Shown here in pieces: positions 1-64,000 of a stretch of DNA of 64,000 nt (position 1 is its first letter; every line of letters starts with the position of its first letter). Origin of the DNA: Procambarus clarkii (taxonomy: Eukaryota; Arthropoda; Malacostraca; Decapoda; Cambaridae). The notes under the pieces are model-generated. The model had not been told where the DNA came from. It saw nothing but the letters and a program-made list of their open reading frames with translations, and did no database searches. A program made the position numbers and the translations under genes. Location of the stretch: assembly GCF_040958095.1 (NCBI RefSeq), contig NC_091230.1:12085928-12149927 (forward strand), read 5' to 3'.

Positions 1-3000
1 ATCTATATAATACGAAACCTCGCTCTATGATTCAAAGTTAAAATCCTCAAATTTGATATATAATTCACTTTTTCACGTTTTTCATTTCATATTACGTAAA
101 TATATTCATTTTTACCAATATTTCGATACTATTTCATGTAGTATCACGATATGTTATTTGGCCTTCAAATCTCAGAATTTTGCATAATATTGCGATTTAA
201 GGAAGTTTTCTTCCATTTTGTTTCCTACTAAAATTTTAGAATTTAGTAATATTTTGACGTTTATCATCCCCTTTTCCTATATGTGATATAAACAAAATAT
301 CATTGAATTAGGCAATATTTTGCTGTTTTTCCACATTTTTGTGAATTTTCAGTTTATTGTTATTAATTCATTATATATACGATAAAAATGATGCAAACAC
401 ATAATTCATTAGAAATTATCCTTAAATTCTTCATTTTAAATCAAATATTTGTTTCTCGTTAAAATACAGAGTAAGATATTAAAAAGGGGAGAAGTTCTGT
501 TTTTATTGCATATACCGAAGTTTCAGCCGGATTAAAGCTGTTTTACGTGTACATCTTCAATCGGTAATATCAACGGAAAATCAGGAACATTTTAGTTAAT
601 TCTAATGAAAACACATTGATTTTTATCATTTGTATTGGAAACAACATTGTCATATGTCTTTTCATGGATCTAAATATTACGAAACCTCGCTTTATGATTC
701 GAAGTTAAAATCCCAAATTTGGTATAATAGTGACTTTTTTCACGTTTTTCATGTAGTTTGATAGTACGTAAATATATTCATTTTTACCAATATATCGATA
801 CTATTTCAAGTTTTCTCACGATATGTGATTTGTCCTTCATATCTCAGAATTTCGCAAATTTTCCATTTTCAGCAAGTTTCTTGCATTTTGTTTTGTACTA
901 AAAATCGTCGAATTTAGCAATATTTCGACTTTTATCAATCCCCTTTTCCTTTATGTGATTTTAACAAAATATCATCGAACTAGGCAATATTTTGCCGTTT
1001 TTCCACGTTTTTGTAAATTTTCAGTTCATTGGTATTAATTCAATAAATATACGATAAAAATAATGCAAACACATAATTGATTAGATAATAAACTTAAATA
1101 CTTAATTTTCATTCATCTATTTGTTTCTCGTTAAAATACTGAGTAAGATATTGAAAAGGGGAGAACTTCGGTTTTTATTGCATATATCGACGTTTCAGCT
1201 GGATTAGAGCGTTTTTACGTGTACATCTTTTACCGGTAATATAAACGGAAAATCAGGAACAATTGAGTTAATTCTAATGAAAACACATTGATTTTTATCA
1301 TTTGTATTGGAAACAACATTGTCATATGTCTTTTCTTTGATCTAAATATTACGAAACCTCGCTTGAAGATTCGAATTTAAAATCCTCAAATTTGGTATAA
1401 TAGTGACTTTTTTCACGTTTTTCATGTAGTTCGATATTACGTAAATAAATTCATTTTTTACCAATATTTTGATACAATTTCATGTAGTATCACGATATGT
1501 GATTTGGCCTTCAAATCTCCGAACTTCGCATAATATTGCATTTTAAGGAAGTTTTCTTGCATTTTGTTTCGTACTAAAAATCATCGAATTTAGCAATATT
1601 TTGACGTTTATCATCCACCTTTTCCAATATGTGATATAAACAAAATATCATCGAAATAGGCAATATTTTGCCGTTTTTCCACGTTTTTGTGAATTTTCAG
1701 TTTATTGTTATTAATTCAATAAATATACGATAAAAATGATGCAAACACATAATTGATTAGAAATTAACCTTAAATACTTCATTTTCAATCAACTATTTGT
1801 TTCTCGTTAAAATGCTTGTTAAGATATTGAAAAGGGGAGAACTTCGGTTTTTATTGCATATATCGACGTTTCAGCTGGATTAGAGCGTTTTTACGTGTAC
1901 ATCTTCCATCGGTAATATCAACGGAAAATCAGGAACATTTTAGTTAATTCTAATGAAAACACATTGATTTTTATCATTTGTATTGGAAACAACATTGTCA
2001 TATGTCTTTTCTTGGATCTAAATATTACGAAACCTAGCTTGATGATTCGAATTTAAAATCCTCAAATTTGGTATAATAGTGACTTTTTTCACGTTTTTCA
2101 TGTAGTTTGATATTATGTAAATATATTCATTTTATACCAATATTTTGATACTATTTCATGTAGCATCACGATATGTGATTTGGCCTTCAAATCTCAGAAC
2201 TTCGCAACTTCGCATTTTAAGGAAGTTTTCTTGCATTTTGTTTCGTACTAAAAATCATCGAATTTAGCAATATTTTGACGTTGCTCAATCCCCTTTTCCT
2301 TTATGTGATTTAAACAAAATATCATCGAATTAGGCATTATATGGCCGTTTTCCACGTTTTTGTAAATTTTCAGTTTATTGGTAATAATTCATTAAATATA
2401 CGCTAAAAATATGCAAAAACATAATTGATTAGAAATTAACCTTAAATACTTCATTTTCAATCAACTATTAGTTTCTCGTTAAAATACTGAGTAAGATATT
2501 GAAAAGGGGAAAAGTTCTGTTTTTAATGCATATATCGACGTTTCAGCCGGATTAGAGCGGCTTTACGTGTACATCTTCCATCAGTAATATCAACGGAAAA
2601 TCAGGAACATTTTAGTTAATTCTAATGAAAACACATTGATTTTTATCATTTGTATTGGAAACAACATTGTCATATGTCTTTTCTTGGATCTAAATATTAC
2701 GAAACCTCGCTTTATGATTCGACGTTAAAATCCTCAAATTTGGTATAAAAGTGACTTTTTCACGTTTCTCATGTAGTTTTATAGAACGAAAATATATTCA
2801 TTTTTACCAATATTTCGATACTATTATATGTTTTCTCACGATATGTGATTTGGCCTTCATATCTCAGAATTTCGCAAATTTTGCATTTTTAAGCAAGTTG
2901 CTTGCATTTCGTTTTGTATTAAAAATCCTCGAATTTAGCAATATTTTGACGTTTATCAATCCCCTTTACCTTTATGTAATTTAAACAAAATATCATCGAA

Positions 3001-6000
3001 TTAGGCAATATTTTGCCGTTTTTCCACTTGTTGTAAATTTTCAGTTTAGTGGTATTAATTCATTAAATATACGATAAAAATGATGCAAACACATAATTGA
3101 TTAGAAATTAACCTTAAATACTTCTTTTTCAATCAACTATTTGTTTCTCGTTAAAATACTGAGTAAGATATTGAAAAGGGGAGAATGTCGGTTTTTATTG
3201 CATATATCGACGTTTCAGCTGGATTAGAGCGTTTTTACGTGTACATCTTTTACCGGTAATATAAACGGAAAATCAGGAACATTTGAGTTAATTCTAATGA
3301 AAACACATTGATTTTTATCATTTGTATTGGAAACAACATTGTCATATGTCTTTTCATGGATCTAAATATTACGAAACCTCGCTTTATGATTCGAAGTTAA
3401 ATCCTCAAATTTGGTATAATAGTGACTTTTTTCACGTTTTTCATGTAGTTTGATAGTACGTAAATATATTCATTTTTACCAATATATCGATACTATTTCA
3501 AGTTTTCTCACGATATATGATTTGTCCTTCATATCTCAGAATTTCGCAAATTTTCCATTTTAAGCAAGTTTCTTGCATTTTGTTTTGTACTAAAAATCGT
3601 CGAATTTAGCAATATTTCGACGTTTATCAATCCCCTTTTCCTTTATGTGATTTTAACAAAATATCATCGAACTAGGCAATATTTTGCCGTTTTTCCACCT
3701 TTTTGTAAATTTTCAGTTCATTGGTATTAATTCAATAAATATACGATAAAAATAATGCAAACACATAATTGATTAGATAATAAACTCAAATACTTAATTT
3801 TCATTCATCTATTTGTTTCTCGTTAAAATACTGAGTAAGATATTGAAAAGAGGAGAACTTCGGTTTTTATTGCATATATCGACGTTTCAGCTGGATTAGA
3901 GCGTTTTTACGTGTACATCTTTTATCGGTAATATAAACGGAAAATCAGGAACATTTGAGTTAATTCTAATGAAAACACATTGATTTTTATCATTTGTATT
4001 GGAAACAACATTGTCATATGTCTTTTCTTTGATCTAAATATTACGAAACCTCGCTTGATGATTCGAATTTAAAATCCTCAAATTTGGTATAATAGTGACT
4101 TTTTTCACGTTTTTCATGTAGTTTGATATTATGTAAATATATTCATTTTTTACCAATATTTTGATACTATTTCATGTAGTATCACGATATGTGAGTTGGC
4201 CTTCAAATCTCAGAACTTCGCATAATATTGCATTTTAAGGAAGTTTTCTTGCATTTTGTTTCGTACTAAAAATCATCGAATTTAGTAATATTTTGACGTT
4301 TATCATCCCCCTTTTCCAATATGTGATATAAACAAAATATCATCGAAATAGGCAATATTTTGCCGTTTTTCGACGTTTTTGTAAATTTTCAGTTTATTGT
4401 TATTAATTCAATAAACTTAAGATAAAAAAGATGCAAACACATACTTGATTAGAAATTTACCTCAAATACTTCATTTTCAATCAATTATTTGTTTCTCGTT
4501 AAAATATTGAGTAAGATATTGCAAGGGGGAGAAGTTCTGTTTTTATTGCATATATCGACGTTTCAGCTGGATTAGAGCTGTTTTACGTGTACATCTTCCA
4601 CCGGTAATATCAACGGAAAATCAGGAACATTTTAGTTAATTCTAATGAAAACACATTGATTTTTATCATTTGTATTGGAAACAACATTGTCATATGTCTT
4701 TTCTTGGATTTAAATATTACGAAACCTCGCTCTATGATTTGAAGTTAAAATCCTCAAATTTGGTATAATAGTGACTTTTTTCACGTTTTTCATGTAGTTC
4801 GATATTACGTAAATAAATTCATTTTATACCAATATTTCGATACTATTTCATGTTTTCCCACGATATGTGATTTGGCCTTCATATCTCAGAATTTCGCATA
4901 ATATTGTATTTTTAGGCAGTTTTCTTGCATTTTGTTTCGTACTAAAAATTATCGAATTTAGTAATATTTTGACGTTTATCATCCCCCTTTTCCTATATCT
5001 GATATAAACAAAATATCATCGAATTAGGCAAAATTTTGCCGTTTTTCCACGTTTTTGTGAATTTTCAGTTTATTGTTATTAATTCAATAAACATACGATA
5101 AAAATGATGCAAACACATAATTGATTAGAAATTAACCTTAAATACTTCATTTTCAATCAACTATTTGTTTCTCGTTAAAATGCTGTATAAGATATTGAAA
5201 AGGGGAGAACTTCGGTTTTTATTGCATATATCGACGTTTCAGCTGGATTAGAGCGTTTTTACGTGTACATCTTCCATCGGTAATATCAACGGAAAATCAG
5301 GAACATTTTAGTTAATTCTAATGAAAACACATTGATTTTTATCATTTGTATTGGAAACAACATTGTCATATGTCTTTTCTTTGATCTAAATATTACGAAA
5401 CCTCGCTCAATGATTCGACGTTAAAATCCTCAAATTTGGTATAATAGTGACTTTTTTCACGTTTTTCATGTAGTTTTATAGTACGAAAATATATTCATTT
5501 TTTACCAATATTTCGATACTATTTCATCTTTTCTCACTATATGTGATTTGGCCTTCATATCTCAGAATTTCGCAAATTTTGCATTTTTAAGCAAGTTTCT
5601 TGCATTTTGTTTTGTACTAAAAATCCTCGAATTTAGCAATATTTTGACGTTTATCAATCCCCTTTTCCTTCATGTGCTTTAAACAAAATATCATCGAATT
5701 AGGCAATATTTTGCCGTTTTTCCACGTTTTTTTAAATTTTCAGTTTATTGGTATTGATTCATTAAATATACGATAAAAATGATGCAAACACATAATTGAT
5801 TAGAAATTAACCTTAAATACTTCATTTTCAATCAACTATTTGTTTCTCGTTAAAATACTGAGTAAGATATTGAAAAAGGGAGAAGTTCTGTTTTTATTGT
5901 ATATATCGACGTTTCAGCCGGATTAGAACGGTTTTACGTGTTCATCTTCCATCGGTAATATCAACGGAAAATCAGGAACATTTGAGTTAATTCTAATGAA

Positions 6001-6071
6001 AACACATTGATTTTTATCATTTGTATTGGAAACAACATTGTCATATGTCTTTTCTTGGATCTAAATATTAC

Positions 6072-6658
6072 GAAACCTCGCTTGATGATTCGAATTTAAA
6101 ATCCTCAAATTTGGTATAATAGTGACTTTTTTCACGTTTTTCATGTAGTTTGATATTATGTAAATATATTCATTTTTTACCAATATTTTGATACTATTTC
6201 ATGTAGTATCACGATATGTGATTTAGCCTTCAAATCTCAGAACTTCGCATAATATTGCATTTCAAGGAAGTTTTCTTGCATTTTGTTTCGAACTAAAAAT
6301 CATCGAATTTAGTAATATTTTGACGTTTATCATCCCGCTCTTCCTATATGTGATATAAACAAAATGTCATCGAATTAGGCAATATTTTGCCGTTTTTCAA
6401 GGTTTCTTGAATTTTCAGTTTATTGTTATTAATTCAATAAACATACGATAAAAATGATGCAAACACATACTTGATTAGAAATTAACCTTAAATACTTTAT
6501 TTTCAATCAACTATTTGTTTTTCGTTAATATATTGAGTAAGATATTGCAAGGGGAGAGGTTCTGTTTTTTTTTGCATATATCGACGTTTCAGCTGGATTA
6601 GAGCGGTTTGTATTGGAAACAACATTGTCATATGTCTTTTCTTGGATCTAAATATTAC
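6072..6658. repeat. Type A satellite monomer with ~88-bp 3' deletion (copy 1)
   Basis: This monomer is 587 bp instead of about 675. Near 6608 the sequence jumps from GATTAGAGCGGTT straight to TGTATTGGAAAC, skipping the part that normally holds the TTACGTGTACATC to TTTTTATCAT stretch. It also carries the private variants GATTTAGCC, TTTCAAGGAAG and TTTCGAACTAA. The same lesion and variants appear at 8006 and 35450. Confidence 0.88.
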
Positions 6659-8005
6659 GAAACCTCGCTCTATGATTTGAAGTTAAAAATCCTTAAATTT
6701 CGTATAATAGTGACTTTTTTCACGTTTTTCATGTAGTTCGATATTAAGTAAATATATTCATTTTTTACCAATATTTCGATACTATTTCATGTTTTCTCGC
6801 GATATGTGATTTGGCCTTCATATCTCAGAATTTCGCATAATATTGCATTTTAAGCAGTTTTCTTTTATTTTGTTTCGTACTAAAAATCATCGAATTTAGT
6901 AATATTTTAACGTTTTTCGTCCCCATTTTCCTATATGTGATATTAACAAAATATCATCGAATTAGGCAATATTTTGCCGTTTTTCCACGTTTTTGTGAAT
7001 TTTCAGTTTATTGTTATTAATTCAATAAATATATGATATAAATGATGCAAACACATAATTGATTAGAAATTAACCTTAAATACTTCATTTTCAATCAACT
7101 ATTTGTTTCTTGTTAAAATATTGAGTAAGATATTGGAAGGGGAAAAGTTCTGTTTTTATTGTATATATCGACGTTTCAGCTGGATTAGAGCAGTTTTACG
7201 TGTACATCTTCCATCGGTAATATCAACAGAAAATCAGGAATATTTTAGTTAATTCTAATGAACATACATTGATTTTTATCATTTGTATTGGAAACAACAT
7301 TGTCATATGTCTTTTCTTGGATCTAAATATTACGAAACCTCGCTTTATGATTCGAAGTTAAATTCCTCAAATTTGGTATAATAGTGACTTTTTGACGTTT
7401 TTCATGTAGTTTTATAGTACGTAAGTATATTCATTTTTACCAATATATCGATACTATTTCAAGTTTTCTCACGATACGTGATTTGGCCTTCATATCTCAG
7501 AATTTCGCAATTTTTTCATTTTAAGCAAGTTTCTTGCATTTTGTTTTGTACTAAAAATCGTCGAATTTAGCAATATTTCGACGTTTATCAATCCCCTTTT
7601 CCTTTATGTGATTTAAACAAAATATCATCGAATTAGGCAATATTTTGCCGTTTTTCCACGTTTTTGTAAATTTTCAGTTCATTGGTATTAATTCAATATA
7701 TATACGATAAAAATAATGCAAACACATAATTGATTAGATAATAAACTTAAATACTTCATTTTCAATCATCTATTTGTTTCTCGTTAAAATACTGAGTAAG
7801 ATATTGAAAAGGGGAGAACTTCGGTTTTTATTGCATATATCGACGTTTCAGCTGGATTAGAGCGTTTTTACGTGTACATCTTCCATCGGTAATATAAACG
7901 GAAAATCAGGAACATTTTAGTTAATTCTAATGAAAACACATTGATTTTTATCATTTGTATTGGAAACAACATTGTCATATGTCTTTTCTTGGATCTAAAT
8001 ATTAC

Positions 8006-8591
8006 GAAACCTCGCTTGATGATTCGAATTTAAAATCCTCAAATTTGGTATAATAGTGACTTTTTTCACGTATTTCATGTAGTTTGATATTATGTAAATA
8101 TATTCATTTTTTACTAATATTTTGATACTATTTCATGTAGTATCACGATATGTGATTTAGCCTTCAAATCTCAGAACTTCGCATAATATTGCATTTCAAG
8201 GAAGTTTTCTTGCATTTTGTTTCGAACAAAAAATCATTGAATTTAGTAATATTTTGACGTTTATCATCCCCCTCTTCCTATATGTGATACAAACAAAATA
8301 TCATCGAATTAAGCAATTTTTTGCCGTTTTTCAAGGTTTCTTGAATTTTCAGTTTATTGTTATTAATTCAATAAACATACGATAAAAATGATGCAAACAA
8401 ATACTTGATTAGAAATTAACCTTAAATGCTTCATTTTCAATCAACTATTTGTTTTTCGTTAAAATATTGAGTAAGATATTGCAAGGGGAGAAGTTCTGTT
8501 TTTATTGCATATATCGACGTTTCAGCTGGATTAGAGCGGTTTTTATTGGAAACAATATTGTCATATGTCTTTTCTTGGATCTAAATATTAC
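8006..8591. repeat. Type A satellite monomer with ~88-bp 3' deletion (copy 2)
   Basis: The monomer is 586 bp, with the same internal join as the copy at 6072. At the junction near 8540 it reads GAGCGGTTTTTATTGG rather than GAGCGGTTTGTATTGG. The linked variants GATTTAGCC, TTTCAAGGAAG and TTTCGAAC are present. It lies two monomers downstream of the first copy, so local tandem copying explains it best. Confidence 0.86.
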
Positions 8592-9931
8592 GAAACCTCG
8601 CTCTATAATTTGAAGTTAAAAATCCTTAAATTTCGTATAATAGTGACTTTTTTCACGTTTTTCATGTAGTTCGATATTACGTAAATATATTCATTTTTTA
8701 CCAATATTTCGATACTATTTCATGTTTTTTCACGATATGTGATTTGGCCTTCATATCTCAGAATTTCGCAAATTTTGCATTTTTAAGCAAGTTTCTTGCA
8801 TTTTGTTTTGTACTAAAAATCCTCGAATTTAGCAATATTTTGACGTTTATCAATCCCCTTTTCCGTCATGTGCTTTAAACAAAATATCATCGAATTAGGC
8901 AATATTTTGCCGTTTTTCCACGTTTTTGTAAATTATCAGTTTATTGGTATTGATTCATTAAATATACGACAAAAATGATGCAAACACATAATTGATTAGA
9001 AATTAAGCTTAAATACTTCATTTTCAATCAACTATTTGTTTCTCGTTAAAATACTGAGTAAGATATTGAAAAAGGAAGAAGTTCTGTTTTTATTGCATAT
9101 TTCGACGTTTCAGCCGGATTAGAACGGTTTTACGTGTTCATCTTCCATCGGTAATATCAACGAAAAATCAGGAACATTTTAGTTAATTCTAATGAAAACA
9201 CATTGATTTTTATCATTTGTATTGGAAACAACATTGTCATATGTATTTTCTTGGATCTAAATATTACGAAACCTCGCTTTATGATTGGAAGTTAAAATCC
9301 TAAAATTTGGTATAATAGTGACTTTTTTTTCACGTTTTCCATGTAGTTTGATTGTTCGTAAATATATTCATTTTTTACCAATATTTCGATACTATTTCAT
9401 GTTTTTTCACGATAGGTGATTTGGCCTTCATATCTCAGAATTTCGCAAATTTTGCATTTTTAAGCAAGTTTCTTGCATTTTGTTTTATACTAAAAATCCT
9501 CGAATTTAGCAATATTTCGACGTTTATCAATTCCCTTTTTAAACAAAATATCATCGAATTAGGCAATATTTTCCCGTTTTTCTACGTTTTTGTAAATTTT
9601 CAGTTCATTGGTATTAATTCATTAAATATACGATAACAATAATGCAAACACATAATTGATTAGATTATAACCTTAAATACTTCATTTTTAATCATCTATT
9701 TGTTTCTCTTTAAAATACTGAGTAAGATATTGAAAAGGGGATAACTTTGGTTTTTTTTGCATATATCGACATTTCAGCTGGATTAGAGCGGTTTTACGTG
9801 TACAACTTCCATCGGTAATATAAACGGAAAATCAGGAACATTTTAGTTAATTCTAATGAAAACACATTGATTTTTATCATTTGTATTGGAAACAACATTG
9901 TCATATGTCTTTTCTTAGATCTAAATATTGC

Positions 9932-10098
9932 GAAACCTCGCTCTATTATTCGAAGTTAAAATCCTCAAATTTGGTATAATAGTGACTTTTTTCACGTTTT
10001 TCATGTAGTTTGATATTACGTAAATATATTTTTTACCAATATTTTGATACTATTTCATGTAGTATCTTTTTATGTCTTTTCTTAGATCTAAATATTAC
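9932..10098. repeat. Severely shortened satellite monomer, 167 bp
   Basis: Two phase markers lie only 167 bp apart. The first half of a monomer runs to CATGTAGTATC and then jumps to TTTTTATGTCTTTTCTTAG, the end of a monomer just before the next marker. About 500 bp are missing, consistent with a deletion or unequal exchange between two monomers. A matching shortened monomer exists at 14683. Confidence 0.92.
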
Positions 10099-12791
10099 GA
10101 AACCTCGCTTGATGATTCGAAGTTAAAATCCTCAAATTTGGTATAATAGTGACTTTTTTCACGATTTTCATGTAGTTTGATATTACGTAAATATATTCAT
10201 TTTTTACCAATATTTTGATACTATTTCATGTAGTATCACGATATGTGATTTGGCCTTCAAATCTCAGAACTTCGCATAATATTGCATTTTAAGGAAGTTT
10301 TCTTGCATTTTGCTTCGCACTAAAAATCATCGAATTTAGTAATATTTTGACGTTTATCATCCCCCTTTTCCGATATCTGATATAAACAAAATATAATCGA
10401 ATTAGGCAATATTTTGCAGTTTTTCCACGTTTTTGTGAATTTTCAATTTATTGTTATTAATTCAATAAATATACGATAAAAATGATGCAAACACATAATT
10501 GATTAGAAATTAACCTTAAATACTTCATTTTCAGTCAACAATTTGTTTCTCGTTAAAATATTGAGTAAGATATTGCAAGGGGAGAAGTTTTGTTTTTATT
10601 GCATATATCGACGTTTCAGCTGAATTAGAGCGGTTTTACGTGTACATCTTCCATCGGTAATATCAACGAAAAATCAGGAACATTTTAGTTAATTCTAATG
10701 AAAACACATTGATTTTTATCATTTGTATTGGAAACAACATTGTCATATGTCTTTTCATGGATCTAAATATTACGAAACCTCGCTTTATGATTCGAAGTTA
10801 AATTCCTCAAATTTGGTATAATAGTGACCTTTTTCACGTTTTTCATGTAGTTTTATAGTACGTAAGTATATTCATTTTTACCAATATATCTATACTATTC
10901 CAAGTTTTCTCACGATAAGTGATTTGGCCTTCATATCTCAGAATTTCGCAAATTTTCCATTTTAAGCAAGTTTCTTGCATTTTGTTTTGTACTAAAAATC
11001 GTCGAATTTAGCAATATTTCGACGTTTATCAATCCCCTTTTCCTTTATGTGATTTAAACAAAATATCATCGAATTAGGCAATATTTTGCCGGTTTTCCAC
11101 GTTTTTGTAAATTTTTAGTTCATTGGTATTAATTCAATAAATATACGATAAAAATAATGCAAACACATAATTGATTAGATAATAAACTTAAATACTTCAT
11201 TTTCAATCATCTATTTGTTTCTCGTTAAAATACTGAGTAAGATATTGAAAAGGGGAGAACTTCGGTTTTTATTGCATATATCGACGTTTCAGCTGGATTA
11301 GAGCGTTTTTACGTGTACATCTTCCATCGGTAATATAAACGGAAAATCAGGAACATTTGAGTTAATTCTAATGAAAACACATTGATTTTTGTCATTTGTA
11401 TTGGAAATAACATTGTCATATGTCTTTTCTTGGATCTAAATATTACGAAACCTCGCTTGATGCTTCGAATTTAAAATCTTCAAATTTGGTATAATAGTGA
11501 CTTTTTTCCCGTTTTTCATGTCGTTTGATATTATGTAAATATGTTCATTTTTTACCAATATTTTGATACTATTTCATGTAGTATCACGATATGTGATTTG
11601 GCCTTCAAATCTCTGAACTTCGCATAATATTGCATTTTAAGGAAGTTTTCTTGCATTTTGTTTCGTACTAAAAATCATCGAATTTAGTATTATTTTGACG
11701 TTTATCATCCCCCTTTTCCTATATGTGATATAAACAAAATATCATCGAATTAGGCAATATTTGGCCGTTTTTCAACGTTTTTGTGAATTTTCAGTTTATT
11801 GTTATTAATTCAATAAACATACGATAAAAATGATGCAAACACATACTTGATTAGAAATTAACCTTAAATACTTCATTTTCAATCAACTTTTTGTTTCTCG
11901 TTAAAATATTGAGTAAGATATTGCAAGGGGAGAAGTTCTGTTTTTATTGCATATATCGACGTTTCAGCTGGATTAGAGCAGTTTTACGTGTACATCTTCC
12001 ATCGGTAATATCAACGGAAAATCAGGAACATTTTAGTTAATTCTAATGAACATACATTGATTTTTATCATTTGTATTGGAAACAACATTGTCATATGTCT
12101 TTTCTTGGATCTAAATATTACGAAACCTCGCTTTATGATTCGAAGTTAAATTCCTCAAATTTGGTATAATAGTGACTTTTTTCACGTTTTTCATGTAGTT
12201 TTATAGTACGTAAGTATATTCATTTTTACCAATATATCGATACTATTTCAAGTTTTCTCACGATAAGTGATTTGGCCTTCATATCTAAGAATTTCGCAAA
12301 TTTTCCATTTAAGCAAGTTTCTTGCATTTTGTTTTGTACTAAAAATCGTCGAATTTAGCAATATTTCGACGTTTATCAATCCCCTTTTTCTTTATGTGAT
12401 TTAAACAAAATATCATCGAATTAGGCAATATTTTGCCGGTTTTCCACGTTTTTGTAAATTTTCAGTTCATTGGTATTAATTCAATAAGTATACGATAAAA
12501 ATAATGCAAACACATAATTGATTAGATAATAAACTTAAATACTTCATTTTAAATCATCTATTTGTTTCTCGTTAAAATACTGAGTAAGATATTGAAAAGG
12601 GGAGAACTTCGGTTTTTATTGCATATATCGACGTTTCAGCTGGATTAGAGCGTTTTTACGTGTACATCTTCCATCGGTAATATAAACGGAAAATCAGGAA
12701 CAATTCAGTTAATTCTAATGAAAACACATTGATTTTTATCATTTGTATTGGAAACAACATTGTCATGTCTTTTTTTGGATCTATATAATAC

Positions 12792-13459
12792 GAAACCTCG
12801 CTCTATGATTCGAAGTTAAAATCCTCAAATTTGGTATAATAGTGACTTTTTCACGTTTTTCATTTCATATTACGTAAATATATTCATTTTTACCAATATT
12901 TCGATACTATTTAATGTAGTATCACGATATGTGATTTGGCCTTCAAATCTCAGAATTTTGCAAAATATTGCGATTTAAGGAAGTTTTCTTGCATTTTGTT
13001 TCCTACTAAAATTTTAGAATTTAGTAATATTTTGACGTTTATCACCCCCCTTTACCTATATGTGATATAAACAAAATATCATTGAATTAGGCAATATTTT
13101 GCTGTTTTTCCACATTTTTGTGAATTTTCAGTTTATTGTTATTAATTCATTATATATACGATAAAAATGATGCAAACACATAATTGATTAGAAATTATCC
13201 TTAAATACTTCATTTTAAATCAAATATTTGTTTCTCGTTAAAATACAGAGTTAGATATTAAAAAGGGGAGAAGTTCTGTTTTTATTGCATATATCGAAGT
13301 TTCAGCCGGATTAAAGCGGTTTTACGTGTACATCTTCCATCGGTAATATCAACGAAAAAACAGGAACATTTTAGTTAATTCTAATGAAAACACATTGATT
13401 TTTATCATTTCTATTGGAAACAACATTGTCATATGTCTTTTCTTGGATCTAAATATTAC
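12792..13459. repeat. Type C satellite monomer (third subfamily), representative copy
   Basis: This monomer differs from A and B by CATTTCATATTACG after the first 50 bp, TCCTACTAAAATTTTAG in the middle, CATTTTAAATCAAATATTTG and ACAGAGTTAGATATT near the end. Its marker is also preceded by CTATATAATACGAAACC instead of CTAAATATTACGAAACC. Related copies start near 13, 16865, 21366 (5' end from a type A monomer, so a hybrid) and 37382. The copy at 16865 has lost ACGAAAC from the marker. The scattered spacing of these copies suggests that they are an older subfamily moved about with larger blocks, which is an inference. Confidence 0.8.
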
Positions 13460-14019
13460 GAAACCTCGCTCTATGATTCGACGTTAAAATCCTCAAATTT
13501 GGTATAATAGTGACTTTTTTCACGTTGTTCATGTACTTTGATAGTATGAAAATATATTCATTTTTTAACAATATTTCGATACTATTTCATGTTTTCTCAC
13601 GATATGTGACTTGGCCTTCATATCTCAGAATTTCGCAAATTTTGCATTTTTAAGCAAGTTTCTTGCATTTTGTTTTGTACAAAAAATCGTCGAATTTAGC
13701 AATATTTCGACGTTTATCAATCCCCTTTTCCTTTATGTGATTTTAACAAAATATCATCGAATTAGGCAATATTTTGCCGTTTTTCCACGTTTTTGTAAAT
13801 TTTCAGTTTATTGGTATTAATTCAATAAATATACGATAAAAATAATGCAAACACATAATCGATTAGATAATAAACTTAAATACTTCATTTTCAATCATCT
13901 ATTTGTTTCTCGTTAAAACACTGAGTAAGATATTAAAAAGGGGAGAAGTTCTGTTTTTATTGCATATATCGAAGTTTCAACAACATTGTCATATGTATTT
14001 TCTTGGATCTAAATATTAC
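13460..14019. repeat. Satellite monomer with ~112-bp 3' deletion
   Basis: The monomer is 560 bp. At about 13975-13983 the sequence passes from ATATCGAAGTTTCA directly to ACAACATTGTCATATG, removing the segment between the TTTCAGC motif and GGAAACAACATTG. The short shared CAACA or TTTCA words at the join would fit a microhomology deletion. I see no second copy of this junction. Confidence 0.85.
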
Positions 14020-14682
14020 GAAACCTCGCTCTATGATTGGAAGTTAAAATCCTCAAATTTGGTATAATAGTGACTTTTTTCACGTTTTTCATGTAGTTTG
14101 ATTGTACGTAAATATATTCATTTTTTACCAATATTTCGATACTATTTCATGTTTTTTCACGATATGTGATTTGGCCTTCATATCTCAGAATTTCGCAAAT
14201 TTTGCATTTTTAAGCAAGTTTCTTGCATATTGTTTTATACTAAAAATCCTCGAATTTAGCAATATTTCGACGTTTATCAATTCCCTTTTTAAACAAAATA
14301 TCATCGAATTAGGCAATATTTTCCCGTTTTTCTACGTTTTTGTAAATGTTAAGTTCATTGGTATTAATTCATTATATATACGATAAGAATAATGCAAACA
14401 CATAATTGATTAGATTATAACCTTAAATACTTCATTTTTAATCATCTATTTGTTTCTCTTTAAAATAGTGAGTAAGATATTGAAAAGGGGGATAACGTTG
14501 TTTTTTTTTGCATATATCGACATTTCAGCTGGATTAGAGCGGTTTTACGTGTACAACTTCCATCGGTAATATAAGCGGAAAATCAGGAACATTTTAGTTA
14601 ATTCTAATGAAAACACATTGATTTTTATCATTTGTATTGGAAACAACATTGTCATATGTCTTTTCTTATATCTAAATATTGC

Positions 14683-14848
14683 GAAACCTCGCTCTATGAT
14701 TCGAAGTTAAAATCCTCAAATTTCGTATAATAGTGACTTTTTTCACGTTTTTCATGTAGTTTGATATTACGTAAATATATTTTTACCAATATTTTGATAC
14801 TATTTCATGTAATATCTTTTTATGTCTTTTCTTAGATCTAAATATTAC
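14683..14848. repeat. Severely shortened satellite monomer, 166 bp (second copy)
   Basis: This has the same internal join (ATATCTTTTTATGTC) as the copy at 9932, with a few substitutions. The preceding monomer at 14020 matches the one at 9268, sharing the unusual TTCCCTTTTTAAAC that lacks TCCTTTATGTGATT. The two blocks are therefore related by duplication with an offset of about 4750 bp. Confidence 0.92.
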
Positions 14849-17800
14849 GAAACCTCGCTTGATGATTCGAAGTTAAAATCCTCAAATTTGGAATAATAGT
14901 GACTTTTTTCACGATTTTCATGTAGTTTGATATTACGTAAATATATTCATTTTTTACCAATATTTTGATACTATTTCATGTAGTATCACGATATGTGATT
15001 TGGCCTTCATATCTCAGAATTTCGCAAATTTTCCATTTTAAGCAAGTTTCTTGCATTTTGTTTTGTACTAAAAATCGTCGAATTTAGCAATATTTCGACG
15101 TTTATCAATCCCCTTTTCCTTTTTGTGATTTAAACAAAGTATCATCGAATTAGGCAATATTTTGCCGGTTTTCCACGTTTTTGTAAATTTTCAGTTCATT
15201 GGTATTAATTCAATAAATATACGATAAAAATAATGCAAACACATAATTGATTAGATAATAAACTTAAATACTTCATTTTCAATCATCTATTTGTTTCTCG
15301 TTAAAATACTGAGTAAGATATTGAAAAGGGGAGAACTTCGGTTTTTATTGCATATATCGACGTTTCAGCTGGATTAGAGCGTTTTTACGTGTACATCTTC
15401 CATCGGTAATATAAACGGAAAATCAGGAACATTTGAGTTAATTCTAATGAAAACACATTGATTTTTGTCATTTGTATTGGAAATAACATTGTCATATGTC
15501 TTTTCTTGGATCTAAATATTACGAAACCTCGCTTGATGATTCGAATTTAAAATCTTCAAATTTGGTATAATAGTGACTTTTTTCACGTTTTTATGTAGTT
15601 TGATATTATGTAAATATATTCATTTTTTACCAATATTTTGATACTATTTCATGTAGTATCACGATATGTGATTTGGCCTTCAAACCTCTGAACTTCGCAT
15701 AATATTGCATTTTAAGGAAGTTTTCTTGCATTTTGTTTCGTACTAAAAATCATCGAATTTAGTAATATTTTGACGTTTATCATCCCCCTTTTCCTATATG
15801 TGATATAAACAAAATATCATCGAATTAGGCAATATTTGGCCGTTTTTCCACGTTTTTGTGAATTTTCAGTTTATTGTTATTAATTCAATAAACATACGAT
15901 AAAAATGATGCAAACACATACTTGATTAGAAATTAACCTTAAATACTTCATTTTCAATCAACTATTTGTTTCTCGTTAAAATATTGAGTAAGATATTACA
16001 AGAAGAAAAGTTTTGTTTTTATTGCATATATCGACGTTTCAGCTGGATTAGAGCGGTTTTACGTGTACATCTTCCATCGGTAATATCAACGGAAAATCAG
16101 GAACATTTTAGTTAATTCTAATGAACATACATTGATTTTTATCATTTGTATTGGAAACAACATTGTCATATGTCTTTTCTTGGATCTAAATATTACGAAA
16201 CCTCGCTTTATAATTCGAAGTTAAAATCCTCAAATTTGGTAAAATAGTGACTTTTTTCACGTTTTTCATGTAGTTTGATAGTACGTAAATATATTCATTT
16301 TTTACCAATATATCGATACTATTTCATGTTTTCTCACGATATGTGGTTTGGCCTTCATATCTCAGAATCTCGCAAATTTTGCATTTTTAAGCAAGTTTCT
16401 TGCATTTTGTTTTGTACTTAAAATCGTCGAATTTAGCAATATTTTGACGTTTATCAATCCCCTTTTCCTTTATGTGATTTAAACAAAATATCATCGAATT
16501 AGGCAATATTTTGCCGTTTTTCCACGTTTTTGTAAATTTTCAGTTTATTGGTAATAATTCATTAAATATACGATAAAAATGATGCAAACACAATTGATTA
16601 GAAAATAACCTTAAATGCTTCATTTTCAATCATCTATTTGTTTCTCGTTAGAATACTGAGTAAGATATTGAAAAGGGGAGAAGTTCGGTTTATATTGCAT
16701 ATATCGACATTTCAGCCGAAATAGAGCAGTTTTACGTGTACATCTTCCATCGGTAATATAAACGGAAAATCAGGAACAATTTAGTTAATACTAATGAAAA
16801 CACATTGATTTTTATCATTTGTATTGGAAACAACATTGTCATGTCTTTTCTTGGATCTATATAATCCTCGCTCTATGATTCGAAGTTAAAATCCTCAAAT
16901 TTGGTATAATAGTCACTTTTTCACGTTTTTCATTTCATATTACGTAAATATATTCATTTTTACCAATATTTCGATACTATTTCATGTAGTATGACGATAT
17001 GTGATTTGGCCTTCAAATCTCAGAATTTTGCATAATATTGCTATTTAAGGAAGTTTTCTTGCATTTTGTTTCCTACTAAAATTTAAGAATTTAGTAATAT
17101 TTTGACGTTTATCATCCCCCTTTTCCTATATGTGATATAAACAAAATATCATTGAATTAGGCAATATTTGGCCGTTTTTCCACGTTTTTGTGAATTTTCA
17201 GTTTATTGTTATTAATTCAATAAACATACGATAAAAATGATGCAAACACATACTTGATTAGAAATTAACCTTAAATACTTCATTTTAAATCAAATATTTG
17301 TTTCTCGTTAAAATACTGAGTAAGATATTAAAAAGGGGAGAAGTTCTGTTTTTATTGCATATATCGAAGTTTCAGCCGGATTAAAGTGGTTTTACGTGTA
17401 CATCTTCCATCGGTAATATCAACGGAAAATCAGGAACATTTTAGTTAATTCTAATTAAAACACATTGATTTTTATCATTTGTATTGGAAACAACATTGTC
17501 ATATGTCTTTTCTTGGATCTAAATATTACGAAACCACGCTTGATGATTCGAAGTTAAAATCCTCAAATTTGGTATAATAGTGACTTTTTTCACGTTTTTC
17601 ATGTAGTTTGATAGTACGTAAATATATTCATTTTTTACCAATATTTTGATACTTTTTCATGTAGTATCACGATATGTGATTTGGCCTTAAAATCTCAGAA
17701 CTTCGCATAGTATTGCATTTTAAGGAAGTTTTCTTGCATTTTGTTTCCTACTAAAAATCATCGAATTTAGTAATATTTTGACGTTTATCATCCCCCTTTT

Positions 17801-18204
17801 CCTATATCTGATATAAACAAAATATCATCGAATTAGGCAATATTTGGCCGTTTTTCCCCGTTTTTGTGAATTTTCAGTTTATTGTTATTAATTCAATATA
17901 TATATGATATAAATGATGCAAACACATTATTGATTAGAAATTAACCTTAAATACTTCATTTTCAATCAACTATTTGTTTCTCGTTAAAATACTGAGTAAG
18001 ATATTAAAAAAGGGAGAATTACTGTTTTATTGCATATATCGACATTTCAGCCGGATTAGAGCGGTTTTGCGTGTACATCTTCCATCGGTAAAATAAACGG
18101 ATAATCAGGAACATTTTAGTTAATTCTAATGAAAACACATTGATTTTCATCATTTGTATTGAAAACAACATTGTCATATGTCTTTTCTTGGATCTAAATA
18201 TTAC

Positions 18205-18694
18205 GAAACCTCGCTTTATGATTCGACGTTAAAATCCTCAAATTTGGAATAATAGTGACTTTTTTCACGTTTTTGACGTAGTTTTATAGTACGAAAATAT
18301 ATTCATTTTTACCAATATTTCGATACTATTTCATGTTTTCTCACTATATGTGATTTGGCCTTCATATCTCAGAATTTCGCAAATTTTGCATTTTTAAGCA
18401 AGTTTCTTGCATTTTGTTTTGTATTAAAATCCTCGAATTTTTCATTTTCAATCATCTATTTGTTTCTCTTTAAAATACTGAGTAAGATATTGAAAAGGGG
18501 ATAACTTTGGTTTTTTTTGCATATATCGACATTTCACCTGGATTAGAGCGGTTTTACGTGTACAACTTCCATCGGTAATATAAACGGAAAATCAGGAACA
18601 TTTGAATTAATTCTAATGAAAACACATTGATAATTTTTATCATTTGTATTGGAAACAACATTGTCATATGTCTTTTCTTGGATCTAAATATTAC
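18205..18694. repeat. Type B satellite monomer with ~185-bp internal deletion
   Basis: This monomer is only 490 bp. Around 18432-18446 the type B stretch ATTAAAATCCTCGAATTT runs directly into TTCATTTTCAATC, which normally lies about 185 bp further on. It begins with the CTTTATGATTCGACG variant of B. Only one copy of this junction was seen. Confidence 0.85.
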
Positions 18695-21600
18695 GAGACC
18701 TCGCTTGATGATTCGAATTTAAAATCCTCAAATTTGGTATAATAGTGACTTTTTTCACGTTTTTCATGTAGTTTGATATTACGTAAATATATTTTTTAGC
18801 AATATTTTGATACTATTTCATGTAGTATCACGATATGTGATTTGGCCTTCAAATCTCAGAACTTCGCATAATATTGCATTTGAAAGGAAGTTTTCTTGCA
18901 TTTTGTTTCGTACTAAAAATCATCGAATTTAGTAATATTTTGACGTTTATCATCCCCCTTTTCCTATATCTGATATAAACAAAATATCATCGAAATAGGC
19001 AATATTTTGCCGTTTTTCCACGTTTTTGTGAATTTTCAGTTTATTGTTATTAATTTAATATATATACGATAAAAATGATGCAAACACATAATTGATTAGA
19101 AATTAACCTTAAATACTTCATTTTCAATCAACTATTTGTTTCTCGTTAAAATATTGAGTAAGATATTGCAAGGGGAAAAGTTCTGTTTTTATTGCATGTA
19201 TCGACGTTTCAGCTGAATTAGAGCGGTTTTACGTGTACATCTTCCATCGGTAATATAAACGGAAAATCAGGAACATTTTAGTTAATTCTAATGAAAACAC
19301 ATTGATTTTTATCATTTGTATTGGAAACAACATTGTCATATGTCTTTTCTTGGATCTAAATATTACGAAACCTCGCTTTATGATTCGACGTTAAAATCCT
19401 CAAATTTGGTATAATAGTGACTTTTTCAGGTTTCTCATGTAGTTTTATAGAACGAAAATATATTCATTTTTACCAATATTACGATACTATTTCATGTTTT
19501 CTCACGATATGTGATTTGGCCTTCATATCTCAGAATTTCGCAAATTTTGCATTTTTAAGCAAGTTGCTTGCATTTCGTTTTGTATTAAAAATCCTCGAAT
19601 TTAGCAATATTTTGACGTTTATCAATCCCCTTTACCTTTATGTAATTTAAACAAAATATCATCGAAATAGGCTATATTTTGCCGTTTTTCCACTTGTTGT
19701 AAATTTTCAGTTTATTGGTATTAATTCATTAAATATACGATAAAAATGATGCAAACACATAATTGATTAGAAATTAACCATAAATACTTCTTTTTCAATC
19801 AACTATTTGTTTCTCGTTAAAATACTGAGTAAGATATTGAAAAGGGGAGAACTTCGGTTTTTATTGCATATATCGACGTTTCAGCTGGATTAGAGCGTTT
19901 TTACGTGTACATCTTTTATCGGTAATATAAACGGAAAATCAGGAACATTTGAGTTAATTCTAATGAAAACACATTGATTTTTATCATTTGTATTGGAAAC
20001 AACATTGTCATATGTCTTTTCTTTGATCTAAATATTACGAAACCTCGCTTGATGATTCGAATTTAAAATCCTCAAATTTCGTATAATAGTGACTTTTTTC
20101 ACGTTTTTCATGTAGTTTGATATTACGTAAATAAATTCATTTTTTACTAATATTTCGATACAATTTCATGTAGTATCACGATATGTGATTTGGCCTACAA
20201 ATCTCAGAACTTCGCATAATATTGCATTTTAAGGATTCTTGCATTTTGTTTCGTACTAAAAATCATCGAATTTAGTAATATATTGACGTTTATCATCCCC
20301 CTTTTCCTATATCTGATATAAACAAAATATCATCGAATTAGGCAATATTTTGCCGTTTTTCCACGTTTTCGTGAATTTTCAGTTTATTGTTAATAATTCA
20401 ATAAATATACGATAAAAATGATGTAAACACATAATTGATTAGAAATTAACCTTAAATACTTCATTTTCAATCAACTATTTGTTTCTCGTTAAAATATTGA
20501 GTAAGATATTGCAAGGGGAGAAGTTCTGTTTTTATTGCATATATCGACGTTTCAGCTGAATTAGAGCGGTTTTACATGTACATCTTCCATCGGTAATATC
20601 AACGGAAAATCAGGAACATTTTAGTTAATTCTAATGAAAACACATTGATTTTTATCATTTGTATTGGAAACAACATTGTCATATGTCTTTTCTTGGATCT
20701 AAATATTACGAAACCTTGCTTTATGATTCGAAGTTAAATTCCTCAAATTTGGTATAATAGTGATTTTTTTCACGTTTTTCATTTAGTTTTATAGTACGTA
20801 AATATATTCATTTTTACCAATATTTCGATACTATTTCATGTTTTCTCACGATATGTGATTTGGCCTTCATATCTCAGAATTTCGCAAATTTTCCATTTTT
20901 AAGCAAGTTTCTTGCATTTTGTTTTGTACTAATAATCGTCGAATTTAGCAATATTTCGACATTTATCAATCCCCTTTTCCTTTATGTGATTTAAACAAAA
21001 TATCATCGAATTAGGCAATATTTTGCAGTTTTTCCACGTTTTTGTAAATTTTCAGTTTATTCAATAAATATACGATAAAAATAATACAAACACATAATTG
21101 ATTAGATAATAAACTTAAATACTTCATTTTCAATCATCTATTTTTTTCCCGTTAAAATACTGAGTAAGATATTGAAAAGGGGAGAACTTCGGTTTTTATT
21201 GCATATATCAGCTGGATTAGAGCGTTTTTACGTGTACATCTTCCATCGGTAATATAAACGGAAAATCAGGAACATTTGAGTTAATTCTAATGAAAACACA
21301 TTGATTTTTATCATTTGTATTGGAAACAACATTGTCATATGTCTTTTCTTGGATCTAAATATTACGAAACCTCGCTTGATGATTCGAATTTAAAATCCTC
21401 AAATTTGGTATAATAGTGACTTTTTCACGTTTTCATTTCATATTACGTAAATACATTCATTTTTACCAATATTTCGATACTATTTAATGTAGTATCACGA
21501 TATGTGATTTGGCCTTCAAATCTCAGAATTTTGCATAATATTGCGATTTAAGGAAGTTTTCTTGCATTTTGTTTCCTACTAAAATTTTAGAATTTAGTAA

Positions 21601-24532
21601 TATTTTGACGTTTATCATCCCCCTTTTCCTATATGTGATATAAACAAAATATCATTGAATTAGGCAATATTTTGCTGTTTTTCCACATTTTTGTGAATTT
21701 TCAGTTTAATGTTATAAATTCATTATATATACGATAAAAATGATGCAAACACATAATTGATTAGAAATTATCCTTAAATACTTCATTTTAAATCAAATAT
21801 TTGTTTCTCGTTAAAATACAGAGTTAGATATTAAAAAGGGGAGAAGTTCTGTTTTTATTGCATATATCGACGTTTCAGCCGGATTAAATCAGTTTTACGT
21901 GTACATCTTCCATCGGTAATATCAACGGAAAATCAGAAACATTTTAGTTAATTCTAATGAAAACACATTGATTTTTATCATTTGTATTGGAAACAACATT
22001 GTCATATGTCTTTTCTTGGATCTAAATATTACGAAACCTCGCTCTATGATTCGACATTAAAATCCTCAAATTTGGTATAATAGTGACTTTTTTCACGTTG
22101 TTCACGTACTTTGATAGTACGAAAATATATTCATTTTTTACCAATATTTCGATACTATTTCATGTTTTCTCACGATATGTGATTTGGCCTTCATATCTCA
22201 GAATTTCGCAAATTTTGCATTTTTAAGCAAGTTTCTTGCATTTTGCTTTGTACTAAAAATCCTCGAATTTAGCAATATTTTGACGTTTATCAATCCCCTT
22301 TTCCTTTATGTAATTTAAACAAAATATCATCGAATTAGGCAAAATTTTGCCGTTTTTCTACGTTTTTGTAAATTTTCAGTTTATTGGTATTAATTCATTA
22401 AATATACGATAAAATTTATGCAAACACATAATTGATTAGAAATTAACGTTAAATACTTCATTTTCAATCAACTATTTGCTTCTCGTTAAAATACTGAGTA
22501 AGATATTGAAAAGGGGAGAAGTTCTGTTTTTATTGTATATACCGAAGTTTCAGCCGGATTAAAGCGGTTTTACGTGTACATCTTCAATCGGTAATATCAA
22601 CGGAAAATCAGGAACATTTTAGTTAATTCTAATGAAAACACATTGATTTTTATCATTTGTATTGGAAACAACATTGTCATATGTCTTTTCATGGATCTAA
22701 ATATTACGAAACCTCGCTTTATGATTCGAAGTTAAAATCCTCAAATTTGGTATAATAGTGACTTTATTCACGTTTTTCATGTAGTTTGATAGTACGTAAA
22801 TATATTCATTTTTACCAATATATCGATACTATTTCAAGTTTTCTCACGATATGTGATTTGGTCTCAGAATTTCGCAAATTTTCCATTTTAAGCAAGTTTC
22901 CTGCATTTTGTTGTGTACTAAAAATCGTCGAATTTAGCAATATTTCGACGTTTATCAATCCCCTTTTCCTTTATGTGATTTAAACAAAATATCATCGAAT
23001 TAGGCAATATTTTGCCGTTTTTCCACGTTTTTGTAAATTTTAAGTTCATTGGTATTAATTCAATAAATATACGATAAAAATAATGCAAACACATAATTGA
23101 TTAGATAATAAACTTAAATACTTCATTTTCAATCATCTATTTGTTTGTCGTTAAAATACTGAGTAAGATATTGAAAAGGGGAGAACTTCGGTTTTTATTG
23201 CATATATCGACGTTTCAGCTGGATTAGAGCGGTTTTACGTGTACATCTTCCATCGGTAATATTAACGGAAAATCAGGAACATTTTAGTTAATTAATATGA
23301 AAACACATTGATTTTTATCATTTGTATTGGAAACAACACTGTCATATGTCTTTTCTCGGATCTAAATATTACGAAACCTCGCTTGATGATTCGAAGTTAA
23401 AATCCTCAAATTTGGTATAATAGTGACTTTTTCACGTTTTTCATGTAGTTTGATATTACGTAAATATATTCATTTTTTACCAATATTTTGATACTATTTA
23501 ATGTAGTATCACGATATGTGATTTGGCCTTCAAATCTCAGAACTTCGCATAGTATTGCATTTTAAGGAAGTTTTCTTGCATTTTGTTTCGTACTAAAAAT
23601 CATCGAATTTAGTAATATATTGACGTTTATCATCCCCCTTTTCCTATATCTGATATAAACAAAATATCATCGAATTAGGCAATATTTTGCCGTTTTTCCA
23701 CGTTTTTGTGAATTTTCAGTTTATTGTTATTAATTCAATATATATATACGATAAAAATGATGCAAACACATAATTGATTAGAAATTAACCTTAAATACTT
23801 CATTTTCAATCAACTATTTGTTTCTCGTTAAAATATTGAGTAAGATATTGCAAGGAGAAAAGTTCTGTTTTTATTGCATATATCGACGTTTCAGCTGAAT
23901 TAGAGCGGTTTTACGTGTACATCTTCCATCGGTAATATAAACGGGAAATCAGGAACATTTTAGTTAATTCTAATGAAAACACATTGATTTTTATCATTTG
24001 TATTGGAAACAACATTGTCATATGTCTTCTCTTTGATCTAAATATTACGAAACCTCGCACTATGATTCGAAGTTAAAATCCTCAAATTTGGTATAATAGT
24101 GACTTTTTTCACGTTTTTCATGTAGTTTGATATTACGTAAATTTATTTTTTACCAATATTTTGATACTATTTCATGTAGTATCACGATATATGATTTGGC
24201 CTTCAAATATCAGAACTTCGCATAATATTGCATTTTAAGGAAGTTTTCTTGCATTTTGTTTCGTACTAACAATCATCGAATTTAGTAATATTTTGAACTT
24301 TATCATCCCCCTTTTCCTATATGTGATATAAACAAAATATCATCGAATTAGGCAATATTTTGCCGTTTTTCCACGTTTATGTGAATTTTCAGTTGTTTGT
24401 TATTAATTCAATAAATATACGATAAAAATGATGCAAACACATAGTTGATTAGAAATTAACCAAAAATACTTCATTATGAATCAACTATTTGTTTCTCGTT
24501 AAAATATTGAATGAGATATTGCAAGGGGAGAA

Positions 24533-24568
24533 GTTAAAATACTGAGTAAGATATTGAAAAAGGGAGAA
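24533..24568. repeat. 36-bp duplication marking an A/B hybrid monomer (copy 1)
   Basis: After GATATTGCAAGGGGAGAA the monomer does not go to GTTCTG but to GTTAAAATACTGAGTAAG, repeating the preceding 36-bp register in its type B version, then continues with GTTCTG. The host monomer (24049) is therefore about 707 bp. Upstream it is type A, and downstream (AGCCGGATTAGAG, GTGTTCATC) it resembles type B. Confidence 0.9.
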
Positions 24569-26095
24569 GTTCTGTTTTTATTGCATATATCGACGTTTCA
24601 GCCGGATTAGAGCGGTTTTACGTGTTCATCTTCCATCGGTAATATCAACGGAAAATCAGGAACATTTTAGTTAATTCTAATGAAAACACATTGATTTTTA
24701 TCATTTGTATTGGAAACAACATTGTCATATGTATTTTCTTGGATCTAAATATTACGAATCCTCGCTTTATGATTGGAAGTTAAAATCCTCAAATTGACTT
24801 TTTTTCACGTTTTTCATGTAGTTTGATTGTACGTAAATATATTCATTTTTTTACCAATATTTCGATACTATTTCATGTTTTCTCACTATATGTGATTTGG
24901 CCTTCATATCTCAGAATTTCGCAAATTTTGCATTTTTAAGCAAGTTTCTTGCATTTTGTTTTATACTAAAAATCCTCGAATTTAGCAATATTTCGACGTT
25001 TATCAATCCCCTTTTCCTTTATGTGATTTAAACAAAATATCATCGAATTAGGCAATATTTTGCCGTTTTTCCACGTTTTTGTAAATTTTCAGTTCAGTGG
25101 TATTAATTCAATAAATATACGATAAAAATAATGCAAACACATAATTGATTAGATAATAAACTTAAATACTTCATTTTCAATCATCTATTTGTTTCTCGTT
25201 AAAATACTGAGTAAGATATTGAAAAGGGGAGAACTTCGGTTTTTATTGCATATATCGACGTTTTAGCTGGATTAGAGCGTTTTTACGTGTACATCTTCCA
25301 TCGGTAATATAAACGGAATACCAGGAACATTTGAGTTAATTCTAATGAAAACACATTGATTTTTGTCATTTGTATTGGAAATAACATTGTCATATGTCTT
25401 TTCTTGGATCTAAATATTACGAAACCTCGCTTGATGATTCGAATTTAAAAGCCTCAAATTTGGTATAATAGTGACATTTTTCACGTTTTTCATGTAGTTT
25501 GATATTATGTATATATATTCATTTTTTACCAATATTTTGATACTATTTCATGTAGTATCACGATATGTGATTTGGCCTTAAAAACTCAGAACTTCGCATA
25601 ATATTGCATTTTAAGGAAGTTTTCTTGCATTTTGTTTCGTACTAAAAATCATCGAATTTAGTAATATTTTGACGTTTATCATCCCCCTTTTCCTATATGT
25701 GATATAAACAAAATATCATCGAATTAGGCAATATTTGGCCGTTTTTCCACGTTTTTGTGAATTTTCAGTTTATTGTTATTAATTCAATAAACATACGATA
25801 AAAATGATGCAAACACATACTTGATTAGAAATTAACCTTAAATACTTCATTTTCAATCAACTATTTGTTTCTCGTTAAAATATTGAGTAAGATATTGCAA
25901 GGGGAGAAGTTCTGTTTTCATTGCCTATATCGACGTTTCAGCTGGATTAGAGCGGTTTTACGTGTACATCTTCCATCGGTAATATTAACGGAAAATCAGG
26001 AACATTTTAGTTAATTCTAATGAAAACACATTGATTTTTATCATTTGTATTGGAAACAACATTGTCATATGTCTTTTCTTGGATCTATATATTAC

Positions 26096-26733
26096 GAAAT
26101 TTTTCATTTTTTACCAATATTTCATTTTTTACTAATATTTCGATACTATTTCATGTTTTTTCAAATTCATTTTTTACCAATATATCGATACTATTTCATG
26201 TTTTCTCACAATATGTGATTTGGCCTTCATATCTCAGAATTTCGCAAATTTTCCATTTTAAGCAAGTTTCTTGCATTTTGTTTTGTACTAATAATCGTCG
26301 AATTTAGCAATATTTCGACATTTATCAATCCCCTTTTCCTTTATGTGATTTAAACAAAATATCATCGAATTAGGCAATATTTTGCAGTTTTTCCACGTTT
26401 TTGTAAATTTTCAGTTTATTCAATAAATATACGCTAAAAATATTATACAAACACATAATTGATTAGATAATAAACTTAAATACTTCATTTTCAATCATCT
26501 ATTTTTTTCTCGTTAAAATACTGAGTAAGATATTGAAAAGGGGAGAACTTCGGTTTTTATTGCATATATCGACGTTTCAGCTGGATTAGAGCGGTTTTAC
26601 GTGTACATCTTCCATCGGTAATATAAACGGAAAATCAGGAACATTTGAGTTAATTCTAATGAAAACAAATTGATTTTTTCATTTGTATTGGAAACAACAC
26701 TGTCATATGTCTTTTCTTGGATCTAAATATTAC
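26096..26733. repeat. Scrambled satellite monomer with local duplication (copy 1)
   Basis: Immediately after the marker remnant ACGAAAT the usual first 90 bp are missing. Instead, the TTCATTTTTTACCAATAT segment occurs three times within about 90 bp (near 26102, 26123 and 26166), with the TCGATACTATTTCATGTTTT segment repeated. Beyond that, the monomer continues as normal type B. It is a deletion combined with a short tandem duplication. The short open frame at 26050-26307 is a by-product. Confidence 0.87.
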
Positions 26734-29700
26734 GAAACCTCGCTTGATGATTCGAAGTTAAAATCCTCAAATTTGGTATAATAGTGACTTTTTCACGTTT
26801 TTCATGTAGTTTGATATTACGTAAATATATTCATTTTTTACCAATATTTTGATACTATTTAATGTAGTATCACGATATGTGATTTGGCCTTCAAATCTCA
26901 GAACTTCGCATAGTATTGCATTTTAAGGAAGTTTTCTTGCATTTTGTTTCGTACTAACAATCATCGAATTTAGTAATATTTTGAAGTTTATCATCCCCCT
27001 TTTCCTATATGTGATATAAACAAAATATCATCGAATTAGGCAATATTTTGCCGTTTTTCCACGTTTTTGTGAATTTTCAGTTTATGGTTATTAATTCAAT
27101 AAATATACGATAAAAATGATGCAAACACATAATTCATTAGAAATTAACCTTAAATACTTCATTTTCAATCAACTATTTGTTTCTCGTTAAAATATTGAAT
27201 GAGATATTGCAAGGGGAGAAGTTCTGTTTTTATTGCATATATCGACGTTTCAGCTGAATTAGAGCGGTTTTACGTGTACATCTTCCATCGGTAATATAAA
27301 CGTATAATCAGGAACATTTTAGTTAATTATAATGAAAACACATTGATTTTCATCATTTGTATTGGAAACAACATTGTCATATGTCTTTTCTTTGATCTAA
27401 ATATTACGAAACCTCGCTTTATGATTCGACGTTAAAATCCTCAAATTTGGTATAATAGTGACTTTTTTCACGTTTTTCATGTAGTTTTATAGTACGAAAA
27501 TATATTCATTTTTTACCAATATTTCGATACTATTTCATGTTTTCTCACTATATGTGATTTGGCCTTCAAATCTCAGAATTTCGCAAATTTTGCATTTTTA
27601 AGCAAGTTTCTTGCATTTTGTTTTGTACTAAAAATCCTCGAATTTAGGAATATTTTGACGTTTATCAATCCCCTTTTCCTTCATGTGCTTTAAACAAAAT
27701 ATCATCGAATTAGGCAATATTTTGCCGTTTTTCCACTTTTTTGTAAATTTTCAGTTTATTGGTATTGATTCATTAAATATACGATAAAAATGATGCAAAC
27801 ACATAATTGATTAGAAATTAACCTTAAATACTTCATTTTCAATCAACTATTTGTTTCTCGTTAAAATACTGAGTAAGATATTGAAAAAGGGAGAAGTTCT
27901 GTTTTTATTGCATATATCGACGTTTCCGCCGGATTAGAACGGTTTTACGTGTTCATCTTCCATCGGTAATATCAACGGAAAATCAGGAACATTTGAGTTA
28001 ATTCTAATGAAAACACATTGATTTTTATCATTTGTATTGGAAACAACATTGTCATATGTCTTTTCTTGGATCTAAATATTACGAAACCTCGCTTGATGAT
28101 TTGAAGTTAAAAATCCTTAAATTTCGTATAATAGTGACTTTTTTCACGTTTTTCATGTAGTTTGATATTATGTAAATATATTCATTTTTACCAATATTTT
28201 GATACTATTTCATGTAGTATCACGATATGTGATTTAGCCTTCAAATCTCAGAACTTCGCATAATATTGCATTTCAAGGAAGTTTTCTTGCATTTTGTTTC
28301 GAACTAAAAATCATCGAATTTAGTAATATTTTGACGTTTATCATCCCCCTCTTCCTATATGTGATATAAACAAAATATCATCGAATTAGGCAATATTTTG
28401 CCGTTTTTCCACGTTTTTGTGAATTTTCAGTTTATTGTTATTAATTCAATAAATATATGATATAAATGATGCAAACACATAATTGATTAGAAATTAACCT
28501 TAAATACTTCATTTTCAATCAACTATTTGTTTCCTGTTAAAATATTGAGCAAGATATTGGAAGGGGAAAAGTTCTGTTTTTATTGTATATATCGACGTTT
28601 CAGCTGGATTAGAGCAGTTTTACGTGTACATCTTCCATCGGTAATATCAACAGAAAATCAGGAATATTTTAGTTAATTCTAATGAACATACATTGATTTT
28701 TATCATTTGTATTGGAAACAACATTGTCATATGTCTTTTCTTGGATCTAAATATTACGAAACCTCGCTTTATGATTCGAAGTTAAATTCCTCAAATTTGG
28801 TATAATAGTGACTTTTTTCACGTTTTTCATGTAGTTTTATAGTACGTAAGTATATTCATTTTTACCAATATATCGATACTATTTCAAGTTTCCTCACGAT
28901 ATGTGATTTGGCCTTCATATCTCAGAATTTCGCAAATTTTTCATTTTAAGCAAGTTTCTTGCATTTTGTTTTGTACTAAAAATCGTCGAATTTAGCAATA
29001 TTTCGACGTTTATCAATCCCCTATTCCTTTATGTGATTTAAACAAAATATCATCGAATTAGGCAATATTTTGCCGTTTTTCCACGTTTTTGTAAATTTTC
29101 AGTTTATTGGTAATAATTCATTAAATATAAGATAAAAATGATGCAAACACATAATTGATTAGATAATAACCTTAAATACTTCATTTACAATCATCTATTT
29201 GTTTCTCGTTAGAATACTGAGTAAGATATTGAAAAGGGGAGAAGTTCGGTTTTTATTGCATATATCGACATTTCAACCGATATAGAGCGGTTTTACGTGT
29301 ACATCTTCCATCGGTAATATAAACGGAAAATCAGGAACAACTTAGTTAATTCTAATGAAAACACATTGATTTTTATCATTTGTATTGGATACAATATTGT
29401 CATATGTCTTTTCTTGGATCTAAATATTACGAAACCTCGCTCTATGATTCGAAGTTAAAATCCTTAAATTTGGTATAATAGTGATTTTTTTCAGGTTTTT
29501 CATGTAGTTTGATATTACGTAAATATATTCATTTTTTACCAATATTTTGATACTATTTCATTTAGTATCACGTTATGTGATTTGGCCTTCAAATCTCAGA
29601 ACTTCGCATAATATTGCATTTTAAGGAAGTTTTCTTGCATTTTGTTTCGTACTAACAATCATCGAATTTAGTAATATTTTGAAGTTTATCATCCCCCTTT

Positions 29701-32700
29701 TCCTATATGTGATATAAACAAAATATCATCGAATTAGGCAATATTTTGCCGTTTTCCACGTTTTTGTGAATTTTCAGTTTATTGTTATTAATTCAACAAA
29801 TATACGATAAAAATGATGCAAACACATAATTGATTAGAAATTAACCAAAAATACTTCATTATTAATCAACTATTTGTTTCTCGTTAAAATATTGAATGAG
29901 ATATTGCAAGGGGAGAAGTTCTGTTTTTATTGCATATATCGACGTTTCAGCTGAATTAGAGCGGTTTTACGTGTACATCTTCCATCGGTAATATAAACGG
30001 ATAATCAGGAACATTTTAGTTAATTCTAATGAAAACACATTGATTTTCATCATTTGTATTGGAAACAACATTGTCATATGTCTTTTCTTGGATCTAAATG
30101 TTACGAAACCTCGCTTTATGATTCGACGTTAAAATCCTCAAATTTGGTATAATAGTGACTATTTTCACGTTTTTGATGTAGTTTTATAGTACGAAAATAT
30201 ATTCATTTTTTACCAATATTTCGATACCATTTCATGTTTTCTCACTATATGTGATTTGGCCTTCATATCTCAGAATTTCGCAAATTTTCTATTTTTAAGC
30301 AAGTTTCTTGCATTTTGTTTTGTACTAAAAATCCTCGAATTTAGCAATATTTTGACGTTTATCAATCCCCTTTTCCTTTATGTGATTTAAACAAAATATC
30401 ATCGAATTAGGCAATATTTTGCCGTTTTTCCACGTTTTTGTAAATTTACAGTTTTATGGTATTAATTCATTATATATACGATAAAACTGATGCAAACACA
30501 TAATTGATTAGAAATTACCCTTAAATACTTCATTTTCAATCAACTATTTGCTTCTCGTTAAAATACTGAGTAAGATATTGAAAAAGGCAGAAGTTCTGTT
30601 TTTATTGCATATATCGACGTTTCAGCCGGATTAGAGCGTTTTTACGTGTACATCTTCTACCGGTAATATAAACGGAAAATCAGGAACATTTGAATTAATT
30701 CTAATGAAAACACATTGATTATTTTTATCATTTGTATTGGAAACAACATTGTCATGTCTTTTCTTGGATCTAAATATTACGAGACCTCGCTTGATGATTC
30801 GAATTTAAAATCCTCAAATTTGGTATAATAGTGACTTTTTCACGTTTTTCATGTAGTTTGATATTACGTAAATATATTCATTTTTAACCAATATTTTGAT
30901 ACTATTTCATGTAGTATCACGATATGTGATTTGGCCTTCAAATGTCAGAACTTCGCAAAATATTGCATTTTAAGGAAGTTTTCTTGCATTTTGTTTCGTA
31001 CTAAAAATCATCGAATTTAGTAATATTTTGACGTTTATCATCCCTCTTTTCCTATATCTGATATAAACAAAATATCATCGAATTAGGCAATATTTTGCCG
31101 TTTTTCCACGTTTTTGTGAATTTTCAGTTTATTGTTATTAATTCAATATATATACGATAAAAATGATGCAAACACATAATTGATTAGAAATTAACCTTAA
31201 ATACTTCATTTTCAATCAACTATTTGTTTCTCGTTAAAATATTGAGTAAGATATTGCAAGGGGAAAAGTTCTGTTTTTATTGCATATATCGACGTTTCAA
31301 CTAAATTAGAGCGGTTTTACGTGTACATCTTCCATCGGTAATATAAACGGATAATCAGGAACATTTGAATTAATTCTAATGAAAACACATTGATTTTTAT
31401 CATTTGTATTAGAAACAACATTGTCATATGTCTTCTCTTTGATCTAAATATTACGAAACCTCGCTCTATGATTCGAAGTTAAAATCCTCAAATTTGGTAT
31501 AATAGTCACTTTTTTCACGTTTTTCATGTAGTTTTATAGTACGTAAGTATATTCATTTTTACCAATATATCGATACTATTTCAAGTTTCCTCACGATATG
31601 TGATTTGGCCTTCATATCTCAGAATTTCGCAAATTTTTCATTTTAAGCAAGTTTCTTGCATTTTGTTTTGTACTAAAAATCGTCGAATTTAGCAATATTT
31701 CGACGTTTATCAATCCCCTATTCCTTTATGTGATTTAAACAAAATATCATCGAATTAGGCAATATTTTGCCGTTTTTCCACGTTTTTGTAAATTTTCAGT
31801 TTATTGGTAATAATTCATTAAATATACGATAAAAATGATGCAAACACATAATTGATTAGATAATAACCTTAAATACTTCATTTACAATCATCTATTTGTT
31901 TCTCGTTAGAATACTGAGTAAGATATTGAAAAGGGGAGAAGTTCGGTTTTTATTGCATATATCGACATTTCAACCGAAATAGAGCGGTTTTACGTGTACA
32001 TCTTCCATCGGTAATATAAACGGAAAATCAGGAACAACTTAGTTAATTCTAATGAAAACACATTGATTTTTATCATTTGTATTGGAAACAACATTGTCAT
32101 GTCTTTTCTTGTATTTATATAATACGAAACCTCGCTCTATGATTCGAAGTTAAAATCCTCAAATTTGGTATAATAGTGACTTTTTTCACGTTTTTCATTT
32201 AGTTTGATAGTACGTAAATATATTCATTTTTACCAATATATCGATACTATTTCAAGTTTTCTCACGATATGTGATTTGGTCTCAGAATTTTGCAAATTTT
32301 CCATTTTAAGCAAGTTTCCTGCATTTTGTTTTGTACTAAAAATCGTCGAATTTAGCAATATTTCGACGTTTATCAATCCCCTTTTCCTTTATGTGATTTA
32401 AACAAAATATCATCGAATTAGGCAATATTTTGCCGTTTTTCCACGTTTTTGTAAATTTTCAGTTCATTGGTATTAATTCAATAAATATACGATAAAAATA
32501 ATGCAAACACATAATTGATTAGATAATAAACTTAAATACTTCATTTTCAATCATCTATTTGTTTCTCGTTAAAATACTGAGTAAGATATTGAAAAGGGGA
32601 GAACTTCGGTTTTTATTGCATATATCGACGTTTTAGCTGGATTAGAGCGTTTTTACGTATACATCTTCCATCGGTAATATAAACGGAATATCAGGAACAT

Positions 32701-33465
32701 TTGAGTTAATTCTAATGAAAACACATTGATTTTTGTCATTTGTATTGGAAATAACATTGTCATATGTCTTTTCTTGGATCTAAATATTACGAAACCTCGC
32801 TTGATGATTCGAATTTAAAATCCTCAAATTTGGTATAATAGTGACATTTTTCACGTTTTTCATGTAGTTTGATATTATGTATATATATTCATTTTTTACC
32901 AATATTTTGATACTATTTCATGTAGTATCACGATATGTGATTTGGCCTTAAAATCTCAGAACTTCGCATAATATTGCATTTTAAGGAAGTTTTCTTGCAT
33001 TTTGTTTCGTACTAAAAATCATCGAATTTAGTAATATTTTGACGTTTATCATCCCCCTTTTCCTATATGTGATATAAACAAAATATCATCGAATTAGGCA
33101 ATATTTGGCCGTTTTTCCACGTTTTTGTGATTTTTCAGTTTATTGTTATTAATTCAATAAACATACGATAAAAATGATGCAAACACATACTTGATTAGAA
33201 ATTAACCTTAAATACTTCATTTTCAATCAACTATTTGTTTCTCGTTAAAATATTGAGTAAGATATTGCAAGGGGAGAAGTTCTGTTTTTATTGCATATAT
33301 AGACGTTTCAGCTGGATTAGAGCGGTTTTACGTGTACATCTTCCATCGGTAATATTAACGGAAAATCAGGAACATTTTAGTTAATTAATATGAAAACACA
33401 TTGATTTTTATCATTTGTATTGGAAACAACATTGTCATATGTCTTTTCTTGGATCAAAATATTAC

Positions 33466-34101
33466 GAATTTTTTCATTTTTTACCAATATTTCATTTTTT
33501 ACTAATATTTCGAAACTATTTCATGTTTTTTCAAATTCATTTTTTACCAATATATCGATACTATTTCATGTTTTCTCACAATATGTAATTTGGCCTTCAT
33601 ATCTCAGAATTTCGCAAATTTTCCATTTTAAGCAAGATTCTTGCATTTTGTTTTGTACTAACAATCGTTGAATTTAGCAATATTTCGACATTTATCAATC
33701 CCCTTTTCCTTTATGTGATTTAAAAAAAATATCATCGAATTAGGCAATATTTTGCAGTTTTTCCACGTTTTTGTAAATTTTCAGTTTATTCAATAAATAT
33801 ACGATAAAAATAATACAAACACATAATTGATTAGATAATAAACTTAAATACTTCATTTTCAATCATCAATTTTTTTCTCGTTAAAATACTGAGTAAGATA
33901 TTGAAAAGGGGAGAACTTCGGTTTTTATTGCATATATCGACGTTTCAGCTGGATTAGAGCGGTTTTACGTGTACATCTTCCATCGGTAATATAAACGGAA
34001 AATCAGGAACATTTGAGTTAATTCTAATGAAAACACATTGATTTTTTCATTTGTATTGGAAACAACACTGTCATATGTCTTTTCTTGGATCTAAATATTA
34101 C
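33466..34101. repeat. Scrambled satellite monomer with local duplication (copy 2)
   Basis: This is nearly the same rearranged structure as at 26096, about 7370 bp upstream, with scattered point differences (ACGAATTTT for ACGAAATTT, CGAAACTATT for CGATACTATT). The neighbours match too: 25421 with 32801 (both GTGACATTTTTCACG and GTATATATATTC) and 26734 with 34102. The rearrangement therefore predates copying of the block. Confidence 0.87.
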
Positions 34102-35449
34102 GAAACCTCGCTTGATGATTCGAAGTTAAAATCCTCAAATTTGGTATAATAGTGACTTTTTCACGTTTTTCATGTAGTTTGATATTACGTAAATATATTC
34201 ATTTTTTACCAATATTTTGATACTATTTAATGTAGTATCACGATATGTGATTTGGCCTTCAAATCTCAGAACTTCCCATAGTATTGCATTTTAAGGAAGT
34301 TTTCTTGCATTTTGTTTCGTACTAAAAATCATCGAATTTAGTAATATATTGACGTTTATCATCCCCCTTTTCCTATATCTGATATAAACAAAATATCATC
34401 GAATTAGGCAATATTTTGCCGTTTTTCCACGTTTTTGTGAATTTTCAGTTTATTGTTAATAATTCAATAAATATACGATAAAAATGATGTAAACACATAA
34501 TTGATTAGAAATTAACCTTAAATACTTCATTTTCAATCAACTATTTGTTTCTCGTTAAAATATTGAGTAAGATATTGCAAGGGGAGAAGTTCTGTTTTTA
34601 TTGCATATATCGACGTTTCAGCTGAATTAGAGCGGTTTTACGTGTACATCTTCCATCGGTAATATCAACGGAAAATCAGGAACATTTTAGTTAATTCTAA
34701 TGAAAACACATTGATTTTTATCATTTGTATTGGAAACAACATTGTCATATGTCTTTTCTTGGATCTAAATATTACGAAACCTTGCTTTATGATTCGAAGT
34801 TAAATTCCTCAAATTTGGTATAATAGTGACTTTTTTCACGATTTTCATGTAGTTTTATAGTACGTAAATATATTCATTTTTACCAATATATCGATACAAT
34901 TTCAAGTTTTCTCACGATATGTGATTTGGCCTTCATATCTCAGAATTTCGCAAATTTTGCATTTTTAAGCAAGTTTCTTGCATTTTGTTTTGTACTAAAA
35001 ATCCTCGAATTTAGCAATATTTTGACGTTTATCAATCCCCTTTTCCTTCATGTGCTTTAAACAAAATATCATCGAATTAGGCAATATTTTGCCGTTTTTC
35101 CACGTTTTTGTAAATTTTCAGTTTATTGGTATTGATTCATTAAATATACGATAAAAATGATGCAAACACATAATTGATTAGAAATTAACCTTAAATACTT
35201 CATTTTCAATCAACTATTTGTTTCTCGTTAAAATACTGAGTAAGATATTGAAAAAGGGAGAAGTTCTGTTTTTATTGCATATATCGACGTTTCAGCCGGA
35301 TTAGAACGGTTTTACGTGTTCATCTTTCATCGGTAATATCAACGGAAAATCAGGAACATTTGAGTTAATTCTAATGAAAACACATTGATTTTTATCATTT
35401 GTATTGGAAACAACATTGTCATATGTCTTTTCTTGGATCTAAATATTAC

Positions 35450-36035
35450 GAAACCTCGCTTGATGATTCGAATTTAAAATCCTCAAATTTGGTATAATAG
35501 TGACTTTTTTCACGTTTTTCATGTAGTTTGATATTATGTAAATATATTCATTTTTTACCAATATTTTGATACTATTTCATGTAGTATCACGATATGTGAT
35601 TTAGCCTTCAAATCTCAGAACTTCGCATAATATTGCATTTCAAGGAAGTTTTCTTGCATTTTGTTTCGAACTAAAAATCATCGAATTTAGTAATATTTTG
35701 ACGTTTATCATCTCCCTCTTCCTATATGTGATATAAACCAAATATCATCGAATTAGGCAATATTTTGCCGTTTTTCAAGGTTTCTTGAATTTTCAGTTTA
35801 TTGTTATTAATTCAATAAACATACGATAAAAATGATGCAAACACATACTTGATTAGAAATTAACCTTAAATACTTCATTTTCAATCAACTATTTGTTTTT
35901 CGTTAAAATATTGAGTAAGATATTGCAAGGGAAGAAGTTCTGTTTTTATTGCATATATCGACGTTTCAGCTGGATTAGAGCGGTTTGTATTGGAAACAAC
36001 ATTGTCATATGTCTTTTCTTATATCTAAATATTAC
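35450..36035. repeat. Type A satellite monomer with ~88-bp 3' deletion (distant copy)
   Basis: The monomer is 586 bp and carries the same junction GAGCGGTTTGTATTGG and the same linked variants as the monomer at 6072, 29.4 kb away. The following monomers at 36036 and 36711 also match those at 6659 and 7334 in private variants (GATATTAAGTAAAT, TTTCGTATAATAG, ACGTAAGTATATTC). This shows that a block, not one monomer, was copied. Confidence 0.86.
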
Positions 36036-38049
36036 GAAACCTCGCTCTATGATTTGAAGTTAAAAATCCTTAAATTTCGTATAATAGTGACTTTTTTCAC
36101 GTTTTTCATGTAGTTCGATATTAAGTAAATATATTCATTTTTTACCAATATTTCGATACTATTTCATGTTTTCTCGCGATATGTGATTTGGCCTTTATAT
36201 CTCAGAATTTCGCATAATATTGCATTTTAAGCAGTTTTCTTTCATTTTGTTTCGTACTAAAAATCATCGAATTTAGTAATTATTTAACGTTTATCGTCCC
36301 CCTTTTCCTATATGTGATATAAACAAAATATCATCGAATCAGGCAATATTTTGCCGTTTTTCCACGTTTTTGTGAATTTTCAGTTTATTGTTATTAATTC
36401 AATAAATATATGATATAAATGATGCAAACACATAATTGATTAGAAATTAACCTTAAATACTTCATTTTCAATCAACTATTTGTTTCTTGTTAAAATATTG
36501 AGTAAGATATTGGAAGGGGAAAAGTTCTGTTTTTATTGTATATATCGACGTTTCAGCTGGATTAGAGCGGTTTTACGTGTACATCTTCCATCGGTAATAT
36601 CAACAGAAAATCAGGAATATTTTAGTTAATTCTAATGAACATACATTGATTTTTATCATTTGCATTGGAAACAACATTGTCATATGTCTTTTCTTGGATC
36701 TAAATATTACGAAACCTCGCTTTATGATTCGAAGTTAAATTCCTCAAATTTGGTATAATAGTGACTTTTTTCACGTTTTTCATGTAGTTTTATAGTACGT
36801 AAGTATATTCATTTTTACCAATATATCGATACTATTTCAAGTTTTCTCACGATATGTGATTTGGCCTTCATATCTCAGAATTTCGCAAATTTTTCATTTT
36901 AAGTAAGTTTCTTGCATTTTGTTTTGTACTAAAAATCGTCGAATTTAGCAATATTTCGACGTTTATCAATCCCCTTTTCCTTTATGTGATTTAAACAAAA
37001 TATCATCGAATTAGGCAATATTTTGCCGTTTTTCCACGTTTTTGTAAATTTTCAGTTTATTGGTAATAATTCATTAAATATACGATAAAAATGATGCAAA
37101 CACATAATTGATTAGATAATAACCTTACATACTTCATTTACAATCATCTATTTGTTTCTCGTTAGAATACTGAGTAAGATATTGAAAAGGGGAGAAGTTC
37201 GGTTTTTATTGCATATATCGACATTTCAACCGAAATAGAGCGGTTTTACGTGTACATCTTCCATCGGTAATATAAACGAAAAATCAGGAACAATTTAGTT
37301 AATTCTAATGAAAACACATTGATTTTTATCATTTGTATTGGAAACAACATTGTCATGTCTTTTCTTGTATCTATATAATACGAAACCTCGCTCTATGATT
37401 CGAAGTTAAAATCCTCAAATTTGGTATAATGGTGACTTTTTCACGTTTTTCATTTCATATTACGTAAATATATTCATTTTTACCAATATTTGGATACTAT
37501 TTAATGTAGTATCACGATATGTGATTTGGCCTTCAAATCTCAGAATTTTGCATAATATTGCGATTTAGGGAAGTTTTCTTGCATTTTGTTTCCTACTAAA
37601 ATTTGAGAACTTAGTAATATTTTGACGTTTATCATCCCCCTTTTCCTATATGTGATATAAACAAAATATCATTGAATTAGGCAATATTTTGCTGTTTTTC
37701 CACATTTTTGTGAATTTTCAGTTTATTGTTAATAATTCATTATATATACGATAAAAATGATGCAAACACATAATTGATTAGAAATTATCCTTAAATACTT
37801 CATTTTAAATCAAATATTTGTTTCTCGTTAAAATACAGAGTTAGATATTAAAAAGGGGAGAAGTTCTGTTTTTATTGCATATATCGAAGTTTCAGCCGGA
37901 TTAAAGCAGTTTTACGTGTTCATCTTCCATCGGTAATATCAACGGAAAATCAGGAACATTTTAGTTAATTCTAATGAAAACACATTGATTTTTATCATTT
38001 GTATTGGAAACAACATTGTCATATGTATTTTCTTGGATCTAAATATTAC

Positions 38050-40751
38050 GAAACCTCGCTTTGTGATTGGAAGTTAAAATCCTCAAATTTGGTATAATAG
38101 TGACTTTTTTTCACGTTTTTCATGTAGTTTGATTGTACGTAAATATATTCATTTTTTTACCAATATTTCGATACTATTTCATGTTTTCTCACGATATGTG
38201 ATTTGGCCTTCATATCTCAGAATTTTGCAACTTTTGCATTTTTAAGCAAGTTTCTTGCATTTTGTTTTATACTAAAATCCTCGAATTTAGCAATATTTCG
38301 ACGTTTATCAATTCCCTTTTCCTTTATGTGATTTAAACAAAATATCATCGAATTAGGAAATATTTTGCTGTTTTTCCAAGTTTTTTGTGAATTTTCAGTT
38401 TATTGTTATTAATTCACTATATATAAGATAAAAATGATGCAAACACATAATTGATTAGATAATAACCTTAAATACTTCATTTTCAATCATCTATTTGTTT
38501 CTCGTTAAAATACTGAGTAAGATATTGAAAAGGGGAGAACTTCGGTTTTTATTGCATATATCGACGTTTCAGCTGGATTAGAGCGTTTTTACGTGTACAT
38601 CTTCCACTGGTAATATAAACGGAAAATCAGGAACATTTGAATTAATTCTAATGAAAACACATTGATTATTTTTATCATTTGTATTGGAAACAACATTGTC
38701 ATATGTCTTTTCTTGGATCTAAATATTACGAGACCTCGCTTGATGATTCGAATTTAAAATCCTCAAATTTGGTATAATAGTGACTTTTTTCACGTTTTTC
38801 ATGTAGTTTGATATTACGTAAATATATTCATTTTTTACCAATATTTTGATACTATTTCATGTAGTAACACGATATGTGATTTGGCCTTCAAATCTAAGAA
38901 CTTCACAAAATATTGCATTTTAAGGAAGTTTTCTTGCATTTTGTTTCGTACTAAAAATCATCGAATTTAGTAATATTTTGACGTTTATCATCCCTCTTTT
39001 CCTATATCTGATATAAACAAAATATCATCGAATTAGGCAATATTTTGCCGTTTTTCCACGTTTTTGTGAATTTTCAGTTTATTGTTATTAATTCAATATA
39101 TATACGATAAAAATGATGCAAACACATAATTGATTAGAAATTAACCTTAAATACTTCATTTTCAATCAACTATTTGTTTCTCGTTAAAATATTGAGTAAG
39201 ATATTGCAAGGGGAAAAGTTCTGTTTTTATTGCATATATCGACGTTTCAGCTGAATTAGAGCGGTTTTACGTGTACATCTTCCATCGGTAATATAAACGG
39301 AAGATCAGGAACATTTTAGTTAATTCTAATGAAAACACATTGATTTTTATCATTTGTATTGGATACAACATTGTCATATGTCTTTTCTTGGATCTAAATA
39401 TTACGAGACCTCGCTTGATGATTCGAATTTAAAATCCTCAAATTTGGTATAATAGTGACTTTTTTCACGTTTTTCATGTAGTTTGATATTACGTAAATAT
39501 ATTCATTTTTTACCAATATTTTGATACTATTTCATTTAGTATCACGTTATGTGATTTGGCCTTCAAATCTCAGAACTTCGCATAATATTGCATTTTAAGG
39601 AAGTTTCCTTGCATTATGTTTCGTACTAACAATCATCGAATTTAGTAATATTTTGAAGTTTATCATCCCCCTTTTCCTATATGTGATATAAACAAAATAT
39701 CATCGAATTAGGCAATATTTTGCCGTTTTCCACGTTTTTGTGAATTTTCAGTTTATTGTTATTAATTCAATAAATATACGATAAAAATGATGCAAACACA
39801 TAATTGATTAAAAATTAACCAAAAATACTTCATTATTAATCAACTATTTGTTTCTCGTTAAAATATTGAATGAGATATTGCAAGGGGAGAAGTTCTGTTT
39901 TTATTGCATATATCGACGTTTCAGCTGAATTAGAGCGGTTTTACGTGTACATCTTCCATCGGTAATATAAACGGATAATCAGGAACATTTTAGTTAATTC
40001 TAATGAAAACACATTGATTTTCATCATTTGTCTTGGAAACAACATTGTCATATGTCTTTTCTTGGATCTAAATGTTACGAAACCTCGCTTTATGATTCGA
40101 CGTTAAAATCCTCAAATTTGGTATAGTAGTGACTTTTTTCACGTTTTTGATGTAGTTTTATAGTACGAAAATATATTCATTTTTTACCAATATTTCGATA
40201 CTATTTCATGTTTTCTCACTATATGTGATTTGGCCTTCATATCTCAGAATTTCGCAAATTTTCTATTTTAAGCAAGTTTCTTGCATTTTGTTTTGTACTA
40301 AAAATCCTCGAATTTAGCAATATTTTGACGTTTATCAATTCCCTTTTCCTTTATGTGATTTAAACAAAATATCATCGAATTAGGCAATATTTTGCCGTTT
40401 TTCCACGTTTTTGTAAATTTTCAGTTTATTGGTATTAATTCATTATATATACGATAAAAATGATGCAAACACATAATTGATTAGAAATTACCCTTAAATA
40501 CTTCATTTTCAATCAACTATTTGCTTCTCGTTAAAATATTGAGTAAGATATTGCAAGGGGAAAAGTTCTGTTTTTATTGCATATATCGACGTTTCAACTA
40601 AATTAGAGCGGTTTTACGTGTACATCTTCCATCGGTAATATAAACGGATAATCAGGAACATTTGAATTAATTCTAATGAAAACACATTGATTTTTATCAT
40701 TTGTATTGGAAACAACGTTGTCATATGTCTTCTCTTTTATCTAAATATTAC
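38050..40751. repeat. Four-monomer block, first copy of a 2.7-kb duplication
   Basis: It consists of monomers at 38050 (B, CTTTGTGATTGGAAG), 38730 (A, ACGAGACCTCG), 39405 and 40079 (B, GATTCGACG). Private variants such as TTCACTATATATAAGATAAA and CCAAGTTTTTTGTGAATT recur in the same order in the block at 42502, offset by 4452-4454 bp. Confidence 0.85.
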
Positions 40752-41277
40752 GAAACCTCGCTCTATGATTCGAAGTTAAAATCCTCAAATTTGGTATAAT
40801 AGTGACTTTTTTCACGTTTTTCATGTAGTTTGATATTACGTAAATTTATTTTTTACCAATATTTTGATACTATTTCATGTAGTATCACGATATATGATTT
40901 GGCCTTCAAATATCAGAACTTCGCATAATATTGCATTTTAAGGAAGTTTTCTTGCATTTTGTTTCGTACTAAAAATCATCGAATTTAGTAATATTTTGAC
41001 GTTTATCATCCCCCTTTTCCTATATCTGATATAAACAAAATATCATCGAATTAGGCAATATTTGGCCGTTTTTCCACGTTTTTGTGAATTTTCAGTTTAT
41101 TGTTATTAATTCAGTATATATACGATAAAAATGATGCAAACACATTATTGATTAGAAATTAACCTTAAATACTTCATTTTCAATCAACTATTTGTTTCTC
41201 GTTAAAATATTGAGTAAGATATTGCAAGGGGAAAAGTTTTGTTTTTATTGCATATATCGACGTTTCAGCTGAATTAG

Positions 41278-41638
41278 CAACCTGTCCTCTTAAAAAGAAC
41301 GTCGCTTTTGGCCGTTTGCCCGTATGGCCGAATTTGGACGTAATTTGAAAATGAAAAAAAAACGAAAATAAATTTGGGATTTTTTTTTTCAACTACAGTA
41401 AGTTAAGGGTCCTCTGATAGGTTAGGTGGGCAGGAAATTCTCATAAAGTTTCAAAACGTTATGAAAAACGTTAATTTAAAGTGTCCTCTTATAACCTCTG
41501 CGCGTAGGCCGGACGACTGAAATAGAAAACGGAACAGTACGTCACTTTTGTGAGTCGATTTCATTTCAAATTACGTCCAAATTTGGCCATAGTGCGCATA
41601 CGGGCGAAAAGTGACGTTATTTTTAAGAGGACGGGTTG
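41278..41638. mobile_element. MITE-like non-autonomous DNA transposon, 361 bp, 7-bp target duplication
   Basis: This is the only non-satellite DNA inside the array. The left end reads CAACCTGTCCTCTTAAAAA. The right end, read on the other strand, begins CAACCCGTCCTCTTAAAAA. The two inverted arms stay alignable for about 80 bp, including AATTTGGACGTAATTTGA in both. GAATTAG flanks both sides (41271-41277 and 41639-41645), while other monomers have a single GAATTAGAGCGG, so the empty site is known. A short internal GTCCTCTTATAA near 41483 echoes the tip. There is no transposase frame, so it would need one in trans. A 7-bp duplication with CA...TG ends could fit a P-like or Dada-like family; the superfamily is unresolved. 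The small minus-strand frame at 41180-41392 crosses its left end and is spurious. Confidence 0.93.
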
Positions 41639-42278
41639 GAATTAGAGCGGTTTTACGTGTACATCTTCCATCGGTAATATAAACGGGAAATCAGGAACAT
41701 TTTAGTTAATTCTAATGAAAACACATTGATTTTTATCATTTGTATTGGAAACAGCATTGTCATATGTCTTTTCTTGGATCTAAATTTTACGAAACCTCGC
41801 TCTATGATTCGAAGTTAAAATCTCTAAATTTGGTATAATAGTGACTTTTTTCAGGTTTTTCATGTAGTTTGATATTACGTAAATATATTCATTTTTTACC
41901 AATATTTTGATACTATTTCATTTAGTATCACGTTATGTGATTTGGCCTTCAAATCTCAGAACTTCGCATAATATTGCATTTTAAGGAAGTTTTCTTGCAT
42001 TTTGTTTCGTACTAACAATCATCGAATTTAGTAATATTTTGAACTTTATCATCCCCCTTTTCCTATATGTGATATAAACAAAATATCATCGAATTAGGCA
42101 ATATTTTGCCGTTTTTCCACGTTTATGTGAATTTTCAGTTGTTTGTTATTAATTCAATAAATATACGATAAAAATGATGCAAACACATAATTGATTAGAA
42201 ATTAACCAAAAATACTTCATTATTAATCAACTATTTGTTTCTCGTTAAAATATTGAATGAGATATTGCAAGGGGAGAA

Positions 42279-42314
42279 GTTAAAATACTGAGTAAGATAT
42301 TGAAAAAGGGAGAA
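42279..42314. repeat. 36-bp duplication marking an A/B hybrid monomer (copy 2)
   Basis: The junction is the same as at 24533, in the 711-bp monomer starting at 41791. This monomer also shares GTTTATGTGAATTTTCAG followed by TTGTTTG with the one at 24049, 17.7 kb away. Confidence 0.9.
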
Positions 42315-42501
42315 GTTCTGTTTTTATTGCATATATCGACGTTTCAGCCGGATTCGAGCGGTTTTACGTGTTCATCTTCCATCGGTAATATCAACGGAAA
42401 ATCAGGAACATTTTAGTTAATTCTAATGAAAACACATTGATTTTTATCATTTGTATTGGAAACAACATTGTCATATGTATTTTCTTGGATCTAAATATTA
42501 C

Positions 42502-45206
42502 GAAACCTCGCTTTGTGATTGGAAGTTAAAATCCTCAAATTTGGTATAATAGTGACTTTTTTTCACGTTTTTCATGTAGTTTGATTGTACGTAAATATAT
42601 TCATTTTTTTACCAATATTTCGATACTATTTCATGTTTTCTCACGATATGTGATTTGGCCTTCATATCTCAGAATTTTGCAACTTTTGCATTTTTAAGCA
42701 AGTTTCTTGCATTTTGTTTTATACTAAAATCCTCGAATTTAGCAATATTTCGACGTTTATCAATTCCCTTTTCCTTTATGTGATTTAAACAAAATATCAT
42801 CGAATTAGGCAATATTTTGCTGTTTTTCCAAGTTTTTTGTGAATTTTCAGTTTATTGTTATTAATTCACTATATATAAGATAAAAATGATGCAAACACAT
42901 AATTGATTAGATAATAACCTTAAATACTTCATTTTCAATCATCTATTTGTTTCTCGTTAAAATACTGAGTAAGATATTGAAAAGGGGAGAACTTCGGTTT
43001 TTATTGCATATATCGACGTTTCAGCTGGATTAGAGCGTTTTTACGTGTACATCTTCCACTGGTAATATAAACGGAAAATCAGGAACATTTTAATTAATTC
43101 TAATGAAAACACATTGATTATTTTTATCATTTGTATTGGAAACAACATTGTCATATGTCTTTTCTTGGATCTAAATATTACGAGACCTCGCTTGATGATT
43201 CGAATTTAAAATCCTCAAATTTGGTATAATAGTGACTTTTTTCACGTTTTTCATGTAGTTTGATATTACGTAAATATATTCATTTTTTACCAATATTTTG
43301 ATACTATTTCATGTAGTATCACGATATGTGATTTGGCCTTCAAAACTCAGAACTTCACAAAATACTGCATTTAAAGGAAGTTTTCTTGCATTTTGTTTCG
43401 TACTAAAAATCATCGAATTTAGTAATATTTTGACGTTTATCATCCCTCTTTTCCTATATCTGATATAAACAAAATATCATCGAATTAGGCAATATTTTGC
43501 CGTTTTTCCACGTTTTTGTGAATTTTCAGTTTATTGTTATTAATTCAATATATATATACGATAAAAATGATGCAAACACATAATTGATTAGAAATTAACC
43601 TTAAATACTTCATTTTCAATCAACTATTTGTTTCTCGTTAAAATATTGAGTAAGATATTGCAAGGGGAAAAGTTCTGTTTTTATTGCATATATCGACGTT
43701 TCAGCTGAATTAGAGCGGTTTTACGTGTACATCTTCCATCGGTAATATAAACGGATGATCAGGAACATTTTAGTTAATTCTAATGAAAACACATTGATTT
43801 TTATTATTTGTATTGGATACAACATTGTCATATGTCTTTTCTTGGATCTAAATAATACGAAACCTCGCTCTATGATGCGAAGTTAAAATCCTTAAATTTG
43901 GTATAATAGTGACTTTTTTCAGGTTTTTCATGTAGTTTGATATTACGTAAATATATTCATTTTTTACCAATATTTTGATACTATTTCATTTAGTATCACG
44001 TTATGTGATTTGGCCTTCAAATCTCAGAACTTCGCATAATATTGCATTTTAAGGAAGTTTCCTTGCATTTTGTTTCGTACTAACAATCATCGAATTTAGT
44101 AATATTTTGAAGTTTATCATCCCCCTTTTCCTATATGTGATATAAACAAAATATCATCGAATTAGGCAATATTTTGCCGTTTTCCACGTTTTTGTGAATT
44201 TTCAGTTTATTGTTATTAATTCAATAAATATACGATAAAAATGATGCAAACACATAATTGATTAAAAATTAACCAAAAATACTTCATTATTAATCAACTA
44301 TTTGTTTCTCGTTAAAATATTGAATGAGATATTGCAAGGGGAGAAGTTCTGTTTTTATTGCATATATCGACGTTTCAGCTGAATTAGAGCGGTTTTACGT
44401 GTACATCTTCCATCGGTAATATAAACGGATAATCAGGAACATTTTAGTTAATTCTAATGAAAACACATTGATTTTCATCATTTGTATTGGAAACAACATT
44501 GTCATATGTCTTTTCTTGGATCTAAATGTTACGAAACCTCGCTTTATGATTCGACGTTAAAATCCTCAAATTTGGTATAATAGTGACTTTTTTCACGTTT
44601 TTGATGTAGTTTTATAGTACGAAAATATATTCATTTTTTACCAATATTTCGATACTATTTCATGTTTTCTCACTATATGTGATTTGGCCTTCATATCTCA
44701 GAATTTCGCAAATTTTCTATTTTAAGCAAGTTTCTTGCATTTTGTTTTGTACTAAAAATCCTCGAATTTATCAATATTTTGACGTTTATCAATTCCCTTT
44801 TCCTTTATGTGATTTAAACAAAATATCATCGAATTAGGCAATATTTTGCCGTTTTTCTACGTTTTTGTAAATTTTCAGTTCATTGGTATTAATTCCTTAT
44901 ATATACGATAACAATAATGCAAACACATAATTGATTAGATTATAACCTTAAATACTTCATTTTCAATCATCTATTTGTTTCTCTTTAAAATACTGAGTAA
45001 GATATTGAAAAGGGGAGAAGTTCTGTTTTTATTGCATATATCGACGTTTCAGCCGGATTAGAGCGGTTTTACGTGTACAACTTCCATCGGTAATATAAAC
45101 GGAAAATCAGGAACATTTTAGTTAATTCTAATGAAAACACATTGATTTTTATCATTTGTATTGGAAACAACATTGTCATATGTCTTTTCTTGGATCTAAA
45201 TATTAC
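42502..45206. repeat. Four-monomer block, second copy of a 2.7-kb duplication
   Basis: Monomers at 42502, 43182, 43859 and 44533 repeat the order and private variants of 38050-40751. They include CTTTGTGATTGGAAG, ACGAGACCTCG, TTTAGTATCACGTTATG and TTTGATGTAGTTTTATAG. The copies have diverged in places: the third monomer starts CTCTATGATGCGAAG here but CTTGATGATTCGAATTT at 39405, and the end of the fourth monomer differs. Local replacement after duplication is likely. Confidence 0.85.
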
Positions 45207-47942
45207 GAAACCTCGCTTGATGATTCGAATTTAAAATCCTCAAATTTGGTATAATAGTGACTTTTTTCACGTTTTTCATGTAGTTTGATATTACGTAAAT
45301 ATATTCATTTTTGTACCAATATTTTGATACTATTTCATGTAGCATCACGATATGTGATTTGGCCTTCAAATCTCAGAACTTCGCATAATATTGCATTTTA
45401 AGGAAGTTTTCTTACATTTTGTTTCGTACTAAAAATCATCGAATTTAGTAATATTTTGACGTTTATCATCCCCCTTTTCCTATATCTGATATAAACAAAA
45501 TATCATCGAAATAGGCAATATTTTGCCGTTTTTCCACGTTTTTGTGAATTTTCAGTTTATTGTTAATAATTCAATATATATACGATAAAAATGATGCAAA
45601 CACATAATTGATTAGAAATTAACCTTAAATACTTCATTTTCAATCAACTTTTTGTTTCTCGTTAAAATATTGAGTAAGATATTGCAAGGGGAAAAGTTCT
45701 GTTTTTATTGCATATATCGAGGTTTCAGCTGAATTAGAGCGGTTTTACGTGTACTTCTTCCATCGGTAATATAAACGGAAAATCAGGAACATTTTAGTTA
45801 ATTCTAATGAAAACACATTGATTTTTATCATTTGTATTGGAAACAACATTGTCATATGTCTTTTCTTGGAACTAAATAATACGAAACCTCGCTCTATGAT
45901 TTGAAGTTAAAATCCTCAAATATGGTTATATAGTGACTTTTTTCACGTTTTTCATGTAGTTTGATATTACGTAAATATATTCATTTTTTACCAATATTTT
46001 GATACTATTTCATTTAGTATCACGTTATGTGATTTGGCCTTAAAATCTCAGAACTTCGCATAATATTGCATTTTAAGGAAGTTTTCTTGCATTTTGTTTC
46101 GTACTAACAATCATCGAATTTAGTAATATTTTGAACTTTATCATCCCCCTTTTCCTATATGTGATATAAACAAAATATCATCGAATTAGGCAATATTTTG
46201 CCGTTTTTCCACGTTTATGTGAATTTTCAGTTTATTGTTATTAATTCAATAAATATACGATAAAAATGATGCAAACACATAATTGATTAGAAATTAACCA
46301 AAAATACTTCATTATTAATCAACTATTTGTTTCTCGTTAAAATATTGAATGAGATATTGCAAGGGGAGAAGTTAAAATACTGAGTAAGATATTGAAAAAG
46401 GGAGAAGTTCTGTTTTTATTGCATATATCGACGTTTCAGCCGGATTAGAGCGGTTTTACGTGTTCATCTTCCATCGGTAATATCAACGGAAAATAAGGAA
46501 CATTTTAGTTAATTCTAATGAAAACACATTGATTTTTATCATTTGTATTGGAAACAACATTGTCATATGTATTTTCTTGGATCTAAATATTACGAAACCT
46601 CGCTTTATGATTGGAAGTTAAAATCCTCAAATTTGGTATAATAGTGACTTTTTTCACGTTTTTCATGTAGTTTGATTGTACGCAAATATATTCATTTTTT
46701 ACCAATATTTCGATACTATTTCATGTTTTCTCACTATATGTGATTTGGCCTTCATATCTCAGAATTTCGCAAATTTTGAATTTTTAACAAGTTTCTTGCA
46801 TTTTGTTTTATACTAAAAATCCTCGAATTTAGCAATATTTTGACGTTTATCAATTCCCTTTTCCTTTATGTGATTTAAACAAAATATCATCGAATTAGGC
46901 AATATTTTGCCGTTTTTCCACGTTTTTGTGAATTTTCAGTTTATTGGTATTAATTCATTAAACATACGATAAAAATGATGCAAACACATAATTGATTAGA
47001 AATTAACCTTAAATACTTCATTTTCAATCATCTATTTGTTTCTCGTTAAAATATTGAGTAAGATATTGCAAGGGGAAAAGTTCTGTTTTTATTGCATATA
47101 TCGACGTTTCAGCAGAATTAGAGCGGTTTTACGTGTACATCTTCCATCGGTAATATAAACGGAAAATCAGGAACATTTTAGTTAATTCTAATGAAAACAC
47201 ATTGATTTTTATCATTTGTATTGGAAACAACATTGTCATATGTCTTTTCATGGATCTAAATATTACGAAACCTCGCTCTATGATTCGAAGTTAAAATCCT
47301 TAAATTTGGTATAATAGTGACTTTTTTCAGGTTTTTCATGTAGTTTGATATTACGTAAATATATTCATTTTTTACCAATATTTTGATACTATTTCATTTA
47401 GTATCACGTTATGTGATTTGGCATTCGAATCTCAGAACTTCGCATAATATTGCATTTTAAGGAAGTTTTCTTGCATTTTGTTTCGTACTAACAATCATCG
47501 AATTTAGTAATATTTTGAAGTTTATCATCCCCCTTTTCCTATATGTGATATAAACAAAATATCATTGAATTAGGCAATATTTTGCCGTTTTTCTACGTTT
47601 TTGTAAATTTTCAGTTCATTGGTATTAATTCCTTATATATACGATAACAATAATGCAAACACATAATTGATTAGATTATAACCTTAAATACTTCATTTTC
47701 AATCATCTATTTGTTTCTCTTTAAAATACTGAGTAAGATATTGAAAAGGGGAGAAGTTCTGTTTTTATTGCATATATCGACGTTTCAGCCGGATTAGAGC
47801 GGTTTTACGTGTACAACTTCCATCGGTAATATAAACGGAAAATCAGGAACATTTTAGTTAATTCTAATGAAAACACATTGATTTTTATCATTTGTATTGG
47901 AAACAACATTGTCATATGTCTTTTCTTGGATCTAAATATTAC
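45207..47942. repeat. Higher-order repeat unit 1 (A1-A2-B-A3), 2736 bp
   Basis: The four monomers start at 45207, 45883, 46594 and 47267. A1 begins CTTGATGATTCGAATTT and ends with GTGTACTTCTTCC. A2 has TTTAGTATCACGTTATG and the 36-bp duplication. B has TTTATGATTGGAAG and TGATTGTACGCAAAT. A3 has GGCATTCGAATCTC and a B-like 3' end (TTCTACGTTTTTGTAAATT, TTAATTCCTTATATA). The same order returns at 49292 and 52025. Confidence 0.9.
46371..46406. repeat. 36-bp duplication in monomer A2 of the higher-order repeat
   Basis: The host monomer (45883) is 711 bp. The duplication marks the second position of the four-monomer higher-order unit and is followed as expected by a B monomer at 46594. Confidence 0.9.
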
Positions 47943-49291
47943 GAAACCTCGCTTGATGATTCGAATTTAAAATCCTCAAATTTGGTATAATAGTGACTTT
48001 TTTCACGTTTTTCATGTAGTTTGATATTACGTAAATATATTCATTTTTTACCAATATTTTGATACTATTTCATGTAGTATCACGATATGTGATTTGGCCT
48101 TCAAATCTCAGAACTTCGCATAATATTGCATTTTAAGGAAGTTTTCTTGCATTTTGTTTCGTACTAAAAATCATCGAATTTAGTAATATTTTGACGTTTA
48201 TCATCCCCCTTTTCCTATATCTGATATAAACAAAATATCATCGAAATAGGCAATATTTTGCCGTTTTTCCACGTTTTTGTGAATTTTCAGTTTATTGTTA
48301 ATAATTCAATATATATACGATAAAAATGATGCAAACACATAATTGATTAGAAATTAACCTTAAATACTTCATTTTCAATCAACTTTTTGTTTCTCGTTAA
48401 AATATTGAGTAAGATATTGCAAGGGGAAAAGTTCTGTTTTTATTGCATATATCGACGTTTCAGCTGAATTAGAGCGGTTTTACGTGTACTTCTTCCATCG
48501 GTAATATAAACGGAAAATCAGGAACATTTTAGTTAATTCTAATGAAAACACATTGATTTTTATCATTTGTATTGGAAACAACATTGTCATGTCTTTTCTT
48601 AGATCTAAATTTTACGAAACCTCGCTCTATGATTCGAAGTTAAAATCTCTAAATTTGGTATAATAGTGACTTTTTTCAGGTTTTTCATGTAGTTTGATAT
48701 TACGTAAATATATTCATTTTTTACCAATATTTTGATACTATTTCATTTAGTATCACGTTATGTGATTTGGCCTTAAAATCTCAGAACTTCGCATAATATT
48801 GCATTTTAAGGAAGTTTTCTTGCATTTTGTTTCGTACTAACAATCATCGAATTTAGTAATATTTTGAACTTGATCATCCACCTTTTCCTATATGTGATAT
48901 AAACAAAATATCATCGAATTAGGCAATATTTTGCCGTTTTTCTACGTTTTTGTAAATTTTCAGTTCATTGCTATTAATTCCTTATATATACGATAACAAT
49001 AATGCAAACACATAATTGATTAGATTATAACCTTAAATACTTCATTTTCAATCATCTATTTGTTTCTCTTTAAAATACTGAGTAAGATATTGAAAAGGGG
49101 AGAAGTTCTGTTTTTATTGCATATATCGACGTTTCAGCCGGATTAGAGCGGTTTTACGTGTACAACTTCCATCGGTAATATAAACGGAAAATCAGGAACA
49201 TTTTAGTTAATTCTAATGAAAACACATTGATTTTTATCATTTGTATTGGAAACAACATTGTCATATGTCTTTTCTTGGATCTAAATATTAC
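47943..49291. repeat. Contracted higher-order unit (A1 plus A2/A3 chimera), 1349 bp
   Basis: Only two monomers are present. The second, at 48616, begins as A2 (AAAATCTCTAAATTTGG, GGCCTTAAAATCTC) and ends as A3 (ACTTGATCATCCACC, TTCATTGCTATTAATTCC). It lacks the 36-bp duplication and the following B monomer. An exchange between A2 and A3 around 48790-48870 would remove two monomers and leave exactly this chimera. Confidence 0.88.
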
Positions 49292-52024
49292 GAAACCTCG
49301 CTTGATGATTCGAATTTAAAATCCTCAAATTTGGTATAATAGTGACTTTTTTCACGTTTTTCATGTAGTTTGATATTACGTAAATATATTCATTTTTTAC
49401 CAATATTTTGATACTATTTCATGTAGTATCACGATATGTGATTTGGCCTTCAAATCTCAGAACTTCGCATAATATTGCATTTTAAGGAAGTTTTCTTGCA
49501 TTTTGTTTCGTACTAAAAATCCTCGAATTTAGTAATATTTTGACGTTTATCATCCCCCTTTTCCTATATCTGATATAAACAAAATATCATCGAAATAGGC
49601 AATATTTTGCCGTTTTTCCACGTTTTTGTGAATTTTCAGTTTATTGTTAATAATTCAATATATATACGATAAAAATGATGCAAACACATAATTGATTAGA
49701 TATTAACCTTAAATACTTCATTTTCAATCAACTTTTTGTTTCTCGTTAAAATATTGAGTAAGATATTGCAAGGGGAAAAGTTCTGTTTTTATTGCATATA
49801 TCGACGTTTCAGCTGAATTAGAGCGGTTTTACGTGTACTTCTTCCATCGGTAATATAAACGGAAAATCAGGAACATTTTAGTTAATTCTAATGAAAACAC
49901 ATTGATTTTTATCATTTGTATTGGAAACAACATTGTCATGTCTTTTCTTAGATCTAAATTTTACGAAACCTCGCTCTATGATTCGAAGTTAAAATCTCTA
50001 AATTTGGTATAATAGTGACTTTTTTCAGGTTTTTCATGTAGTTTGATATTACGTAAATATATTCATTTTTTACCAATATTTTGATACTATTTCATTTAGT
50101 ATCACGTTATGTGATTTGGCCTTAAAATCTCAGAACTTCGCATAATATTGCATTTTAAGGAAGTTTTCTTGCATTTTGTTTCGTACTAACAATCATCGAA
50201 TTTAGTAATATTTTGAACTTTATCATCCCCCTTTTCCTATATGTGATATAAACAAAATATCATCGAATTAGGCAATATTTTGCCGTTTTTCCACGTTTAT
50301 GTGAATTTTCAGTTTATTGTTATTAATTCAATAAATATACGATAAAAATGATGCAAACACATAATTGATTAGAAATTAACCAAAAATACTTCATTATTAA
50401 TCAACTATTTGTTTCTCGTTAAAATATTGAATGAGATATTGCAAGGGGAGAAGTTAAAATACTGAGTAAGATATTGAAAAAGGGAGAAGTTCTGTTTTTA
50501 TTGCATATATCGACGTTTCAGCCGGATTAGAGCGTTTTTACGTGTTCATCTTCCATCGGTAATATCAACGGAAAATCAGGAACATTTTAGTTAATTCTAA
50601 TGAAAACACATTGATTTTTATCATTTGTATTGGAAACAACACTGTCATATGTATTTTCTTGGATCTGAATATTACGAAACCTCGCTTTATGATTGGAAGT
50701 TAAAATCCTCAAATTTGGTATAATAGTGACTTTTTTCACGTTTTTCATGTAGTTTGATTGTACGCAAATATATTCATTTTTTACCAATATTTCGATACTA
50801 TTTCATGTTTTCTCACTATATGTGATTTGGCCTTCATATCTCAGAATTTCGCAAATTTTGCATTTTTAACAAGTTTCTTGCATTTTGTTTTATACTAAAA
50901 ATCCTCGAATTTAGCAATATTTTGACGTTTATCAATTCCCTTTTCCTTTATGTGATTTAAACAAAATATCATCGAATTAGGCAATATTTTGCCGTTTTTC
51001 CACGTTTTTGTGAATTTTCAGTTTATTGGTATTAATTCATTAAACATACGATAAAAATGATGCAAACACATAATTGATTAGAAATTAACCTTAAATACTT
51101 CATTTTCAATCAACTATTTGTTTCTCGTTAAAATATTGAGTAAGATATTGCAAGGGGAAAAGTTCTGTTTTTATTGCATATATCGACGTTTCAGCAGAAT
51201 TAGAGCGGTTTTACGTGTACATCTTCCATCGGTAATATAAACGGAAAATCAGGAACATTTTAGTTAATTCTAATGAAAACACATTGATTTTTATCATTTG
51301 TATTGGAAACAACATTGTCATATGTCTTTTCATGGATCTAAATATTACGAAACCTCGCTCTATGATTCGAAGTTAAAATCCTTAAATTTGGTATAATAGT
51401 GACTTTTTTCAGGTTTTTCATGTAGTTTGATATTACGTAAATATATTCATTTTTTACCAATATTTTGATACTATTTCATTTAGTATCACGTTATGTGATT
51501 TGGCATTCGAATCTCAGAACTTCGCATAATATTGCATTTTAAGGAAGTTTTCTTGCATTTTGTTTCGTACTAACAATCATCGAATTTAGTAATATTTTGA
51601 ACTTGATCATCCACCTTTTCCTATATGTGATATAAACAAAATATCATCGAATTAGGCAATATTTTGCCGTTTTTCTACGTTTTTGTAAATTTTCAGTTCA
51701 TTGCTATTAATTCCTTATATATACGATAACAATAATGCAAACACATAATTGATTAGATTATAACCTTAAATACTTCATTTTCAATCATCTATTTGTTTCT
51801 CTTTAAAATACTGAGTAAGATATTGAAAAGGGGAGAAGTTCTGTTTTTATTGCATATATCGACGTTTCAGCCGGATTAGAGCGGTTTTACGTGTACAACT
51901 TCCATCGGTAATATAAACGGAAAATCAGGAACATTTTAGTTAATTCTAATGAAAACACATTGATTTTTATCATTTGTATTGGAAACAACATTGTCATATG
52001 TCTTTTCTTGGATCTAAATATTAC
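49292..52024. repeat. Higher-order repeat unit 3 (A1-A2-B-A3), 2733 bp
   Basis: Monomers start at 49292, 49965, 50676 and 51349. By eye the unit differs from the next one at few positions, for example AAAATCCTCGAATTTAG here and AAAATCATCGAATTTAG there. The minus-strand frame at 50587-50787 falls in it and is a spurious AT-rich frame. Confidence 0.9.
50453..50488. repeat. 36-bp duplication in monomer A2 of the higher-order repeat
   Basis: The host monomer (49965) is 711 bp and is followed by the B monomer at 50676. The context is the same as at 46371, about 4082 bp away, which equals one full four-monomer unit plus the contracted copy. Confidence 0.9.
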
Positions 52025-54749
52025 GAAACCTCGCTTGATGATTCGAATTTAAAATCCTCAAATTTGGTATAATAGTGACTTTTTTCACGTTTTTCATGTA
52101 GTTTGATATTACGTAAATATATTCATTTTTTACCAATATTTTGATACTATTTCATGTAGTATCACGATATGTGATTTGGCCTTCAAATCTCAGAACTTCG
52201 CATAATATTGCATTTTAAGGAAGTTTTCTTGCATTTTGTTTCGTACTAAAAATCATCGAATTTAGTAATATTTTGACGTTTATCATCCCCCTTTTCCTAT
52301 ATCTGATATAAACAAAATATCATCGAAATAGGCAATATTTTGCCGTTTTTCCACGTTTTTGTGAATTTTCAGTTTATTGTTAATAATTCAATATATATAC
52401 GATAAAAATGATGCAAACACATAATTGATTAGAAATTAACCTTAAATACTTCATTTTCAATCAACTTTTTGTTTCTCGTTAAAATATTGAGTAAGATATT
52501 GCAAGGGGAAAAGTTCTGTTTTTATTGCATATATCGACGTTTCAGCTGAATTAGAGCGGTTTTACGTGTACTTCTTCCATCGGTAATATAAACGGAAAAT
52601 CAGGAACATTTTAGTTAATTCTAATGAAAACACATTGATTTTTATCATTTGTATTGGAAACAACATTGTCATGTCTTTTCTTAGATCTAAATTTTACGAA
52701 ACCTCGCTCTATGATTCGAAGTTAAAATCTCTAAATTTGGTATAATAGTGATTTTTTTCAGGTTTTTCATGTAGTTTGATATTACGTAAATATATTCATT
52801 TTTTACCAATATTTTGATACTATTTCATTTAGTATCACGTTATGTGATTTGGCCTTAAAATCTCAGAACTTCGCATAATATTGCATTTTAAGGAAGTTTT
52901 CTTGCATTTTGTTTCGTACTAACAATCATCGAATTTAGTAATATTTTGAACTTTATCATCCCCCTTTTCCTATATGTGATATAAACAAAATATCATCGAA
53001 TTAGGCAATATTTTGCCGTTTTTCCACGTTTATGTGAATTTTCAGTTTATTGTTATTAATTCAATAAATATACGATAAAAATGATGCAAACACATAATTG
53101 ATTAGAAATTAACCAAAAATACTTCATTATTAATCAACTATTTGTTTCTCGTTAAAATATTGAATGAGATATTGCAAGGGGAGAAGTTAAAATACTGAGT
53201 AAGATATTGAAAAAGGGAGAAGTTCTGTTTTTATTGCATATATCGACGTTTCAGCCGGATTAGAGCGGTTTTACTTGTTCATCTTCCATCGGTAATATCA
53301 ACGGAAAATCAGGAACATTTTAGGTAATTCTAATGAAAACACATTGATTTTTATCATTTGTATTGGAAACAACATTGTCATATGTATTTTCTTGGATCTA
53401 AATATTACGAAACCTCGCTTTATGATTTGAAGTTAAAATCCTCAAATTTGGTATAATAGTGACTTTTTTCACGTTTTTCATGTAGTTTGATTGGTCGCAA
53501 ATATATTCATTTTTTACCAATATTTCGATACTATTTCATGTTTTCTCACTATATGTGATTTGGCCTTCATATCTCAGAATTTCGCAAATTTTGCATTTTT
53601 AACAAGTTTCTTGCATTTTGTTTTATACTAAAAATCCTCGAATTTAGCAATATTTTGACGTTTATCAATTCCCTTTTCCTTTATGTGATTTAAACAAAAT
53701 ATCATCGAATTAGGCAATATTTTGCCGTTTTTCCACGTTTTTGTGAATTTTCAGTTTATTGTTATTAATTCAATATATATACGATTAAAATGATGCAAAC
53801 ACATAATTGATTAGAAATTAACCTTAAATACTTCATTTTCAATCAACTATTTGTTTCTCGTTAAAATATTGAGTAAGATATTGCAAGGGGAAAAGTTCTG
53901 TTTTTATTGCATATATCGACGTTTCAGCTGAATTAGAGCGGTTTTACGTGTACATCTTCCATCGGTAATATAAACGGAAAATCAGGAACATTTTAGTTAA
54001 TTCTAATGAAAACACATTGATTTTTATCATTTGTATTGGAAACAACATTGTCATATGTCTTTTCATGGATCTAAATATTACGAAACCTCGCTCTATGATT
54101 CGAAGTTAAAATCCTTAAATTTGGTATAATAGTGACTTTTTTCAGGTTTTTCATGTAGTTTGATATTACGTAAATATATTCATTTTTTACCAATATTTTG
54201 ATACTATTTCATTTAGTATCACGTTATGTGATTTGGCCTTCAAATCTCAGAACTTCGCATAATATTGCATTTTAAGGAAGTTTTCTTGCATTTTGTTTCG
54301 TACTAACAATCATCGAATTTAGTAATATTTTGAAGTTTATCATCCCCCTTTTCCTATATGTGATATAAACAAAATATCATCAAATTAGGCAATATTTTGC
54401 CGTTTTTCCACGTTTTTGTGAATTTTCAGTTTATTGTTATTAATTCAATAAATATACGATAAAAATGATGCAAACACATAATTGATTAGAAATTAACCAA
54501 AAATACTTCATTGACTATTTGTTTCTCGTTAAAATATTGAATGAGATATTGCAAGGGGAGAAGTTCTGTTTTTATTGCATATATCGACGTTTCAGCTGAA
54601 TTAGAGCGGTTTTACGTGTACATCTTCCATCGGTAATATAAACGGAAAATCAGGAACATTTTAGTTAATTCTAATGAAAACACATTGATTTTCATCATTT
54701 GTATTGGAAACAACATTGTCATATGTCTTTTCTTGGATCTAAATATTAC
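52025..54749. repeat. Higher-order repeat unit 4 (A1-A2-B-A3'), 2725 bp
   Basis: Monomers start at 52025, 52698, 53409 and 54082. The B monomer carries TGATTGGTCGCAAAT, and the last monomer reads GGCCTTCAAATCTC instead of GGCATTCGAATCTC, with a small deletion near 54511 (TTCATTGACTATTTG). Divergence is rising here, close to the array edge. Confidence 0.88.
53186..53221. repeat. 36-bp duplication in monomer A2 of the higher-order repeat
   Basis: The host monomer (52698) is 711 bp. This duplication lies 2733 bp after the one at 50453, giving the length of the higher-order unit directly. Confidence 0.9.
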
Positions 54750-54968
54750 GAAACCTCGCTTTATGATTCGACGTTAAAATCCTCAAATTTGGTATAATAG
54801 TGACTTTTTTCAATTTTTTTGATGTAGTTTTATAGTACGAAAATATATTCATTTTTACCAATATTTCGATACTATTTCATGTTTTCTCACTATATGTGAT
54901 TTGGCCTTCATATCTCAGAATTTCTCAAATTTTGCATTTTTAAGCAAGTTTCTTGCATTTTGTTTTGT
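54750..54968. repeat. Last, truncated satellite monomer at the array edge
   Basis: A type B monomer (CTTTATGATTCGACG) runs for 219 bp and stops inside TTGCATTTTGTTTTGT, where other copies continue ACTAAAAATC. The next base begins the LTR-like sequence. No satellite is visible to the right. Confidence 0.92.
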
Positions 54969-55673
54969 TGTTGTAATCCACAAGTTAGTAGGAATTATTA
55001 GCTAGAGGATCATTACTACAACACTTAACGAATGATGATTGAAAGTACATGTAAGTAGACAGACTATGGATCACATATCTAAGAAAGGTCAATGGATTAA
55101 GACCGAAGCTGTTTAGCCAAATTAATAATTCCTGGAAAGAGGAATTATTCTTCGTCAGGCTTCTAGGATCAAGGTTACCGCTCTAGGGATAAGGTTAATC
55201 GGATTATACCTTCCTCGATAGGCGTGGTGAAATGATTGAGGCCATGGTTGGCTGGAGTCAGTCTGATTGTGGAGGTTGAACTAGCAAGTCCTTTGGATCC
55301 CCGTTTGTGGCAGCAGCGAAGTGTAGCAGACAGCTATGCGAGAGCCTGTTGTGATCTTAGTGACCAAGTTAAGTCTGCAGTATGTGAGTATTGAATGTCA
55401 GACTAACCGGGTGTGGAGCGTTGTAGTAATCATTCCGTATTAGGGATTTAGGCGGAAGTTACGAGTGTGGGTGGTGATCGCGGAGGTCAAGTGGTCTATG
55501 GGTATTGGAAGTATATTGACCTAATAGAGTATGTTAATATATTATTATTTGTCAGAGTCTATTCTTTGTAATTAAATGACAAAACACGACGGCCATTAAA
55601 TACCTTCCATCTGTCCCCTCATAGTGTTCCTGGTTTGGTTGGTGAGGGAATGTTAGGGAATTGGTAGACGACA
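54969..55673 (+). mobile_element. Candidate long terminal repeat (705 bp), Gypsy-type
   Basis: The stretch starts TGTTGT and ends ACGACA, the TG...CA form of an LTR with near-matching inverted tips (5 of 6 bases). It is followed four bases later by a primer-binding-site candidate. Composition is mixed, unlike the satellite. ATTAAA-like polyadenylation words lie near 55574 and 55595. The second LTR is not in the window, so a target duplication cannot be checked, and the left boundary rests on where the satellite stops. It could instead be another dispersed repeat. Confidence 0.55.
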
Positions 55674-55773
55674 TATTTGGTGGCAGCGCAAACAGGTTTT
55701 GGAACACTGTGCGAGATGAAGGAAGTGTGGTTCTGGTTTAGTTGGTGAGGAAATGTTCGGGAAATGGTAGACG
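55631..55773 (+). repeat. Imperfect 40-bp direct repeat spanning the LTR end
   Basis: Positions 55631-55670 and 55734-55773 match at most bases (both TGGTTTNGTTGGTGAGG... and ending TGGTAGACG). One copy lies at the end of the putative LTR and the other in the leader, 103 bp apart. It may reflect a slipped template switch during reverse transcription or a local duplication. Confidence 0.75.
55678..55688 (+). other. Candidate tRNA-Leu-type primer-binding site
   Basis: TGGTGGCAGCG is complementary to a tRNA 3' end CGCTGCCACCA, that is CCA plus discriminator A plus a seven-base acceptor strand. Some eukaryotic leucine tRNAs begin GGCAGCG or a close variant, which would fit. The position just after the LTR end is as expected for reverse-transcription priming. 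The tRNA identity is from memory. Confidence 0.45.
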
Positions 55774-55849
55774 TCGGGTTGTGGTGAGAATGGGGGTTAC
55801 TAGACGGAGGAAAGAAGGGTCAGGTGAGACCAGGGCAGAGGTGTTAGTT
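55689..55849 (+). other. Putative retrotransposon leader remnant
   Basis: This is G-rich sequence after the primer-site candidate, without an open frame of note. It ends near 55850, where the minus-strand LINE remnant begins. If the LTR call is right, only the first part of the internal region survives. The exact boundary is not visible. Confidence 0.35.
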
Positions 55850-56652
55850 AATTAATTCGTACTCTTCACCTGCTTCAAACATTTGTGTGGGGATTGGTAT
55901 GATGTTTACTCATTCTTGTGTGAACGCTGATGTAATGTATTCATTCTCAGTGTTTTTAGAAAGTTTTCTTTCGTAGTTTCCTTTGGCTAATCTAATTTTC
56001 TGGGTGACTGAATTTAAGGTCCCTCAGTATATCTCATAATCTATGTTATTCTTTGTTGAAGTGCCGCCTGCTCCAGAGGTTCACCTCTTACATTACTGCC
56101 TGTGTCATCCCTCCTGTTCTCTTTTTTCTTTCTATTTCTCGTCACGTATTTTTAACAAGTTCAGTAATGACCTTCATAAAGTTTTCCCACGATGCTTCCA
56201 TGCTTTGATCACCCATTAACTTCTCCAGGAAATGTTTTATAATTCCCCTCTCATTCCTTGATAGTCTCCTCGAGGGTGAACTAGAAAGTCATCATTCTGG
56301 ACCCTAACAAGTGTTTCTATAATTGTAATTCATCTTAGAATATTGTGATCACACGAATGGGCGACCATTTTACCCCACCTGTATAGGACATGTCATGCCC
56401 TCTTCTGATGTTAGCACAAGTTCTGGAAGGCTGTTACTTCCACTGTTAGTGTGTTATCATCTTGAATTAGCATGTTGCACCGTACAGACTCTGAGGAGCT
56501 CATGGTGTTCAATTCCTCATTGCTGATTGTATTCATGTTCTCGTTTACATATAGCATCACACCATCTGCTCTTGCTGTTCTGAGAGGTGAACGGAATCCT
56601 GGGAGATGGAATTCCCCCCTTCAATTATCTCCTCTCGTCTCCATGTTTCACT
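55850..56652 (-). pseudogene. CR1-like LINE remnant: late endonuclease domain to start of reverse transcriptase region
   Basis: Translation of the minus strand in several shifted frames gives recognisable pieces in the correct order. From about 56620 comes FHLPGFRSPLRTARADGVML then YVNENMN, the middle of an APE-type endonuclease, followed by ESVRCNMLIQDDNTLTVEV. Next, about 56230-56150, is MEASWENFMKVITELVKNT, typical of the linker after the endonuclease. Near 56010-55940 come QKIRLAKGNYERKLSKN, then NEYITSAFTQE and NIIPIPTQMFEA, which resemble the NEYF-SVFT-E segment before the reverse transcriptase core. The conserved GDFN segment and the part between the basic linker and NEY are lost or decayed. 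Stops and frameshifts make it a dead copy. The 69-codon plus-strand frame at 56472-56681 is antisense to it. The CR1 assignment is by motif recognition; Jockey/L2-like is the alternative. Confidence 0.75.
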
Positions 56653-56834
56653 TGAACCACTTGGACTGGACGGTAGAGTGACGGTCTCGCTTCATGCAGG
56701 TCAGCGTTCAATCCCTGACCGTCTAAGTGGTTGGGCATCATTCCTTCCTCCCGTCCCATCCTAAATCCTTATCCTGATCCCTACTAAGTGCTATAGAGTC
56801 GAAATGACTTGGCACTTTCTCCTGATAGCACCCT
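56653..56834 (+). mobile_element. tRNA-headed SINE (182 bp) with 13-bp target duplication
   Basis: The insert is flanked by TCCATGTTTCACT at 56640-56652 and again at 56835-56847. Its 5' part has a degenerate A-box-like CGGTAGAGTGAC (56671-56682) and a good B box CGTTCAATCCC (56705-56715), as in a tRNA-derived RNA polymerase III promoter. The remainder is a unique body ending TTTCTCCTGATAGCACCC. No poly-A tail is present. It interrupts the endonuclease part of the LINE remnant: removing it rejoins the codons of the SETW motif. The SINE is therefore younger than the LINE copy. Confidence 0.85.
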
Positions 56835-57197
56835 TCCATGTTTCACTGATAGCAATGTTTCCGAGATTCTCAGCCTCAGCGCATGTACACTGCATCAAAT
56901 TTATTTACTAGGCTTCTGACGTTTGTATGGAAGTCATTCAAACTGCTGACGTTGTTCCTAAAGCTGGGAGATTTCTCAAGCATTTTGCACACTATTATTT
57001 CCTACATTGTCATTTAAATTTTGTGCATGTTTGTCGTCCGAGATATATAGGGTTAGTTCAGTCTGGCTGAGTGAAGGACTCCGTCCTCTCTTCCCTCCTC
57101 TGTCACGACCACTCGCTCTCTGGGTCGTCAGCTTGCAATCTCTGTATTGGTCCGTGTTTATTATTTCTTTTAGTTTGTTTCTGTCATGACCCAACAT
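56835..57197 (-). pseudogene. CR1-like LINE remnant: upstream region and start of endonuclease domain
   Basis: This is the continuation of the same dead element on the other side of the SINE. Read on the minus strand, an open stretch of 73 codons (57197-56976) is hydrophilic and rich in Arg, Asn and Ser. A frameshift near 56970 leads into SFRNNVSSLNDFHTNVRSL, then VNKFDAV, matching the N-terminal NxRSL-NKFD motif of LINE endonucleases. After another shift, AEAENLGNIAISETW supplies the catalytic-region ETW motif. The start codon at 57197 is not meaningful, because the upstream end of the element is undefined. Plus-strand frames at 57007-57189 and 57071-57541 are antisense shadows. Confidence 0.7.
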
Positions 57198-57284
57198 ATA
57201 CCAGTTACGACTGGATACGCTGTGGTCACTCTATAAGTGTCAATGTGCCGTTATTACCATTTGTACTTTGGCACACTATATACG

Positions 57285-57540
57285 CGGAGCATGTGTGGCG
57301 AGGTGTCCCATGGTCAGACCAGCACGGAGCATGTGTGGCCAGGTGTCCCATGGTCAGACCAGCACGGAGCATGTGCGGCCAGGTGTCCCATGGTCAGACC
57401 AGCACGGAGCATGTGTGGCCAGGTGTCCCATGGGTAGACCAGCACGGAGCATGTGTGGCCAGGTGTCCCATGGTCAGACCAGCAAGGAGCATGTGTGGCC
57501 AGGTGTCCCATGGTCAGACCAGCACGGACCATGTGCAGTG
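57285..57540. repeat. 40-bp minisatellite, about 6.4 copies
   Basis: Units start near 57285, 57325, 57365, 57405, 57445, 57485 and 57525 (partial). Each contains GAGCATGTGTGGCCAGGTGT and CATGGTCAGACCAGCA. Units differ at one to three bases. Because 40 is not a multiple of three, reading frames cycle through all three phases every 120 bp. None of the phases contains a stop, which explains the four overlapping open frames here on both strands. Inside each unit, TGGTCAGACCA is a short inverted repeat. Confidence 0.95.
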
Positions 57541-57934
57541 AGGGTGGGAGATGTATGACAACATAGAGTACTGTCTCACACAAGAAGTAGAACGTGATAC
57601 AAAAGAGAGCTAAATGACAGCATCAGCAGTTAATACACTCAACATATAAACCACTATGGTTGAAGAACCAGCTGGTTCACGATACCCAGACCATTATATC
57701 GCCTCTAACCTAACTTAACCACCATGGTTGAAACTGTCTAATTGGCTATCGTAGCGGCTTAATGATCCACCTGTGGGTTCCAGTATCTAATAAAAAGATA
57801 CATTTTAATATATATTTGGCAGAATACGAACAATAATTAAACACGATCATTATATTTTAACTTTTTAGTGAAGCTTTATTATATGTTTTCATTAACTCTA
57901 AGTATATTATTATCTGTGTTGTGATATTTTGTTG
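57541..57934. other. Unannotated spacer
   Basis: No open frame, RNA gene or tandem repeat was recognised. CCACTATGGTTGAAGAACC (57651) and CCACCATGGTTGAAACTG (57720) are similar short segments about 69 bp apart. CTAACCTAACTTAACC at 57705-57720 resembles arthropod telomere words but is too short to count. Confidence 0.6.
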
Positions 57935-58034
57935 CCTATTCCTTTTCCCGTCCAATCCCAAATCCTTTTCCTGATCACTTGCAAGTGCTATATAGTCGTA
58001 ATAGCTTGTGCTTTCTCCTGATAGTTCCCTTCCC
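57935..58034 (+). mobile_element. 5'-truncated SINE or partner-LINE 3' tail
   Basis: The sequence from TATTCCTTTTCCCGTCC through GTGCTATATAGTCG to CTTTCTCCTGATAG aligns with the body of the SINE at 56653-56834 (from about 56739). It lacks the tRNA-like head. It may be a truncated SINE copy or the 3' end of a LINE that shares this tail. Confidence 0.75.
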
Positions 58035-58095
58035 TTTCCTCACAATTAGTCACTATTGTGCTATTATCATGACACCATAAATATGACACTATAAG

Positions 58096-58119
58096 TGTCA
58101 CCATATATATATGGTGACA
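58096..58119. repeat. Perfect 24-bp palindrome
   Basis: The sequence TGTCACCATATA followed by its exact reverse complement forms an uninterrupted palindrome. GACACTATAAGTGTC just before it (58085-58099) is a second small hairpin. No function is indicated. Confidence 0.9.
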
Positions 58120-58189
58120 TACATACGGCACTATCAATACCTGTATCTATAAAAATAGAATGTCTATCCGTCTATTTGCCGGGGCGAGG

Positions 58190-58300
58190 TTGAAAGGCAG
58201 ATGTTAGGTTAGTTCTCCCCGGCCAGGGCTTGAACCCAGAGGAAGTTGGTAGTGAGGCACGACGAGTCATGCTCCACTACGCCACCAGGAACTGTCTTAG
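58190..58300 (-). mobile_element. tRNA-derived SINE-like fragment
   Basis: On the minus strand, an A-box match TGGCGTAGTGG (complement of 58274-58284) precedes a B-box match GGTTCAAGCCC (complement of 58226-58236), 37 bp apart. That spacing is normal for a tRNA promoter. The flanks do not pair into an acceptor stem, so it is not a functional tRNA. The B box is followed by CTGGCCGGGGAGAAC, a tail I associate with invertebrate SINEs. It is a different family from the SINE at 56653. Confidence 0.6.
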
Positions 58301-59230
58301 TGACGCTGTAATGTTCCACTACAGATTATTCTCTCTTGAACGGTTCTAATGTGCTATCTTCTCACCAGTGAAATGTATGTTTATTGAAGTGGGAAAGGTT
58401 CCAAATGACTCCATATGACAAGCATCATTTAATAACAAATAGGCATCATCAACATATATTTTATAAAAGAACCGCATTAAAGTGTAAAATGACAATCACT
58501 AGGTCAAATGTGTTCATTAGGTTATAAAAGTACATAAGCCAAATATGGTCTCATAGGAGCCAGGTCTACACCATCTGTTTGATACTACTATTTATTGTTA
58601 AATAATACTCCTTAACAGCAACTTTAATTTGGCTCTACAAATACCAACAACATTATCTAAATTAGAAGACAAAATATGAAAGCAAATGTAAATAGTTTCA
58701 TGCAATGGAACATTTGTGAATAAGTCTCACATATAAACAAACATAACCGCCTGCAGGTTGTGGCCCAAACTGAGCAGACACTTAAAGTCCATTAAAGTTT
58801 TAATGGTAAATTAACTGTCAAAGAATATAAAATAAAAATAAAAAAATTCAAATTATAATTGAATGTTCCACTGACTATATTTCACCCTAATGGGTGAAAT
58901 TGGCACCCATTTCACCCAATATACCAGGTGAAGTCTTCACCAGAGGAAGACTACACTGTATACCAGGAAAGGAACCTAAACTAAATAGAATAGACTAACT
59001 ATCATCAGACTTAAAATATTTATTATTTAAATCGAGTAAAGTTCTGTTAAGTTAGTCTTCTCGTGTAAGTGTGAATATAAGTATCAACACCAAGTTTGGT
59101 GCACTTGTAAACCAAGTGTACCCAAGTGTCCACACCAAAATGTACAAAGTGTCCTATTAACCTTGTTTACATTATAAGATTTATTAAAAGCCAGACTCCA
59201 CTCACTCTATCTCGGTAACGAGATATTTTT

Positions 59231-59231
<1 letters not shown>
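58301..59231. other. Unannotated AT-rich spacer
   Basis: No coding frame or RNA gene was recognised. The stretch includes a hairpin cluster (58881-58941), a short AAAATAAAAATAAAAAAATT run near 58828, and repeated CCAAGTGT words around 59114-59130. Confidence 0.6.
58881..58941. repeat. Cluster of GGTGAA/TTCACC inverted repeats
   Basis: TGGGTGAAAT (58891-58900) and ATTTCACCCA (58909-58918) form a perfect ten-base stem with an eight-base loop. TTCACCC just upstream (58881) can compete for the same arm. GGTGAAG-T-CTTCACC at 58927-58941 makes a third hairpin. It could fold in DNA or RNA; a role is unknown. Confidence 0.8.
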
Positions 59232-59263
<32 letters not shown>

Positions 59264-59264
59264 C

Positions 59265-59295
<31 letters not shown>

Positions 59296-59316
59296 TATAA
59301 TAATAATAACAATAAT
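59232..59316. repeat. (TAA)n microsatellite
   Basis: About 28 trinucleotide units, interrupted by AAAC near 59261 and by ATTA and AAC near the right end. The interruptions suggest that it is older than the (TA) tract nearby. Confidence 0.96.
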
Positions 59317-59453
59317 ATTAATCATTTATTCACAAGAAGGTACAATGGGTTGGTGAGATTACATAAGATTGGTATTTGTACATTCTTGCGAAGCCACTAA
59401 CACGCAGTGTTTAGGGCACGTCCTTAATCTAACATATCAGGTAAGACGAAAAG

Positions 59454-59888
<435 letters not shown>

Positions 59889-60335
59889 TCACCTGGACTT
59901 TAAACTTTTCCTGTCTACCTGGAGTTTCTCCGTCCAGGTGAACACTTTCCTGTTTACCTGGAGGTTCTCCGTCCAGGTGAGCACTTTCCTGTTTACCTGG
60001 AGGTTCTCCGTCCAGGTGAGCACTTTCCTGTTTACCTGGAGGTTCTCCGTCCAGGTGAGCACTTTCCTGTTTACCTGGAGGTTCTCCGTCCAGGTGAGCA
60101 CTTTCCTGTTTACCTGGAGGTTCTCCGTCCAGGTGAGCACTTTCCTGTTTACCTGGAGGTTCTCCGTCCAGGTGAACACTTTCCTGTTTACCTGGAGGTT
60201 CTCCGTCCAGGTGAACATTTTCCTGTTTACCTGGAGGTTCTCCGTCCAGGTGAACACTTTCCTGTTTACCTGGAGGTTCTCCGTCCAGGTGAACACTTTC
60301 CTGTTTACCTGGAGGTTCTCCGTCCAGGTGGACAC
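59889..60335. repeat. 39-bp minisatellite, ten full units plus degenerate flanking unit
   Basis: Units begin GTGAACAC or GTGAGCAC at 59937, 59976, 60015, 60054, 60093, 60132, 60171, 60210, 60249 and 60288. A partial unit follows at 60327 and a diverged one lies before 59937. Each contains TTTCCTGTTTACCTGGAGG and CCGTCCAGGTGA. The length is exactly 13 codons, so frames stay open through the array: on the minus strand a 13-residue repeat LDGEPPGKQESVH (59833-60378), and others on both strands. The few unit variants change amino acids in that frame (Ser/Asn, Val/Ala). No splice or start context supports a gene, so I treat it as non-coding. Confidence 0.95.
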
Positions 60336-60959
60336 GGACATGTATACCGGCCATAACCAACGAAGAATACGTATACATATATACGTCAGCGGCGTAGCCA
60401 CGTTCTAAAGTTCACACCAAAAAGGCGCCATCACACAGCAAATAATTTTAAACAAAATACATTGATAATGTGTTTAAAATATAAACCAAAGGAAGATAAA
60501 GTTTTATAGGAAATGCATAATTGTTATTTTGTTTTATATTTAAAAAGCTTTACAGTAAGCTCGTCAATAACAAAACACAATTAATCATGCGTGTTATTTA
60601 ATTATTTTAACTTTAAACATAAAATAACAAATATATGGAACACATGTCATAGTGATCATGAATTATAGTGCATTGTTGATGGTCAGAATCTCTACACGAC
60701 TTTTTCATACTGTTTGTGCTCATTATTTCTTTATATGTGTCACTGAATGAATGTAACTTTTGTACAATTTGAGCTTGACTGTCGGTGACGTCTGAGGAAG
60801 GTATGTCTTAAAGTTATAATTTGTTCACATTGTCTGCGTTGTCAAAATGCTTTGGATATAAGAGCACTAAATTTGGGACAGGAAGTAAATTTCCTGTCCT
60901 CGCCACTAGTGTTAGTGGCCTTCAGCTAAATTCAGGTGTTATGGTGGTCAGCAAATAAG
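60336..60959. other. Unannotated spacer
   Basis: AT-rich sequence without recognised genes, RNA genes or tandem repeats. AATTTGGGACAGGAAGTAAATTTCCTGTCC near 60868-60899 contains the inverted pair GGACAGGAA / TTCCTGTCC, a nine-base stem with a short loop. Confidence 0.6.
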
Positions 60960-61200
60960 TTAACAATGGCTGAGAGCTGTTAGGGTGGTCAGCTGAGATG
61001 TCAACAATGGCTGAGTGGCCAGCTGAGATGCCAACAATTGCTGAGAGCTGTTAGGGTGGTCATCTGAGATGTCCACGATTGCTGAGATCTGGCAGGGTGT
61101 TGAGCTGGGATGTCCATAATGGCTGAGAGCTGTTAGGGTGGCCAGCTGAGATTTCAACAATGACTGAGAGCTGGCAGAGTATTCAACCAAGTGTGCCACA
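60960..61200. repeat. Degenerate ~41-bp minisatellite
   Basis: About six diverged units contain GGCTGAGAGCTGTTAGGGTG and CAGCTGAGATGTC-type segments, with one unit shortened (60999-61036). Similar but weaker matches (TGGTTGAGGAATGGCTGG) continue to about 61260. The 79-codon minus-strand frame 60960-61199 is a product of the repeat. Confidence 0.85.
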
Positions 61201-61260
61201 GTGGTTGAGGAATGGCTGGGCGCTCAGCCGAGGGATTCTACGTGGTTGAAGACTGCCAGG

Positions 61261-61796
61261 AAGGTGAAGTCTTGCAGGAAGATCAATTGAAGTTTTTATA
61301 AGCATTGAAGGCGTTCAGGTGGCGGATGGTCGCCGTGTGCAGGAAGTTGTACTGTTCCTGTTGAGTTTACACAACACATTATCTCAAGTAGTTTATGTAT
61401 TTCCTTCCCCTTCACCAATCATAATAGAACATGCTCGGAATTTTCATATATTCTGTCTATTTACTATATATACATAAAATATTTTATTATAAATTATAAC
61501 GTTACTACCAACAGTGTCAATAGTTCACACCAAAAAATTATTGAGCTTTACTTAAAAGCCTTAAAGTCTTCATAAGTCTGAGAACATCAACCGATTATCA
61601 CAATGTATTATTTAGCGGCATCAACAAAGTTTCCTATTAATGTTACATCTAAGAAAGATGAATGTAAAACAGCTCCATGCAACCTTCTCAATAAATTCAG
61701 CCAAACAGAACTACTTATTTTTCATTATTTAAGTTTGTATACAGTAAAACATATAAATATAAACATAACTATTTCACACTCATTGAGAAGTAAAGA
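61261..61796. other. Unannotated spacer
   Basis: No recognised gene. A frame opening at 61603 reads into the 28-bp repeat array and has no homology that I can recognise. The sequence is AT-rich apart from 61300-61370. Confidence 0.6.
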
Positions 61797-64000
61797 AAGT
61801 GGGCAGAGATCCCCCAGTGTGGCAGAGAGGTCACACAGTGTAGAAGGGAGAGTGGTCACACAGTGTGGGAGAAGAGAGAGAGGTCACACAGTGTAGAAGA
61901 GAGAGTGGTCACACAGTGTGGGGGAGTGGTCACACAGTGTGGGAGAAGAGAGAGTGGTAACACAATATGGGAGAGTGGTCACACAGTGTAGGAAAGTGGT
62001 CACACAGTGTGGGGGAGTGGTCACACAGTGTGGGAGAAGAGAGAGCGGTCACACAGTATAGGAGAGGAGAAAGCGGTCACACAGTGTGGGAGAAGTGAGA
62101 GCGGTCCCACAGTGTGGGGGAGTATTCACACAGTGTGGGGGAGTGGTCACACAGTGTGGGGGAAGAGAGAGCGGTCACACAGTATAGGAGAGGAGAAAGC
62201 GGTCACACAGTGTAGGGGAGTGGTCACACAGTGTGAGGGAGTAGTCACACTGTGTGGGAAAAGAGAGAGCGGCCACACAGTGTGGGAGAGTATTCACACA
62301 GTGTCGGGGAGTAGTCACACAGTGTGGGGGAGTGGTCATACAGTGTGGGGGAAGAGAGAGCGGTCACACAGTGTGGGAGAGCGGTCACACAGTGTGGGAG
62401 AGTGGTCACACAGTGTGGGAAAAGAGAGAGCGGCCACACAGTGTGGGGGAGTGGTCACACAGTGTGAGGGAGTAGTCACACAGTGTGGGAAAAGAGAGCG
62501 ATCACACAGTGTGGGAGAAGAGAGAGTGGTCACACAGTGTGGGAGAAGAGAGAGTGGTCACACAGTGTGGGAGAAGAGAGAGCGGTCACACTGTGTGGGA
62601 GAAGAGAGAGCGGTCACACAGAGTGGAAGAAAAGAGAGCGGTCACACAGTGTGGGAGAAGAGAGAGTGGTCACACAGTGTGGGAGAAGAGTGGTCACAGT
62701 GTGGGAGAAGAGAGAGAGGTAACACAGTATAGGAGAAGAGAGAGTGGTCACACAGTGTGGGAGAAGAGAGAGCGGTCACAGTGTGGGAGAAGAGAGAGTG
62801 GTCACACAGTATAGGAGAAGAGAGAGTGGTCACACAGTGTAGGAGAAGAGAGAGCGGTCACAGTGTGGGAGAAGAGAGAGTGATCACACAGTGTGGGAGA
62901 AGAGAGAGAGTGGTCACACAGTGTGGAAGAAAAGAGAGCGGTCACACAGTGTGGAAGAAAAGAGAGCGGTCACACAGTGTGGGAGAAGAGAGAGTGGTCA
63001 CACAGTGTGGGAGAAGAGAGAGCGGTCACAGTGTGGGAGAAGAGAGAGCGGTCACACAGTGTGGAAGAAAAGAGAGCGGTCACACAGTGTGGGAGAAGAG
63101 AGAGCGGTCACAGTGTGGGAGAAGAGAGAGTGGTCACACAGTGTGGGAGAAGAGAGAGTGGTCACACAGTGTGGAAGAAGAGAGAGCGGTCACACAGTGT
63201 GGAAGAAAAGAGAGCGGTCACACAGTGTGGGAGAAGAGAGAGCGGTCACAGTGTGGGAGAAGAGAGAGTGGTCACACAGTGTGGGAGAAGAGAGAGAGTG
63301 GTCATACAGTGTGGAAGAAGAAAGAGCGGTCACACAGTGTGGGAGAAAAGAGAGTGGTCACACAGTGTGGGAGAAGAGAGAGCGGTCACAGTGTGGGAGA
63401 AGAGAGAGTGGTCACACAGTGTGGGAGAAGAGAGAGTGGTCACACAGTGTGGGAGAAGAGAGAGCGGTCACAGTGTGGGAGAAGAGAGAGCGGTCACACA
63501 GTATAGGAGAAGAGAGAGTGGTCACACAGTGTGGGAGAAGAGAGAGTGGTCACACAGTGTGGGAGAAGAGAGAGCGGTCACAGTGTGGGAGAAGAGAGAG
63601 TGGTCACACAGTATAGGAGAAGAGAGAGTGGTCACACAGTGTAGGAGAAGAGAGAGCGGTCACACAGTGTGGAAGAAAAGAGAGCGGTCACACAGTATAG
63701 GAGAAGAGAGAGTGGTCACACAGTGTGGGAGAAAAGAGAGTGGTCACACAGTGTGGGAGAAAAGAGAGTGGTCACACAGTGTGGGAGAAGAGAGAGTGAT
63801 CACACAGTGTGGGAGAAGAGAGAGAGTGGTCACACAGTGTGGAAGAAGAGAGAGCGGTCACACAGTGTGGGAGAAGAGAGAGTGGTAACACAGTGTGGGA
63901 GAAGAGAGAGTGGTAACACAGTGTGGGAGAAGAGAGAGGGGTCACACAGTGTGGGAGAAGAGAGAGTGATCACACAGTGTGGGAGAAGAGAAAGTGGTCA
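61797..64000. repeat. 28-bp minisatellite, >70 units, running off the window end
   Basis: The unit contains GGTCACACAGTGTGGGAGAA followed by GAGAGAGT or GAGAGAGC. Length variants are 28 bp (most common), 26 bp (one CA lost: GGTCACAGTGTGGG), 30 bp (one extra GA) and about 21 bp (AGTGTGGGGGAGT, mostly before 62480). Since 28 is not a multiple of three and the unit has almost no stops, all three plus-strand frames and some minus-strand frames stay open for up to 331 codons. These are artefacts. The left part (61797-62480) is richer in short units and the right part is more uniform. The array continues past 64000. Confidence 0.96.

Follow-up and report, generated by a model that had tools for sequence, protein, structure and literature searches.

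In the genome of the crayfish Procambarus clarkii, a long satellite array raises the question of whether monomers several hundred base pairs long can be organised in multi-monomer units, in the way known for primate alpha satellite, and of what length of unit is being homogenised. The window (the whole stretch of 64,000 nucleotides analysed) had been given a first-pass annotation, according to which the block 45207..54749 is built of a four-monomer, 2.73-kb unit, and homogenisation acts on this unit rather than on single monomers.

The satellite array and its monomer

The array runs head to tail and is made of a single AT-rich monomer type of ~676 bp; its right end falls within a monomer.

1..54990, + strand: tandem array of the ~676-bp satellite monomer (84 segments, 28% GC), open on its left side, where the window begins
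54666..54990, + strand: shortened last monomer and array edge

The monomer consensus is 676 bp long, with 28.0% GC and an internal period of 66 bp (periods 54-80 scanned; 0 of 100 nulls as good, on monomer columns 81-480, which were picked after an earlier analysis). The commonest offset between 15-mers within the window is 2733, exact repeats in the array reach at most 1047 bp, and six self-BLAST segments reach at least 1 kb, at offsets of 4092, 2733, 7372, 4452, 1349 and 9896. By analogy, we infer that the array is probably pericentromeric heterochromatin of this decapod crustacean; its function would most likely be that of putative structural heterochromatin or centromere-proximal DNA, not exerted via a coded product. 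In the flank, a Pfam scan of 10 of the 35 stop-to-stop ORFs gave no match at the curated cut-off, and we take as chance the three weaker matches below it, of which the best has E 0.011; there was neither an Rfam match at gathering scores nor an ARAGORN match. A 29-base word of the satellite occurred in 0 IMG/VR contigs, in a scan that may skip records near the window's own genome.

Four-monomer units and hybrid monomers

Four monomer classes, which we call X, D, b and m, repeat in order in segments 69-82. The annotated block is real, with limits in monomer phase of 45123-54665, and its order A1-A2-B-A3 was recovered in segments 69-72, 75-78 and 79-82, where a distance cut of 0.07 groups X, D and m apart from b. 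The units are two complete 4-mers, a third 4-mer that ends in a hybrid monomer and one 2-mer, with 6-mers upstream.

45123..47858, + strand: 4-mer copy 1, X D b m (segments 69-72, 2736 bp)
47183..47858, + strand: class m monomer, switch at 47550-47588
47859..49207, + strand: 2-mer X-(D/m), 1349 bp
48534..49207, + strand: hybrid D/m monomer (segment 74), switch at 48776-48872 with the best-fitting parents
49208..51940, + strand: 4-mer copy 2, X D b m (segments 75-78, 2733 bp)
51941..54665, + strand: 4-mer copy 3, X D b and hybrid m/h (segments 79-82, 2725 bp)

Copy 1 is 98.94% identical to copy 2 and 97.83% to copy 3, and copies 2 and 3 are 98.28% identical. Class D monomers are the carriers of a 36-bp tandem duplication, and the spacing between two of its junctions (50453 and 53186), on which the first reading relied, is exactly 2733 bp. 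The 47-base duplication junction has five exact occurrences in the array, one of them far from the block, at 24528.

24498..24571, + strand: 36-bp tandem duplication outside the block
42244..42317, + strand: 36-bp tandem duplication, class D monomer
46336..46409, + strand: 36-bp tandem duplication, class D monomer
50418..50491, + strand: 36-bp tandem duplication, class D monomer
53151..53224, + strand: 36-bp tandem duplication, class D monomer

In segments 69-82, with the hybrid segments 74 and 82 omitted, cognate monomers are 97.7-100% identical (mean 99.1%, 13 pairs) and monomers of different classes 90.8-94.8% (mean 93.3%, 53 pairs), a contrast that describes the organisation rather than tests it, since the classes were themselves set by similarity. 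Equal identity of adjacent and four-apart monomers had been named in advance as the observation that would speak against higher-order structure; we found 92.95% for adjacent (13 pairs) and 96.70% for four-apart monomers (10 pairs), with 97.89% at six apart (8 pairs) and 97.87% at ten apart (4 pairs). When monomer order was randomised, 85 of 20000 permutations reached the four-apart value and 3 of 5000 the best value across lags 1-8, and a Mann-Whitney test of four-apart over adjacent identity, on pairs that are non-independent, gave p = 0.006. Just five of the ten four-apart pairs reach at least 98%, because the 4-mer register is interrupted once by the 2-mer. Monomers in the same position of different units are more alike than neighbours, as in a higher-order repeat (HOR).

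The 2-mer looks like a 4-mer shortened by deletion. All 75 informative sites of its hybrid monomer, segment 74, agree with one switch, at which D (as in segment 76) gives way to m (as in segment 78); 0 of 20000 permutations did as well (this and the other fusion tests count only sites where the hybrid equals one of two differing parents, and omit sites matching neither); with the other parent pair tried, the switch lies at 48915-48943 (1 error in 76 sites). Such a single-switch fit with unchanged length (674 bp) is what homologous exchange predicts. In segment 82, the m/h hybrid, the class change lies within 54100-54238 and leaves 4 errors in 38 sites. In the class m monomer of copy 1, the 3' part shows 0 differences in 276 from 6-mer segment 68, and the 5' part is closest to segments 46, 64 and 67 (6, 7 and 8 differences in 330); a single switch leaves 3 errors in 72 sites with parents 46 and 68, and 5 in 74 with parents 67 and 68. 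Deriving class b by fusing 6-mer monomers leaves 13 errors in 67 sites, a poor fit, so that the step from 6-mer to 4-mer is not clean. Moreover, segment 70 carries a ~150-bp foreign patch at its 5' end, which suggests gene conversion as well. A mid-monomer recombination hotspot had been suspected from several switches near columns 240-410; the 147 breakpoints, plotted as a histogram and judged by eye, show no clear hotspot (largest bin 19, at columns 209-260).

Blocks of other lengths in the array

Directly upstream of the 4-mer block we observed two 6-mers, ~4.09 kb each excluding an insert, with a lag-6 identity of 98.4% (4 pairs).

37966..42417, + strand: 6-mer copy 1 (segments 59-64), holding the 361-bp insert
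41278..41638, no strand assigned: 361-bp inserted element with ~80-bp terminal inverted repeats (86%; the arm comparison included one extra base) and a 7-bp target duplication
42418..46509, + strand: 6-mer copy 2 (segments 65-70, 4092 bp)

The two copies are 97.92% identical over 4084 bases, with 376 gap columns, mostly the insert, which is missing from segment 69, the cognate monomer in copy 2. The X and D monomers of 4-mer copy 1 are common to this second 6-mer. Segments 0-58 (~38 kb) have no preferred lag, mean identity being 90.9-92.6% over lags 1-24. For segments 0-68 (segments 15, 23 and 29 removed, and the list closed up before lags were counted), 252 of 1000 permutations did as well as the best of lags 1-8.

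Across the whole array, 0 of 75 adjacent pairs are at least 97% identical (3.1 expected), while this level is reached by 5 of 74, 7 of 72 and 11 of 71 pairs at lags 2, 4 and 6, mostly in the HOR region; the lag counts and the separate lag-1 test omit the fragment segments 0, 15, 23, 29 and 83, and a companion class test omits 41 and 52 too. This pattern points to amplification of two or more monomers at a time. A copying model found 20 co-linear blocks of at least 900 bp, versus 2 in each of three shuffled orders; co-linear block copying and hybrid monomers together display the joint amplification of neighbouring monomers that characterises HORs. Such blocks differ by 0.16-0.51% in the 4-mer region and by 0.44-0.64% in that of the 6-mers; for the rest of the array, where the lags are 4, 7, 8, 11, 21 and 46, the divergence is 0.7-1.9%. 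The youngest block adjoins the array edge, which is mildly surprising.

Out-of-register exchange, its alternatives and known satellites

Six-apart identity above four-apart identity, 6-mers upstream and the lack of a preferred lag elsewhere argue for homogenisation by out-of-register exchange over variable blocks. We consider it likely that such exchange has repeatedly duplicated and deleted multi-monomer blocks in this probable pericentromeric decapod satellite. Homology-directed exchange, through unequal crossover or break-induced replication, would add and remove blocks of several monomers; in the last ~17 kb of the array a 6-mer (4.09 kb) would have formed recently, the 4-mer (2.73 kb) would have arisen from it or beside it, and the 2-mer (1.35 kb) from the 4-mer, and we infer both this order and the molecular pathway. 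The claim that homogenisation acts above the single monomer thus survives for multi-monomer blocks, but these vary in length; similarly, alpha-satellite-like organisation is borne out by the divergence of cognates from other classes and by hybrids where units are shortened, but not by a stable 2.73-kb unit. The small number of units (two complete 4-mers and two altered) speaks against this explanation.

One stable 2.73-kb unit homogenised array-wide, as in a true alpha-satellite-like HOR array, would account for 2733 as the commonest offset and for three 4-mer copies that are 97.8-98.9% alike. We regard it as improbable, given that six-apart exceeds four-apart identity within the block itself, that 6-mers lie directly upstream, and that permuted orders so often equal the best lag in segments 0-68; a fixed unit across all 55 kb of array in the window is disfavoured by the lag profile. 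Two or three local segmental duplications near the array edge, without continuing homogenisation, would make "HOR" an overstatement of the regularity. The presence of just three or four units, blocks at many other lags throughout the array and the differing offsets of the six long self-BLAST segments all agree with such one-off events, which keep some weight as an explanation, though we think them unlikely: nested 6-, 4- and 2-mers with a common class D and hybrid junctions require repeated events at one place. Satellite assembly is error-prone, and an assembler might have made or merged copies; this is very improbable here, as the longest exact repeat is short relative to long reads and the copies have private differences (29 in 2733, 47 in 2725 and 59 in 2725 aligned bases). 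A further, tentative proposal, which we would rather doubt than assert, is that homogenisation of multi-monomer blocks in this decapod pericentromeric satellite is edge-active, producing successive 6-, 4- and 2-mers via hybrid monomers with the youngest layer beside the unrelated flank.

Primate alpha-satellite HORs include structural variants as well as hybrid monomers (PMC9549924, PMC8997354, PMC5615363). As far as the consulted parts of these papers describe them, the two systems share the copying of diverged monomers as blocks, cognates above 95% identity, variants through whole-monomer loss or gain, and hybrid monomers of conserved length. They differ in that the crayfish monomer is 676 bp (~171 bp in the primate satellite), within-unit identity is 91-95% (70-90% in alpha satellite), units are few, and the youngest block lies at the edge rather than in the centre, where the youngest part of human arrays is found. 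No sequence relationship is claimed. A CENP-B box is present in part of alpha-satellite monomers; in the window, its consensus had 0 matches at one mismatch or fewer (shuffles, mean 4.5). Edge-young layering, if true, would reverse the human centromere arrangement, and its recurrence in this genome's other arrays would test the rule that the youngest layers must be central. The exchange behind human centromere repeats, with joint copying of monomers and hybrids at deletions, is readable here at base level in a crustacean array of much longer monomers.

Invertebrate HORs are already known, and a decapod tetramer and hexamer add to them: beetle satellite HORs, in the part of the review consulted (PMC5615363), are usually dimeric when regular. 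The portion of PMC10454600 consulted on decapod repeats holds nothing comparable. Among crayfish satellites, the PlSAT3-411 primer pair has opposite-strand sites on our consensus, equalled or exceeded by 11 of 2000 shuffles; the F primer, taken alone, scores highest at a site on the wrong strand (14.0 versus 13.5). In a weak test on one monomer, with stricter gaps, the two primers fell on one and the same strand (21 and 175 of 1000 shuffles). In the available passages of the PlSAT paper, "HOR" denotes sub-repeats within a 664-bp unit, not groups of such units. Compared by description, from those parts of PMC7859515 and PMC13130569, our monomer resembles PlSAT75-664 (PlSAT57-664 in the 2026 paper, PMC13130569) and PlSAT3-411 in length, GC and internal period: 676 bp versus a 664-bp unit, a 66-bp period versus four direct sub-repeats of ~70 bp, and 28.0% GC versus 26.76% in PlSAT3-411.

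Higher-order organization on the right side of the array

Matches to a profile of 51 clean monomers, accepted to E 1e-5, delineate one satellite array of 84 segments (numbered 0-83 from left to right, fragments included), whose monomer consensus measures 676 bp and has 28.0% GC. The window begins inside the array, which on the right breaks off within a monomer near 54990. Directly upstream of the array's block of four-monomer units (4-mers) lie two six-monomer units (6-mers).

1-54990, + strand: single head-to-tail satellite array (profile matches on the + strand only)
37966-42417: 6-mer, copy 1
42418-46509: 6-mer, copy 2

The first-pass annotation had proposed a four-monomer higher-order repeat (HOR) of ~2.73 kb, homogenized as a unit, at 45207-54749. 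Its marker spacing of 2733 bp is borne out by the junctions of the 36-bp duplication at 50453 and 53186, and 2733 is also the most frequent 15-mer offset in the window. Within segments 69-82 (45123-54665), adjacent and four-apart monomers are not equally similar: identity is 92.95% between neighbors (13 pairs) versus 96.70% four apart (10 pairs; Mann-Whitney p = 0.006, the pairs being non-independent), and it reaches 97.89% six apart (8 pairs). Because the monomer classes of the 4-mer (X, D, b and m) are defined by similarity, permutations serve as the test, rather than the class identities (cognate monomers: mean 99.1%, range 97.7-100%, 13 pairs; non-cognate: mean 93.3%, range 90.8-94.8%, 53 pairs). 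The four-apart mean was matched by 85 of 20000 random monomer orders; for the highest value across lags 1-8 the count was 3 of 5000. The order observed is X D b m / X D-m / X D b m / X D b m-h, where h is the class joined to m in segment 82. The four-monomer order does recur, with pairwise identities of 98.94, 98.28 and 97.83% among its three copies, but not as a plain run of 4-mers, since a 2-mer and hybrid monomers interrupt it.

Hybrid monomers and the proposed origin of the 4-mer

Segment 74, which comes second in the 2-mer, fits one switch from D to m at 75/75 informative sites with segments 76 and 78 as parents (1 error in 76 sites with 80 and 72), and at 674 bp it keeps the monomer length. 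A single exchange would delete the part of a 4-mer between D and m and leave segment 74 behind; the 2-mer lacks 1384 bp (2733 - 1349). A further hybrid, segment 82, fits less cleanly (4 errors in 38 sites, or 3 in 34).

The 6-mer copies are 97.92% identical across 4084 aligned bases, and lag-6 identity in their region is 98.4% (4 pairs). Class m of the 4-mer shows a single switch, located in 47550-47588, and its 3' part has 0 differences in 276 positions from segment 68 of the 6-mer. We infer that the 4-mer derived from the 6-mer, although class b fits this derivation poorly (13 errors in 67 sites). Copy 1 also contains a 361-bp element inside a monomer (41278-41638); its terminal inverted repeats measure ~80 bp (86%), and a 7-bp target duplication, GAATTAG, accompanies it. 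The host monomer is the sole segment longer than 711 bp among the 84.

Homology-directed, out-of-register exchange is the mechanism suggested by normal-length hybrids at deletion ends, by the nesting of unit sizes and by the copying of blocks. Both unequal crossover and break-induced replication, described in PMC8997354, would yield such products, and the present data fit both alike. Segment 70 starts with a foreign patch of ~150 bp (switch at 45946-45966), which suggests some gene conversion as well.

Older block copies in the remaining array

Across segments 0-68 (three fragments dropped), we found no preferred period, the best of lags 1-8 being matched by 252 of 1000 permutations. The remaining array is pieced together from older block copies with lags of 4, 7, 8, 11, 21 and 46; copied blocks of at least 900 bp diverge by 0.7-1.9% there, by 0.44-0.64% in the 6-mer region and by 0.16-0.51% in the 4-mer region. 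Amplification involved blocks of two monomers or more: adjacent pairs with at least 97% identity number 0/75 versus 3.1 expected, and lag-6 pairs 11/71, almost all within the HOR region. Neighbors are less alike than random pairs (0.9135 versus a permutation mean of 0.9235; 0/5000 as low), and two monomer classes tend to alternate, differing in 50 of 71 adjacent pairs versus 35.0 +/- 4.0 expected (1/5000 permutations as high; with three classes, 51/71 and 6/5000). Together, this low likeness and alternation suggest that the array may be built on an older, dimer-like layer.

Truncated junctions joining approximately column 623 of the consensus to columns 33-36 are common to 5988-7249, 7922-9183 and 35366-36626, the first and third places being 29.4 kb apart, and are rare-indel markers of old block copying. 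A tandem duplication of 167/166 bp within a monomer occurs at 9904-10237 and 14655-14987, eight segments apart.

From left to right, mean best-partner identity in 12-segment bins is 97.5, 97.5, 97.1, 97.9, 98.4, 98.4 and 99.1%. Human arrays, according to PMC9549924 and PMC8997354, have their youngest repeats at the center, with divergence rising outward; here, in contrast, best-partner identity is highest at the right array edge, an observation and not a rule, as the window covers one edge of one array.

Related satellites and the right flank

Beetles are known to have HORs, mostly dimeric ones, and so are other animals (PMC5615363). In the crustacean and decapod literature covered under the wording "higher-order repeat", one paper is on a crayfish satellite (PMC7859515); the rest, PMC12692304 among them, are reviews or insect studies, mostly judged from title and abstract. 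In PMC7859515, "HOR" denotes sub-repeats inside a 664-bp unit, PlSAT75-664, composed of the pericentromeric PlSAT3-411 (26.76% GC) and four direct sub-repeats of ~70 bp; a 2026 comparison names it PlSAT57-664 and reports a strong presence in Faxonius (PMC13130569). Our monomer has an internal period of 66 bp, the best among 54-80 (null reaching the same, 0/100), in columns 81-480, which were picked after self-matches had been viewed. On the consensus, the PlSAT3-411 primer pair finds opposite-strand sites (matched by 11 of 2000 shuffles), with the single best site of the F primer still on the wrong strand; that was its strand in an earlier test, made with stricter gaps and a single monomer, which gave both primers the same strand (21 and 175 of 1000 shuffles) and was the only one to use primers of other satellites as controls. 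By analogy, the sequence is probably from a decapod and possibly from a crayfish, and the array is probably pericentromeric.

The right flank consists of minisatellites and sequence unrelated to the array. A motif of ~90 bp occurs twice (56749-56837 and 57946-58033; two pieces, 83-91% identity) and resembles the tail end of a short dispersed repeat; presumably it occurs in decapod genomes. Homogeneous minisatellites of 40 bp (6.3 copies, 57285-57535) and 39 bp (11 copies, 59907-60335) are followed by one of 28 bp from 61824 to 64000, which continues past the window end and shows strong strand asymmetry in 62001-64000 (GC skew 0.54, AT skew 0.42).
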